Position numbers and translations under genes: made by a program
The notes under the pieces: model-generated
Databases searched by the model: none
Seen by the model: only the letters and a program-made list of their open reading frames with translations
What the model was told of the DNA's origin: nothing
In this document: positions 1 to 64,000 of the stretch, piece by piece
Layout of the letters: every line of letters begins with the position of its first letter
Position numbering within the stretch: the first letter of the stretch is position 1
Assembly (NCBI GenBank): GCA_030248225.1
Contig: JASANE010028048.1
Span: 205,616 to 269,615 of the forward strand
Origin: Trileptium ribeirensis
Lineage: Eukaryota; Nematoda; Enoplea; Enoplida; Thoracostomopsidae
Direction: 5' to 3'
Length of the DNA: 64,000 nt

Positions 1-256
1 AAAATATATGCGAACTATAACACGTAACGCACAGTATATGGTTTTATTTCCAAATTTTAGAGACCAATCAATGATTTATACATTAGGAAGGCAAATGTGG
101 CCATCTAAACCAGGATTTCTACTAAGCGCATTTCAACAAGCTACTCAAAAGCCATATGGGTATCTGTTCTTAGATTTAAAATCAGCTACAGAAAATATTT
201 TGAGAGTAAGAGAATGTATTTTTCCAGACGACGAAGAAATGTTTGTATATTCTTAA
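1..256 (+). CDS. Polinton-type genome-packaging ATPase, C-terminal part (5' end outside window)
   Basis: The reading frame is open from the window edge (codons from base 2) and ends at TAA 254-256, so only the C-terminal ~84 residues are seen. The residues RTITRNAQYMVLFPNFRDQ, the following RQMWP, and KPYGYLFLDLK match by eye the C-terminal part of the FtsK/HerA-like packaging ATPase of Polintons/Mavericks and adintoviruses, which pumps the genome into the capsid. Walker motifs would lie upstream of the window. Position fits: the ATPase is followed directly by small virion genes and then the capsid genes. The stop codon overlaps a TTCTTAAAAAGG motif (250-261) that probably serves the next gene. 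No lesion is visible in this part. Confidence 0.8.
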   Translation, partial: KYMRTITRNAQYMVLFPNFRDQSMIYTLGRQMWPSKPGFLLSAFQQATQKPYGYLFLDLKSATENILRVRECIFPDDEEMFVYS

Positions 257-261
257 AAAGG
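250..261 (+). promoter_or_regulatory. TTCTTAAAAAGG element 1, candidate late TATA-like promoter
   Basis: Exact TTCTTAAAAAGG, overlapping the ATPase stop codon and ending 27 nt before the ATG at 289. Near-identical elements precede three other genes of this block at 24-27 nt. The core resembles a TATA box, so transcription would start close to the ATG. The promoter role is inference. Confidence 0.5.
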
Positions 262-288
262 GTTGAGTGTGTGTGTACTTTAGTAAAA

Positions 289-462
289 ATGGCTGTTGAT
301 CAAAATGTTGCAGCGTTACATTTTCTCAACAACTCATCATCTCAAATGATATCTGCTGTTATTAAACTAGCAAATGTGTCACTAATAAAAGCATTTGCTG
401 AAATTGCGTACAACATAGATAAAAATAACAAAATTCTTAAAAGGATTGTAAACAAAAAATAA
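289..462 (+). CDS. small Polinton-type ORF, 57 aa, possibly frameshifted
   Basis: I chose the ATG at 289 because it lies 27 nt after the TTCTTAAAAAGG element and because the residues from MAVDQNVAALHFLNN on look like a small conserved Polinton/adintovirus ORF usually found between the ATPase and capsid genes. Its function is unknown to me. The frame stops at 460-462 right after an A-rich run. Another frame then stays open through 463-545, is rich in Lys/Arg as expected for the tail of such proteins, and overlaps the start of the next gene. This could be a one-base indel in the A run or a true short protein. The family call is by eye and moderate. Confidence 0.5.
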   Translation: MAVDQNVAALHFLNNSSSQMISAVIKLANVSLIKAFAEIAYNIDKNNKILKRIVNKK

Positions 463-534
463 CGATTCATAAAAAGAAAAAGTTGCTTAAACCAAGTATA
501 GTAAGACAACTGACGAAATATTTTGTTAAACATT

Positions 535-936
535 ATGGCGCGTAAAATGGCAGTAGTTCCAGTTAGTTGGTTAGATGCAATGAGACAAGTAACGGCTAAA
601 GACGACATTAAACCTGTGAAAAACGACGTTGTTACTTATGAAAGTATAGAAAAACCAGATCTGTCACAAATGTTTCCGAAAAATTTAAGAAGCAAGGCCA
701 AATTAATGCTAAACAGCATTAAAAACTTAAACTTAAACGATAACAATCAAATTATATATCCAGATGGTACTGTGGGTTCTAATATAATTGATTTAGTGAA
801 ATATTTTGTATCTGATATCAACTTTTCACCCCCTCGCCCACTCGATTCAGATAAATTTCAAACACTATTAGCAGGAGTGCCAATAACAGCATTTGGGAGG
901 GGGAGAATGACGTCATCGTGGAAGAGATTATATTAG
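535..936 (+). CDS. conserved Polinton/adintovirus protein of unknown function, 133 aa
   Basis: ATG at 535 gives MARKMAVVPVSWLD. Central residues LRSKAKLMLNSI, then a short strand-turn segment (IIYPDGT) and GSNIIDLVKYFV, recall a conserved Polinton protein that carries a stretch of the type 'R-K-A..L...I...Y.DG....SNI.DLV...V'. It is probably a virion component, but I cannot assign a role. It follows the small ORF with an overlapping start and precedes the NADAR gene by 119 nt. Its last codons contain a perfect CRE site (908-915), so coding and upstream regulatory functions may overlap here. The ORF is intact. No TTCTTAAAAAGG element lies at the expected distance upstream. Confidence 0.55.
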   Translation: MARKMAVVPVSWLDAMRQVTAKDDIKPVKNDVVTYESIEKPDLSQMFPKNLRSKAKLMLNSIKNLNLNDNNQIIYPDGTVGSNIIDLVKYFVSDINFSPPRPLDSDKFQTLLAGVPITAFGRGRMTSSWKRLY

Positions 937-1000
937 CCAATCAGCGTCGAGAACGCTTTACAAAAACTATAGTTAAGCCGTGTATCTTCAATTTTATAAT
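908..1000 (+). promoter_or_regulatory. candidate host-type (early) promoter of the NADAR/TBP pair: CRE, CCAAT box, TATA-like
   Basis: A palindromic CRE/ATF site TGACGTCA lies at 908-915, a CCAAT box (GCCAATCAG context) at 937-941, and a TATA-like TTTATAAT at 993-1000, followed by the NADAR ATG at 1056. Together these look like a conventional host RNA polymerase II promoter, unlike the TTCTTAAAAAGG elements in front of other genes of the block. Motif-level evidence only. Confidence 0.45.
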
Positions 1001-1055
1001 CAGTTTATGTTTTCTTTCATAGAGTACATACGTTTTTTAATTATTCGCTCTCATT

Positions 1056-1568
1056 ATGGAACACACTAAATATTGTACAAGCACTAGTGGCAAAAAGCTT
1101 GTTTTATTTCGATCTGGATGGAGCGTATTCAGCAATTTCAATATTTCTCGTATTGTGGTCAACGGTGTCAAATACAACTGCGTCGAACAATATTATCAAA
1201 GCGAGAAAGCTCGATATTTCAACGATGAAGAAACGTATGCTGCAATCATGGCTGCTTTCAGACCTTCACATCAAAAGAAGCTGAGCTGGCAAATCAAAAA
1301 CTTTGATCTACAACAATGGCTAGCTCATGGAAACGCTAACAAGGTCATGAAGCGAGGACTCAAGGCAAAGTATGAACAATCACCTAAAGTGCAGGCAGCT
1401 CTTCACGCTACTGGGGACGCTATAATTGCTGAAGCGTCTGAATGGGATCGGTACTGGGGTATTGGTATCAGTATTTTCGACGATGCGAATCGCGATATCG
1501 ATCAATGGATTGGCTGTAACTATTTGGGACGTTTGTGGATGGAAGTTCGAGATGAAGCTGATAACTGA
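1056..1568 (+). CDS. NADAR-domain (YbiA-like) protein, 170 aa
   Basis: The whole protein is one NADAR domain. Visible family marks are FSNF (residues 25-28), VNGVKYNCVEQYYQSEKA (35-52, with the family's conserved Glu at 44), a P-x3-KKL segment (70-76), TGD (119-121), the EASEWDRYWGIGI block (126-138) and the C-terminal LGRLWMEVR. NADAR proteins are N-glycosidases that act on NAD/ADP-ribose-linked substrates; some remove ADP-ribose from nucleic acids, and the bacterial member YbiA is linked to riboflavin metabolism. In a virus-like element a role against host ADP-ribosylation is plausible but is inference. Length is normal for the family and the ORF is intact. It is visibly more G+C-rich than the TBP-like and capsid genes, hinting at separate acquisition. 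The next gene starts 2 nt after its stop. Confidence 0.88.
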   Translation: MEHTKYCTSTSGKKLVLFRSGWSVFSNFNISRIVVNGVKYNCVEQYYQSEKARYFNDEETYAAIMAAFRPSHQKKLSWQIKNFDLQQWLAHGNANKVMKRGLKAKYEQSPKVQAALHATGDAIIAEASEWDRYWGIGISIFDDANRDIDQWIGCNYLGRLWMEVRDEADN

Positions 1569-1570
1569 AT

Positions 1571-2095
1571 ATGACAGTGGAGCAAATAACTAATATGACA
1601 ATAACTTTAAATTTGAAATGTAACATTGATTTATATTCTTTGTGTATTGATAATTTTGTATATAATGCTGCTCGTTTTAATGGTGGTGTATGGAAATTTA
1701 AACCTCGCGGTACAGTGTTGTTATTTCGCAATGGAAAAATTGTTTTAGTTGGTGTTAAGTCTAAATCGGACGCAGCTTCTATTTTATCCATTGTCGCCAG
1801 CACTTTGAGAAAGCTAGGTTATAAATGTTCGAGTGAGTTACCGATTAATATTAAAAACGTTGCAGGTGTAATGCGTTTGAATATAAATTTCAGTTTGCTA
1901 GTGCTTTATGAGGAGTTGAGGAAGAAATATAAAGTAATGTATGAGCCTGAGTTACACAACAGCCTGCATCTGCGGATAGGAACCTGTACTGCACTTGTGT
2001 TTTGTAATGGAAATGTAATTGTAACTGGATGTAAAAGTATAACTAATTTCAATCAGTGTATAATAAAATTGTATAATATTCTTAAAAAGGATTAA
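1571..2095 (+). CDS. TATA-box-binding protein (TBP) homologue, 174 aa
   Basis: Two imperfect direct repeats of the TBP fold are visible: residues ~5-85 and ~91-173. Repeat 1 has NMTITLNLKCNIDL, ARF and LLFRNGKIVLVGVKS. Repeat 2 has KNVAGVMRLNI, YEPEL and LVFCNGNVIVTGCKS. Of the four DNA-intercalating Phe positions of TBP, three are kept (F36, F52, F144), while the one in the PELF motif is His (H129). The paired DNA-contacting Asn positions also seem present (N8, N96). Length equals the conserved TBP core with no N-terminal tail. TBP nucleates transcription at TATA elements. The gene starts 2 nt after NADAR, suggesting one transcript. Its last codons contain the TTCTTAAAAAGG element of the next gene. 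The ORF is intact but strongly diverged from cellular TBP. Confidence 0.85.
   Translation: MTVEQITNMTITLNLKCNIDLYSLCIDNFVYNAARFNGGVWKFKPRGTVLLFRNGKIVLVGVKSKSDAASILSIVASTLRKLGYKCSSELPINIKNVAGVMRLNINFSLLVLYEELRKKYKVMYEPELHNSLHLRIGTCTALVFCNGNVIVTGCKSITNFNQCIIKLYNILKKD
2079..2090 (+). promoter_or_regulatory. TTCTTAAAAAGG element 2, candidate late promoter of the penton gene
   Basis: Exact TTCTTAAAAAGG inside the last codons of the TBP-like gene, ending 24 nt before the ATG at 2115. Same motif and spacing as the other elements of this block. Confidence 0.5.
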
Positions 2096-2114
2096 TGTAT
2101 GTATAAATACAACT

Positions 2115-2735
2115 ATGGAGGTTGTTGTAGTTTGCGATTTGAATGACTCAGTTGTGGAGTTTCCAACAGCGTTTTGTGCAACCCAAGTTAAAGTTTTGGA
2201 TATTGAGTTGCCATCAAAGTACATAAACATTAGTAGCAGTCAAATTGAATACTTTAATAATAATTCATGGAAACGATTTACGGTTGAAGCTGGATATTAT
2301 ACAAGAGATAGTTTGCTGTCATTTTTCAATTCGTTTAGTACAAGTATACAGTTTACATATGATCATTGCTGTGATCGCGTTAGTGTATATTGTTTTGATA
2401 ATGCTGAAATAAAGTTATCACCCGAAATTCAAAATATGTTTGGATTTCAGCAGGCACACTTGACAAATGGTAAACACCAAGGTTCGAAAACTTTTAATCT
2501 TTTTTCCAACAAACCTATGTTTATTCTCAGTTCCTTTGTTCGCAATCGTACAGTTAATGGTAAATTTAAACCCATACTGCATGTTCTGTCAAATTCTGGG
2601 GTTAAGAATACTGTTACTCTAGGTTTAAACAATTGTGTGTTTAAAGTTTTAGAATTTGAAATTGCAGATATAAATTTTAATCCTGTTAAGTTTTTTGAAA
2701 ATGGCAAAATGGTTATACGAATGTGGTTCTCGTAG
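2115..2735 (+). CDS. penton-like minor capsid protein (Polinton PX type), 206 aa
   Basis: Size, position before the major capsid gene, and a beta-rich sequence with little charge clustering fit the single-jelly-roll minor capsid (penton) protein of Polintons/adintoviruses, which closes the five-fold vertices. Supporting segments are ATQVKVLDIELPSKYINI near residues 24-41, the SWKRFTVEAGYYTRDSLL stretch near 52-69, and IQNMFGFQ around 106-113. The last two resemble the 'E.GYY....L...L' and 'L...LGF' segments of capsid proteins in this group. Assignment leans on context. ATG at 2115 is 24 nt after the TTCTTAAAAAGG element. The ORF is intact and ends 44 nt before the next start. Confidence 0.65.
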   Translation: MEVVVVCDLNDSVVEFPTAFCATQVKVLDIELPSKYINISSSQIEYFNNNSWKRFTVEAGYYTRDSLLSFFNSFSTSIQFTYDHCCDRVSVYCFDNAEIKLSPEIQNMFGFQQAHLTNGKHQGSKTFNLFSNKPMFILSSFVRNRTVNGKFKPILHVLSNSGVKNTVTLGLNNCVFKVLEFEIADINFNPVKFFENGKMVIRMWFS

Positions 2736-2739
2736 AAAA

Positions 2740-2751
2740 TCCTTAAAAAGG
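2740..2751 (+). promoter_or_regulatory. TCCTTAAAAAGG element 3, candidate late promoter of the basic core gene
   Basis: TCCTTAAAAAGG, one mismatch from the block motif, in the gap after the penton gene and 27 nt before the ATG at 2779. Confidence 0.45.
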
Positions 2752-2778
2752 ATTATTTCCTGAAAATAACATTTCATA

Positions 2779-2943
2779 ATGGCTGTACCGCTGTGTTTTG
2801 CTGGGCCAAAGCTGCCACGAGCTATGTCGGTGAAATCGGTATCTAAGAATACTAGACGTAAAAAGAGAGTTCTTAAAAAGAAGAAAGTTCTTAAAAAGGG
2901 TAAAGTTAAGAAAAAAACACGAAAATATCGCAAACGAAAATGA
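2779..2943 (+). CDS. small, very basic core-like protein, 54 aa
   Basis: From ATG 2779 to TGA 2941-2943. The N-terminal ~15 residues are hydrophobic (MAVPLCFAGPKLPRAM). Residues ~24-54 are nearly all Lys/Arg, including two VLKK repeats, as in protamine-like or adenovirus core/mu-like DNA-condensing peptides. It probably packs the genome inside the capsid; that role is inference from composition and position between penton and major capsid genes. Its stop overlaps the major capsid start as ATGA (2940-2943), typical of compact viral genomes. The two VLKK codon sets create TTCTTAAAAAG copies at 2870-2881 and 2888-2899, 40-58 nt before the major capsid ATG, which may double as promoter sequence. 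Confidence 0.6.
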   Translation: MAVPLCFAGPKLPRAMSVKSVSKNTRRKKRVLKKKKVLKKGKVKKKTRKYRKRK

Positions 2944-4220
2944 ACGTGTGCGGAATCGAAAAGCTGGACTGGTCTGGAGGCCAGTACCCTGCTCAACAGT
3001 CGATCGTGTCTACGCAACTAATCGAAATTTCTTGTGAAACAGCGCTGCCAAGCTCAGATTCAGATGATACATTACGGTTTAAAATTAGTGAAAGTTCATT
3101 TGATGTAATTGATTTATCTCAAATATTTGCATATATTGATTTTCAAGTATTGAGGGGGGATGGAAAGGAAATAAAGGATTTGGCTAAAAAAATAGCACCC
3201 TGTAATATGTTTGGATATGCCCTGTTTTCCACGGTTGAAATGAAAATTAATGGAGAGCCAATAACATTTAATCAAAAGCATTACCCTTGGATGATATATG
3301 TGCTTAACATGTTGCACATGAGTGTAGAGCAACGGAACCAGTATTTGCAAGGAAGTATTTACAAACAAGATGAATATTATGCCTTCGACGATTTTGAGAG
3401 TGATGGATTCATTTACAGAAACGCATTGGTCATGGCATCTCAAAAATGTGAACTCTATTTTCCAATTATTACTGATGTTAATTTAATACCACGATATCTA
3501 CCACCGAAATGTAAGGTCGAGTTTGAGTTCACACGAAGTGTACCATCACTGATACTTCAGCATAATACAGAAGAAAAATATCTTGTTCGTATAAATGACT
3601 TTAAGTTGTATGTATCGAAATCAAAATTGAGCAAGCAAGCATTAGAACATCACAACAAACTTTTAAATGCTAAGTTTCCTGCTATAAGGTATAAAGTTCA
3701 AACACTGTCTGTAAACAAAGGGTTGCAAAATATGGATTGGACAATTTTTGAAGGGACATTACCTAGACGTATATACATTTGGGGAATAACACAGGAGGCC
3801 TATGCTGGTGCACCTAAACTAAATTTATTTAAGTTTAGTTTACCAGATATGGATAGTTTTACGTTGTTTATGAATGACGATCGGTATCCATGTAACGTGC
3901 CTTTACCGTGTAAAACATCTAATGATATGAGATTATTCTACAATACGCTTTACGCGCTAAATTACAGGGCTGATAATCTAGGTTTGAGTGAAGTTGCGTT
4001 TAGGAAAAATGCAGGATATCAAATAATTTGTGTTGATCTAAGCAAGGATCACAGCAGTGATTGTAATTACCTTTCGAACCCAGTAGATGGTCAAATTCGG
4101 CTTTCTATTGATTTCACTAAAGTGTTGGAACAAGCTATAATAGTTTTCGCGATGGGTGAATTTACAGCGGAACTCAACATTAGTGCAAACAGGGAAGTGT
4201 TCTGGAACAAAATGTCTTAA
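2940..4220 (+). CDS. major capsid protein, double-jelly-roll (Polinton PY type), 426 aa
   Basis: The N-terminus MNVCGIEKLDWSGGQ and the segment after it lead into a beta-strand-rich protein. Residues 'DSDDTLRFKISESSFDVIDLSQIFAYIDFQV' region (~41-70), APCNMFGYALFSTVEMKING (~86-105), NQKHYPWMIYVLNML (~111-125) and FDDFESDGFIYRN (~150-162) match by eye the conserved blocks of Polinton/adintovirus major capsid proteins: ligand-like strand, base of jelly roll 1, helix after it. In that family trimers of this protein form the capsid facets. The start is fixed by the ATGA overlap with the basic protein. The ORF is intact and ends inside another TTAAAAGG element. The best-supported structural gene of the element. 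Confidence 0.85.
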   Translation: MNVCGIEKLDWSGGQYPAQQSIVSTQLIEISCETALPSSDSDDTLRFKISESSFDVIDLSQIFAYIDFQVLRGDGKEIKDLAKKIAPCNMFGYALFSTVEMKINGEPITFNQKHYPWMIYVLNMLHMSVEQRNQYLQGSIYKQDEYYAFDDFESDGFIYRNALVMASQKCELYFPIITDVNLIPRYLPPKCKVEFEFTRSVPSLILQHNTEEKYLVRINDFKLYVSKSKLSKQALEHHNKLLNAKFPAIRYKVQTLSVNKGLQNMDWTIFEGTLPRRIYIWGITQEAYAGAPKLNLFKFSLPDMDSFTLFMNDDRYPCNVPLPCKTSNDMRLFYNTLYALNYRADNLGLSEVAFRKNAGYQIICVDLSKDHSSDCNYLSNPVDGQIRLSIDFTKVLEQAIIVFAMGEFTAELNISANREVFWNKMS

Positions 4221-4224
4221 AAGG
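4214..4224 (+). promoter_or_regulatory. GTCTTAAAAGG element 4, candidate late promoter
   Basis: Shorter variant (one A fewer) of the block motif, overlapping the major capsid stop codon and ending 24 nt before the ATG at 4249. A 5-codon uORF starts at 4242 in another frame. Confidence 0.4.
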
Positions 4225-4248
4225 AGTAAAGGTATACTGAAATGAATC

Positions 4249-4725
4249 ATGGAAGATAAACGTATTATTGGATTATATGTTGTGCTATTTTTAGTTGTTA
4301 TATGTGAAACTGTATTGCTAGTGTTAAATATAAATTGTACACATCAAAATAAACCTCTGTGTTTCGACGACTGGACGAACGGATCAACTGAAAAGTGGAA
4401 CGCTGTAGAGGGTTACGACATAGATTGGCTAAATAAATCGTCGTCAAACCTGCACTTCAACATTCGCCTCAAACCACCTGATACTGCTTGGAGTTCGCGG
4501 ATGGTTTATTTATTCGACGTGTTTGATCATTTGTTCAACAACTTATCGATACAATATCAGCACGGGCTTATACTGGTACGAGCAGTCGGAATTTATCGTG
4601 GATACACTTTCAGTAACTGTTATATGGGTGCACGTTTCATCAAGCACCTGTCAACGTACGACCTGGATAAAGTTTTGCGACAGCAGTATATTAGCATCAA
4701 TATTGTTAAAGCGACATATGGGTAA
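4249..4725 (+). CDS. single-pass membrane protein of the Polinton-like element, 158 aa
   Basis: Residues ~6-27 (IIGLYVVLFLVVICETVLLV) form one hydrophobic segment, either a signal anchor or an uncleaved signal peptide. The remainder is mostly polar with Cys at 30, 38, 123 and NGS/NKS/NLS N-glycosylation-type sites, consistent with a lumenal or external domain. I do not recognise the family. It starts 24 nt after a TTAAAAGG element, and its stop overlaps the next gene by 8 nt, so both are likely co-expressed. Base composition is somewhat more G+C-rich than the capsid genes. Could be a virion or host-interaction membrane protein; this is inference only. Confidence 0.55.
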   Translation: MEDKRIIGLYVVLFLVVICETVLLVLNINCTHQNKPLCFDDWTNGSTEKWNAVEGYDIDWLNKSSSNLHFNIRLKPPDTAWSSRMVYLFDVFDHLFNNLSIQYQHGLILVRAVGIYRGYTFSNCYMGARFIKHLSTYDLDKVLRQQYISINIVKATYG

Positions 4726-5041
4726 TTCACGTTCGAATTTGGTGGACTATGCTCGCAATGTATATCTACAACGCGAAATTGCCTACTGGCAATTCAAGGT
4801 GGACGAATTTCATCGGGAATGTGAAAGAACAGGCGACTATATCGATGGAAAATCGGAATATCAAGTAAAATTATCTCAACTGCTACAACAACGTGCATCG
4901 GTGATCAAGGCGATGAAAACAATAACGAAGAAAATGAATGAAGGATATTCATTAGATCATGCTGTACATTACTTTGCATTTATATATCCTATTGAATTTG
5001 ATTTGTATCGTAATGATATATTGTATTTGTGTAATTTGTAA
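4718..5041 (+). CDS. small helical protein with N-myristoylation-type start, 107 aa
   Basis: The start ATG 4718 overlaps the preceding gene by 8 nt and gives MGNSRSN, a good N-myristoylation signal (Gly2, Ser5/Ser7 region), although an in-frame upstream extension exists. Residues ~17-85 are charged and probably alpha-helical (REIAYWQFKVDEFHRE...), and the C-terminus is YRNDILYLCNL. Family unknown. A clear diverged homologue lies on the other strand at 12810-13217, sharing 'REI.YW....DE', a Gln/Leu-rich helix and the C-terminal ND-x2-Y-x2-C-(N/D)-L. That second copy lacks Gly2. Last gene of the Polinton-like block seen here. Confidence 0.55.
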   Translation: MGNSRSNLVDYARNVYLQREIAYWQFKVDEFHRECERTGDYIDGKSEYQVKLSQLLQQRASVIKAMKTITKKMNEGYSLDHAVHYFAFIYPIEFDLYRNDILYLCNL

Positions 5042-6504
5042 GTAAAGAAAAAACAAAAAACCCGTGGCTGATCTGCACAGCTATCGTGGAGCGGCCCCTA
5101 CGGCGATGGGGTAGTCTGGCTTTACGCTGGGCTGGGGATTATCCCCCGTGGACCATTGCAAGAATGTATAAGAATTGCACCACAGCAGCATACAGCTGTG
5201 TTCACATAATCATGTAGTACCGTACCATGAGTGGTGCGTCTACAAATCTCAGAGTATATCTGAGTGCACATCATAACACTATAAACCATAAACTTCTTCT
5301 TTGTAACCGTGCGCCCGTTTTGTACTAACTTAGCATACTGTTATCGTTTTGTTTATTAATTTGTGTCATATTCTATGTTACCCAAACTATCAAATTTTTC
5401 CTTAGTCTTGTATGAGTTCAAACATAGCTATTAACATATCCCCTTATTCTGATAAAACTCTTGTCGTGTTCATGTTGATTGCATCTGAAATAATATGTAC
5501 CTCACAATGTATCTAGTGCAGCTCTAGATGTATTAGTAGTGACATACGTGCGAACTTCTCTATGTAGTGTGTGCGCCGACAATTTTACCGTTGTGTAAAC
5601 CAAAAAATATATCACATATTAAAGTGAAAATTATCTGCAACCGTATTTAGCGCAAATAAGCGTAATATTATATTCCACAGCTTACACTTCGGTGATCAAT
5701 GATACACATTGAGGTCCTTGCATTAGCAGGATCAGGTGATTATACTTGAGTAGGTTCTGTCTTGAAATGTTGCATGGAATATGGTAACGCAGCCCGGATG
5801 CAGGCACTAGTTTGTATTTATATGATGTGAAAGCTTTAATCATTTTGGTGTTGTAATGTCCTTATTGATGGGTAAAGCATATATACTATATGTATAAAAT
5901 ACGTGTAAGGATATATAAACTTTTTGAGGTTTTATCATCATACAAGCAATGTATATATATATATATGCGTGTGGGGACATATATCCCTATGTAAATTTAA
6001 ACATCCTTGATGAAGCGAAAGGATATAGCCTCATGTTATTGCAGAGTTGCAGCCTGTATCACTGTTATTTTGCCCTGATTGTTGTTTAACCCCTGCTCTA
6101 GAACAGGGGTACGTGAACAGCAATGTGCCTAAAAACCTGCAGCTGATTAATCGAACCCAATAACAAAAAATTGGAGACTTGCGGAAGTTGCTGAATTATA
6201 GCTATTGCACAATAGTTGCGTAGTACACAATCATTGGTAGACAACAGGTGATCTAGCTTGCGGGGAAATAATATATTAAATAATATTTATAATTGTTAAG
6301 AGCTAATTTTGTTAATTTCTGTTCCTACATAGGTAATCGCTAGTGAGTGAGTGATGGTCTGTGATTAATAGTTAATAACTACACATTTATCGCATATGGC
6401 TTGCATTTAACCTACAGCAGAAAAAATGATCATAGCGGCTTACGGTGAATTAATGTGTGCTAGCACCAGGTATACCTCAACACTAACTAACTTTATACCA
6501 AATT
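5042..6504. other. intergenic region after the Polinton-like block
   Basis: No convincing ORF. At ~5070-5155 there is an unusually G+C-rich stretch with short inverted repeats (e.g. GGGGATTATCCCC at 5136-5148) that could fold; I cannot match it to a known RNA. A short TA run lies at ~5950-5966. Around 6410-6490 is a block repeated at ~8020-8075. A Polinton terminal inverted repeat would be expected beyond the last gene but cannot be recognised without the other end. Confidence 0.4.
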
Positions 6505-6788
6505 TTAGTTAACATTCCCATACGCATCAAAATCTTTTTTATAGTAGTCCATAACGTCTTCAATGTTGTTGAAATTATTCATTTGATTCTTTGAATTTGT
6601 TGCCAATTGGTTAACATAGTGATCAATTTTGCTATCAATGTCTTTAAAGTTGTTAGAGTCAGCACCATTGTATAGATAACCGTTTAGACTGATGTTATTA
6701 TCATCTTCTTGGTAATATTTTAGTTCCATGACTGATCTATAACGCGGTTGACACGTTGTTCCTGATGTGATCTTGGCTGCATCGGTAA
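6505..6788 (-). CDS. predicted last exon of the zinc-finger gene (exon 1 at 8256-8592)
   Basis: The - strand frame runs to a stop at 6505. Its 5' edge fits a splice acceptor: TTTGTTTTCAG ends at 6789-6790 and the exon begins at 6788 with two bases that complete a codon. The donor at 8256 ends after one base of a codon, so both fit in phase to give about 206 residues in total. Encoded residues are acidic/Asn-rich (QEDDNNISLNGY, NNFNNIEDVMDYYKKDFDAY) with no domain I recognise. Pairing of the exons is inference from phase, orientation and lack of better candidates; extra exons in the 1.47-kb intron cannot be excluded. Confidence 0.4.
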
Positions 6789-8255
6789 CTGAAAACAAAT
6801 ATCATAAGTAGTATGGAATCAGTGTGCAAAAACATGTTTTACCTTACGGGTTTAGCGAAGGTTATAATTCTGTTCTAAGTATATAGTAACTGTGATTTAA
6901 GAGCATTACGTACTTATTTTTCGCTCATTGATTACATAGAGCTATAGAAGTGTTAAAAACACACTATCCATGGATACTTGAGCAGTGAAATTTAAGCCAA
7001 ATGTGTAAATTCAATCGTAATTCGTACGTAGCAACGTCAAAGCTGACTGGGTTCAGAAATTTGCTGCCTGTTTAATGCAGGAGCAAACTTAAGGTGCGAG
7101 GCTTACCATCCTATTTTGACAATAGCGATTGGTGATCGCTTGTTCAATGAACAAAAGATTCTTTAAAGCGTAAATGAACAGAAATTAGGAGTATTGGACA
7201 ATGCACATAAAATGTTAAGGAACCAAAAACTGCCCAATCAGTAATTGGGTCGAAAGTGTTAACATAACGCACAACTGCCTGATTGCGATTTAGAGCGAAA
7301 AATCGTAATTTTGTTTCGGAAAGCAAAAACACCGTTTTTGCATATCGCATGTAATATTTCAATTATGTTAGCGAACAGTCAGATCTTAAAGTACAGGAAC
7401 CGATTTGCGATCGCATTTTGTGTTCAGTGAACACAAAATAACAAATTTTCGGATCCATCAGCCTGCGTTCACTGAACGCAACCCCAAGCCTACAGTATTG
7501 AAACAGATCACTTAGCATTTGGTGCACAGCTGAAAAAGGGGTCATATTGATTTCATGCTGCTTAATGTCTGAATGCACTTAGGTATAACCCAAATGTAAA
7601 AACACCCATTTTAGAGTTGGTATGTAATATTTGATGTGTGTTCGTAGACAGTCAGTGCTTAAGGTAAAGGTACAATTTATGATCACATAATATGGTGTTA
7701 AGTGAACAGACTAGATGCTTCACAGATTGAACTTCTTGGGGTCATAAGCTTTCATTTGAGCCATCCTGTGCAGAGGTGCTCCATGGCAGTCAAAAGTTAT
7801 GCTGAATGCAGCGAAAACAAACGGACATAAGCCAAATTTCGACCACAATAGGCTATTTGTAAAGGCAAAATAAGAAAAACGGTTCGTAAAAAACCTAAGA
7901 TATGTGATACGAAAAGCGTAGGTTGCGTTCACTAGACCAAACTACAAAGTATCATTCTGGTAAGTATCAAAATTCGAAACCTTTTTGTGTTGAGAAATGT
8001 GTTTTGCCAACCTGCAGCAGAAGACGAATTAATGTATGCTACTACCTAGGGTATACACCCAGTGGTTAAAATTAGAGATTTCTAGTTGCATATATCTGCG
8101 TGCGTTGAAAGTAAATTGGATAAGGTAGCAAACAGGACTTATGCGTTAGCCTGCAAGATGAATTTACAGTCATCACATACTAATTGTTACAGTACTGAAA
8201 ATTTCGTTTAATTAAAAAGAATTATGCATGAGCAAACTTAAGTCGGGCCACTTAC
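6789..8255 (-). other. putative intron with internally repeated blocks
   Basis: Bounded by GTAAGT (8255 leftwards) and TTTTCAG (to 6789). It contains copies of sequence also found elsewhere: a CTTAAGGTGCGAGGCTTACCATC block at ~7085-7112 (donor-like on the - strand), a block at ~8020-8075 matching ~6410-6490, and two related blocks at ~7360-7440 and ~7640-7720 around a CAGTCAG...CTTAA core. The small - strand ORFs here show no family signal. Confidence 0.35.
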
Positions 8256-8592
8256 CATGTCGTATAAACTGTTGCTTAGCATAAATACTTTCTAAATTAC
8301 GCTGCGAAAATGGTGCGTCGCGGCACTCATACTTGTGTTTTTTGCTTGTCACGCAATTTTCAATATCATCGTCTGATATATCTGAGTATTTATCCTCAAT
8401 ACTGCTAGCTTTGCAACGCTGTTGTTGATTCATGTGAGCTTTTAAATTATCTTTACGGTTATAGCAACGTCCGCAGCGGCTACATTGATTCCGACTATTT
8501 TTGTGCAGAGAATGTATATGACGACTCAAATTTGATTGATATAAAAATATCTTACTACATTCACTACATCTATATTTGCGTTTAGAATACAT
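8256..8592 (-). CDS. C2H2 zinc-finger protein, first coding exon
   Basis: Starts with MYSKRKYRCSEC at 8592. Two zinc fingers are seen: residues 9-30 with C-x2-C-x12-H-x4-H, and ~37-60 with C-x2-C-x12-H-x6-C (C2HC variant). An acidic stretch follows (IEDKYSDISDDDIEN). The exon ends at 8256 before a strong donor (ATG|GTAAGTGG). Such a protein would bind nucleic acid, probably as a transcription factor. The frame continues a few codons past the donor to a stop at 8212, so an unspliced 126-aa form is also possible. The donor block (GTAAG...ACTTAAGTTT) occurs in at least two decayed copies nearby. Not assigned to host or virus. Confidence 0.6.
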
Positions 8593-8614
8593 AATTTGGC
8601 TGCGTGAATTATGA

Positions 8615-9091
8615 TTAAAGTTCTTGTATATTATAGTTATTTTTATACGTTTGTAGCTCTTCAGTGTTCTTCAATATAAAAGCTGTAATAACTGTTAGAC
8701 CTTCCAGCACCACCACTGCTACATATCCATCATTTCCCCATCTATCCTTTCCAACCATACAGTTAAAAATCTTAATGCATTCAATCCTGTTTTCCTTATT
8801 GTCAATTAACCTCTTTTTTGTATTATAATATCGCACTCCCTCAGCTATAGTTTCTCTTAACACACGTTTGAAGTTGTTGTTAAACAAGCTCTTCCCACAT
8901 TTTCTGTAAGTTCCAGTGTGAAGTCTTTCGAAATGCTCAGACAAAATGTAGGTACAATTTTTTACGACCAGATTTACCATCTGTAAAACACACAAATATT
9001 TCCTATAATGTACATTACCACAAAAGAAATTAAATATTTTTGTGCTCACTGAACACAGAAGCACCTCTATCTGCGAGACCCTAACCACCAC
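8615..9091 (-). CDS. unknown protein, up to 158 aa
   Basis: An open - strand frame 23 nt upstream of the zinc-finger start. An alternative start is Met38 (codon at 8978-8980), which sits directly after an acceptor-like TTTGTGTGTTTTACAG, so this may be an exon. From Met38 the protein has mixed charged/hydrophobic helices and a C-terminal segment RWGNDGYVAVVVLEGL followed by a hydrophobic stretch. I do not recognise the family. Its upstream region (9117-9260) carries the repeat block found before other - strand ORFs of this cluster. Real coding status is moderate: length and composition are good, but there is no homologue in the window. Confidence 0.4.
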   Translation of the reverse strand: MVVRVSQIEVLLCSVSTKIFNFFCGNVHYRKYLCVLQMVNLVVKNCTYILSEHFERLHTGTYRKCGKSLFNNNFKRVLRETIAEGVRYYNTKKRLIDNKENRIECIKIFNCMVGKDRWGNDGYVAVVVLEGLTVITAFILKNTEELQTYKNNYNIQEL

Positions 9092-9116
9092 ACATTGCTG
9101 AACGATTCCTATAAAA

Positions 9117-9260
9117 TTACTATTTTCTAGCTATGTTTTGTTAACTGTTTACCGGTTGTGGTGTTAACCAAAGGAAAAATGTTGAACTTGTTACGAACAC
9201 TATAAATCCTGCTGTTCACCTTCAACATGCAAGAGACTCGCATCAAAATTTTTAAAATTC
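9117..9260 (-). repeat. upstream repeat block, copy 1
   Basis: Contains TTTTCTAGCTATGTT, then a GTGTTAAmC segment and TTCACCTTCAAC-AAGAAAC-like end. Similar blocks lie at ~9400-9590, ~11330-11480 and ~13230-13460. Located just upstream (on the - strand) of the ORF starting at 9091. Confidence 0.5.
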
Positions 9261-9399
9261 CATTTTTGGGTGATGGTTTAAACCTTGACTTATTGGTCGA
9301 AAGCGATTGATCTGGTAAAAATTGAGTTTACAGTAAAGTGTTAGCGCTCGGTGAGAGTTGTCTACGACTGCGCGCCCATTCTAGCTACCTGTAAACTTG

Positions 9400-10874
9400 T
9401 AAATTAAAAATGGTGATATTTGACCAATTTCGAGTTCTAATAATGACCATTTCGAACCATTCTGAAACCTCTTAGAGTGTAACAACGTACCGATTGTGGT
9501 TTTAAAACAAATTATCTAACACGTTCAACGGGTTAAATAACCCTATAACCTATTCACCGTCAACAACTAAGAAACTCCAATTATCCAAATTTTTTTATTT
9601 TTTATTTTTTTACTTTTTATTCACTTTTTATTAGGCATATTTTATACTTTGACTCATAGCTAGAAAACGATTTCTCTGAGAAAAAATTGTAGTGTAGTAA
9701 ATTTGTAGTTCTCGATGGTAGTATTCTGGTTGGTGGTCTACATTGTTTGATCCAACACCTCTGAAAAAAATTAGAGTTAAATGTTTTCGGGGAACATATG
9801 GTCAAAATCACGAAGTGGTACATAGGTGTGACTTTTTGTATTGTTGGTCAGAAAAAATGCTACTAACTAGGGCATTGATTTTAACAATATAGAGAATTAT
9901 GTAGCACAACAAAAAAGGCTTTCGAAAATTCGCCTATTCGGTAATGGGTTATAGATGTGATGGACAACCAAAAAAAAGATTTTTACTTCGTTAATCCATT
10001 ATTTGAGGAAATTGAAATGGCTCTATATGTCACTGATACAGTAAAAGTGGAATTTGACCAAATGGAACATGCAATCGAAAATTTCCTAAAATGACACTTT
10101 TTCAATATCAAATTTTCACTTTGGAAGGCAAAAAATTTGTTACCACCAGCAACAACAGCTCTGCGTGTCATACCGAATATTCGGAATTAAATGTACTAGG
10201 GCCATATACTACTACGGTAGTTGGGAATGCCTGTACATCTGTAAACTTAAGGTGTGACCTTTACCATCCACTTTTATCAAAAAGCAATTGTTAAAAGGTT
10301 TTTAGATAACAAGCAATCCATTTTTCTATCAAAGAACAGAAATTACGTTACTTGTAAACTAATGCTAAACGTTATCACGCCACAAATGGACAGGTAATAA
10401 AAACGGTAGCGAGCAGCTTACAGTCAATTCGGACTTCGACCGCAATTTTTCTTGTACTGAGGGAGGCAAATACGCCCGTTTGTATTTTCCGTTTTATTTT
10501 ATATTATGTTTTGGCCAATTGGTCCTTATAATAAAGCAGTCGATTGTTAATCGCTTTTTGTGTTGTAGAACAGAAAAATGTCGAAATCATGTTTCTGCAT
10601 TCCACGTCGCTGAACGTAACTGATTTGATTTATGAAATGGGCACTGTAAAAACGAACAGAATTTAGGTCTTTTTCGCGATCTGCCCACAATGTTTATGAA
10701 CGAAAAACCTTGAATTTCTAAACTGGTACTGAAATTTGATTGTTGTTATCTAACAACATTGTGTACATGGTTTCAAAAGATGATAAAGGACGCATCTTAA
10801 GCTTAGTCAGGTATAATATACACTTACTCACATGCTTTGTAATGACTTACATTATGAACAATAAGCATAAACAT
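9400..10874. repeat. tandem unit 1 of a ~1.9-kb degenerate duplication
   Basis: Three blocks recur in the same order about 1.87-1.93 kb further on: 9400-9590 matches 11330-11480; 9632-9815 (CTAGAAAACG...CTCTGAG..., then CCAACACCTCTGA) matches 11485-11690; and 10020-10200 (GAACATGCAATCGAAAA, then CCAGCA) matches 11890-12060. Also holds a third CTTAAGGTGTGACCTTTACCATCC block at ~10243-10272, related to the zinc-finger donor region. No supported gene in this stretch. Confidence 0.5.
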
Positions 10875-11144
10875 TTAATGTCCACGTTTCGGTAACCGAT
10901 AGCGTGTGATAGCAAGTCGCCATAGTAGTCGGTACCCTATAGGTACGAAACCCAACTCAACTAAAGCCCGTCTCACTTCCCCTTCAGTGAAAATACTGAA
11001 GTCTAAGCAAGGACTATCCTTTGTATGATGACCAATCCCGTTTCCATCATCTATGCAATCACCACAGTTGGATCGCCTTAGCTGCCAAATACATTTAATA
11101 ATTTTGTTTACTAATTTTTGAGTGTTTGGGGACTGTAGATACAT
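10875..11144 (-). CDS. doubtful ORF, 89 aa
   Basis: The frame has a fairly protein-like composition (WQLRRSNCGDCIDDGNG, then TEGEVRRALVELGFVPIGYR) and lies downstream of a copy of the cluster's upstream repeat block (11330-11480), as do the ORFs at 9091 and 13217. No family recognised. It could be an exon of a decayed cluster gene or chance. Confidence 0.25.
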   Translation of the reverse strand: MYLQSPNTQKLVNKIIKCIWQLRRSNCGDCIDDGNGIGHHTKDSPCLDFSIFTEGEVRRALVELGFVPIGYRLLWRLAITRYRLPKRGH

Positions 11145-11329
11145 ATATTTTAGGATATCGATGTTGCGTGTTGCTTTTACATGACATCTCAGCTCAGCTT
11201 TCGAAATTATTTTTTGTTACACAAAATGCAGTTATCCATATTGAGTAAAATAAAGCCTAAACGCCACGTACATAAATCGAAGCCTCAAGTGGCGAAAAAT
11301 CCCAACTACCGGACATTGCTGAGCTTTAC

Positions 11330-12809
11330 TATAAAATTCACTGTTTTCTAGCTATGTTATCTTAAATGTGTCTCAAATGCGGTGTTAAAACAAGGGAACC
11401 GACAGGTTAACGTGTTAAATAAGACTGTCCTTCACCCTTAACAAACAAGAAACTCAAATTATCTAAATTATGAAAATGACACCTTTTATTGAACACAGTT
11501 TAAAGTTCGGCTTGTAACTAGAAAACGGCTGCTCAGAGAAAAAAGCGTCGTATAACAAAAGTTCTCGCTGAGGGGATCCCGTTAATTTCCTACATTATCT
11601 GTGCCCACATTTTCCTACATTCTATGATTCGACGCCTCTGAGGAAACGTGTGATTCAAAATATTCTGAGGCCTCATATGCCTAAAATCTTTCAATTATTT
11701 GGCGCCTTCAAGATTTTACACTGCCTTGAAACTCATGGCGCGTTACTTATACGCTTCCTCTCAGAACAACATATTATGCAACTCTCAGCGCTGAATCTAA
11801 TGATCGCCGCGGAATTGCTCTGCAACTAATATTCATTTAGTTATTGCCGTTCAAATTTTAAAATATTTTGCGCCTCCGATTGCTCACCTCGACATTTTAC
11901 ATACACTATAACATTAAGATAGAACATGCAATCGAAAAACTGCCAAAACTAAATTTTGTTAAGTATCTAATGTTCGCTTTGGTGTATTTAAAAATTAATT
12001 ACAGCCAGCACGAAAACCTGTGCGAGTAATACCAATTACTCAAATTTAAATCTACCTCTCCTTGCAGGAAAAATTCAATTGTTTCAACTGTTGCTCGATA
12101 ACGGAGGAAGATACATTGAAATATTTATACATGTTTAGGTGCAATATTAGACACATCCGTTAATGCGTTTCAGAGTTATAAATTTTGCAATGAAATTTTG
12201 GTCTTTTATATGCTATATAATGTAAAATGGTCCTAAAATAGTCTTTTCAATACTAACGATATAGGGGTTGAATTTACAAATTTGACGCTAACTAGAGGGC
12301 ACTAGAGAACATCACTGACTTAAAGCGGACCAGGGGTTCGCGAGTTATAGTTCTCACCAAGTACTTATGTACTCTAGCCATGTGATTAAATCCTTCAAGG
12401 CTCAGTACCTACGGTGTTGGGAATTCTTTACAATGACTGATATTAATATAGGTATATGCAAACAAATAAATACAGTAAATAAATCTGAGATTGAACTATC
12501 TTCTGGCACCAAAATGATCCAGAACGAGTGAAGTGTCGCTGAGTGATAATCAGAAGTGGAAAAACCGACCCTTTTACGCAAAAAAAAATAAAATAAACGA
12601 TAATACAGGATCTGTCGAGCGTACGACCGGATTGACCCGACACACACATAACAACTGTGCAAAAACCCACAGAACATTGGTGTATAAAAATAACGGATCT
12701 TAAAAACAGTTTGCAAAAATCCGTCGATAACACGCGAAGTTATGAAATCATAGACAAACATTCACTCTAGACGCTAGCAACCTATTTGGAGAAACTCTCT
12801 TCGCTCGTT
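11330..12809. repeat. tandem unit 2 of the ~1.9-kb degenerate duplication
   Basis: Matches unit 1 block by block (see 9400-10874) at clearly reduced identity, so the duplication is old. The overlapping - strand ORFs at ~12402-12761 look like chance. No gene supported. Confidence 0.45.
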
Positions 12810-13217
12810 TTAAACAAGATCACACACTACATACCATACATCGTTCTGACAATATAGCGTATATAAATGTCGTATTTGAGGACCCACAAATACATAGCTA
12901 CGTGATTTTTCCACCTTCAGAATATCCAAACTCTCCAATATGGATTTTCCACTAGCAACGTGATTGTTCATATAAAGTAGTAGTTCCAGCATATCTTTCC
13001 GCTGACTTTGTAATAACTCAAGCATCTGTTCTGCATACTCAAATTCTTTTCTATGTTTCTTTGTTTCGAAACAGTGTAGATAGCATAGATCCAAATTTGA
13101 AGTGAGAAACCGTATTTTAGCGTATAATTCGTCATATCTCATTCTCCAATATTTGATTTCACGAATTAAAAATTGATTTCCCAAATATATTAAAAAATTT
13201 TTGTAAACAGCGTCCAT
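12810..13217 (-). CDS. diverged homologue of the Polinton-block protein at 4718-5041, 135 aa
   Basis: Starts MDAVYKNFL at 13217 and stays open to 12810. Alignment by eye with the 4718-5041 protein: LIREIKYWRMRYDELY against LQREIAYWQFKVDEFH, a shared Leu/Gln-rich helix (LLQSQRKDMLELL against LLQQRASVIKAM), and C-termini NDVWYVVCDLV against NDILYLCNL. It is about 25 residues longer, with an insert in the middle. The N-terminal Gly of the myristoylation-type signal is absent. This suggests that the 6.4-13.5 kb cluster contains, or derives from, another virus-like element. Upstream sequence 13230-13460 is one more copy of the cluster's repeat block. Function unknown. Confidence 0.5.
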   Translation of the reverse strand: MDAVYKNFLIYLGNQFLIREIKYWRMRYDELYAKIRFLTSNLDLCYLHCFETKKHRKEFEYAEQMLELLQSQRKDMLELLLYMNNHVASGKSILESLDILKVEKSRSYVFVGPQIRHLYTLYCQNDVWYVVCDLV

Positions 13218-13229
13218 TAATTTCTAAAA

Positions 13230-13460
13230 GAAGATCGCGAACAACTACGCGTCCGTTATCGCTGCCTCGGGAATGTTCAATTGGAAGAATGTCAAAATTT
13301 GACCAATTTTAGGTGCCAAAAATGACTATTTCGAACCCGCTGCAGCCTTCTACATACCCATTGGTCTTAAAACAAAACACAACACTTTTAACGCGTTATA
13401 TAACACTATAAAGCCGTAGGTCACCTTCAACAAGCAGGAAACTGACAATCAAAATTTCTT
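13230..13460 (-). repeat. upstream repeat block, copy 4
   Basis: Resembles 9400-9590: GACCAATTT...AATGAC(C)ATTTCGAAC, then TTAAAACAAA...CACGTT/TTTTAACGCGTT, then CACTATAAAGCC...TCACCTTCAACAAGCAGGAAACT. Lies immediately upstream of the - strand ORF starting at 13217. Confidence 0.45.
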
Positions 13461-13789
13461 TTTTGGCTAGCCCCGACGCCGGTAGAATTCTAACCCCGGT
13501 GCAACAGTAGTAAAGATATGATTTAGGAGGTGGAAACATAAACCGAAGTGGAATTAGATCAGCAAGTTGTGTACTGAAAAAAATTAACTAGTATATTGGT
13601 AACTCCCAAACGAGAGATTTGTTCACTGTGTTCACACACATTTATTTATGCACGACAATCATGAATCACTAAAATTTTTTACAATGATCGAAAAAATATT
13701 CCTCTCATCGTTTTCAACGTAGTCGAAATCTAGTGCCACGAGTTTTTTCATCAAATCTCGAATTTTCGGGATTTTGCGCTTTGACTTTA

Positions 13790-13935
13790 AAAGTTTTTTG
13801 AAATCGGTTCATTGGTTGCTGATATACAGCGGAGCGAACGAACCAACGAACGGACATTGACTTTTTGCCCACAACCAGAAAATAATAACGCTTCGCGAGG
13901 TCACTTCGCAACTTCGCTGCGCTCAATAACAGATA
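13790..13935 (+). repeat. interspersed repeat, copy A (LINE 3'-tail type)
   Basis: AAATCGGTTCATTGGTTGCTG..., GAACGAACCAACGAACGGACATTGACTTTTT and AAATAATAACGCTTCGC recur at 17610-17735. This kind of ACGAACGGACA-rich tail is common at the 3' ends of invertebrate LINEs; assignment is tentative. The stretch 13460-13790 shows nothing else. Confidence 0.4.
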
Positions 13936-14154
13936 TTGAAAAGGAAATTTTGGCAAAGGTTACCTTTACAGTGGTCGATACCATCACATAGGGTGGTGTG
14001 AAAATCGAGCCAACTCCGAAGGAACGAAGACTACGAAAGAAAAATACAAACTGATTGTAAGAAATCGAGCGAACTCAGAAAAACAACCAAACTCTATGAA
14101 AGAAAACACAAACTGATGGTAAAATTGAAGAAACACGACTTTACATACTTTTTC

Positions 14155-15000
14155 AGCAAGGATATATATCCTTACACGTATGCAAAACCTAGCGGTGGTA
14201 GGGATATATGATTACCCCTCAATACACACATTATATAATATGTGAAGTATATAATATATATGTATTAAGGCTTTTCTCACCCATAAGGATATGTATCCTT
14301 ATAAGGATATATACAGACCTACCCTCCGTAAGGATATATATCCTTACGTATATATAATACATATGTAAGGATATATATCCTTACCCCTCAATAAGGATAT
14401 ATCCTTATAAGCTTATATAACACGTATGCGAAACCTCGCGGTGGTAGGGGTATACTTTACCACTCAATAAGGATATATATCCTTACAATATATATTATAT
14501 ATTAATACAGACTTTCCTTCCCCTCAGTAAGGATATATATCCTTACCCCTCAATAAGGATATATATCCTTATAAGCTTATACAAAGGATATATATCCTTA
14601 TAAGCTTATATCCTAACACGTATGCAAAACCTTGCGGTGTTCGGCAAAAATATATCCTACCCCTCCATAAGGATATATCCTTACGCGTATATAATACATA
14701 TAGTATATATAAGGATATATCCTTACCCCTCAATAAGGATATATCCTTACGCTTATATTATACATATAGTATATATATAAGGATATATAGCCTTACCCCT
14801 CAATAAGGATATATCCTTACGCGTATATAATACATATAGTATATATATAAGGATATATATCCTTACCCTTCAATAAGGATATATCCTTACACACATATAA
14901 TACATATATATATTACACACAGACCTCCCCCTCCGTAAGGATATATATCCTTACAAGGATATATATCCTTATAAGGATATATATCCTTATTGAGGGGGGG
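14155..15000. repeat. satellite-like array of AAGGATATATATCCTT palindromes
   Basis: About 19 copies (counted by eye) of a perfect palindrome, AAGGATATATATCCTT or its two-base-shorter form AAGGATATATCCTT, usually flanked by TA/GTA and spaced by CCCCTCAA. A higher-order unit of about 70 bp (palindrome, CCCCTCAA, palindrome, then a CGCGTATATAATACATATAGTATATA linker) recurs near 14708, 14779 and 14848. A second motif, GCAAAACCT(A/T)GCGGTG, recurs near 14181, 14427 and 14625. No coding capacity. Related half-sites occur around 5908. Confidence 0.8.
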
Positions 15001-15047
15001 CAGAACCCCCATTTTACATCTACTATCGTACTTTTGAGCCGCCTTTT

Positions 15048-15107
15048 TTGGCGTGAGCGGATACACCCGAGAACCGCCGTCGTGGCGGCGACTCTAGGTT
15101 TGAATCT
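15048..15107 (+). repeat. possible tRNA-derived SINE head (A-box and B-box like)
   Basis: TTGGCGTGAGCGG at 15048-15060 resembles a pol III A box, and GGTTTGAATCT at 15097-15107 resembles a B box, about 37 nt apart, followed by non-coding sequence. Fits a degenerate SINE head, weakly. Confidence 0.3.
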
Positions 15108-15109
15108 GG

Positions 15110-16629
15110 TCTACTAGTTCAGAGGCCACCCCAGAAAAATTGAACTCGAACGCACCCACTCATGGGGGGTCAACGCGAGAATCTTGATGCATTTGTAAGC
15201 CAGGGGAGGCACCAACAACACACTGGAGGTGGGCACACGACCCACAGTGCCAATAGTGGTTACGCCACTGTGCTAGTTTCTATTAATCATCGCTGCGTAT
15301 AAATATGCTGTAGATCTTAGCGCGAAATTCGTGACACTGGGGTGGGGCAATATAGTGCTATTTATTTAAAACCAAACACTATAATAACTATAGTGAAACC
15401 ATTGCACAAATCATGGAATGGAAAGATCTTATTAAGTCACCTACTGCCGTCCCTCTTAGAAAAAGTGAAAGACCGACATTAGAGAAACCTTTTTAAAAAT
15501 CACTAAGTGAAGATGGCACAACCACTTCAGGAGGCAGAATGCTTCAAATATGTGACTCTATAAGAAAAAATGACTGATTTATCCTTACTGGACGAATATT
15601 TATTATATATCGATGCCCCCTTATACCTAAATTAGGTCCAAACTCGAAAAACTCGAAATTTCAATTTTATGAATAATTTTACGCAGACAAATCAAATCAT
15701 GATACATTCTTCTCAATTCGAACGAATCCAATTTTAAATCTTTCTGTATAAGGGAGTCTTGCATTACCAGTATTTTCTTTGTAAAAGTTCTTAGCCAGAT
15801 TACACCAAATCAATGTATTCGATAAGGGCGCCACAGTACAGCATTATATTCCAGTATAGGACGAACAGACACAACAAGCATTTTTAACAAATACTATGGA
15901 TTTCTACTGTTAAAGAGACTAAATATGCTCGCCGATATGGCTCTTCATTTATTAACCACAGAAATAATGAATACACAAAAATCTAAATTTGAAGTCATTA
16001 TAATTCCCAGATTTTTGTGTTCTGTGACAACCTCTAATCTTACATTATCAATACAATAACAGGGTACATATTCAGAATAGAAACACTGAACTTAACATTT
16101 ATGCAAGTTGTTAACGAAAACAAGTGTAAGCATCACCAAAAATAGACAAAGACATTTTCTCAAATTAAGCGGGATGTCAAATCATTTATATGAAATAAAG
16201 AAGAGGCCATACAACAGAACTTTGCGATACTCCGCTCTTAACGACCGTTTCCGTGAAAGTGAATTACCAACTTTCATACATTGGTTCCTGTCAAACAAAG
16301 ACGCCTTAATCCATGCTAGTAACTTACCGGATATTCCATAAGCTGCCAGTTTATGCACTAGTTTTACATGTAATAAGCTGTCAAGGGCATTTTAGAAGTC
16401 CAAATATATGACATGACCTGAATATAGTATAAAATACAGTGCCCCTCATGGGTCGGCGCTAGGATATGAGGCCCCGACTTATAATGTGAGAGACCCACCG
16501 TCGGGAGTATGTTCCTAACGCATAACGCCGGCACTGAATACGCCCGTTCTGTCCATAATATAACTATCATAATCGTACTCAGCACACGATATACGAAAGC
16601 TTAGCAATTTCCTATGGGGGACAGATAGA
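15110..16629. other. no gene recognised
   Basis: Anonymous AT-rich sequence. The short ORFs at 16108-16341 (+) and 16364-16585 (-) show no family signal. 16430-16560 is locally richer in G+C without recognisable content. Confidence 0.5.
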
Positions 16630-16935
16630 GTACATTCACCGGGGAAAATAACTCCCAGGTAAAAAATATTACCTGCAGGTAGACTAAAACTACAAACAGG
16701 AAGAGCAAAATTACTCGTAGGTAAGGCAAAATTACCCGCGCGTAGTAGAAAATCACCCGCAGGTAAAAATTACTAGCGGGTAAAATATGCCTACCCAGGA
16801 GTAAATGTTTTTAAAAAATTACCCCCGGGTAATTCTAGCTCCTATCCCAACTCGAATTTAAGAATGCAAAATAAGTTGAGGGTAAGCGTAGGGTAAATAT
16901 TACTGGAAGATAAAACTACCTGAAGGTAATTTTAG
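16630..16935. repeat. cluster of short TTACCYGSRGGTAA-type palindromes
   Basis: At least eight near-palindromic 13-14-mers within 300 bp, e.g. TTACCTGCAGGTA, TTACTCGTAGGTAA, TCACCCGCAGGTAA, TTACTAGCGGGTAA, TTACCCCCGGGTAA, CTACCTGAAGGTAA, each separated by about 10-20 A-rich bases. The palindromic centre varies while the arms are conserved. Confidence 0.6.
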
Positions 16936-19900
16936 GAATAAGGGCGGAGATAGCATCATTCCAGATTTTAATACCTGAAGAATTTTCTTTCTCCAGATCG
17001 GCCATGGTGTTCCGACTCGATTTGTCACAAGATCAAGAACATCGGATGTGGCCATTTTAAACAAAATATCAAAGAGGCTACTCCAATACTATTGGTCCGC
17101 CGCTGATATTATAGTGCTAATGTAATCAAAGACATCAACTTTGCGCTAAGAAGTGTAGCGATTCGAGAAACGAAAAGACAAAAACGTTGACTTGAACGGA
17201 GCCAAACCTAAAATCCTATTCAACGAAACTACTTTCCTATATTGGAATATCGGATCTGAGCAATATGACTGCGTAACAACTAGCCGGTAGTGGAACTACA
17301 TTTGTGAGCGGAGCTTGGGCTGTGGCATTACGAATGTACTCAATTTTATGTTCTTCAAATAACTACATTGCGTAGGGCATTATCATTGGTAAAATATTAT
17401 ATTTGAATTCTTCGACCCAAAAAACCCTATAATGGTTTGATGGCAACGATTCTATTTCAATAAATAACACAAATATTGCAAAATTCTCTATTTTAGCTGC
17501 ATAAGCTTAACTAATTAGCTAATTACTAATTAACCACTCAAAATTTTTTAATCCCAAACATCAGGTGCACACTCTGACATAATAGGCTTTCAAACAAAAA
17601 AGGTTTTTAAAATCGGTTCAGTGGTTCTTGAGATCCGTCGGACCGAACGAACGAACTAACGAACGGACGGACATCGACTTTTTTGGTCACAGACAGAAAA
17701 TAAAAACGCTTCGCTCGGCTTCGCTCAATAAGTGGGAAACATGTAATAGAAAGAATCAAGTGGCCGAAATCATCCGACTTCTTAATTAAAGGTCATTTTA
17801 GGAGAAATGACCTGATGATTAAATGTGTAAAACATAAGTTAAATGTGGAAACGGTGGTGTTGATCGGTTCCTGAGCTCAACTTAACGGTGGCAAGCTGTC
17901 AAAAAATATCTTGATCGTGGCTAAAACGAACAGCCTTACATCTGGGGTAAACCTTTCGAACCACTGATATAGGTTGGAATGTGAACATAACTTAATTGCA
18001 CAAATTATGTGTAGCTATATATGATGTTTATCTTTGTTCGGTGTGCAATTATTAGAAAGAAACTTACTGCATACTCTGAAATCAGTTATTATTCTGTTGG
18101 CTTCCTGCAACTTTTGAAGTTTGTGAATGGAATGTTTTAACTGGATTCATATTCGCATGGATATGTTTTATGATCGCTGCTGATTAAAGCTGAGAAATAT
18201 GTTCAGCTAATAAGGACAAATAACAAATAATCGGTGAAATCGAACAAAATGAGTCATTAATTATGACATTGTTCAAATCCGAGACAAATGCTAAATAAAA
18301 ACTGTATTTCAATCAATTTCATTAAAAGGCTCATATTTCACAGCCTTTCCATTGGGTGGTAGAAAAAATACCAACGTTTAATGACGCTATATATATTTAA
18401 TAACCTAAAAATTACGATTGCAATTTTTACTTTAATCTCGCAAAATCAGAGACAGAAAACAGCACTGAACAAGCCTTGAGTGTAGTTTTCAGTAGGCTTA
18501 ATTTAATAAAGCAAATTAAATTTTGAAACAATTATGGATGAGTCGTGAATTGACTAACCATACGTAATTCTGACTCAAATGCTATGGGATAGCTCGAGCC
18601 ATTATCTCCATCTCGGCCGCTATTTTCATTCCTACAAAATGTTATATTCATTTATTTGATATAATGTGAAAAACTTTAAATCGCGTATGCTAAATATTTC
18701 AAACTGGAAGTATGAAGGCCTAAGAAGCGGTGATCTTCTTGCATACTAAAATTTCACAAAATATTTCACTAAAAACACAAAAATATCCATTTAGCACTTA
18801 GTTATTTGCACATGTTTGGACCCTTGACATTTATAACGCTTTTCAAAAATATCTATGCTACAGTATTCGTTAACTAAGCAATTTAAATTTGCTACGTAAA
18901 AGTTTTGGTCACAACTGTCTTGAGATACGAGTTATAGTTCAGTTATAAAAAATTATGTAATCACAAACTGCAATAGGAAACCTTTGGCTAATATTTTGCA
19001 AAATCCCATTTAGTTTTACCTTAAAGTCGTTTTTTGCAAAAATTGTGCGCTAGTGGAAGAAGCTCCCCCAGGTTGACCTTATTCAATTTACCTGCTTGAA
19101 CTTCAAGAAAGCTTGAATTTGGCACAAAGAATAAATAAATTGGATTACTTTTACACTAATATGTAGCGTAGGCATAGATTTTCTGACTGGCGAAAGTTAC
19201 TTAAAAACTAATGTATGTCATGGTTCCGCTTTTATGTAGTAAGGTTTGCGTTGTCTTTTACGTCCCTGCGGGAGTAACTAGCTCACAACACTATTTTCAC
19301 CGTGCTCATAGTCATTAGTTGTTTCTTGGTGTAGCAAAACATCATTTCACATACATTGATTCATCTACAGTAATAATTCTAAGACACATTTACGTACACT
19401 AATATCTAAAAAACTATTTCATGAGATATTAGGAATTTTAAACTGGTCTCTCAATCGACAGAAAAATTGTACTGACAGCTTGCACTAAAGGCGCCGAACA
19501 CGGGATAAAACAGTAGTAATATTAAATAGCTTTATATCATCGAACGTTTTCACCGTGATTTTGACAGTCTTCAATTCTACGAACAACAGTATAAGGACAA
19601 GCGGCGAAAATGTTGTAAATACACAAGCGTCAAACTGAAGCCTCGATTATGTGCGGCGAAATTCATTATCCAAAATTCACCCGTTCACATAGCCCATAAA
19701 TTTCCAGAACCTTTGAAATAAATGCCCTAATTTTGTATTATCAAGAATTTAACTTGAAACGGCGCCCACTTTTTGGACGAAAACGCAGCCCTAGTTCCAG
19801 AATGTAATATACGTAATCAGGAATTCCTGTTCAAAAATATCTAACGAAAAAAAATCGCACTCCTGTAGAAACAAAACAGTGGCTTATTAATATTTAACAC

Positions 19901-20366
19901 TCGAGTTAACTTCTTTAGTAAACAAACGCCAAAGCCTAGAAATATCCAGAACACTTACACTTCAACAGACAATACGCGCTGACATTTACCATTTGACGCT
20001 TTCATATCTAAAATCATTAAAAATTTTATTTAATTGACGAAACATGAATGATAAATTACGCCAACCGCTAAACTAAAGGCAATAAAAGCATACAAATTTC
20101 GAACGCCTTGCACTAATACCGCAACACCGATCATTAAATAAAAATACCTATACAACCTGGCATCAATGTGGATCCGACGATTTGCAACTCCCTTCGACAC
20201 CAAGAACATGGCCTAGCTGCAGTCCCATACTAGTGGGATTATACATGTGATATTTTTCGTAAACCAACCATCGATTTAATGTCTTCAAGCAATAGCAACT
20301 ATACGTGTTGCTAAAGCGTCCGAATGCCCCAGGAACAATATTTCGACCAAACCGTAATAACAGCTG
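16936..20366. other. no gene recognised; one interspersed repeat copy
   Basis: 17610-17735 is a second copy of the ACGAACGGACGGACATCGACTTTTT repeat (see 13790-13935). The remainder, including 17740-20366, gives no ORF or RNA that I can support. Confidence 0.5.
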
Positions 20367-21496
20367 CAGGGAGTAACCGGAATTCCGGGTTCCGGCGAAA
20401 ATCGTGTTCCGTATGCGGTTCCGACAAAGGGTAAAAACCATACCGGAGTCGGAATTCCGGTTTAAAAATTTTGTTTGAAATTTTCCACGTTTTTTGCTTC
20501 ATCCTGCAATCCAAACATATGTAATATATATATTACACAATGATCAAGCTCCAATAGAACCAAGCAAAAGAAAAGATTAACTAATCAATTTGCCGTGTGA
20601 AACGTTAGTGCATATAAATTGAGCAGGAATTTTTCATAATAACCTGCAGGAGTTTGTTAGACCATGTCGATGCTTGTAGCAGCTATTTTACACATCCAAA
20701 AATCTGTGGGATACGTTTGAATTAAACCGGTCCAACTCGGTAACAGAGTATGGCTTACGCAGAAGTACTTAGGGTATGCTTGGCTAACATAAATTGCGTC
20801 AAGCACGCACCAGTGCGCTTGTAAACTCGGTAAATCAGTCTAAATTGAAGTAAACTAACGTTATCTGCAACGCAGCTACAAATTGCTTTCTTGGCAATGA
20901 AATGTATTTATTGAAACTGTGCGAGCAGCATCACAGTGTGTCTCATTTATAGCATTCTGATTAGAAAGTTATCATCATTATGATCTAACTGACGGGCACT
21001 GTTTGTCCTACGCTAGCCTAAACAGTGTCTCTGACCACTGATCAGAAAATTACCTTCTATCTATTATTTTATCTTAGAATCATATAAACCAATAATGTTA
21101 AGTTTCCTACAGAAGAACATGCAACAAACGTATTTGTAGTAAAGGGAGGCGACTGGAGACAGAGCGAAAGTGTGTATTCTACGCTCCAAGCTTTGTAAGC
21201 ACATTCGATTTGACGCATTGGTGTATAGTGGAAGACATTTTTTGCTCTGAATGTCCAAAAACCGACATATTTGATCGATAAATAAACATTACTAGCTTCC
21301 TCAGTCTCTTTAAAGTTTCAGAAAGAAATATTACAATAACAATACATTAAGTTTAATGTAAAAGTTATTTTTATTCCATTTTAAATCCACTATACCGTCA
21401 TTTCTTCCATCATCTGTTTTACTATATATATAAATTTCGAAGACCAGGTTCCGGTTTAAATGGACGGTTCCGGTTGCTGCTTCCGGTTATTCCCTG
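20367..21496 (+). mobile_element. non-autonomous hAT-like element, copy 1 (forward)
   Basis: Begins CAGGGAGTAACCGGAA and ends with the inverse, CCGGTTATTCCCTG (20367-21496), i.e. terminal inverted repeats starting CAGGG as in the hAT superfamily. Sub-terminal GGAATTCCGG and GGTTCCGGTTT motifs are repeated. No coding capacity. Three other copies are in the window (24225-25066 inverted, 27710-28814 forward, 28872-29792 inverted). I could not recognise an 8-bp target duplication. Confidence 0.65.
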
Positions 21497-21720
21497 ATAT
21501 ATATATAGCAAAATCGTACATGAATGAGCCCTGGATGTTGAATAGGAGACTACGGAGGCAACGGGCGTCTAATTCGTTTCCATGGACATGTTGCTCCATG
21601 GCCGTAGCCTGGCGAATCTGTTGCTTCAGTCCCTCATGAGCCTTTGCACTTTGGCGATGCGACTGTCGATGATAGATTCCTGAGCGCGAACATCGGCTTT
21701 TAGCACTGCCTTTGCGGCCT

Positions 21721-23880
21721 TTAGCTCGTCCAACTGAGCTTTTGCCCGTTTGCGAAGACTCGCTTTGGCCGATTCGTCCTTATCTTCTTGTTCCCGTTTG
21801 CAATCAAGGTCCTGCCAATATCGAAGCCGAGCGCGTCGGAAACATCGTATAATATCCCGGTCGATGGAAATTTTTGCCGCATCTCCAGCATCCCGTATGG
21901 CATCGTTTGACGCGCAGTCGGACTGCGATTGTTCCCCAAGTTTTCGTTTAACCTACTTTGATTCACTGAAATTCCTCCTTCAACTCTAGCGTTTCCGTGA
22001 GAAAACACCAGGATCAGCTTTATAATACGATTGAGGTCCTTAGCACATCTTCCATTGCATACCTGAGAAAACAATGTGTCCAAACGACCAGTAGACGGAT
22101 CGAACGACTTCAGCTCACCAGCCATAGCTGGATCGCTGATGAGCGCCGAGTACTATTGTTTCGCTATGTCGGCGACATCGGGATCAATCCTGTTAGCAGT
22201 AACTAGATGCTTGAGAGCAAGCTCCATTCTTTTACTGCACAGGCTAGGTTTTGCAGCAATCCGCTGTGGAGACAGGGCGCTGGCTGCTCGTACGAAGGAG
22301 TATTTAAGTGGAGACCGTTCCAAAATTTTCGCAACTCTCCTGCTGCAGAATTTCCGGCACTGAATGTAGAAAGCCATCGTGTTCAGCTGGAACGCATCTG
22401 AACGATCCAAGGCAGTGCTAGCTGCGAACCCAATGTCGAACTTAGCTTTCAAATTACCCTCCTTCAATACATCCAGGTCCAACATCTTTTTTGTGGAATC
22501 AGCAGAACGAAAAACCGACTCCTTTACGAACCTCTGCATGAGTAAGGTGACGACCTGCAGCAGATCTTCGTGCAACAGCGGGAACACTGGTTTATCCGTC
22601 TGTTACCGAGTGAGGAACGGCCCTAAAATTCCAGCGAATGACTTGAAGAATGCCAATTTTACAGGCAATAGTTTATCGGAAAGAGAAGATTTCAGCTCCT
22701 CATAGACCTGCGTTTTCACGCGATATGCTTGTGTAGAAACGGCAGCATTTCCACCGCGCGCGCAGCCACACTAACCTTTTCCACCCATCGGACGACACAA
22801 AATTTGCGTGGCCACAGCTGCGATCCGGTCACTTCGCTGTAGCTCCTCGCCGTGATGGACTATCTTTGAAGAAATAGTAGAGATTCCGCAGGAAACCACT
22901 GATGTTACCGGCCTGAAACGCGCCAATCACAACGTGAGGTCCACAGCTTCCACAGTTTACCAGTTGCGGATCATCGGGCGATAACTCGAGTTCAGCATTT
23001 ATGTCGCCATAAAGCTTGCAATTAACTGCTGTGCTTTCCATCGACACTTGAACCACCTTTTTCAGCTGCTGGTTTACCGACTCGAGAGCAGACCAGAGCG
23101 AGGAACTAAGCTTCACAGCGGTACCGCTGTTGAGAAATACAGATGTTAGGTATCGCGTTACCACCCTATTGTCAGTTTCCCTCCAAAAACGAACCAAAAT
23201 GTCCATCTGCGTACGTTGGGAGTCTTTGTTCAAAGCTTCATCGAAGCAAATAGCAAAAGCGTCACCCTATGAGGTAAGCTCAGAAGATAATTTGCTTTCG
23301 AAAAATGGTGCCAGTCCAAAAATCACTGAGTACCTTGCTTTATCCCTGCCTATAGCGAAATCCACTGCTATGGCGCTGTCTGCAAACATTTGACGAAAGG
23401 TTTTCCCCAAACCCTCGGCAGAGCGATAAGACAAATGACCGCTTACCATCTCCATAACCCAGATGATCTCTGCCTTCGTCGTACCCTCCCGAATTTTGTA
23501 GTTTAGCACAGATGTGGAACCACCAGTTGGCGCAGCAACACTAATTCCTCTGTTTGATTGTCTAGTGGCTTCTGCAACACTTGTGAAGCTGTATCATTTG
23601 CGTCTGATGCTGCTGGTGCTTTCGGGCAAGATTCCTGCAGCATTTGCCTAATTCCGGGCTGTCGTTCCAGAACAGCAACCGATTTAACATGACCAGCAGA
23701 TTTTTGATGAATCTTCACCGCTTGCACACCCATCCGAACAAGCGAAAAATCCTTCCGACATAGCGAACAATGGGCGCTGTTTTCTTTTCCTGAAACACGC
23801 CGCAGCCCAGTGAACTCTGGGTACAGAGTTTGGTTAGTCCATTTAGCAATGAATTTTGACAAAGGTTTAGAAATAAACAT
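21721..23880 (-). pseudogene. BED-finger hAT-like transposase, broken
   Basis: Read on the - strand from 23880. A BED-type finger (C-x2-C ... H-x4-H in CSLCRKDF...IHQKSAGH) comes first. Catalytic-core-like segments follow: FAICFDEALNKDSQRTQMD (~23265-23200), MDILVRFWRE, VTRYLTSVFL, then LVNCGSCGPHVVIGAFQAG. The hAT C-terminal dimerisation segment (LILVFSHGNARVEGGISVN) lies near 22020-21960. The pieces lie in different frames (23880-23503, 23509-23267, 23233-22829, 22587-22153, 22125-21721), so at least four frameshifts or stops inactivate it. The family is a diverged hAT-type transposase common in invertebrates. It lies between two inverted copies of the CAGGG element. Confidence 0.75.
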
Positions 23881-23928
23881 GAGTAGCTAACAAGCTTTGA
23901 AGTAAGAGATAATAAGCAACAGAAATGC

Positions 23929-24066
23929 TGACACATATATAAAACAGTGTGCACTCGGGCTGCCACTATTGTAAGGGCGGCTACGTGCGGGTTATTTGCT
24001 ATTAATGCTAACATATATATAACAGTGTGCACTCGGGCTGTCACTATCGTAAGGGCGGCTACGTGC
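23929..24066 (+). repeat. two-copy direct repeat, ~75-bp period
   Basis: ACAGTGTGCACTCGGGCTG and CACTAT(T/C)GTAAGGGCGGCTACGTGC occur twice (23944-23990 and 24020-24066) with few changes. Confidence 0.7.
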
Positions 24067-24224
24067 AAAATTTAAAACAAACTTATACAATACAACCGCT
24101 TTGAATTTCAAAGTTCTTCAGTGCGCTTTTCAAGGTTTTTTGCAGTTTTAGTACAGCGTGTTGCCAAATTCAAGGTTTTTCAATGTTGAATTCGAAATTC
24201 AAGGCTTTTCAAGGTCGCGGCAAC

Positions 24225-25066
24225 CCAGTATACACCAATGCAAATATTGTGTCAAACAGAGGTGGCATAGAGCGTTGAATAAACACTTTCGCTCTATCTC
24301 CAGTCGCCTCCCTTTACTACATATACTTTTGTTACATGTTATTATGCAAAAAACTTGAAATTATTGGTTTATATGATTCTAAGAGAAAATAATAGATAGA
24401 AGGTAATTTTCTGATCAGTGGTCAGAGACACTGTTTAGGCTGGCGTTGGTCAACCAGTAACCGTCAGTTAGATGATAATGACGATAACTTTTTAATCAGA
24501 ATGCTATAATGAGACAAACTATGATATTGTGATACTGTTTCAATACAGTTCATTGCCAAGAACGCAGTTTCTGGCTGCGTTGCACATAACGTTACTTTAT
24601 TTCAATGTAGACTGATTTATAAAGTTTATGGCTGACGCAAATTATGCTGGCCAAGCTTACGCTAAGTATTTCTACGTTATCCATATTCTGTTACCGAGTT
24701 GGACCGGATTAATTCGAACATACCCGCAGACCTCTGAATGTGTAAAAAAGCTTCTACGAGCATCGACCTGACTTTGTTTTGTTAAAAAATTCCTGCAGCT
24801 TAAGTTGAAAAATTCCTGGTGAAATTATGTGCCCTACTTAAATTTCACACGGCAAATTGCTGAATTAATATTTTGTTTTGCTTGGTTGTATTGGAACTTG
24901 ATCATTGTATATATATTACACATGGACCACAGCTGGAGCAAAAATGTGGAAAATTTCTAACAAAATTTTTTAAACCGTAATTCCGGTTCCGATATGGGTT
25001 TTCCCCTTTGCCGGAACCGCAACCGAAACACGATTTTCGCCGGAACCGAAATTACGGTTACTTCCT
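24225..25066 (-). mobile_element. non-autonomous hAT-like element, copy 2 (inverted, truncated)
   Basis: Inverse of about 20367-21240 of copy 1: CTCCAGTCGCCTCCCTTTACTACA near 24300, GGTCAGAGACACTGTTTAGGC near 24420, and the end with ATTACGGTTACTTCCTG at 25066. The ~260 bp that would complete its left end are missing and replaced by TTCAAGGTTTTTCAA-rich sequence (24090-24215), possibly the border of the transposase element. Confidence 0.6.
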
Positions 25067-27709
25067 GTTGAAAAGATATACCATATTATGCCCACAATAT
25101 GCAAGTGCACACGACACATTACTCTACAATCTGGGACCAAAACATCCTCATAGCTCATGTGGTTGCGGGTAGGTTTTGCAGGTGAGTTCAATAACAACGC
25201 ACCGCACATAATTTATGCAGAGCTTTGCTTAACGGCGGCCTAGTCGTTAACGAGAAGTGATCAGTTTAGTGTCTTCGGGATCCCAAGAACCCATTTAAAA
25301 ACCAATCGTGATGCAACAATGCTTACCAGGTGAGTCAATAGCAACGCACCGCTTATAGCTATTTAGAGCTTTGATTTCTTAACAAAATGACTCCAACCGC
25401 AGCCGAATCGCTCCAGTGGTCAGGATTCCCGCGGGATTCGGGTACCATTTTCCCTGCCTCCAGGGCACAAAATCCCAGTTTCAAACTGAAATTAAATCGG
25501 GAGTTGCGACTACGAGGAACAACAAGAAACACTCGGTACGCCAGAGGTACTGAATTCTTGAGCATTATGTAACAAGTCTCAATATACGGTTAATTTTACA
25601 ACGAATAAATCGCGACAAACAATAAAACTCAATAATTTGCTATCAAAAGCGGAATAAAGTAAAAACTCCATAGCCTGTAGATTAACGGTCACAAATGGAA
25701 ATGTAAGAAGGGCTCAGCGGAAGTCGGTTTACACATATGTAACTCGTAACCTACACAACACAGTAAATATGTCCTAAATATTTTTGTTCCAAAGTTTCGT
25801 GTCTTTAACAGAATATTTTGTTTCAACCATTGATTTTCAGAATCCTAAATTTACAAAAATTCCGCGCGAAATAAAGAATATAAGCGTTTAACCATATAAT
25901 CTTGAAGTTATTTAATTAATATCAACATCTTGATGTTCGGAGATGCAAGAGCCTAAATGATAAAACTGGTTCAAACGATAAATTTGACCTAAAATAAAAA
26001 AAATGAAACGGAGTCAGACCGTGAATTTCTCCCAAAAAGGGTAGTTAAATTTCATTTTACAATTCAAAACTTTAAACTGTTGCAAAATGACAAAATTCCC
26101 TGTTTTTCCATGTGAAAATAGCAGATTTCACTGTTTCCCCTGTTGCGCGAGAACCTTGAGTGGTTGAAGAAATTTAACCAATCTGGTCTGGGCTTTCTAT
26201 TCGGTGAAAATTTTGCCAAGGGGGCATCAACCAGGGAACGCTCGATTTCGCCAGGAGAAAAACTGTTAAAAATCGCATCAGAAACACTGTCGAAACGCTT
26301 TTGACGGAGAGAAAAGCGATTTTGAAAAAATTTGCGAAATTTTTGGCTTCAGAGCGGAATTTTAGTATAAAATTTGATCAAATTTAATGTACTTTATACC
26401 AGTTGGAAACAAAAAAATTTTTCAAGAGGTTGTGAACCGGAGGGAGCCCAAAAATGTTGCCAGGGGGCATGAACCGGGGGGCATCTGTTCTGGACATAGC
26501 ATTATAGAGCTTAACTTTCCAAACATTATGAGCCCAACTACGGCCAGATCCAACAGTGATTATCGACACATGGGTTATAACGTGTTTTCAAGGTACCCCA
26601 GGGTGCTACCCGGACCATTTCTGACCACCTTTGAGGGGTAAGGAGTGAGAAACGCTTTTTGCGTCCAACTAAAGGGCACAAATAGATATTTCAAGCTTTC
26701 GAACGAGCTATCACGCGACTTGATCTGCCAATCAGAAGTTGAGTTATGCGTGTGAGTTGGTGTCACTCCAAAAACCCACAGACGCCGCCAAATGTCACAG
26801 TACTTACCAATGAGAATTCTTCATAAAACACTAAGAATTCAATAACTCAGAAACGAATATATTCCCTTAGAATCTTTTGCATTGACAACCAATAATACGG
26901 CAAATAATCAGGATCCATATATGAAGTAGTCTTAATCATATCTTTTATAATAATGGGCAGATCAGCTTTAAGGATGGTACCAACCAGGATTTTTTCAAAA
27001 TGCATGCTGTGCTTGTGTGGTTTTTTGAAGTTTAGGTGTGTTTTTTGAAATTTACCTATGTTTTTATTAACTAGCAAATACCCAAATACCCTGTTTTAGC
27101 GTTACAGAAACGTCAACCACAGTTATAAAATGATCTGTTTATAAGCATTCAGCTAAAAAATTTTTTTGTAGTTTTTTTAATTGAACACTTCAGGTGTGCT
27201 AAATTTTGTGTTTTTGGAATTTCACTGTGTTTTTGCACTGACAAAAACACAAAAAACCCTGGTACCTACTCAAGTTTTATCACCTAGAGACAACCTGTTT
27301 AAAGTAATGTATTCAAGCGCAAGTTTCGTACTGAAAAATGTTTTTATGTTCATGTCAGGGAGATGATCTACAATATCGCGCATTTTCGTGGGTAAAAAGA
27401 TATGAACAACACTGTGATCCACCAATAACTGGCTCCGTTGAAAAAAATTTGCAGTCGGAAAAAATTTACACGCCCCTTTGCTACAATTATAGCAGTGGAT
27501 GCTTAAAACTGTTAATTTCAAGCTAAGTGTCGACTTCAATACTAATGTTTTAAAACTTCACAAGAATATGAAAACTTTAAATTATATGCGTGCATTCTTA
27601 TTCACTTTATACTCCAAGGGATTCGTATACTGCAGCACAAAACATTGTCAAGCACTCGGAGACTGTATTTTACATAACACATATGCAACAATAATATATA
27701 ATATATATC
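25067..27709. other. no gene recognised
   Basis: Anonymous AT-rich DNA. ORFs here are short and without family signal. GGGGGCATGAACCGGGG-type sequence at ~26460 recurs in slightly different form at 26220; nothing else to report. Confidence 0.5.
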
Positions 27710-28814
27710 GGAGTAACCGGAATTCCGGTTCCGGCGAAAATCGTGTTCCGGCAAAGGGCAAAAACCATACCGGAACCGGAATTCCGGTTTAAAAATTTTG
27801 TTTGAAATTTTCCACGTTTTTTGCTTCATCCTGTAATCCAAACATGTGTAATATATAATTATACAATAATCAAGCTCCAATGCAACCAAGCAAAAGAAAA
27901 GATTAACTAACCAGTTTGCCGTGTGAAACGTAAATAGGGCACATAATTTGAGCAGGAATTTTTCATAATAACCTGCAGGAGTTTGTTAAATCAAAGCCAG
28001 GACGATGCTTGTAGCAGCTATTTTACACATTCAAAAGTCCGTGGGATATGTTTGAATTAAAGCGGTCCAACTCGGTAACAGAGTATGACTTACGCAGAAG
28101 TACTTAGGGTATGCTTGGCTAACATAAATTGCGTCAAGTACCCGCCAGTGCCCTTGTAAAGTTGGTAAATCAGTTGAAATTGAAGTAAACTAACATTATC
28201 TGCAACGCAGCTAGAAACCGCTTTCTTGGCAATGAACTGTATTTATGGGAACTGTTTGCATCACTGTTTGTCTCATTTATGGCATTCTGATTAGAAAGTT
28301 ATCATCATTATGATCTAACTGACGGGCACTGTTTGTCCTACGCTAGCCTAAACAGTGTCTCTGACCACTGATCTGAAAATTACCTTCTATCTATTATTTT
28401 CTCTTAGAATCATATAAACCAATAATTTTAATTTTCCTACAGAAGAACATGCAACAAACGTATGTGTAGTAAAGGGAGGCGACTGGAGACAGAGCAAAAG
28501 TGTGTATTCTTCGCTCCAAGCTTTGTAAGCACATTCGATTTGACGCAGTATACGCAATGGTGTATAGTGGAAGACATTTTTTAATCTAAATGTCCAAAAA
28601 CCGACATATTTGATCGATAAACACTATTAGCTTCCTCAGTCTCTTTAAAGTTTCAGAAAGGCAATAATGACATCGCAATACATTAAGTTTAAAGTAAAAG
28701 TTATTTTTAATGCATTTTAAATCCACTATACCTTCATTTCTTCCATCATCTGTTTTACTATATATAAATTTCGAAGACCAGGTTCCGGTTCCGGTTTAAA
28801 TAGACGTTTCCTGG
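27710..28814 (+). mobile_element. non-autonomous hAT-like element, copy 3 (forward)
   Basis: GGAGTAACCGGAATTCCGG at 27710 and the body follow copy 1 closely through the GACCAGGTTCCGG region near 28780. The terminal CAGG is lost on the left and the right end differs. Forms the left arm of a large inverted repeat with copy 4. Confidence 0.65.
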
Positions 28815-28871
28815 TATATATAAATATATAGATCTATATAATATCTATATGTAATAGATTATATATAAGTA

Positions 28872-29792
28872 GATAACCGGAAGCAGAACCGTCCATTTAA
28901 ACCGGATCCGGAACCTGGTCCGGAACTTCGAAACCTATATATAGTAACACAGATTAAAAAAGAAATGAAGGCACACTGGACTTAAAATGTATTAAAAATA
29001 ACTTTTACATTAAACCTAATGTATTGCTATGGTAGTATTGCCTTTCTGAAACATTAAAGAAACTGAGGAAGCTAATAATGTTTATTTATTTCTCAATGTC
29101 GGTTTTAGGACACCCTGAGCAAAAAATTGCCTTCCACTATACACAATTGATACAAACTGCGTCAAACTGAATGTTCTTACAACGTATGAAGTGTGGAATA
29201 AACTTTGGCTCTGTCTCCAGTCGACTAACTTTACTACACATACGTTTGTTGTATGTTTTTCTGTAAGAAACTTGAAATTATTGGATTATATGGTTGTAAG
29301 AGAAAATAATAGAAAGTAATTTTCTGATCGGTCAAATCAGAATGCTATAAATGAGACAAACTGGGTTACTGCTCGCATACTTTAAATATTTGCAGTTCAC
29401 TGCCAAGAACAGTTTCTAGCTGCGTTACAGATAACGTTACTTTACTTCAATGTAGACTGACTTACAAAGATTACAAGCGCTGTGGCTGTTGCTTGACGTA
29501 ATTTGTTAGCCAAGCTTACGCTAAGTACTTCTACGTAATCCATACTCTGATACCGAGTTGGACCGGTTTAATTCGAACATACCCCCATACTTCTGAACGT
29601 GCAAAATAACTGCTACAAGCATCGACCTGGCTTTGTTTTGTTAACAAACTCGTGTAGGTAAAAATGAAAGATTTCTACTGAAATTACGCGCCTTACTAAC
29701 GTTTTGTAACGCCTTACTAACATAAATTTTGCTGAGTTATTTCCGGCAATGTGCAAAAACCATACCGGAACTGGAATTCCGGTTACTCCCTG
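28872..29792 (-). mobile_element. non-autonomous hAT-like element, copy 4 (inverted)
   Basis: Starts GATAACCGGAAGCAGAACCG and ends GGAATTCCGGTTACTCCCTG at 29792, i.e. the inverse of copy 1. About 58 bp of pure AT-rich sequence separate it from copy 3, so the two can pair over roughly 0.9 kb. Confidence 0.65.
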
Positions 29793-30202
29793 ATCGGCAT
29801 TTATCATTTTGCTATGAAATACAACCAACTAGAGAAAAATCGAAAGTTATGATAAAAATAACCTTGCTTCCGTGAAGAGTGCTTCGGTAAAAACCTCATT
29901 TTTACCTCTGACATCGAACCATGGGGCGTCATACCCCCGCACCCATGGAATTATGGGTCACAGAGCAAAGCCAGCACTGGCAATGAGTTTCACATACCCG
30001 AAACACCACAGCTGAAACCTATCAGCCGCCCAAGATGTCAGAACAAATTTTCAAATTTTGGGTCGAAGAACCATTGGAGCGCCGTCCCCCCCTACCTCAA
30101 ACCCCATAAATCCAGAACCGGAGCATTAATCGAAAAACAAAAGAGATATCCGCATTTATCATTTTACTATGAAATAAAACAATAGCGGTGCTGCAACTTC
30201 TG

Positions 30203-31285
30203 TAATAACACCGACACGAGTTCAGACAAACCGAACACAGTGACTTTTGTTGATTTTAAAACAGCATTTGATTTTGTGGACATAAGCAGTCTTTACAACA
30301 TCGTTGAATGCCAAGCCAACTGCTTGACATAACAAAACAGTTTTACGCGCAATCTAGCAGTGTCCTCAGAATCCAAAATGTCCAATCTTCGCCATTCGAA
30401 ATTAAAACATGCGTGCGGCAAGGATCAGTAATGTCACCGGTGTTGTTCAGTTGCACTGTTGACTTGGTGCTGAATACAACTATCCAGGAGCCGCCGGCTG
30501 GCGTCACCCTTATAGCATAGTCGAACCCAGTCGTACTAATTGATCTTAACTAAGCGGATGACATCGTGTTATTACCAGACTCGGACACTGAAATGCAAGC
30601 TACTATTGATTTCCTATAGGAACATTGCAGTCCTGTGGATCTAAATTTAAACACACCAAAAACAAATGTGCTGTCGTTCTACTGTCCATCTACTTCCATA
30701 TCTTTGTGGACGGTGATACCCAAAGGTTCTAGTACCGTAACTCCGCATCTACGCTCCACCGTAAATGTTGGTCCGACAAGGACGTTTTAAACAGAATTGC
30801 GGCCACTGCACATTTTTTGCTAACCTAAAGAAATTGTTACGAAATAATCTAATCAGCGCAATAACAAAGTTATTCGTTAGGTTCGTGTGTCCTACCTGTT
30901 CTACTATACGGTCTGAGACTTGGATCGCTCAGTGTTCAACATACCGCATATTAAAAGTTTTCGAACGCAATTGCATGCGTAAGGTACTAGCGGTCCCGTG
31001 GTCAGTCACACTTCAAAATGCGCTTTGGCTTGGGTAAGCGAATGTCCAGCATAGCATAAACAATGCATCTACTAATTGGCTGAGTGATATGAGGATGGCT
31101 GATGCCAGTTACCAAAAGATCGCCGTTACGTACTATTAATTACGCTAGGAAGGGGCAACTGGAACATTTACAACTTGTAGGTGGCAGTGCTGCGGGAAAA
31201 CCAGTCCCTATCCATATTTACATGGAGATGCTGATGATGAATCAATGCAGGCTCATGGTACAGCACGCAAGGGATTATTATTGAA
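30203..31285 (+). pseudogene. LINE (RTE/CR1-like) reverse transcriptase relic
   Basis: Successive fragments in shifting frames: TVTFVDFKTAFDFVD (~30240), FEIKTCVRQGSVMSPVLF (~30395), ADDIVLL (~30557, the YADD-type catalytic motif without its Tyr), NLNTPKTNV, then the C-terminal segments SETW (~30918), KVFERNC and NWLSDMRMADASYQKIAV. These are in the order of a non-LTR retrotransposon reverse transcriptase and C-terminus. Many stops and frameshifts make it dead. The N-terminal endonuclease was not found. Confidence 0.75.
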
Positions 31286-31289
31286 TAGA

Positions 31290-32725
31290 GATTGCTAATA
31301 GAGAAATTCTGTATATTACATAAGTGGGTAACAGGTGAACACATGTGATTGGTAAACCGATTGCTATCGTATTCTTTAATTTATAGTGAACTGCTAACGA
31401 ATTCACATAGTTATAAAGTTCCTCAATATACTCTTTACTAGTTTACGAATGTAGTTGAAAACAAGTAATTTATTCAACGCCTTTTTACCATGGACATTTA
31501 CGTATTTTTGAATAGGTTATTCTATCACCACGAACCCCATTCACTAAACAAACAAATTTTACTTAAAGAGCTACAGTTTGCATTTTATAAAGAACCGTAA
31601 TTGCATACCGTTCGGGGCGCAAAGTTAGCACACACAGTTTTGCGATTACTAGGCTGAATATTGTTATCTTTGCATTGTTCAATTTATATTTATCTGATTC
31701 AATATAAACCGAGCCATCATAATTTGTGAGAGTCCAATAATACCTGACCTTTCATCACAATTCTTCCGTTTATCTATGTGAATATCGATGCAGTTAACTA
31801 GTATAAAGATACTCGTGAAGTGAAAGCGATTCATAACGTTGCTAACTTAGTGCAATGCCTGCATATACACTCAATACTATAATTTCTTGTGATCTTGCTG
31901 TTTTGCTTTAGTCAGAAAAAAACTAAAAAATACCGATAATTTTTTGCATTTTTAAACTACTCCATCCACATACCACTATGTCGTTCCATCAACGGGCAAC
32001 TCATAGCTTCTTATAACACTGTTTTCAACTTAGCCATACAAAAGAACCCTTTACAAATTATAACATTTCCACCATCACTATTACCGAGTCTGTAAAAAAA
32101 CTGGTAAAAATAATGACATTATTATTTGATGTGCTTTATGTTATCCGCCACTGACGCGGGCTTTTTGCCCTAGCCCACCAAGGACAACATTGGTATCACT
32201 AAGGTTTTTAGAAGATTCCTGCTGTCAGGTCGCCAATATGCAAAAAGATTAGAAGAGCAGTAGCAATCACTGATGGATCTTAGTATTGATGTGGCCATGC
32301 CATTAGTAAGAGTCTCATATCCTGTACCCCCAAAGAAACCGCGAACGGGTCCGATAACCCACCAAAGTACTTTGGAGTAAACTTCATCAATTTTTGGAGG
32401 TAGGCCAAATAACGACTACATTATCGGGCAAAACAAGACACGTGCATGAGTATGACCGAGTGTTGTACTCAAGCACAAATTCTTATCATGAACCCTTGCT
32501 GCGGCGGCTTCGCACAAAATATACACCGTAACGAAATTGAAATCTCATTTCCGTACCACATATTAATTCGGCAATAAATTCGCCGTTCTAAACATGGAGC
32601 TAATATTAATCTCAAAAAAGAATATAATACAAGGTACATAATACATTCTACAGAATCATCTCTTTATACCCTCAGTAAACATAATTTTTATGTTAACATA
32701 TGTGTTTGGAATAGCAGAAAATGTC
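31290..32725. other. no gene recognised
   Basis: Anonymous AT-rich spacer without supportable ORF, RNA or repeat. Confidence 0.5.
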
Positions 32726-32730
32726 GACAA

Positions 32731-32797
32731 AGGTGGTATTCCATCCCTAGAACTTAGGATTTACGAGCCTCTAACCACTGAGCTATCCAGCCGGACA
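32731..32797 (-). tRNA. tRNA-like sequence (tRNA pseudogene or SINE head)
   Basis: On the - strand, GGCTGGATAGCTCAGTGGTTAG begins a sequence with a perfect pol III A box/D arm (TAGCTCAGTGGTTAGAGG), followed ~25 nt later by a B-box-like GGATGGAATACC. The T arm deviates from GGTTCGAANCC, and I cannot draw a clean cloverleaf, so a decayed tRNA or tRNA-derived SINE is more likely than a working gene. Confidence 0.5.
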
Positions 32798-32799
32798 AA

Positions 32800-33560
32800 T
32801 TTTTCCGTTCCATGCTATGTTATAATATAAAGCGTATAATTAGGTTGTGACATATCATCGCGCTAGAGATATCTCTCGTAGCACGCGTATAATAATGCCT
32901 TTAGGCATAATAATATAATAATAACACGCGTATAATAATTTTTAAGCTAACACGATAGTTTGGAATATCAATTTCTTCCCAGTTTCGGTATTAATTTAAG
33001 TCGATTTGGAAAATGTCAGAATTCTGACTTTAGTTTTCCTAGAAATATCTGCATTAGCAGAAAAAATTATCCACATGCCGAGGATGCGTTGTATTTTAAT
33101 AATATACTTACTAAAAATCAAATTAAATTACTCTGCAATGCATCAATTTTTGAACATAACGGACGCAAAAAAAGAACAAATGAGGCTTTTTGCAACAAAG
33201 TGAAAAAACAAGAAGTCAAACATACAAGCTAGAAACCTTATAAAAATATAAACCGTAACTAAAACTATAATTAAAACATAAAACTACCATATATGTCGTT
33301 CTGTTGTGAGGCTTCTGTTTCAGAATCATAGTTATTGACAAATCTTCTGCAATAAGAAACAGTGGGCCAATTAGGCATGATACCATCAATTTCAAAAGCA
33401 TTACTGGAATTCGAACGTTCAGAAACGCAGAAAAAAGCTATTACTGACTTCTTCAACTTGGACAGAGGGGAGAATAGGAATTTTGCGGCACATTTGGATC
33501 CGCTGACATTAAACGTTTGCCACTTGGTACCTGTCTTCTAGGAAATTCTGTTGTAAGATT
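32800..33560. other. no gene recognised
   Basis: Contains an ORF at 32960-33232 (+, 90 aa, Asn/Lys-rich) without family signal; probably chance. Confidence 0.4.
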
Positions 33561-33569
33561 ACGCTAAAA

Positions 33570-34040
33570 CTATTTTTAAAATGGGTCCATGAGAATCGAA
33601 ATATAAATCTCAATCAACGAATGGAACGAAAACTGTCATATCTCTATAACCAATTAAAATATATCCGGTATAATTTGTGCTTAGTTTGTACAGCGACTGA
33701 AGCTTTATTAGTGGTATATGACGCGTTATTACGTTAGTAATTATTGTTGTTGGATATGGTAAAACGTTTTAAAATGGGACCATGAGACCCAAAAACACAC
33801 AAGCACGACTATATCTCCATAAACAATAAAAGTCAGTATGAGTAATACTAGGCTCATTTTGTTGAGCGAAAAACTATAATAGCGAGCATGTACTCTAATA
33901 CGATATTACTGCAGTTGTTAACCATATTGTACGTAACGTAAAAAGAACATACGTTATCCGAAAAGCAGGAAAACGGCCATATCTCAGTAACAAATGAAAA
34001 AATTTTCAATTTCGTTTTAAATTTTTCACAATGGGAAAAC
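33570..34040 (+). repeat. degenerate ~170-190 bp interspersed repeat, three copies
   Basis: Units begin near 33580, 33765 and 33940 and share a TTTTAAAATGGGACCATGAGA-type start, a CGAAAAC...CATATCTC-ATAACMA segment and a TTCATTTTGTTGAGYGA segment. The same unit recurs at 35880-36300. Confidence 0.5.
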
Positions 34041-35879
34041 ATGCTTTATATATATATAATGCAAGAAGCTCCATTCAGGATGTAAGAATAGACAGACTCA
34101 TTAGCGGCTATTTAGCGTTGTTTTGTTAAATTCTCCTAAATTTTAACTCTAATTAATATATATATTGAAATATATACTCTGGCTAGTCTAAAGGGGGCAG
34201 GAATTTTGGGCTGCCCCTTGCAAAACGGAGGTACCCCCGTCTCAAAGCCCCTGCTGAGAAAAATAAACGTCTAAACACGACAAAATCCGGCAGAAAAATT
34301 GGACCTCCGGTAAAATCCGGCATCCCCGGTAGGTGAGCCGGAAAACACAAGGCTATAATTTCCGAGGTTTGGACTAGCCAGATATATATACTGAGTAGTC
34401 CCTTTTCACTTCAGGAAAAGTAGACTTGATGGTAAGGTAGTATGAACATGCACAGCCCCGACGATGTGCTTAATAAGACTCAAGTTCCGAATAAGGTACA
34501 AAGGGGCCAAGTTTGTTGAATCAATATATTAATATTCTGTAACGCACAAACAGACCGAATGCCGGTGTTACATGGTTCTTTACGTTAGCTAACTAGCTTG
34601 AGAAAAATTAATGTAATCCGTTGCATAAAAAACTTTTTATTCAATTTTTTCCAATTTTAACAGTTGTTCGTCTAATCCATTTTAAATCTCAAACGATTTT
34701 CCGCACTTATCCTAAGCTAATTTCAGCATAAGACCGTTAAATAATAGTTACAAACCACTTTTATTATAGATTGACAACGTGTTCCTTCCTAGTAACACAA
34801 ATAAACCAAGTGTCATGGACACATGTTGACTTTTGTCCATTGTACAATAATTTAAATAAAGTAACATTAGCAAAAGAGATAAAAATTTCCAGGCTTGAGT
34901 TACCAATTACATATAAGTAATAAGTCACACCATAACTTTATTACAAAAGCAACATCTAGCAATACCAATAGAACTACATATTTCACATGCGCAAACACAT
35001 ACTTAACCTGTGTCGTTTCAGCAAAGCTTACTCTTTTCTTCGCCCTGAACCGAGTCGTCTCCTAAAAACTATGTAATTCAGCAATAAAATCGTCGCCATG
35101 TTAACTTGTCTTAACAGGGTATGCTAAAAATACCTAAATTCCACATTTATTTTTTCGGATTTACCGTTTTAAACGTCGGCTGATTGGCAAATTGAAAGAG
35201 TTGACAAAATAAACTCTCAGTAATAGGAGTTACAGAATGAAGTAAGGTAAGAATTTTGTGACTAAAAACAAAAACGACGATATATACCCCACCACCAATG
35301 TCAAGAATAATGAATAGCATGAATTTTGATGAAGTGTCCGAATGTCGACACGGGAGGAGTAGCAAGGGAATGGGGTGCAACTAGACAAAACACCAATGTC
35401 TTCATTAAAAGCAGCAAGATCTGCGAGGCAAAAAGGTAATTTTTCCTTATGAAGCTCAAAACTTCTTGAATTTTTACTTTGAAGCTATGGATCCGTAACA
35501 CTGTTATATCGGTAATCAGGGTTCGCTATACAGTATACTTTATTGAAGTTTCATTGTTAACGAAGAATTGTGAGTTTTCATGTGATGAAATTATCGACTG
35601 TCATTTTGTGGATACTTTGTAGTAGCATATATAACCTGAAAGTCCGATCGTTTCGTGCGATAGCTCAAACGAAAGCTTAAAATCTAGAGCCGAAAACGGC
35701 CAACTCCTTTTCCCATAAAAGAGTGCCCAAAAGGCTCCGGTATCGTAAAATGGTGTCTGACAAAACAAGCTTTTGGCTGTATATCGGCAACGGGTGCGAA
35801 TATTTTGCCAAATCAGTTTAGTTTTGTAGAGAAATTAAAGGTCCACCATAAACGTATATATGAAAATTTTGCACAAGTT
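34041..35879. other. no gene recognised
   Basis: Anonymous sequence; a locally G+C-richer stretch lies at 34190-34350. The ORFs on the - strand near 35150-35500 carry no family signal. Confidence 0.45.
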
Positions 35880-36300
35880 TACTCTTGCATCACGGATTGT
35901 GGTCCAAAGGGTTTTTAAAAGGGCTCATGAAACCCAAAATAAAAGAAAATAACCATATTCGCATAACCACTGAAAATATAATTATGGGTCTTCTTGAAAT
36001 CATTTTGTAGAGTGAGAGAAACTCTATGTATAGCTGCAATAACGCGTTGTGGGTGGCAGTGGCACCTATGCCAGCGAATTGAATAAAAATAAGTTTTAAA
36101 AGGGGGCTCAGAGACCCGAAATACACGAAAAATCTCATATCGCGATAACAATAAAATATTTGAGTATTCAGGGGTTCATTTTATTGAGTGATAAAACCCT
36201 CTGCAACTGCACGTGATGCATATTGCGGCTGCTACTTATGTTGTAGAATTATAAAAAAATAACTGTGAATCAAATATTCATAGCAGTTCCGTGTTTTTCA
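35880..36300 (+). repeat. further copies of the 33570-34040 repeat
   Basis: TTTTTAAAAGGGCTCATGAAACCC at ~35912 and TTTTAAAAGGGGGCTCAGAGACCC at ~36094, each followed by CATATYGCGATAAC and TTCATTTTRTTGAGTGA. An inverse copy is seen near 47070-47150. Confidence 0.5.
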
Positions 36301-39300
36301 GTTCCCCCAGTCTGAGGTAAAATGAAGCATGGAGCCGAGAACTTGAAAGTTTTTGATAAAAGCAGAATTAACATACCTAAGCCACCCGGACGTATAAATT
36401 TTGAATACTTGAGGTGTTCATTGTGAATATCAGAAGGCACTCGGAGAACAATTAGTCTTTTCGACGCTCATCGAGCCCCAAAAGTGCAGAATCATGGTAT
36501 TTTGAGGTCTGCTGAGGACACGAGCAAATGCTAAACAGAGACGGCAGCCAAACTATTGTCAAGACAGCATGGCTTGACTGCGCGAACTATAACCGAGATA
36601 CATTCAAATTACAAGTTTGAATAAAAAATCAGTTTCAAATATACAAATCGGCCCAAAAGTTTCGAGGCAAACGGGCCGTCGAAAAATAAATGATTTTGAA
36701 ATTTGTATGGTGATAAGTGCTATTGTGCAAAATCGGTCACCTGATGCAAGAACAATAATTTTAGACCATTCTGTTCGTCGAATATCATATACTACGGCAG
36801 GATTCCTCGCTGGGTGTTTTTGAAATTATGAACAATTGCCGTGAAATATATACCCACCATGCTAAGTGATTATTTCAAGGTTTCCAACGAAACTTCCTAA
36901 GCTCGGTAACTCACTTCCAAAGAACGAGAAACGCAAAAAGACTCTATCCATACATCTAAACCACGCTGCGGCAATTTGAACACCATAGAGCCCACCAGTT
37001 CTCCCTCGTGTGGGCAAAAAGAAATTTTTGTAGTTTATCAATCACAGCTTTCAAATAAAATTATAATTGGATGCACCATTTTCCACATTATAGACCCCAG
37101 ATTTTGTTAAATTGGATGCATAACATACAGATTGCAACGGCGTTCATCGGATTCAGTAACCTTAGGAAAATCACAGCTCAGGGAAACGTTTTAAATCGTT
37201 GCGTTTGGCTCAGGCTAATTTTATGAGAAAAATAAGGCTTGTAATGAGCTGCTGAACGTAGTGTCTAGCTTGGATTTGACCATTGAATAGGTTAATTTGC
37301 AAAACTAGCAGTATTAATTAGTTTTTATTTATTTTTTCCATTAAAATTTACGAACCATGTTTTACCAACACACAAACAATCCGAACTGTGACGACATATT
37401 AATTCGGTCCAAAGGCATTCAGAATCGGCCGATGTAAAACATTTACACGAGCAAGCCGATTTAAATCGACTCGTTTTAAAATTGAATAATGTTAATCTTG
37501 CTGGGTTCCGACACCTCAAATCAAAACGACTTTTCATTTTAGCTATCTTCGTTGGCATATCTTCCAGTAGTTCACGCATCATCATTAAACAATTGCCACT
37601 AAAGATTACACAAAAACCAGCCAGAAACACCGTAAAACACTGGAGATTTAAGAACACGGGATTTGACATTCGTTTATGAAAAACGTCAGCATGTATCACC
37701 AGGTAAATCTCACCGAACCGGTACACATTACCTAATGGCAATATATACCAGACGTATGTGTGCGCGTTGCGTGGCTAAGCAATAAGATGCCGAACATTGC
37801 ACGGTATCGCTAGTACTTAGCTCACGAGCTATATTTCTAGTTTTGTAGATTACAGACGAAAAATCCTTACGTATATAAGAATAAGTAGTCACATACAAAA
37901 GTACAAATGCGGATGGATGAAATCGCGTCTGGACGCCTCCGTAAGACACCCATACAAAAAAAGTAATTGTAAAATGTAAATTTTCCATCAGAATTTAAAA
38001 ATTAGCGTGAAACCCGTCGCGGTAGTTCCGCACACACTGGCATTCAGTGAGCGCGAGCCTCCACTCCTCCTGCTAAGCCGCAACTAAGGTTGTTGAGTTA
38101 TGCCGTTCTCAGACGTTTGATCGCCGTTTTCCCAAAAAGTAAAAACATACCCTTGGGTAACACAACTTATGAGATACTCAACAAAAAATAACCAAAAGTC
38201 ATTCAAGGTTTCAAAAGTTATGACCCAATAACCAACAAAAATTAATACATATGATTCTATGACACGACAGCAGCATGAGGAGCAGACAATTTCTTAAGTG
38301 TATTGATTTATCATGTTTTGTAGATGGCCAGTATTTCTGACGTTATGAAACTGCACTAATATCTGATCAATTTACAGTAGTGTCCACGTAGAAAGATTAG
38401 CGTCATGTGATAACTGAAAAAATTCAAATTGTAATTTAACTGGTGTCTTCACAGAGAAGGGATGGGAAGCCCACAGGATTTCGGCTTTGCTCCAAGCCAT
38501 GCCCCGGGTATTTCCAGGTAACACCAAAAATGGTTGTGCTAACAAAAAATGGCTATATCAACACTCAATACTACTGCTTATATTTTGGCCATTTATGACA
38601 AAGTCCTAAGTAAAATAAAGCGCGGTATGCAAATATATGAATTTTAGCAGAAAAAATATGCAACAAAACTATATGCATACTGTAAAAGCATGAAAATGCG
38701 AGAATTTGCAAGAATAGGACCCCTGACTGACATCGAAGACACAACTTACCCCTTCTACGGCTATCCTGGGGATTCCAAGCATTTCCAGCACCCTCGGGTT
38801 GAAGCTGGGGGCCCTCAACTCAAAGCTCCGAGGTAAAATTTTGATCTTGTGGAAAGGCCAGTTTAAGCACAACCTATGCCGCATTTTTATAACGTAACTA
38901 AATAATCATGAAGTCGCCGTAGTCCAGATTTCCAGATTAAGCAGTGCTTACTTTTCTTTATATGGTAAATATGTGACAAACAATCTAAGCCAAAGTCGAC
39001 GAGTAAAGCATCCTTGAAGTCATTCAATACTATCAATGTCGAATTGCAAAATATGTATACAAACAGAGCTAGTATATACCAAAATTAGCTCGTAAGTTTT
39101 AAATGTACAGAGCAATGCTTGTCCGTCATAAGCTAGAAAACGTCGAAATAAGATATTATTGATTTTGTAAAATCAATACAACGTTCTTTTGGCTCAGAAT
39201 TGATTAAATCCTAATAACATACATTTTAACGGTGTATTTCCTATGTAATAAGTATATATTATATATTTATTTTGGTTACCGAGCCGTATATATGCACATT

Positions 39301-42300
39301 TTTCAACTGATATCGTATTTTATTTGCTATAAATATGATTAAGGGCTCCTTGTAAAGCAAACTTGACCTAACTTAAATTACAATTTTAAATTGAGCAAAT
39401 CGCTTTCTGAATTTTCACTGCTCACGCTGCATTATACACTTTCGCACAAATAACCTCTGAATCCAAAAAGGATCGGTGAAGAATTGCTTTTTAGAGGAGG
39501 TCGGCAATAAGGGTCACATTCGATCAAATAGGTATAGTAACCACTTACCCATATTCTAGAAGCCCAGCAATAGTTTTGGGAAGCGTTATTCTAGAAATAG
39601 ACTCACCGTGTCATCTTCATAATTCTGTGTCACCAAAATCTACAACGAAAAACAAAGATTATATATTGAGGTAAATATATGCAGGTATTGAGCTAATAAC
39701 TCGAACACTGATGGGAAATATTAGAGCTCACTCAGTCTACATTCAATACGGACAATTTAAATTCAGTTAGATCATGCAATGAACATGCATAAAAAGGGAT
39801 GGCGTTTTTATGGTACTGCTGGTATTGTTATCTGCATTATATAACACCAAAAACGTCGAAACTTTTTAGCCTTCCGAACTGTCGTTAAGTTAAACCACAA
39901 TTAGTATCTCGTGTGGCTAGTTCCCACACTATGACTAATCTAAACTTTTTCAATTTTTAAGAATGTGACCACTACTTTCATTATATTCAAAACCCTCAGA
40001 ACTGTATATTACTTACTCTAGAGATCAAAAAGGCAGAAAGGTTCACAACTTTTAAAAAACATCAGTGGCGTCATATTTCGCGTTTAAGTCCATAGTTATT
40101 GATGTATTAAATTCATACCACGCAAACTAGATTAGGTTTCGTACTTGGCCATTCATCCTGCAGCATCCCGAAGGTGTGTAGCGACAAGTAGCGCCGTAAG
40201 GGACTATAAACTCTGTGACACATCAGTTTTAATGCTGTGTTTCAAATCATTAAACAAACTTTGCGTTTGCTAACATATATAGCAGGGTTATATAACGCCT
40301 GCGCGACAGAACCGTATCAGGATTTTCAAAATTGGAGGCGGGGAGGTTTCAAATGCTCATTTCTATTCCCAGTTCCATGTACAGGCTATATAGAACGCTA
40401 AATAAAATGGTTTGGTTATCCATGGTCCAACACGAATCATTCATACCATTACACAGATTCTCGACGGATTTGGTAATTCATTTTGCTTGTTCGAATGCGT
40501 CAACCTTTTTAACCGGAGCGAGCGGATTTTCCTCAAATAGCATTTAAGTGAGGAAATTGTTTTTTCAGTCTTTTCGACGCATAAATTATTACCAGATTGA
40601 TAGATTTTCCCAATTTTTTTTATTCAACCCGTCAGGAAAAGAGGTGATGTACCTAGCTTTGCGTTTGCACTGCTTCCATGATTCTCTACCTAAACTTTCA
40701 CAAAACCGACACGAATAGGAAATTTCTTGATTTTGGTCATTTGCTATCAGCCAAGATTTTAGGTTATAACTTTTGCTAGAGGCACGAATCGAAAACCACG
40801 AAATGAAATACAGTCGGGCAAAAAAGCTTTGCGTTTGCAATGGTGCGTGATTTTATTAAATTTTCACAATACCAACACGAATTGGAGATTTTTGTTTTTG
40901 GCTGTTTGGTGTAATGCACAAGTTTTCAAGTATATACGTAACTTTTCCAAGTGACACAGATCGAAAAATACGGGTACCAGTGCTTCGGGCAGCACATCTC
41001 GCGATATTGGCTTAGCATCGAAAAGGCGAAACCACTCATCGAGAGCTACACATTTTCTGTTATACAATTTTATCACAGCAGCCGGTGTCGACCAATGAGT
41101 TTAAAAATACCCCAAAAAGTTAAAAGCTCGATTTTTTGTGTGGTGTGGGCAGAACGATGGCATTAACCCATTAAACAAGTTGGTTTAATTATTCTAACCT
41201 CACGTGTATTGTGTTATTAACCGCAAAATTTTGGCACCAAAGATTCTCCAATTTTGCAATACAAATGTAATATAGCCATTGGAATGTGTCTAAATATTTT
41301 CGTTGTTGCTAAATAAGAAAAACAATTGTATTTGCGCGGTATGGTATCAAATAAGACAATTGTTGGAGGCCTACAACATGAAAAAAAACATTTCAAATTA
41401 TAACTTTTCCTGAAATTTGTAATTTATAAATTTCAGGTTATTGGCGTATTGGTCACCGGGGAAGAAATAGAGTTCACGGTGCTGCTATGTGATTAAAATG
41501 CCCGTAATGTTACCATTAAGGTATTCACGGTGTATAATTACGCTCGTAGGACTTTAAAGCGGCCCTGAAAGCTGAATCTAAAACGGCGAAATGGTCAATA
41601 AGCGTCGAGTAGCCACACTCGGTCCGCTTCTCCTCGCTTTGCCAATTGCTAGTTATGTGGTGGTGAAATATCGAGTTCACGCAGCAAATCTAGCCATTCT
41701 GTTTGTACCAGTGGATAGGATGTAAATATTAGAGAACATAAATTATAAAACTGCAGCACGCGCCTAAACTGACTGTCGCATTTTGAGCGAGCTATTGGCT
41801 CGTACAAAGTTGTGACACTAAATTATATAATAAACAATTCTATTTTCAGAACTATTCAGAATTTATTTCGAGCGAGTCGCGAACGAACGAAAGCCATTCT
41901 TGGCGAGTACTGTACATATCATATAACAAAAGCAAAAAACGTAAAAAAACCGCACGGAATATCTTCACGAGAAAAGTAGCATACATAATCACAGCGAACT
42001 TACAGATGATCGCCTTTTATCGTTCATAGTAAATGTGACAAAAGCGGTATATATTTCTTAAATAATAAATTTGGGTTAGTTTAACAATCCTAGACAAGAT
42101 TATGTAGCTTATAATTGCGAATAGAAATAGAAACAGTCTTGAACAAACTGTTCGCAGCTGTTCACGAACTACAGCAGGGAACTGCAATTATTTCTGTACG
42201 TAGCTGTAATCATCAAACACATCGGAACGAAGGCTTGCAGTAAATCTTAGAACACAGTAACAGTGTGTGTTAGACCAAGGGTAAAATATGCGTACGCTTT

Positions 42301-42879
42301 GATTAACACAATCAAAACTACAAAGCATAGTATAGGTAACCCGTCAAAAAGACCACTTTTACAGGAAGTCTGGGAATCTCAACGTCTAAGCTAGGTTGAC
42401 TGAAGCTGATAAGGGTGTAGAGTGTACGGGAGGCTAAATTGTCGAGATGTGCAAAAACATGTTTGCATCTGGCACACCATACGGAAATTATTTACCAAGA
42501 AATATGGTCTTTTTGACACCAAAATTTTAAAAAAGACCACCCCTGTCAAAAATAATATAACTATTTTTGCCACAGTTGCAATAGTGCGCTGAATTTTGAT
42601 GATTTAAAGTTCTATTAAGCTATATTAAAGACAGTTAAATGAGAATACATGCATTCTTTAAAAAAACAGGTCGTGAATACTTTTCCCACATTGCCTTTGG
42701 ATCGGATGCTGGACCGCATTGTTATAACTCCTCGCAAATTAAAACTGCTTTGGGTAGCGCGATTAGTACTTATAAACTGGCGTGGATATTGTAGTTGCCG
42801 TTTAGAGTGTTATTGCAATACTATTGCTGCTGCTGCCGCCGGCAACTACGTATATATATATATACCGTTGATACAACCG
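36301..42879. other. no gene recognised
   Basis: About 6.5 kb of anonymous DNA. The longest ORF (37325-37741, -, 138 aa, Cys-rich middle) has no recognisable domain and no supporting signals. 40600-41080 contains two related ~170-bp segments with TTTGCGTTTGCA and ACCGACACGAAT(A/T)GGA motifs, another old duplication. Confidence 0.45.
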
Positions 42880-42884
42880 TAGCG

Positions 42885-45731
42885 TTCCTGGCTGTTATCA
42901 GGAAAAAATTTCCCTGATTTCCGTGATTACACAAAAATTCCCTGATGGGAGAATGCAACTATACCACCACGCCAAAACTATACATTCCAGAAATGTGATA
43001 AGCTTATATCCGCACAAAAAAATTCAATAAGCAATGTAAACTCTCTGCTATTTCTTCTGAAGCTTTCTTAACTCGTTGATATTCTGATCAATAGATCTGC
43101 ATGCCAAACTTAGCGTGTATCTTGGCCTTCTTCTTTTGTATCTCCAAGTCTTCCAGCTGTTTCTGAACTCGCTTTGCACGCTACTCCTGGTTCTCTCGCT
43201 CAACAGCACTGTGTGCCCTCTGCTGCTCGAGAGCCTACTGTAGCGACGGTTGGATCCACGGGAAAACCTCATCATGTCAGTCACGATCTCCATTACATCG
43301 GCACCACCCGCAACCTTAATCATGTCGTTAATCCATTGAACCACCAATGTCTGTTCCTGAAGATTCTCGATGAGATCTTTATTCAAGGAAAATCTTTCAC
43401 AAACTGCGTTTCCTGGAGATAAAAGCAAAACGACCTTAACTACCTCCAATAAGTCTTTTTTGTCGCCGTCCTCGGACAACAGGCTGAAGTATAAATGATC
43501 AAGACGGGCTGAGCTGGAACCAAAAGTTTTAGCCACATCGACGACCCGTTGGGACTGAGTGGCGGTGCTGCATCACTGAGTTGTCAGCCACGGTGCTTGT
43601 GATGCGATCACTGTTCAAAAGTTCTTCCGAACACGCCTTTATGCGACATGTCGCCAGCTGTGGGGACGAGAAATTTTCGGGATTCAAGGTGGCCGCAGAA
43701 CGAACCAATCGGTAGCGAAGCGGAGAGTGCTCGATCAACTTTGACACTAAACCAAAACGGAGCTTCAGTGCCCCAACTCGAAAAGCCAGTTTATCGGCGT
43801 CAGACGCCTTCGAATTGTCCAAAGCTCGCTTAGTACCGAAGCCGATGTCAATATGCTTCGCCACCTTGACAGAATCGCTGCCATAATAGCAATCTACGGC
43901 CAACAATTTAGAAGCGGTGTCCGCGGCAGACAACCTATCGCTTTTCACAAAGCGCTCCATCAATGATCGCATCAGAGTATGCAATGCATCGAACACAAAC
44001 GGAACCAAGGGACCTGGCGACCTGAGCACTAAAAACGGCTGCATCAAATTTGCAACAAATCTGAAAAACTCTAACTTCGCAACCGTCTGTTTATCCTTGC
44101 AGACCAATCCAACGGCTGAAAACGTATCAATATTCGGTATTGGATTCAACTCGGCAACGTATTTTGTGATGCAACGAAATGTATCGATAGCCGATACGCA
44201 AGGCCGTTTTCCACCAATCGCACAGCGGAAAATTTTTTAGGAAATCCAGAACTCCCGGAAATTCTGATGTAATCGAGACTGACTTTCTTTAAACGCGCCG
44301 GACTCTTTAAACAGCGTATATATAACGCTGCGAGAACAGTTTATCTGCCAGCCGGACGACCTGTTTCGCGCCTGAAAGGCTCCATGGACGACCACAAGAC
44401 CCAATTTTAAGCAATTTCCGTGGAGTAGCGGGCGATAGTTCGTCCTTGAAGTCCTGACAAAAGCGCCAGTTGCACTAGGCCATCCACACTTACTCAAACA
44501 GTCCAGCTTCAAGCCAGCAATAGCCGTCTTGGAGCCCTCTAGTAGATCGACAGCACGGCTATGCCGGACCCAAAGTAGCGACTGCGATCATACCACTATG
44601 CCAAATCCGAATTATATGATCCATCTAAACCTTTTGAATGACACGATTCAATGCTTCGTCAAAACATACGACGAAGTGAGCAGCCCGCTTAACATTAGCC
44701 GACAAAATCTCTTTAAAAAAGTGCTAAACAAAAATTTACAAGGTATGCAGTTTTGTCACTACCACAGGAAAACGACTGAGCGATGTCTGAGTCCGGAAAC
44801 ATGGCTTGGAAGGCCGTGTTCATTTGGAGGCAACTGTTGAACGAGACCTTGTTTTGGACACAAATAAAAGCCCACCGGATTTCCGCCGATGTGACATCTG
44901 AAGCAATGGAAAACCTGGGGACCGCGCGGAAGCACTTGTCAACTATGGCGCGTCACCCACAGGAGCGTCGAAAGTCGAAGCTTCAGGCGAAGTGGAAGCC
45001 GTGGCGGCTGGAGCGGCTATAGCTGACTTAAATGCAGCAGTAATTGGTTGTGTGGCGGTAATGGAGTGTTTTTGCCTGCCAAATGACTCTTGAGCGTTTG
45101 CGACGCCATGTTGCTAAGGTCGATCGTTTTACACCACCTGCAGAAAGTTTTACGCTTATCATCAGGATACGGTCAACCCCAACCGACAAACTGAAAATAC
45201 AGGACTGCATTGCACCATTCATGGTTGAACGTTATACCAAACATGTGGAATGCGGCGTTCAATGAAACGTCGGGTACACTACACGAAAGGAATTAGTTTT
45301 CAACAGTGAAGCACATAAAATACAGCTGCAGCATCCCGACAATCACATCTCCAAATGACAAACGATAAAAACAACTAGAAGAAAACTAGAATACAAACTG
45401 TGATGCTGTACATAAATATATCGCTGAGTATATATAGGAGATTTACAATGTCAAATATTCTCCTTTTCCCTGATATTTTTTATCCACAGTCTAAAAAGAA
45501 AACTTCAGTTTGACTGCAAAACTATTTTCCTAGGACACAATTCCGCCGCACCAATGCAAACGGAGATATGATAGCTAGGAATAAGCTGTGATTTTATGCA
45601 TGATAAAAACGTTCCGATTGGGCAAGGAAGACGAGCCTGAAAAAAAATAAATTTGAAAAAATGATTGAATCCAAAATTCCTTGATTTCCAATGAATATTA
45701 TCATTTTTCCCTGATCATCGGGGACCCTGAA
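42885..45731 (-). mobile_element. hAT-like DNA transposon, second family, degenerate
   Basis: The right end read inward is CAGGGTCCCCGATGATCAGGGAAAAAT (45731 leftwards; pieces shown only in part) and the left end TTATCAGGAAAAAATTTCC (42896-42914) resembles it in reverse orientation, giving loose terminal inverted repeats about 2.85 kb apart around the transposase relic. Edges are approximate; no target duplication recognised. Confidence 0.5.
43048..45250 (-). pseudogene. second BED-finger hAT-like transposase, broken
   Basis: Read on the - strand: BED finger FCRWCKTIDLSNMASQTL plus SHLAGK near 45150-45070; mid-region CGWPSATGAF, then VVHGAFQARN (44512-44237); a long intact stretch 44149-43529 (HTLMRSLMERFVKSDRL ... 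IDIGFGTKRALDNS); and the C-terminal dimerisation motif LLLSPGNAVCERFSLNKDLIENLQEQ (only in part comparable) in 43536-43048. The same family plan as 21721-23880 but a different copy, with clear divergence. Several frame changes and missing core segments make it non-functional. Confidence 0.75.
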
Positions 45732-48700
45732 CCGTACTTCAAGCGATAACCAAGATCGTGCTCGCTCATATCCCAGCCTCATTACAAGATTGCTCATATA
45801 TCTCTAAGTAAAAATAGTATAAATTGATTAAACATAGCTTAAGGGCTGAGACTTTTTGTTTTGTTGCTGATATCAATCCATCCGCCCTGAAATAGAAATA
45901 CGTAGGCGGCAGCAGAAGCGACTACAACAGAATGACGAAGCTAGCGTAGATACAAACGTCAGTTCACAATGCGAACTTCTGTTCGTGATTATATGGGCCG
46001 GAATTAGTGAAAACTGCAGGCAGTCCAGCACAAAACAGACCCACAATATTGTCTCGCATTTAGAATGTCGTGACAATCCAACGGCCCACCAAAATCGCAT
46101 GGATAGTCATGCAGGATCGTAAATTCAGCACACACTGGGCCGTTTTAATAATACCGCTAGCAAAAATTGTAGACAATGTTACCGGGAGTGGATTCAAAGA
46201 AGTTACAAAAATGTGGTTATTTTGTCACTTCTGTCGAAAATTGCACACATCGAGACCCCTTAAAAACCCTCACAAGTGAGACATTAGGCAGGAATTAGTT
46301 TTATGTTTTTAGCACAATGCTGTTGTGTAGGGTCAGGAGAATCAGCCTTGCTGTATCGCGGGACTTGTGGCCATCCAACAGGAACGGGGCTTTTTGGCCC
46401 GGCGCATCACAATATTGAGTTCGCTTATGTTTGATGACATTGATAATGATGATCTGGAAATAGTCGACAGACCATGGCTTATCCAGCCATTGTCTGAAGC
46501 AATGTAGGGAGTTTTCGGACATTTCGGTGTATTACCCTTCCTATATTCTTGTACTGCCTTTCCTTTGAAAATTATGTAGGGGTTCAAGTATGTATGTGTA
46601 TGATATCGCCAAAAATCGTTGCCAGAATATGCGCGTTTATTTTCTCGGAGGTCTTTTTATTATCACTTGTACTGGTCTTTTTTTGACAGGTTACCTATAT
46701 AGATTGTAAAATCACTAAGCTGTTATGCGACAAACATTATATGCTGTGCATCTAATACAGTTTCAGACCTGAAAGAATAGTGGGACCACAATTCAGATTA
46801 AACCTAACAATAGCAGAACCCGATTTACATAACTATTTCCTATAATCAGCAGCTTGTCTTATATCCAAAGTAGTGAATTCTTGATGTTGCATGTAATTCA
46901 AAGAGAAATACACAGCTATATCGACCATCAACTTATAAAATCAGCCCGATATTAAGCATATATATTGCTTGAATAGGTGATGACATAAACAGTTATTGCG
47001 TTTTAGAGACCCGTAATGTTAAAGTTCATAGCGAACAAACTACGTTACATGAGATCAATAACACCCATATAGCTCGAGTGATGGCGAAGATATTGCTGTT
47101 TTCGTGTATTTTGGGCGACACGGTCCATTTTAAAAACCATTTTGTTCAAAAAATCCAAATTCTTAAACGCGTTGCATAAGAAAACATTATACGCAGTCTT
47201 ATAAAAACTTATTTGTTCTACAAACTGAGCTCAATTTACGCAGATATCTCCACTGGTCGGCGAGATACACTAAATAGTGCAATTTATCGAGCCCGTCGCG
47301 ACCCACTTTTTCGATAAGATGTTGGAATCGGGCTTTGAAGCCAGCAAAGGGACAAAAACAGAGTTTTCGAACATTGAAATGAGCTATTGCGCGAATCAAT
47401 CAGCTCCGCCAAAGCTCAGTTATGCATGGCGGCCTAAAACCCAATAGCGGCCATAGGCAAATTTTACCAGTACACGGCAATTAGGAATTATTCGCTTCGC
47501 TCGTTTCAATCACAAAGCTCAAAATTCACTTACAATACAACTGCGTCTGCACAAAAGGGAATGGCGCTTCTATGATTTTTGAAGTTCCCAAAAACGTGCT
47601 CTCCAGGTAAATTTCGGTTTCCGGCCAAATCTGCACCCTCTCTGCCAACGGCGATAGGATTTTCAGGCGAGATGAAGAATAATTATCCCAGCAATAAACC
47701 CCTGTAATAAAACTTAATTCTGTTTCTTTGATTTCGACTATTTTGATGACACAAATGTCAGTAAAATGAAGCACAAGTTTTAAAAACACCGTTTTCAATA
47801 GCAAATATGCAACAAAAAACGACATATATATCTGTTGCTTGTAAAGGCAATGAAAACATAAAATGCAGTACCACCAAAGCTGTAAGAGCTATCAGCTAAC
47901 GTAACGAAACGGTTCTCCGATGCCCGGTCCAACCGGGGGGAAATGCTCCCAGACATTTATAGGCTGGTTGGGGCCCCTAATTCAAAGCCGCGAATACAAT
48001 TTTGAGCACTGCTGAAGCAGGGTGGAAATCAGGGAATCGTATTACACCAAAAATATTGGTATACTAGCTAGACGAGATGAGTTCAATGGTACTCAATATG
48101 ACCATTTTCAAAAACAAATATTTTTCGATTTTTTTTGACACAGCACCAAGGTAAATCGAAAAAATTTTCATTCCGAATTTCGAACTACAATACGCCATTC
48201 AACGCAGCTCGACGTCTAATGGTACCAATTTTCATTGAATCAAACCACACAGCGATGAATTATTAAAAAAACTTAACTAAAATACACTTATATACGTACA
48301 TTTTATATATTAAACCCGATACATCTTCCGGATTTGATGAACCATGACCCCAAATGGATGATCAGTAAACTGTTGACGCCATATAAATTCAACCAGCATC
48401 CTTCGGATAATCCATCCGGAACACCCTTACGGTCTTAAAAACATCTTTAGCCGACCCGTCAATGTTCTAAGTGTGAACTTCCGCGTTATTAAGATTAACG
48501 AATTGCCTATTACGATGATTAACCGTTTAATGGATGTAAGGTTGCGATCGCGGCAAACTGGCAGCCCCATGGATATATGTAAGCTATCGGAGAGTATATA
48601 TACGACTTCTTGGGCGGACATGCTGACTCCGATAGTTCTCGCTGGAAGCCGGAAAAGGAGACACGTTGTGTACCGCTGCCCAACATACCCACCACCCAGC

Positions 48701-48839
48701 TATGCTTCCGACGAGGTAACACGATTATTTTTTGCCGACAAAACATTGCCTCGTCAGTTTCAACGTCAATCCCTGGGCCTCCCAGCATAAGATCTTGTCG
48801 ATTGTCCCGTTCATAAACCATAATTATTATACCGCGTGC
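45732..48839. other. no gene recognised
   Basis: Anonymous DNA. An inverse copy of the 33570-type repeat lies near 47070-47150. The ORF at 48473-48790 (+) may be an upstream part of the LINE relic that follows, but I see no domain in it. Confidence 0.4.
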
Positions 48840-49150
48840 TGTGCATAAATGACCGTGTCATCCTGGCTCAACTAAGATCTAACCGAAAATTTCCTACTCT
48901 CGACTGGTAATTTAACTAGATCAGACCAGCAGGAAACTCTAGCATGCAGGTCATGTGACTCCAGAAACACTCTTGAACATATGCTGTGGCACTGTCCACG
49001 TGGCGATATAATACACATCTCATCAGCTTTATCAGGGAGCTCACTATGGAAACATCCAACACGTGTGATTAAATATATACCTTCAGGGCTGTGGCCGTCT
49101 GGCCACGAGTCATTAGCTTTAACCCCGACAATCACCCACAAAAAAAGTAC
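48840..49150 (+). pseudogene. LINE C-terminus with CCHC-type finger, relic
   Basis: One frame gives ETLACRSCDSRNTLEHMLWH followed by CP, the C-x2-C ... H ... C finger typical of the C-terminus of non-LTR retrotransposon polymerases. The preceding sequence (LTENFLLSTGNLTRSDQQ) fits the usual 'L.TN..PT...L.RG' context. Frames break on both sides. Fragment only. Confidence 0.55.
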
Positions 49151-49950
49151 ATTTAATTACTAATATTTCTATTGCTAAATCGTAGTTTTTAGCATAAAAA
49201 TACTTATATAACAGTTAACTATACTTGAAGATATTAAAATAGATAGGATTTTATGTGAAATATCGATGTTACGGTGCTACACTGTGCACATCCAATACGG
49301 AATGCCCAATACGACCCCGGCTATCGTAACCTCGAGGGCGGACCAAAAGGGTTCAATTTTTCTTTTCGGGTCGGTCTCGAGAAGCTACGGAGCTTAGCAA
49401 GATGCAGGAGTGCTTCACAGAATGTGTTCTGATCCAACCGGAAGGGTCGCACACGTAGCCTAACTGGTACTACGTCTGAGGTCCCTCGGGAGGTTGGCTA
49501 ACTCACCTGCTCGCAAGCCAAAGAGGTCATACCACTATTCCCTGTCATCGTTCAACCTGGAAGTTGTATTCGATTGTTTCGCAGTCCTGAACGATTAGTT
49601 TAACCAGTGGCCCCCCTAGGGTCCGACAAATTCCAAGACGTTTAACGTCGGATCGCATTTTTGGTCGAGGAAATTTCGATCAGCGATAGTCTAAGAAGAA
49701 ATTTTACGTTGCACGAGTCGTACTCACTCGCACTCAATAAATCATCGAGTCACGATAAGGCTTGCAATTTCCTCCCGTTATGCCTGAACGGGGTCGCCGA
49801 CCGGGACAACGATTTCAAACCGATTCAATACGTATCGCTAGAATGGTCATCAAAACACAACACCATAGGTTTCATTTTAAATCAGTATTTATTGATAAGT
49901 TAAAACTGTATACAGGTACATCGTAAGGAATAACGCAATAACAAGGATCA
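49151..49950. other. no gene recognised
   Basis: G+C-richer than its surroundings at 49310-49620 but with no supportable ORF; may be decayed LINE sequence upstream of the next fragment. Confidence 0.35.
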
Positions 49951-49956
49951 ATACAG

Positions 49957-50346
49957 TCGAAAACATTGAAGGAGTTCAACGTTTGGCAACCAAATTACTG
50001 CCAACTGTTCGGCATTAGAATTATGCGGATCGGTTATCATTTTTTAGTTTTCAGTCGCTTAAAACTCGACGGATCCGCAGCGATTTGATCTTGGTGTATA
50101 AAATGTTACATGATACCGTTGATCTTGATGTCGATAAATTCTTCGTGAAAGGGTATCACGTGACACGTAGCCACAACTATAAGCTTGAAACTGTTGACAT
50201 ACCGCGACTTGATTTAAGACGATACGTATTTCTTTGCCCATCGAGTTGTTCGGTTCTGGAATAGTCTTCCATTCGATGTCGTTAACGCTCCATCACTGTC
50301 GTCATTCGAGCAACGGTTGCATGCGTCAAATATTTCGTCGATACTG
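49957..50346 (+). pseudogene. LINE (jockey/CR1-like) C-terminal fragment
   Basis: From 49957 the frame reads NIEGVQRLATKLLPTVRH, a TAG, then RIRSDLILVYKMLHDTVDLD and the TRSHNYKLE segment. A frameshift follows near 50220, after which the FAHRVVRFWNSLPFDVVNAP segment and FEQRL follow. This order (EGVQRRAT, RRGDLI.VYK, TRGHS.KL, FF..RV...WN.LP..VV.AP) is a widespread C-terminal signature of non-LTR retrotransposons. One stop and one frameshift show it is dead. Upstream polymerase was not found nearby. Confidence 0.75.
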
Positions 50347-50349
50347 CCG

Positions 50350-52840
50350 TATATAGTTATCTTTTTCTTTTCAACCTTGCTCTGGCCTCGAAACAACGAG
50401 GCTGAAATATCTTCCTAAAGCGGTGTTGACTATGCTAGGTAACGCTTAAATCGAAGAATTTCAAGCTCGCGATCTCCGATCTCTTATACATACGATCAGT
50501 ACCTATGGAGGAAGAAGGTACAGAATACAGTAGGATGGAGGTACGCTAGAACTATTATATAAGTCGGGAATCGGGATCATTATTATATATCGGAGTCTTC
50601 GCCTTTTTCACACGACTCACAGCTGTAAAGATCACGGCGAACATTCAATTTCACCTAGGCCTTTTCAGCAACAGCTAAGCTTACCTTACCCGAAAAGGAT
50701 AGGGGTAACGGAAAAAATAATTCGACGCGGCGTTCAGTTATCGAGGCTTCGGCTCATCCTAATCTACGGAGCATAACCATCAATCACTATGGTACACGAC
50801 GCGAGTTGATGCGATAAGCTACTGCAAACAGGGCGTTACACAATGGTTATACAACGAATAAATAAACATATTTGAAAGATTGACATAATAGTATTCAGGA
50901 ATATACAGACGCATGGGTATATAATGGTTGAGGTTTAAAGATGCAACTCCAACTCGGTGCAACGAAACGTTCTACTCACGCATAGGTATGAACAACCTAT
51001 GACGTTGGGTACAAGTAATTATACTTTCGAAATCAACAAGCCATCTACAAGTATATTATATACCTATCCACTTATATTTTAAAAGTTGTCCTAAAACTTT
51101 TCCGGTGACACCATGACACTGCCTTTTTGGTCGGGCTTTGGTACTCCCGATGATAAATCTTTTTATCATACACACGGGAATAAATATATACCCGCAAACT
51201 ATAAACAGGGATGTTCTGAACATTTCAATATCGGCGGTCTCTTTTATACATTTTATTGCTTCCTCAAAGTTATCACCTAATCACCGGATATACACAAAGA
51301 GTATATACTAAGAGTAGTGCTGCGATTTTAATACGGTAATCTAAAATAGTGCCGAAAACGACATGGGTGTGATATTAGTGCCTAATATTTTATCACTTTT
51401 GAATAAACATTCTATACACGTGTCTGTTGCCCAATTATCTGAAACTCAAGCAATCAGAGTCGAGCAAGGATCACGCCGCACCGCGAAATATAGGGCACGA
51501 GTACCGCTCACGAAAAGAAAGACCCGCGCCATACAAAGCGTCCCATCGGCATTCTATTGGCCACACCTCGGACCACACAATCTTCTAATGTCGAATCCCG
51601 TCCCCGTTTATAAACGACAGCCGACATAACTGAAATTCCATTACCAACTCCTATCCCTCAAGAAAACAACACAGTATAACAGCAACAAATGCATGATAGG
51701 CGTTGTTTGGCTTTGGTTAAACTGTAACCGAAAGGCGAAGAACTAAAACGTTTGGACAAAAAACTCTATATACTTCATTTACTGTGCTACCTAAAGTCTA
51801 TATATATTTCTTACCGTGCTGGAACCGATAATACTTGGCTTATCTTTCAAACATTTGGATTCAGAATATTTCGGATTTTACTTTTCAAGTGGTGAAATTT
51901 TGGAATGTCAAATTTTTCTTGTTGCAACAATAATTCAAATTTGCAACAGCATTTAATCTTGCGCGATAACTCAAATGAAAGCTTGTTATCTGGCTATGGT
52001 GGATTGGAACCCAAATTTATGTCTTTGGATACGCGAGGAAGCGCTGGACTGAGGTATGCCTGAACGCTATTGTAGCAGTTATAAAGCCACTACATTTGTC
52101 TGGCACTTAACGGCTAAAGGATGACAAAATGGCCTGCTGAAGTTGGGCTGAGGTGCGTTAGAATCAATAACATTATGCCGTTAGATACACTAGTACTATC
52201 TACTACAAGTGACAAATGGCCGAAATTTGGCGGCGCTGCCCGTTGGAAATAGAGCTCTGCGCGACGTTTGCAACTGGATGTAGGCACGCTCGATTCAAGC
52301 TATATAAGGATAAAACAACACATATACGAAATGAATCAAAAAATTATTAAAACAAATCCAAATTTTTTGTACTGCGTTGTAATCATTCGGTCTGTGGCCA
52401 AGGTGACAACAAAAATTTTCGGCCCGACCCGAAGCTTTGAAAATACATATCGGCCCAGCCTGTACGTATTTAGGGATCAGCCCGGCCGAGCGGAACCGCT
52501 CGCCGAAATGCTCACTTCTAGTCCCTAGCGACGAAACCATTCACTGGACATTGCACATAATCGAATATAATATACTTCCCTATTCTTCGGTGCAAACAAA
52601 TCCACGCAAGTTTCTATCCTAGCTAAATCGTACGCGCAAAATTAACCAAAATATTTAATAATGATTTTAATCCTTACATCAAATTCTTAATTAAAATGCA
52701 CTGCACCATATATCACAGTTTACTTAACAGACTTTTAAATTTATTCACTAACTGTTGCAACGCTTACGATGTCGTCAGAGAGAGCGTTCCAAAGACGAGT
52801 TATCGTCTAATAGAACAAGTGTTTTTGGCATTCGTGCGTG
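50350..52840. other. no gene recognised
   Basis: Anonymous DNA; the ORF at 51363-51629 (+, 88 aa) has no family signal. Confidence 0.45.
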
Positions 52841-52844
52841 TAGT

Positions 52845-53190
52845 TCCCTTGTTTTGCGATATATTTTCTGTCCATAGCTTTGCCGCTTCTATTCGATTTT
52901 CAATATCGATTTTGTTTGTTAACAAAAAGTTATAATTATAACAGGGTAGCTCACATTGCGGAATTGTACGTCGTCAACAAGAACAAAACAATATACTCAA
53001 AACAAAATTCGATAAAATTTCGCCCTCTTCGCAATGTAACTTTCAACTTAAAAAAACGAGCAATTTGAGTTTGAAAGAGACGTTCCACTTCTCTCGCGGG
53101 GGTAGTATTGTTCCCTTGTTTTGCGATATATTTTTGGTCCATATATTTGCCGCTTCAATTCGTTTTGCAATATTGATTTTGTTTGTGTGT
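52845..53190 (+). repeat. two-copy direct repeat, ~260-bp period
   Basis: TTCCCTTGTTTTGCGATATA, then TTT.TG.GTCCATA...TTTGCCGCTTC, AATTCG/TATTCG and ATTGATTTTGTTTG-type ends occur at ~52845-52921 and ~53110-53186. Confidence 0.65.
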
Positions 53191-53770
53191 GTTGCAGCTG
53201 TCAAAAACGCATTTATAGTCCATTGTGTTCCATGAAAGAAATTGCGAATTATTGTTGCCTGAAGTGAATTTAGTTTTCCTTGTTATATCATTTTTCAATT
53301 TTCGTTAAAAAATACCTTGGTCCATAAAGCAGCTAATATGTCTTGGATGTTAAACTTTATTCTGTTGGGTCAATTTATTGCCATACTGATGGATTGCCAT
53401 ACCCCATTACGGAGAAACTAAACATGATGGAGTCGTTAACTCCGTATGGCATCAAAATGACAACAACATTGGTGAGCCCCTCCTAGCACATACCAACAGC
53501 AGCCTTCTGCTCTTCAACAACAGTCACACATTTCATCGTCATGTTATGGGCAATACGGCGTGTGAATTCAACGTCGACGTGTCCACCGATCCCTCCCAAA
53601 ACAGCGCCGGACAACAATCGCCGAACAACGTTGGTAATCGACGAATATCAATAATATTCTTTGCCTTGCCCACTGGTTTGTCTGTCCTTTGGTTGACGAT
53701 CGAGTTGGCCGCAATCGTTGTCGTTCCAAAAAGACGAGAAAGCTAAGTTCAAGCTGGACGCATAATAAAA

Positions 53771-54160
53771 ATGACGCTTCAGAAAACAATTACAGGGTTT
53801 CTCTTTTTAAAAAGCAACGGAAATACATTTCTCAACTGTTTTCTGTCAGTTTCCCCAAAGCTTAGCCGAACACCAGCAAGACGTTCATTGCTCATTTTTA
53901 CAAGGAAAAACAAAGTCAAATTCGATATTTTGAAAATAGGTCACTCACACGCGTCGATGCTGCGGCTTCTCCTGCTTGTGTCTGGAGACGTTGAGGCCAA
54001 CCCTGGGCGAGTTTTAACATCAAAGTTAGGTTCAAGGGCTAATAATGTCGTAACGCGGTGTCTATTTGAGAAACGGAATTGTTTTCGGGTGAACCGTTCT
54101 CTGACCGCAAAAGTACGTTCCAGGCACACGCAGCTCTATTGCATGAACCCAAACAAGTGA
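53771..54160 (+). pseudogene. retroelement N-terminal ORF with degenerate 2A-like peptide
   Basis: The frame contains LRLLLLVSGDVEANPGR at 53959-54010. This is the 2A ribosome-skipping consensus (hydrophobic run, then D-V/I-E-x-N-P-G|P) except that the final Pro is Arg (CGA for CCA-type codon), which should abolish normal skipping. 2A peptides of this LLLL-SGD-E-NPGP kind are common in invertebrate retrotransposons. After the 2A position the frame overlaps, out of register, the start of the IMPACT-like ORF, so a frameshift separates the two. Residues upstream of the 2A are basic and of unknown function. Confidence 0.55.
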
Positions 54161-54513
54161 AGCTCGTGCTTAAAAAATTAAAGGCGAACAACAAAATAGC
54201 TTCGGTCACACATAACATTTTAGCTTATAGAATTTTCACACAAAATGGCATGATCCACTTTGATTTCACCGATGACGGCGAATATGGGGCCGGAGCACGG
54301 ATGCTTTGAATTTTGCATGCCGCAAACGCACAAAATGTCATAGTTATTGTCACACACTGGTATGGCGGCATTCATTTAGGATCTGATCGGTTCAGACACA
54401 TTAATTCTGCTGCAGCGCAAATTTTACAAGATTGTCTTCTGATCAGAGGACGATCAAGTGATAATTTTCAAGAAACTTCACCAAAAAGGTTTTCCAAAAA
54501 TTGCCAAAACTAA
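54079..54513 (+). pseudogene. IMPACT/YIH1 (UPF0029) domain protein, interrupted by one TGA
   Basis: Residues DRKSTFQAHAALLH, VKLVLKKLKANNKIASVTHN, then ILAYRI, and after a basic gap DDGEYGAGARML match the N-terminal half of the UPF0029/IMPACT domain. After an in-frame TGA (54307-54309) the same frame continues NAQNVIVIVTHWYGGIHLG and DRFRHIN, the C-terminal half. IMPACT/YIH1 proteins bind GCN1 and restrain the eIF2alpha kinase GCN2, and bacterial YigZ shares the domain. The domain order is complete; only the stop interrupts it. It sits between two 2A-like peptides and upstream of a gag, so it looks like cargo of a retroelement. Host-gene retrocopy is the alternative. Confidence 0.75.
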
Positions 54514-54877
54514 AAAAAACGTGTTTTCCAAAAGGTTCGAAATGAATTTAGAGACAAACAGAAAGCGAAAACGAAGCAAGCCGCTAGAATTCGCAATGGT
54601 CAGCCACGTGAGAAAAATGCGAACTCTTCACAAAATGAACTCCACTGGAGTACTCTGGTTTACCAAAATGACCAGGCGCACAGCGAAAAAAGTTCCCTTG
54701 TGCAAACCAAAGGGCTGCAGCGCCGGGATTGTCCAATTTGTTTGAGACTTTTGGATCGGCCAAAAATTTCAAGAGGCGAGTGCAAACAATACAAACATCA
54801 ATTTACAGCCACAAAGACCATTTCGTCTATCTCACGTTACGCGATTATCATTTGTGGTGTTGATTCTCACATAAATT
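54514..54877 (+). other. basic linker region of the retroelement relic
   Basis: Two overlapping frames rich in Lys/Arg/Gln (e.g. 54458-54745) with no recognisable domain; probably decayed polyprotein sequence between the IMPACT-like part and the second 2A-like peptide. Confidence 0.3.
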
Positions 54878-55084
54878 TTGATCGAAACACTGTTTCACGA
54901 TGTGGAAGCACAGAGTTCCAGCATGACTAGTTTTTACATAAGCAAACATACCGTTCGTGATAGCTCGTCTTCGGCTATCCATTCCATCGATTCGAGGTTG
55001 AACGAACGGCATGCATCTAGCCTAAGATTACTGTTGATCATTGCCGGAATTGAACCAAGTCCGGGACCGCCAGCTACAGCCTAG
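54878..55084 (+). pseudogene. second degenerate 2A-like peptide before gag
   Basis: The frame ends LRLLLIIAGIEPSPGPPATA then TAG (55082-55084). The motif recalls LLLL-AGD-I-E-P-N-P-G-P but lacks the Asp before Ile and has Ser for Asn. The segment HASSLRLLLI parallels HASMLRLLLL of the first 2A-like ORF, suggesting an internal duplication of the leader. The gag frame continues in register right after the TAG, so the stop may be a decay mutation or a former readthrough site. Confidence 0.5.
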
Positions 55085-56024
55085 AACTTGGAAGACTTAG
55101 ACAGGAAAACGATGAGCAAAGCACTACAAATGATACACGAAGATAATCTCAATTTCATGATGCCGGAAACAAAACGCTTGATAGTCGATGCTTTAAACAA
55201 ACATCCACCTGCTGTTATTAAAATGGCAATTATATTTGTCCAAAACACCGGTCAACGACAAGTCGGTGACGCAGCTCCGGCAACTTATGACCATCTGCCG
55301 AAGTTACCCAATTTTTACGAAAAAGACACGAAAATTTGGTTCAATCAGATCGAACCTCTTTTACAGGGCAAAACTGAAAACATCAAACAAAACAGTCTCC
55401 TGAGGTCGTTGCCAACAAATGTTTTGAACGACTGTGGAATTAAAACCACAGTAAAATAATTACTAGTCAATATAAGACTGTATCCTAAAATTCTACGGTT
55501 TGAGTCAGGAAAACCTGCTCAAAAATTTGTTGGCTGAGCACTCTTTGGGCGACCGAAAACCATCAATTGCCCTACGGCAATTGCAACGGCTTGCACCCAA
55601 TAAGCCGGATCTGGTTAAATGGCGGTTTCTCGACATTTCGCCCGAAAAGGTTTGCATAGCACTCGCAGTAATAGAAGAAGCTTAAATTGAAAAATTGGCC
55701 GACCTGGCGGACAAAATTATGGTAGTTCCATCTAGCTCGTCCGCAGACTTTCATCAAGTTGCAACTGAAAAATGCAGAAATTGCGAACATCAGTTGGAAC
55801 ATATTGCAAACACCGTCGCTCAGTTAACTAAATCTATGCAGGATTTTCGCATGACTTACCACCGCGAGGGCAGACCTCGATACAAACAAAATCATTCCAG
55901 AAACTGCTCAAACAGCAAAAAAAGAATGGTACAAATTCCACCATTCCCGTTCGCCTTCTGTAACGATTTATGGCCTCGGGAACAAATTGCCTCATGTGAA
56001 GCTGGGGGACGTATTAAGTCGTGA
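55085..56024 (+). pseudogene. Ty3/Gypsy (Mag-like) gag relic
   Basis: Capsid hallmarks: LPKLPNFYEKDTKIWFNQIE near 55290-55350 (the 'P.F....P..WF.Q.E' start of the capsid), LRSLPTNVLND, then after a break LLAEHSLGDRKPSIALRQLQRLA (55520-55590; shown in part), LDISPEKVCIALA and, after TAA at 55683-55685, IEKLADLADKIM. A C-terminal FCNDLWPREQIASC segment recalls the short Cys-containing nucleocapsid of this group. Frames break at 55459 and 55685. The relic ends where the LTR of the next element begins, so it was probably cut by that insertion. Confidence 0.65.
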
Positions 56025-56159
56025 ACCCCAAACACGACAGGCCGAAGCCCTTTAACTTTACTTCACATGAGGGAATTGGTTTATCCGATTTGATATTGCC
56101 TCACTGCGCCTATAACCGCTATACGTGATGAACTACCGTGGGAATCATTTCGGTGGGAA

Positions 56160-57271
56160 AATATAGGTCTTGCGTCATCTGTTTATTACGTGTATAATAT
56201 GTATGTGCTGTGTATATTGGTTACTGCATGCATACATTTCGTGTGTGAGCGCTGGTATAATTGATGTATGAGTTTTCACATGTGTGAAATTGTTGTATTT
56301 ATTACGTGTGAGTCGTATACAATACATGTAATTTAGCCTATGTGATGAAAGTATGTGTATGATTTGTTGTGCTCATTATGTGTAAGTTATATGGAATATG
56401 TGTAAGAGTCAGAAATTCGCAATAGTTTTGAGATCAAATTTTCCCAGTACAGTAAAGCAAAACTTTTAACAACTATAGAAATTGTGTGAAAATGGACAGG
56501 GGGATAATTTAGGCATATGCGGATTTTGGTGCCAATTGTCATAGGGCACGTTCTACATCATATATACCAAATTTGGCGTCATTTGGCCCACCCGTTAAGG
56601 AGTTACGGGCCTCATCCCCTCAGTAATTTCTGTTCCTAATAATTGTATAAATTGTAAAAATTATTAAGATTAAGAGAGTGTAAAACAATTAAAAATTGTA
56701 AAATTTGTGTGCCAGGGCTATTATAGTTTGGGTACCTATCGGATTTGAGTGTAAGCCCTGGGTGCCTTAGGTATTACACTTACATTAGCGGAAATGTAAG
56801 TGTATTTCTGTTGGATTTTCCAAATTTTGTTTTGAGTTAGGGATTCCGAGAATTTTATAAAAAAGATATTCTCTAACGCGCAAATTTTCGTTTAAGTTTG
56901 GGAGCGGATTTCTCAATTCCAAGAATCTCTGGGTCTTAACTGTATAAACCTCGCTTTAGAGAAACTCCTAGGTTTCTGGTCCGGGATAAAAGTTTATTTA
57001 AGCTCACGCGCGCTAAGCTTAGGCAGTTCAGTTCGTACAATCGGTGGAACAAAGTGGTTGTGTGTGATCATCAATACGTTCGGTGTCATTGATCCTGTTT
57101 CTGAATATGTAAGTATATGTTTATATGTGTTATTAATGTATGTATAGAGTAGATGCGAATAAACAATTGGGTATACAAAGTTATTTCAGAAGTTATCGAC
57201 TTTTTCTGGACTGTACTTTAGATAGACTTACTCCAGTTGCTAACACTAACTGAGAACTCACGCGGGTCACA
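56160..57271 (+). repeat. 5' LTR of the Ty3/Gypsy element (left edge not determined)
   Basis: The right edge is set at ...GGTCACA (57271), just before the primer-binding site. Inside are ATAAAAG/TTTATTTAA (56986-57001) as TATA box, an initiator TCAGTT at 57028-57033 about 30 nt further, and a poly(A) signal AATAAA at 57158-57163. The left part is a TGTG-rich stretch that may belong to U3. The matching 3' LTR would lie beyond the window, so the true start is unknown; 56160 is a guess within about 300 bp or more. Confidence 0.55.
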
Positions 57272-57274
57272 TTT

Positions 57275-57292
57275 TGGTGCCGCAAGACTGGA
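57275..57292 (+). promoter_or_regulatory. primer-binding site
   Basis: TGGTGCCGCAAGACTGGA starts with the TGG that pairs with the tRNA 3' CCA, 3 nt after the LTR end. The tRNA species cannot be named without a search. Confidence 0.6.
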
Positions 57293-57436
57293 CGGAGGAA
57301 CGCTCAAGTTTAAGAAAGACTTGAACTAGATCTAGATAATCAAGATTCGGAGGCCTTTATTGACAAAGTCTATCGGCGATATACAGGTGGCCCTAGCGAG
57401 TGAAAAATACGGCAAACTCGATTAATTCCCATAGTA

Positions 57437-58099
57437 ATGCCGGGAGGTATTGAGAGGACACCATGTGGATCCCAAACCGAGAACCGTATCATGGAAAATC
57501 GTTATGGATACCGAGCGGTTGAGATTAAAAATATTCCGTTATACAGTGGGAACTTTGGAGATGATTTTGAAGAGTGGCTCGGTACATTTGAGAGAATAGC
57601 TCTGGCGAATGAGTGGAGTCATCCTGAAATGGCACGGCTGCTGCCTGCGTATTTACGGGATGAGGCTCCGCGAAAGTGGGAAGCCCTTCCTCCTGGGATT
57701 CAAAAAAATTACGAGCTCGTTCGAGCATCGCTTAAAGAATATCTCATATCTAAAGAAACAGCTAATCAATACAGTATGCAACTACGCACACGTAGTCAGG
57801 GGTCAAAAGAGCCAGTGGAAATCTATGCAAGAGATATAGAACGACCGGTGAGGAAGGCTTATCCAACAATAGATGCTGAAAGTAGAGATCGTATTGCTAT
57901 GGATAACTTCTTGAATGGGCTTAAAAATTCAATCAAGAGATTCGCCATGACCTCCAATCCTACTTCCATGCAGGCAGCTATCTCTAGAGCGTGCGAGCAA
58001 GAATGTTATGAGCGAATGGATGAGCCTTCTAATCCGGATGATGCAAAATTAAAAGTAATGTTTACAAACGCAAAAAACCTGAATTTTCAAATAGCTTAG
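57437..58099 (+). CDS. gag: capsid region
   Basis: ATG 57437, 162 nt after the primer-binding site. NIPLYSGNFGDDFEEWLGTFERIA (~35-58, shown in part), a WSHPEMARLLPAYL-type helix and the APRKWEALP and NYELVRASLKEYL segments match the retrotransposon gag capsid fold, followed by YARDIERPVRKAYP and FLNGLK. A zero-frame A AAA AAC heptamer lies at 58072-58078. A -1 shift there joins the frame that encodes the nucleocapsid; without it, translation ends at 58099. Either programmed frameshifting or a one-base indel explains this. Matrix-like N-terminal part is short. Confidence 0.75.
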   Translation: MPGGIERTPCGSQTENRIMENRYGYRAVEIKNIPLYSGNFGDDFEEWLGTFERIALANEWSHPEMARLLPAYLRDEAPRKWEALPPGIQKNYELVRASLKEYLISKETANQYSMQLRTRSQGSKEPVEIYARDIERPVRKAYPTIDAESRDRIAMDNFLNGLKNSIKRFAMTSNPTSMQAAISRACEQECYERMDEPSNPDDAKLKVMFTNAKNLNFQIA

Positions 58100-58803
58100 A
58101 GTCAAAAATGGAGGATATGATAAAGATAAATAGGGAATTGCTCCAAGCGGTCGTCGACCTTAAGGATAAGACAAACAACAACTCAAGAAATTCAGCCCCT
58201 GAGCAAATCAGAGGAAGGATGACAAATGATGGTAGGAAGATATGTGATTTCTGCAAAAGACCTGGGCACATCAAATTTAACTGTCCTCAAAGACGGGACA
58301 CTTTTTCACGAACCCTTTTTCGGGATAGGATACCTCCGAACGCTAATCGATGGCCTCCAAATCCACCCCCTCAGCATTTCTGGCAACCTAGAAATTTTCA
58401 AAATAGCAACGGACAGGGGTCACCTTTTCAAGCATGGCGAGTATCTGCGGCTCAATCAAATCAATGCCGCGGGCATACCGATCTACGAGACGAGTCTAAC
58501 GATGTGGGACAAAAGGCGGATCAACGAAATGTTGATGAGAGAGTAAATGAATGGAAAATAGAGGTCTCGCGACTACGAGAGCAGAATGAAAGGTTAGCCA
58601 ACAGAATCATTGAAGGTGAATTTTCTCAATCACCTGCACACTCAACAATGATGTGCCATTTCCAGAACTCAACATCGGGGAACTTTGAGAATAATATTTA
58701 CGCGACGATGACATACTTTGACATTAAGCCGAAACAGGATGATTTGGGACAAATATATGAAAAGCCTAAGTCTTTCGTTGGAACACACAAAAAAATAATT
58801 TGA
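58079..58803 (+). CDS. gag: nucleocapsid with CCHC zinc knuckle
   Basis: The frame is open from the slippery heptamer and stops at 58801-58803. It carries CDFCKRPGHIKFNC, a perfect C-x2-C-x4-H-x4-C knuckle, at 58243-58284 or close, which binds genomic RNA. It is followed by Pro/Asn/Gln-rich sequence and a charged coiled-coil-like stretch (VNEWKIEVSRLREQNERLAN, partial) near 58540-58600. ATG at 58108 could also initiate. The next frame begins one base before the stop (58800), again shifted by -1, after a run of seven A (58789-58795). Confidence 0.75.
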
Positions 58804-59741
58804 CAGAGGTTACTGATAAATCTAAACTCACAGAGTTAAAAAACGTGGCGGTTAATAAAAGATACCTTTTCGCTCAGGGAGAGTGTTCAAACAGAGATAA
58901 AAATCTGACGCCACTCTTTACACATTTAATTCCAAATATCTTGACGATTAACCTTTGTTATACAGATATGGCGAATAATCACATGGCCGTTTTTCCAACA
59001 AGCGGACAACAATTTGTCGGAGGTGTGCCGCCTGGGCCTTGCTGGGCCCCTCGTAGGGCATACCCAGAACGTCAACCTCTTGGCCCGGGAGCAAAACATC
59101 GGGCGGTTATTGAATCGGCGGAGAGCCCAAGATCTATTTGGGTGTCTCTACCAAGGGAAAAATGTTATATGGACCTTATAAACGCCAGTTTTCCACTCGT
59201 TGAAGAGCTCATCACGTTGGAAGAGAAGGAGATCTGGACGGAAAAACGAGTAATTGTTGTAATGGCTGGACAAGCACTCCGGGGCGTCGTGACATCGATC
59301 CCGGGTCGGTGCCAATATAACGTTTGGCTAGTTGATGTTGGCAGGGGCAATCTCTGCGGTATAACAGAGGTATATGAAATGCCTCGACACCCAGTTTTAG
59401 CAAACACCCCGGCACAAAGTTTTCAGGTGGAGCTCAATAACGTTATGGCGCCAAATGGTCGAGCGGAGTATGGCCGATATTCCTTCAGCTTTATGCAACG
59501 CCTCGTAAATCAGGAGGTATATTTGAAATTTATAGAACGGGGATTAGAAAACAGATATATCGTAGATATGACGGTGGGATTACAGCATGGAGTAAGCGAG
59601 ATGGTGGTCGCGCAAGGCCTAGGGCAATTTGGGAATGTTGTTTTGCGCGCAATCCTGGGCAATTATAATGTTGTTTTGCCCAGGATTTTCAGACCGCAAG
59701 TGCGGTATATACTGAACCTGATCCAAAAAAACAAAAGCTAA
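58800..59741 (+). CDS. extended Tudor domain segment of the retroelement polyprotein
   Basis: No ATG is needed if made as part of a polyprotein; the frame has 313 codons. Residues ~105-270 match an extended Tudor domain: ESPRSIWVSL start, a helical stretch, YNVWLVDVGRGNLCGITEVY (the 'V.fVDyGn.e.V....l' barrel core with Asp and Gly kept), then EMPRHP, PAQSFQVEL (the 'lp.qa..c.L' strand), the GRYSFSF segment and LVNQEVYL. Tudor domains of this kind bind symmetrically dimethylated arginine, typically on Piwi proteins, in germline granules. The aromatic cage is only partly conserved (VDV for VDY). Ends at TAA 59739-59741; a zero-frame A AAA AAC heptamer at 59726-59732 leads by -1 into the NADAR frame. 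Upstream residues ~60-90 are Pro/Gly-rich. Confidence 0.75.
   Translation: MTEVTDKSKLTELKNVAVNKRYLFAQGECSNRDKNLTPLFTHLIPNILTINLCYTDMANNHMAVFPTSGQQFVGGVPPGPCWAPRRAYPERQPLGPGAKHRAVIESAESPRSIWVSLPREKCYMDLINASFPLVEELITLEEKEIWTEKRVIVVMAGQALRGVVTSIPGRCQYNVWLVDVGRGNLCGITEVYEMPRHPVLANTPAQSFQVELNNVMAPNGRAEYGRYSFSFMQRLVNQEVYLKFIERGLENRYIVDMTVGLQHGVSEMVVAQGLGQFGNVVLRAILGNYNVVLPRIFRPQVRYILNLIQKNKS
59651..59688. repeat. 12-bp inverted repeat (hairpin) before the Tudor/NADAR junction
   Basis: AATCCTGGGCAA and TTGCCCAGGATT are perfect inverse copies separated by 13 nt. AATGTTGTTTTGC also occurs twice here (59635 and 59664), suggesting a small duplication. It lies ~38 nt upstream of the A AAA AAC site. Confidence 0.6.
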
Positions 59742-60142
59742 TTGTAAAAAGATCAAGCGTAATATGGGAGAATAAGAAGGCATGGTTAACATCAGGACTA
59801 GCGTTGAAGACAATGTTTTATGGTAACTTAGTAAAGTTTACTAGTTCATCAATGCTAAAAGGTTCTTTATTAAACACCGGCAATAAATATCTAGCTGAAG
59901 CTAGCCCCAATACGATATGGGGCTGTGGGTTAACGGTTAAACATCAAAATGCCTGGAATGTCAGAAGACATCATGGCAGGAATTGGTTGGGGAAAATCTT
60001 AATGATCATTAGATTAAAGCTTCGCTATGAAGAAGACAACGGCATTAGAAATACGATTTCTGAACGACAGTTGATGGTTCCGGATTTGGAAATTTTTGTG
60101 TTTACACGGGAAAGCGTGAAAGCGGGAGAATTCAAGATTTAA
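59732..60142 (+). CDS. C-terminal half of a NADAR domain in the retroelement polyprotein
   Basis: The frame continues after the -1 heptamer. SSVIWENKKAWLTSG, then LKTMFYGNLVKF, LLNTGNKYLAEASP, IWGCGL and NWLGKILMIIRLKL correspond to the NADAR blocks 'M...L..KF......LL.TGD..L.EAS..D..WG.GL' and 'NWLG..LM.VR..L'. The N-terminal NADAR half with FSNF and the catalytic-type Glu is not seen, so enzymatic activity is doubtful for this copy. The last ~35 residues lead toward protease. Ends at TAA 60140-60142, 18 nt before the pol ORF used here, which is again in the -1 frame. It is not closely similar to the Polinton-block NADAR at 1056-1568, so I infer independent capture. Confidence 0.75.
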   Translation, partial: QKLIVKRSSVIWENKKAWLTSGLALKTMFYGNLVKFTSSSMLKGSLLNTGNKYLAEASPNTIWGCGLTVKHQNAWNVRRHHGRNWLGKILMIIRLKLRYEEDNGIRNTISERQLMVPDLEIFVFTRESVKAGEFKI

Positions 60143-60159
60143 ACAAAATTCCTCTTATC

Positions 60160-62600
60160 TTGGGAAAACTTTACGGTATGGTGTCAGTGGAAATTCTTTG
60201 TGACACTGGATGTAACATAAGCATATTAAAGTTTCAGACTGCGTCGCGATTACAAGGATTTGATTCTATGTGGACCCCTGGTATTGGTAATCAAGTGGCA
60301 AAAACGGTGAGTGGCCAAGGCTTGGAACTCCTTGGTGCGTTGGAAATTGTATTTCATATTGGATCGGAAAGGTATGTTCAGTCCGTATATTTAAGCAAAC
60401 ACATACCTTATGATCTTATCTTAGGTATTGACTTTATGATCAAATATAACTGCATTTTGAATATAGCAAAGGGGGAATGCATTTTGGGAGACAACAGTAT
60501 AAAAATGTGGGAACCCAAGACTCAAAATGGAAAACGGGTAGCCAATGTAACTGGTAACCCTCTACAAAAATCTATTGGGAGTAGCGCTTCAGTCTCGCCG
60601 AGCCATATAAATCCTACGAGCGAATATGACCTTCGTATTCCTAATCTGTCATTGACAGACACTGATCTCACTGATGGGCAGAAAGCAGTGATGACTCGTT
60701 TCTTAAATTCGAGAAGTATCGTATTTTCTTTCTCCGATTATGATCTAGGACGGTTGAAGTTTGTTAAACATTCAATAAACTATGGAAACAGTCCACCCAT
60801 ATATCAGCGACCGTATAGAATTCCGCAAGCGGCAAAGGAGGATGTTAAGAACCAAATGAAAAATATGGAAAAACATGGCATAATCAGACCGTCGGCGTCA
60901 CCCTGGGCCTCACCGCTTGTGATCTCTCGAAAAAAAGACGGTAGCAATCGGATATGTGTCGATTTTAAAAAACTTAACACCGTCACAAAGTCAGACGTGT
61001 TTCCCATACCAAGAATAGAGGACTGTTTGGATAGATTACATGATGCTAAATACTTTTCTAGTCTTGACCTAACAAGCGGTTACTGGCAAATGGAACTAGA
61101 AGAATGCGACAAAGAAAAGACCGCTTTTATAACCGATAGTGGATTGTTTGAGTTCAACGTAATGCCGTTCGGGCTTAAATGTGCGCCAAGCTCGTTTATG
61201 CGGGCTATTAAGTTTTTATTAGTAGGGCTGGATGATAAAGTGTTGTCTTATATTGATGATATATTAATATTTTCGCCTACCTTTGGACAACATATTCAAG
61301 ATTTGTCTGATGTATTCGACCGGCTTCGCGAAGGGAATATGAAACTGAAACCAAAGAAGTGTAGTTTCGGACGGACTAAAGTAAAGTTCCTGGGACATGT
61401 TGTTTCTGGAAAGGGAATCGAACCTGATCCAGATAAAGTTAAGGCGGTCAGGGAGTATCCGGTGCCGAAGACCATCAAGCAAGTAAGAGGTTTTCTTGGA
61501 CTTGCTTCATACTATAGAAAGTTTATAAAAGATTTCGCATCGAGAGCATCCGCGCTAAACGTTTTGTTGAAGAAGGGCATTGTTTTTGTTTGGACACCCG
61601 AATGTCAAAATGCCTTCGACGATTTGAAAGACCAGCTTACAAAATGTCCGGTTTTAAGGGGACCGGACTTCGAAAAACCCTTTATCTTATTAACAGATGC
61701 ATGTAATGATGGTCTTGGCGTGGTACTATCCCAGGAATATGATGGTCACGAACATGTGGTGGCCTACGCGTCGAGGACACTTGCTCCTGCAGAAAAAAAT
61801 TATGCAATTACAGAAAAGGAAGGGTTAGCCGTAATTTGGGCTGTTAAGTATTTTCGACATTATCTACTTGGTAGAAAGTTTAAAATAATTACTGATCATT
61901 CTGCCTTAAAATGGTTAATGAATTTCTCCGACGGAAATGGGAGACTTTTAAGGTGGTCACTGCTCTTATCCGAATTCGATTTCGAGATACAACATAGACC
62001 CGGAAAATTTCATGCAAATAGTGACGCTCTCTCCCGAAGTCCAGTGTTATCTTACTTAGACGTTGATCAGGAAGACGAAGATGATGAAAAACTATGTTTT
62101 CCAAGGGTTACCGACTGTAGAAATAGTGTAATGGTTGTTAATACTTCAGATTATGAGAACAAATCATCTACGATATGTCAAAATGGTAGAAATTCGTGGG
62201 ATTTTTCAAGTAACTTGCGAAATCTACAACGATCTGACAGCCAATTAGAACCCGTTATCAAATATTTGGAAAGAGAAACTGATGATGGTGGTAAGAAAGA
62301 GGACGTACACAGGTACGAAAGCTTTATGATTATTTCTGGATTATTACATCATTTGTGGAATGAGAAAAGACCCAACCGCAGACCACGTGTTTGTTACCAG
62401 ATAGTGATTCCTAAAGTTTTACGGTGCGAAATTATGGAAGCGTTTCATGACGACTTATTTGGTGGAGGTCATTTAGGATTCGATCGAACCTTCGGAAAAA
62501 TTAGGGAAAGGTTTTACTGGGATTCGATGTATCGTGATATTAAAAATTGGTGTTACTCGTGTACATTTTGCGCTACAAAAAAGGTCCAGGAAAGAAAATC
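60160..62600 (+). CDS. pol: protease, reverse transcriptase, RNase H, integrase zinc domain
   Basis: Protease: D-T-G at residues 15-17 (EILCDTGCN) and DLILGIDFM. Reverse transcriptase: WASPLVISRKKDG, DFKKLN, SSLDLTSGYWQ, FNVMPFGL and the catalytic YIDD at 364-367, then FLGHVV. RNase H: LLTDACNDGLG, ITEKEGLAVIWAV, ITDHSALKWL. Integrase N-terminus: H-x7-H and paired Cys around GGGHLG and CYSCTFCATKK. The frame is open from at least 60139; TTG at 60160 is not claimed as the start. It stops at 62649, but homology leaves this frame near 62600, where the integrase continues in another frame. Order is that of Ty3/Gypsy. No lesion up to this point. Confidence 0.9.
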
Positions 62601-63011
62601 AAGGCTCCCCTATATTCGATCCTTATTTCGACTAAACCTTTTGATATAGTGGCAGTAGACTGTGTGGGACCTTTAAAGCAAACTGAGCAAGGGAATAAAT
62701 ATATCGTTGTGTTCACCGAGTATCTAACTAAGTGGGCTGAAGCGTTTGCTGTACCAAACATAACGAGTGAAACGATTGCGAGATTAGTAGTTGAAGAGAT
62801 TATGTGTCGATACGGAGCACCCTCGAAATTACTGTCAGATCGTGGTGCAAATTTTATGAGCGAGTTAATTAAGTGGATATGCCATTTCACAGACACGAGG
62901 AAGTTAAATACCTCTCCTTATAGGCGGTCAACTGATGGGCAGTGCGAGCGGTTGAATAAAACCCTTATAATCATGCTTTCTCATTATGTTAATACCGCCC
63001 ACACTGATTAG
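62601..63011 (+). pseudogene. pol: integrase catalytic core, after a frameshift
   Basis: The core frame has Asp (codon 62658-62660), Asp (62838-62840) and Glu (62946-62948), a D-D35-E triad, with flanks AVDCVGP, LSDRGANF and GQCERLNKT. The core starts out of frame with the zinc domain (shift near 62600) and ends at an in-frame TAG (63009-63011). It then resumes (YLNFILSAYRTAIHEST) and loses frame once more in a T-rich run near 63080-63090. At least two frameshifts and one or two stops mean this copy cannot make a full integrase. Confidence 0.8.
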
Positions 63012-63547
63012 GATAAGTATTTGAACTTCATCTTGTCTGCTTATAGGACGGCAATACATGAGTCTACAAAGGAGACTCCTTTTTTCTTCTTTATGGTAGG
63101 GACCCTCGTTTTCGGGTCGAGATCGGTTTAGGTTCCTATAACCTATTATAAATTGATTCTCTCGAGGGCTATCGAGAAACCTTAGTAACTGGATTAGAAA
63201 TAGCTCGGAAATTGGCATCCGACAATATTGCAAGTGCACAGCAAAAGCAGCAATATAATTACAATAAAAATGCAGTGGACCATAAATTACAGGTGGGACA
63301 GCGAGTGTGGTATTATTGTCCTGCCGTAAAAAAGGGAAAGACCCCCAAACTATGCCATCTGTGGCACGGGCCTTATCGGATAATTGAATTTACAAGCGAC
63401 GTAAATGTACGTATAAGACCTTGTAAGGGGACAAAGTCAGATAAAATCGTTCATGTTAATTTTGTAAACCATGTTTTGGTAACTTTGGTAAACCTTATAA
63501 CTCGTTGGGAGATGGAAATGGCACAGGCATTGATGAGTGCGAGGTGA
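63012..63547 (+). pseudogene. pol: integrase C-terminal part with GPY/F domain
   Basis: After the lesions, a frame from about 63180 is open to TGA 63545-63547. It carries LEIARKLASDNIASAQQKQQ, VGQRVWYYCP and WHGPYRIIEFTSDVNVRI, i.e. the typical integrase C-terminal region and GPY/F module, ending IVHVNFVNH. The open part is intact; 63012-63180 holds a stop and frame changes. Confidence 0.75.
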
Positions 63548-63783
63548 ACATAGAAAACATGTTGCGAAAAAAATCTACTGTGGAAGGCATTGAAACTTTT
63601 TCTAATGATGAATATGATGTTTCAGAGGAACAACCGGAAGACAGTCAACGAGTGGCTATTACGAACAATAAGTGCGCCCAACCGTTTACTTCGGTAGAAG
63701 AATTATCCAATAGTAATGAGAATAACCCCAAAAGAACGAGAGGTGTTGGGTCCGAATGGGAAGGTCGGCTGCGGAGACAGTAG
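63505..63783 (+). CDS. acidic C-terminal tail ORF after integrase
   Basis: Overlaps the integrase end in the -1 frame. Ser/Glu/Asn-rich (STVEGIETFSNDEYDVSEEQ) and ending in a basic EGRLRRQ. Probably the tail of pol in a shifted frame, or a short separate ORF. No domain recognised. Confidence 0.4.
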   Translation: MGDGNGTGIDECEVNIENMLRKKSTVEGIETFSNDEYDVSEEQPEDSQRVAITNNKCAQPFTSVEELSNSNENNPKRTRGVGSEWEGRLRRQ

Positions 63784-64000
63784 TCAGAATTTTTCTTGGA
63801 AAAAAATCTGCGCACGGTATTTGTTTTATATTCTTATTTATGTTTGTAATTTGCTGTTGTACAGTTGCAGTTAATGGTCACTTACAAAAACCAAACACAT
63901 TAGTTAAGGTTAATAAACATTTTTCAGTAGCGTTTAAACGTGAAAGTGCGTTGGACAATGCTCAGGACTTCATACAACATCACATTGTTGTTCCTTTACT
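63756..64000 (+). CDS. env-position ORF, N-terminal part (runs off the window)
   Basis: An ATG at 63756 opens a frame that is uninterrupted for 81 codons to the window edge and overlaps the preceding ORF by 28 nt in another frame. Residues ~21-41 are strongly hydrophobic (GICFIFLFMFVICCCTVAVN) after a basic N-terminus, i.e. a signal peptide or signal anchor with a plausible cleavage region. Position after integrase plus a signal peptide is what is expected for an envelope gene of an env-bearing Ty3/Gypsy element (errantivirus-like). No fusion peptide or cleavage site can be seen in this part, so the call is positional. Confidence 0.5.
   Translation, partial: MGRSAAETVVRIFLGKKSAHGICFIFLFMFVICCCTVAVNGHLQKPNTLVKVNKHFSVAFKRESALDNAQDFIQHHIVVPL

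Follow-up and report, generated by a model that had tools for sequence, protein, structure and literature searches.

The window, a stretch of 64,000 nucleotides from Trileptium ribeirensis, begins inside an element of about 23 kb whose remainder lies upstream on the same contig (locus L021). At positions 1571 to 2095 it carries a gene of 174 amino acids in which profile match and alignment identify two TATA-binding protein (TBP) repeats; this gene lies on the plus strand, as do the other element genes and boxes given with window positions below unless noted. The gene directly upstream (1056 to 1568, 170 amino acids) belongs to the NADAR family (PF08719, E = 1.2e-36), and 2 nt separate its stop codon from the start of TBP. 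Downstream lies an ORF of 206 amino acids (2115 to 2735), called penton-like because of its place in the gene order, so that the TBP ORF sits between the two neighbors named in the initial annotation. The NADAR protein also matches the phage family phrog_1017 (E = 4.2e-42).

The upstream part of the element, in L021, contains an ORF of 175 amino acids, an ORF of 1352 amino acids with C2H2 fingers, and an integrase of 353 amino acids with rve and chromo domains (PF00665, E = 9.3e-12; PF00385, E = 4.4e-11). The 1352-residue product has motifs that we take to be DNA-polymerase-B-like, and no polymerase appears among its Pfam and PDB matches listed. Tandem repeats of the GGGGTACAAA type occupy L021:8680-9340, between the integrase gene and the box at L021:9389 that precedes an A32-like packaging ATPase. 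This ATPase starts at L021:9423, and its 3' end reaches into the window (1 to 256); PF04665 scores above the cut-off in the ATPase copies at L042 (E = 4.6e-6) and L022.

Within the window, a small ORF starting at 289 is preceded at a distance of 37 nt by a CTTAAAAAGG box (252 to 261). A conserved ORF of 137 amino acids (523 to 936; PROlike523, a label only) has a CTTAAAAGG box (436 to 444) 99 nt before its ATG at 535, and a region resembling the terminal inverted repeat of the element (962 to 1025; 87.5% over 64 nt) lies before NADAR-TBP. Further CTTAAAAAGG boxes are found at 2081 to 2090, overlapping the 3' end of TBP and 34 nt before the penton-like ORF; at 2742 to 2751, 37 nt before a small basic ORF of 54 amino acids (2779 to 2943); and at 2890 to 2899, 50 nt before an ORF of 426 amino acids (2940 to 4220), with a one-mismatch variant at 2872. 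The latter ORF is a candidate for the major capsid protein (MCP), named mainly by its place in the gene order; it has no sequence match in the PDB, and its relative in L028 gives a sub-threshold match to Capsid_N (E = 0.017). A CTTAAAAGG box at 4216 to 4224 overlaps the MCP stop codon and lies 33 nt before a conserved ORF of 158 amino acids (4249 to 4725), one of two further ORFs that follow the MCP. No adenovirus-like protease was recognized by Pfam among the ORFs scanned, which include one ORF within 5041-13943.

The element closes with a terminal inverted repeat on the minus strand (13943 to 15033). The left repeat lies at L021:1735-2591 (C18448:197434-198290); the two match at 94.7% over 628 nt, and additional pieces match more weakly. 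Read by eye, the ends are AGTAGA...TCTACT, similar though not identical to the doubled AGT ends of vertebrate Mavericks described in PMC8097293, and no target site duplication is seen by eye beside them. The inverted ends consist of many palindromes of the AAGGATATATATCCTT type and are minisatellite-like (L021:1777-2380; window 14150-15000). For about 9 kb of the element (5041-14000), 22 other loci contain no DNA match at E ≤ 1e-10; a C2H2 zinc-finger ORF is found on the minus strand (8212-8592) inside the stretch 5041-13943. Elsewhere in the window, a Ty3-like retroelement with reverse transcriptase, RNase H, and integrase occupies 57437-63783, and a separate ORF in that region (58800-59741) shows a weak Tudor match below the cut-off (E = 6.7e-4). 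The rve-chromodomain integrase, the A32-type ATPase, and the long inverted ends are shared with Polintons/Mavericks. The core list of vertebrate Maverick genes given in PMC8097293 (int, ppolb, atp, pro, MCP, mcp, pz, and pw) contains no TBP; the initial annotation, too, was not aware of TBP as a usual Polinton gene.

The TBP homologue and its copies in the genome

The element-encoded TBP is a real and conserved homologue. A Pfam profile search with PF00352 gave 104.2 bits for the window protein, against a curated cut-off of 22.9 bits, which rules out a chance match, and its predicted fold is the two-repeat saddle; both checks had been proposed in the initial annotation, and together with the integrase, the ATPase, and the inverted ends they confirm a TBP homologue within a Polinton/Maverick-type element. 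A comparison of folds with BFVD placed giant-virus TBPs among the best matches. Three of the four canonical intercalating phenylalanines are kept, as noted from the outset, and the equivalent of the fourth, F190, is His129 in the window protein. A host TBP gene or pseudogene is ruled out as well: the host TBP lies as separate pieces on contig C9496, and the element TBPs fall in another clade.

A search of the 687-Mb genome (20,229 contigs) for TBP gave at least 150 matches above the cut-off (150 scored of 975 candidates, all of which pass), on 138 contigs by a hand-typed list, a count that includes the host TBP contig and may include duplicated haplotypes. The corresponding search for the MCP gave at least 98 matches (98 scored of 1641 candidates, the window copy included), with 69 to 100% identity and mostly stop-free. 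Among 34 loci chosen by their TBP, two are the host TBP, and the other 32 represent 27 places. NADAR adjoins TBP at 26 of these 27 places (L011 ends with its contig) and at all eight of L036 to L043, in total 34/35, and the pairing is present in both TBP clades described below. The closest sister copy examined, L042, is identical to the window at 99.4% in NADAR, 97.6% in the penton-like ORF, 93.7% in TBP, and 93.2% in the ATPase.

These loci were all picked by TBP, and the MCP places provide a check. Among the matches listed, a TBP lies within 3 kb upstream of the MCP at 35 of the 98 places, and the other 63 have no listed TBP there. Twenty-two of those 63 were examined (L050, L051, and 20 regions of 1.5 kb), and TBP is present in 18 of the 22 (two partial, L060 and L069). 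In L051, L056, and L070 the DNA upstream of the MCP lacks TBP and shows little or nothing of the penton-like ORF, as if the segment had been interrupted by other DNA. L063 has neither NADAR nor TBP, its flanking genes being otherwise adjacent, and still carries the box before its MCP frame, which contains two stops; possibly this is a dependent copy served in trans.

The TBP gene is under constraint and travels with the element. Of 17 codon-aligned TBP pairs tried, 15 yielded a ratio, and dN/dS was 0.10 to 0.44 in 14 of them, including two (L026/L038 and L025/L043) that contain an N-terminal stretch overlapping NADAR in another frame; the fifteenth pair, L022/L037, gave 0.80. TBP identity tracks that of NADAR (n = 16), the penton-like ORF (n = 13), the ATPase (n = 12), and the MCP (n = 8), with Mantel r values of 0.90 to 0.94 and none of 999 permutations as high as observed.

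The TBP tree comprises 42 rows (28 Polinton, 11 cellular, and 3 giant-virus-like) and was rooted at the midpoint, with long branches flagged. All 28 Polinton TBPs form one side of a branch with support of 100/99, split into a main clade of 22 rows (98/92) and a far clade of 6 rows (100/99), the latter including P0002 and P0003 (ENA); the cellular and the giant-virus-like rows all lie on the opposite side. The tree suggested in the initial annotation thus sets the element TBPs apart from cellular TBPs, while a grouping with giant-virus TBPs, represented by three rows only, did not appear.

Searches in public sets were mostly empty and therefore reveal little of the element lineage. As a single query, P0001 had no match at E ≤ 0.001 in a set of 5.8 billion proteins, in which the TBP profile A1 found 593 matches; of the 120 listed, 12 were placed in the tree, where P0002 and P0003 joined the far clade and the other ten joined the cellular side. 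Profile A1 retrieved four loci from IMG/VR, whose neighboring genes we take to be giant-virus-like, whereas IMG/VR searches with P0002, the MCP, ATPase alignment A4, and MCP alignment A3 gave no match, and a search of all proteins with the MCP profile was equally negative. Among 50,697 phage records, a single match reached E ≤ 1e-5, namely the TBP of the haloarchaeal virus HRTV-9 (26.9% identity).

Promoter boxes of the two TBP clades

In the window element, CTTAAAAAGG precedes gene after gene, and exact copies are absent from 6001-64000. Starts were placed in the window and 35 loci and were dropped when no ATG lay within 45 nt of expectation or less than 90 nt of upstream sequence was available; the start of the small ORF was adjusted manually. 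The loci omitted were L003, L006, L008, L009, and L018 (duplicates), L011 (contig end), and L001 and L010 (host). Across the main clade, CTTAAA occurs upstream of 104/106 starts of eight genes, picked after the table was seen, against a mean of 4.7 and a maximum of 11 in dinucleotide shuffles. The same eight genes have it in 64 of 66 lineage-gene combinations, with lineages grouped by hand. Taking all main-clade starts together, CTTAAA lies between -75 and -18 at 119/197. The genes with high counts are ATPase (16/16), p214 (13/13), INT (6/6), PolB (1/1), PENT (27/28), basic (6/6), MCP (26/26), and o4249 (9/10), and those with low counts are TBP (8/30), PROlike523 (5/28), NADAR (2/28), ORF2860 (0/4), and o4523 (0/1). 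The distance from box to start codon is mostly 30 to 45 nt.

Word counts that include the PROlike523, NADAR, and TBP starts found CTTAAAA between -60 and -20 at 48/94 main-clade starts, compared with 12/94 in the wider control interval of -150 to -90. Held-out MCP starts, many of them kin of lineages already examined, carry the box at 21/22, the exception being L067 with CTTTAAAAGG. The box is strongly oriented, with 125 sense and 8 antisense occurrences in 18 main-clade loci, and the 48.9 kb of window sequence that lie outside the element hold nine main-type boxes and one far-type box in all. Before the ATPase and INT genes the box is intergenic, which excludes codon conservation at the 3' end of TBP as its source. 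The looser TATAWAW occurs at 8/106 box-gene starts, which is the shuffle level (8.0).

The far clade has a different box. CATRAAAA is found at 15/15 of its non-TBP starts and CTTAAA at 0/15, and in the word count CATGAAAA appears between -60 and -20 at 9/19 far-clade starts versus 0/19 in the -150 to -90 control. The spelling is CATAAAAAG at most sites of L028 and CATGAAAAG in L029, L030, and L040. In the four far-clade loci CATRAAAAG has 36 sense and no antisense occurrences, and the box of the other clade gives counts of 5 to 0 in main-clade loci and 1 to 1 in far-clade loci.

The NADAR-TBP pair has a promoter region of another kind. In the main clade, TATATAAAG lies within 150 nt before NADAR at 16/28 starts, representing 8/13 lineages, against a shuffled mean of 0.07 starts, and it is found at none of the 106 box-gene starts (0.41 expected), as is TATATAAR (3.2 expected). 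The sister copy L042 has TATATAAAG in the region before NADAR-TBP, and the window copy has a degenerate box there; TATATAAAG also occurs within the left inverted repeat (L021:2387-2395). The lineages of L022, L027, L034, and L005 have no TATATAAR before NADAR. In copies of the L027 type, TBP is itself preceded by CTTAAAAG, and in the far clade CATGAAAAG precedes NADAR. With 2 nt between the NADAR stop codon and the start of TBP, the two genes probably share one transcript.

TBP residues and the reading of the boxes

The C-terminal stirrup of TBP (yeast F190, P191, and F207) kinks the 5' end of the TATA box, and the N-terminal stirrup (F99 and F116) kinks its 3' end. The main-clade box retains the canonical AAAAG at its 3' end and differs in its 5' half (TATA to CTTA). 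In the main clade, F190 is replaced in all 22 rows (H in 17, Y in 3, Q in 1, and N in 1) and P191 by N in 22/22, while F99 and F116 are kept in 22/22. The far clade has F116W and N159S in 6/6 and keeps F190 in 6/6. T124 is lost in all 28 Polinton TBPs, being V in 22/22 of the main clade, and the DNA-contacting Asn69 (27/28, with one gap) and Phe99 (28/28) are conserved. At positions 186, 188, and 189, which we take to be TFIIB contacts, the main clade has E (21/22), E (22/22), and L (17/22), and the far clade has E at 186 in only 2/6, having lost it in 4/6. For the basic helix, which reads ARKYAR in cellular TBP, the mean net charge is -0.3 in the main clade, 2.7 in cellular TBPs, and 2.2 in the far clade.

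Since the element has its own TBP gene and a nonstandard box before most of its genes, it likely turns on these genes with its own factor rather than that of the cell. The TBP homologue probably replaces the cellular TBP at the element's own CTTAAAA(A)G boxes, which lie mostly 30 to 45 nt before the starts of most gene types. Computational evidence that the element has a dedicated promoter box is strong, and we infer that the element TBP is the protein that binds and reads it. According to this model, the host TBP would start the NADAR-TBP transcript from the canonical TATATAAAG, after which the element TBP would bind the CTTAAAA box and recruit host TFIIB and RNA polymerase II, the recruitment being proposed because main-clade TBPs retain the stirrup residues that contact TFIIB. 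A box changed in its 5' half and unchanged in its 3' half would fit a C-terminal stirrup that has lost its Phe-Pro pair. Loss of the ARKYAR helix may weaken control by TFIIA, NC2, and Mot1, an insulation argued for the main clade only, because the far clade keeps this helix. The presence of CATGAAAAG at far-clade NADAR genes and the pattern of L027 indicate that a cascade beginning with a host box is not universal. The initial proposal that the element sets its own promoter specificity is thus supported at the level of sequence by the shared box, the second-clade box, and the canonical TATA before NADAR-TBP.

The boxes might instead be promoters read by a host factor, be it host TBP on a weak box or a protein of the MADS-box type, with the element TBP doing another job, such as competing with host TBP. 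We consider this unlikely, even though the box is A/T rich with the canonical 3' half AAAAG and CTTAAAAAGG presumably resembles CArG/MEF2 sites: the box differs between the two TBP clades, and the distribution of TATATAAAG, found at NADAR-TBP in 8/13 lineages and at none of the 106 box-gene starts, is as expected from different readers. The L063 copy, which keeps its MCP box without NADAR and TBP, would fit a host reader, but other copies may serve it in trans, and two stops interrupt its MCP frame. Co-divergence of box and TBP, resting on two TBP clades and three box spellings, could arise from shared ancestry alone.

It is improbable that the box serves 3'-end formation or RNA processing of the gene upstream of it, or acts in replication or packaging. 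In this compact genome it does often overlap the end of the upstream gene, as it does where TBP ends (2081) and at the stop codon of the MCP (4216-4224), but its distance is fixed relative to the next start, its strand bias is pronounced, and the ATPase box of the window element lies 744 nt past the end of the INT ORF and 34 nt before the ATPase start. Still less probable is that the element retains a captured TBP as a passenger or a decoy that has no DNA-specific function. The incomplete set of intercalating residues and the missing ARKYAR helix of the main clade could be read in that way, but not the mostly low dN/dS, the single clade with deep splits, the coinheritance with element genes, and the retention of Asn69 and Phe99.

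Known systems and significance

The proposed cascade, from host TBP to element TBP to element boxes, would work like that of the herpesvirus TATT-box factors. According to PMC4893493, EBV BcRF1 and MHV-68 ORF24 are TBP-like proteins associated with a TATT box at late promoters, most early promoters having TATA; the identity of the TBP-like protein to TBP is only about 10%, and in vitro BcRF1 does not discriminate between TATA and TATT. The herpesvirus factor belongs to a six-member complex (PMC6541308). Both systems combine an encoded TBP-like protein with a noncanonical TATA box. Unlike these factors, the Polinton TBP is recognizable by sequence, is carried by a small integrating element, and is paired with CTTAAAA(A)G or CATRAAAAG boxes rather than TATT.

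Larger viruses also encode TBPs. TBP is reported in 59% of mirusvirus genomes (PMC10132985), sporadically in mirus-like heliorhodopsin mobile elements of the green alga Cymbomonas (PMC10675990), and in seven families of large double-stranded DNA viruses (PMC11410667), and megavirus additionally encodes its own RNA polymerase (PMC11464507). Giant viruses are thus alike in having a virus-encoded TBP, but the three giant-virus-like relatives from IMG/VR fall with cellular TBPs; HRTV-9 likewise encodes a TBP, but it is an archaeal virus whose hosts use TBP natively. The words TBP and TATA are absent, apart from an author name, from the main texts of PMC11071296, PMC11071308, PMC10120064, PMC4028283, PMC8097293, and PMC12220804, and literature searches, mostly of papers outside subscription, retrieved no recognizable description of a TBP in a Polinton or adintovirus. 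The promoter boxes of a TBP-bearing Polinton have been unreported until now.

Small DNA viruses and transposons usually depend on their hosts for general transcription factors. A more far-reaching reading, which we put forward tentatively, is that transposon families within one animal genome run private transcription dialects, the TBP of each clade, with its changed DNA-touching residues, reading its own respelled box (CTTAAAAG, CATAAAAAG, or CATGAAAAG), and the canonical host TATA serving in the main clade as the ignition that first yields TBP. Mobile elements would then have respelled the TATA code, regarded as nearly frozen in animals, and insulated it from host TBP. If the element TBP does read these boxes, the pair would let the element, living in a transposon-silencing host, control when its capsid and replication genes are expressed, and the expression timing of Polintons would become testable, because early and late genes could be predicted from the box alone. 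The two clades would also offer natural TBP-box pairs showing how the specificity of TBP can change.
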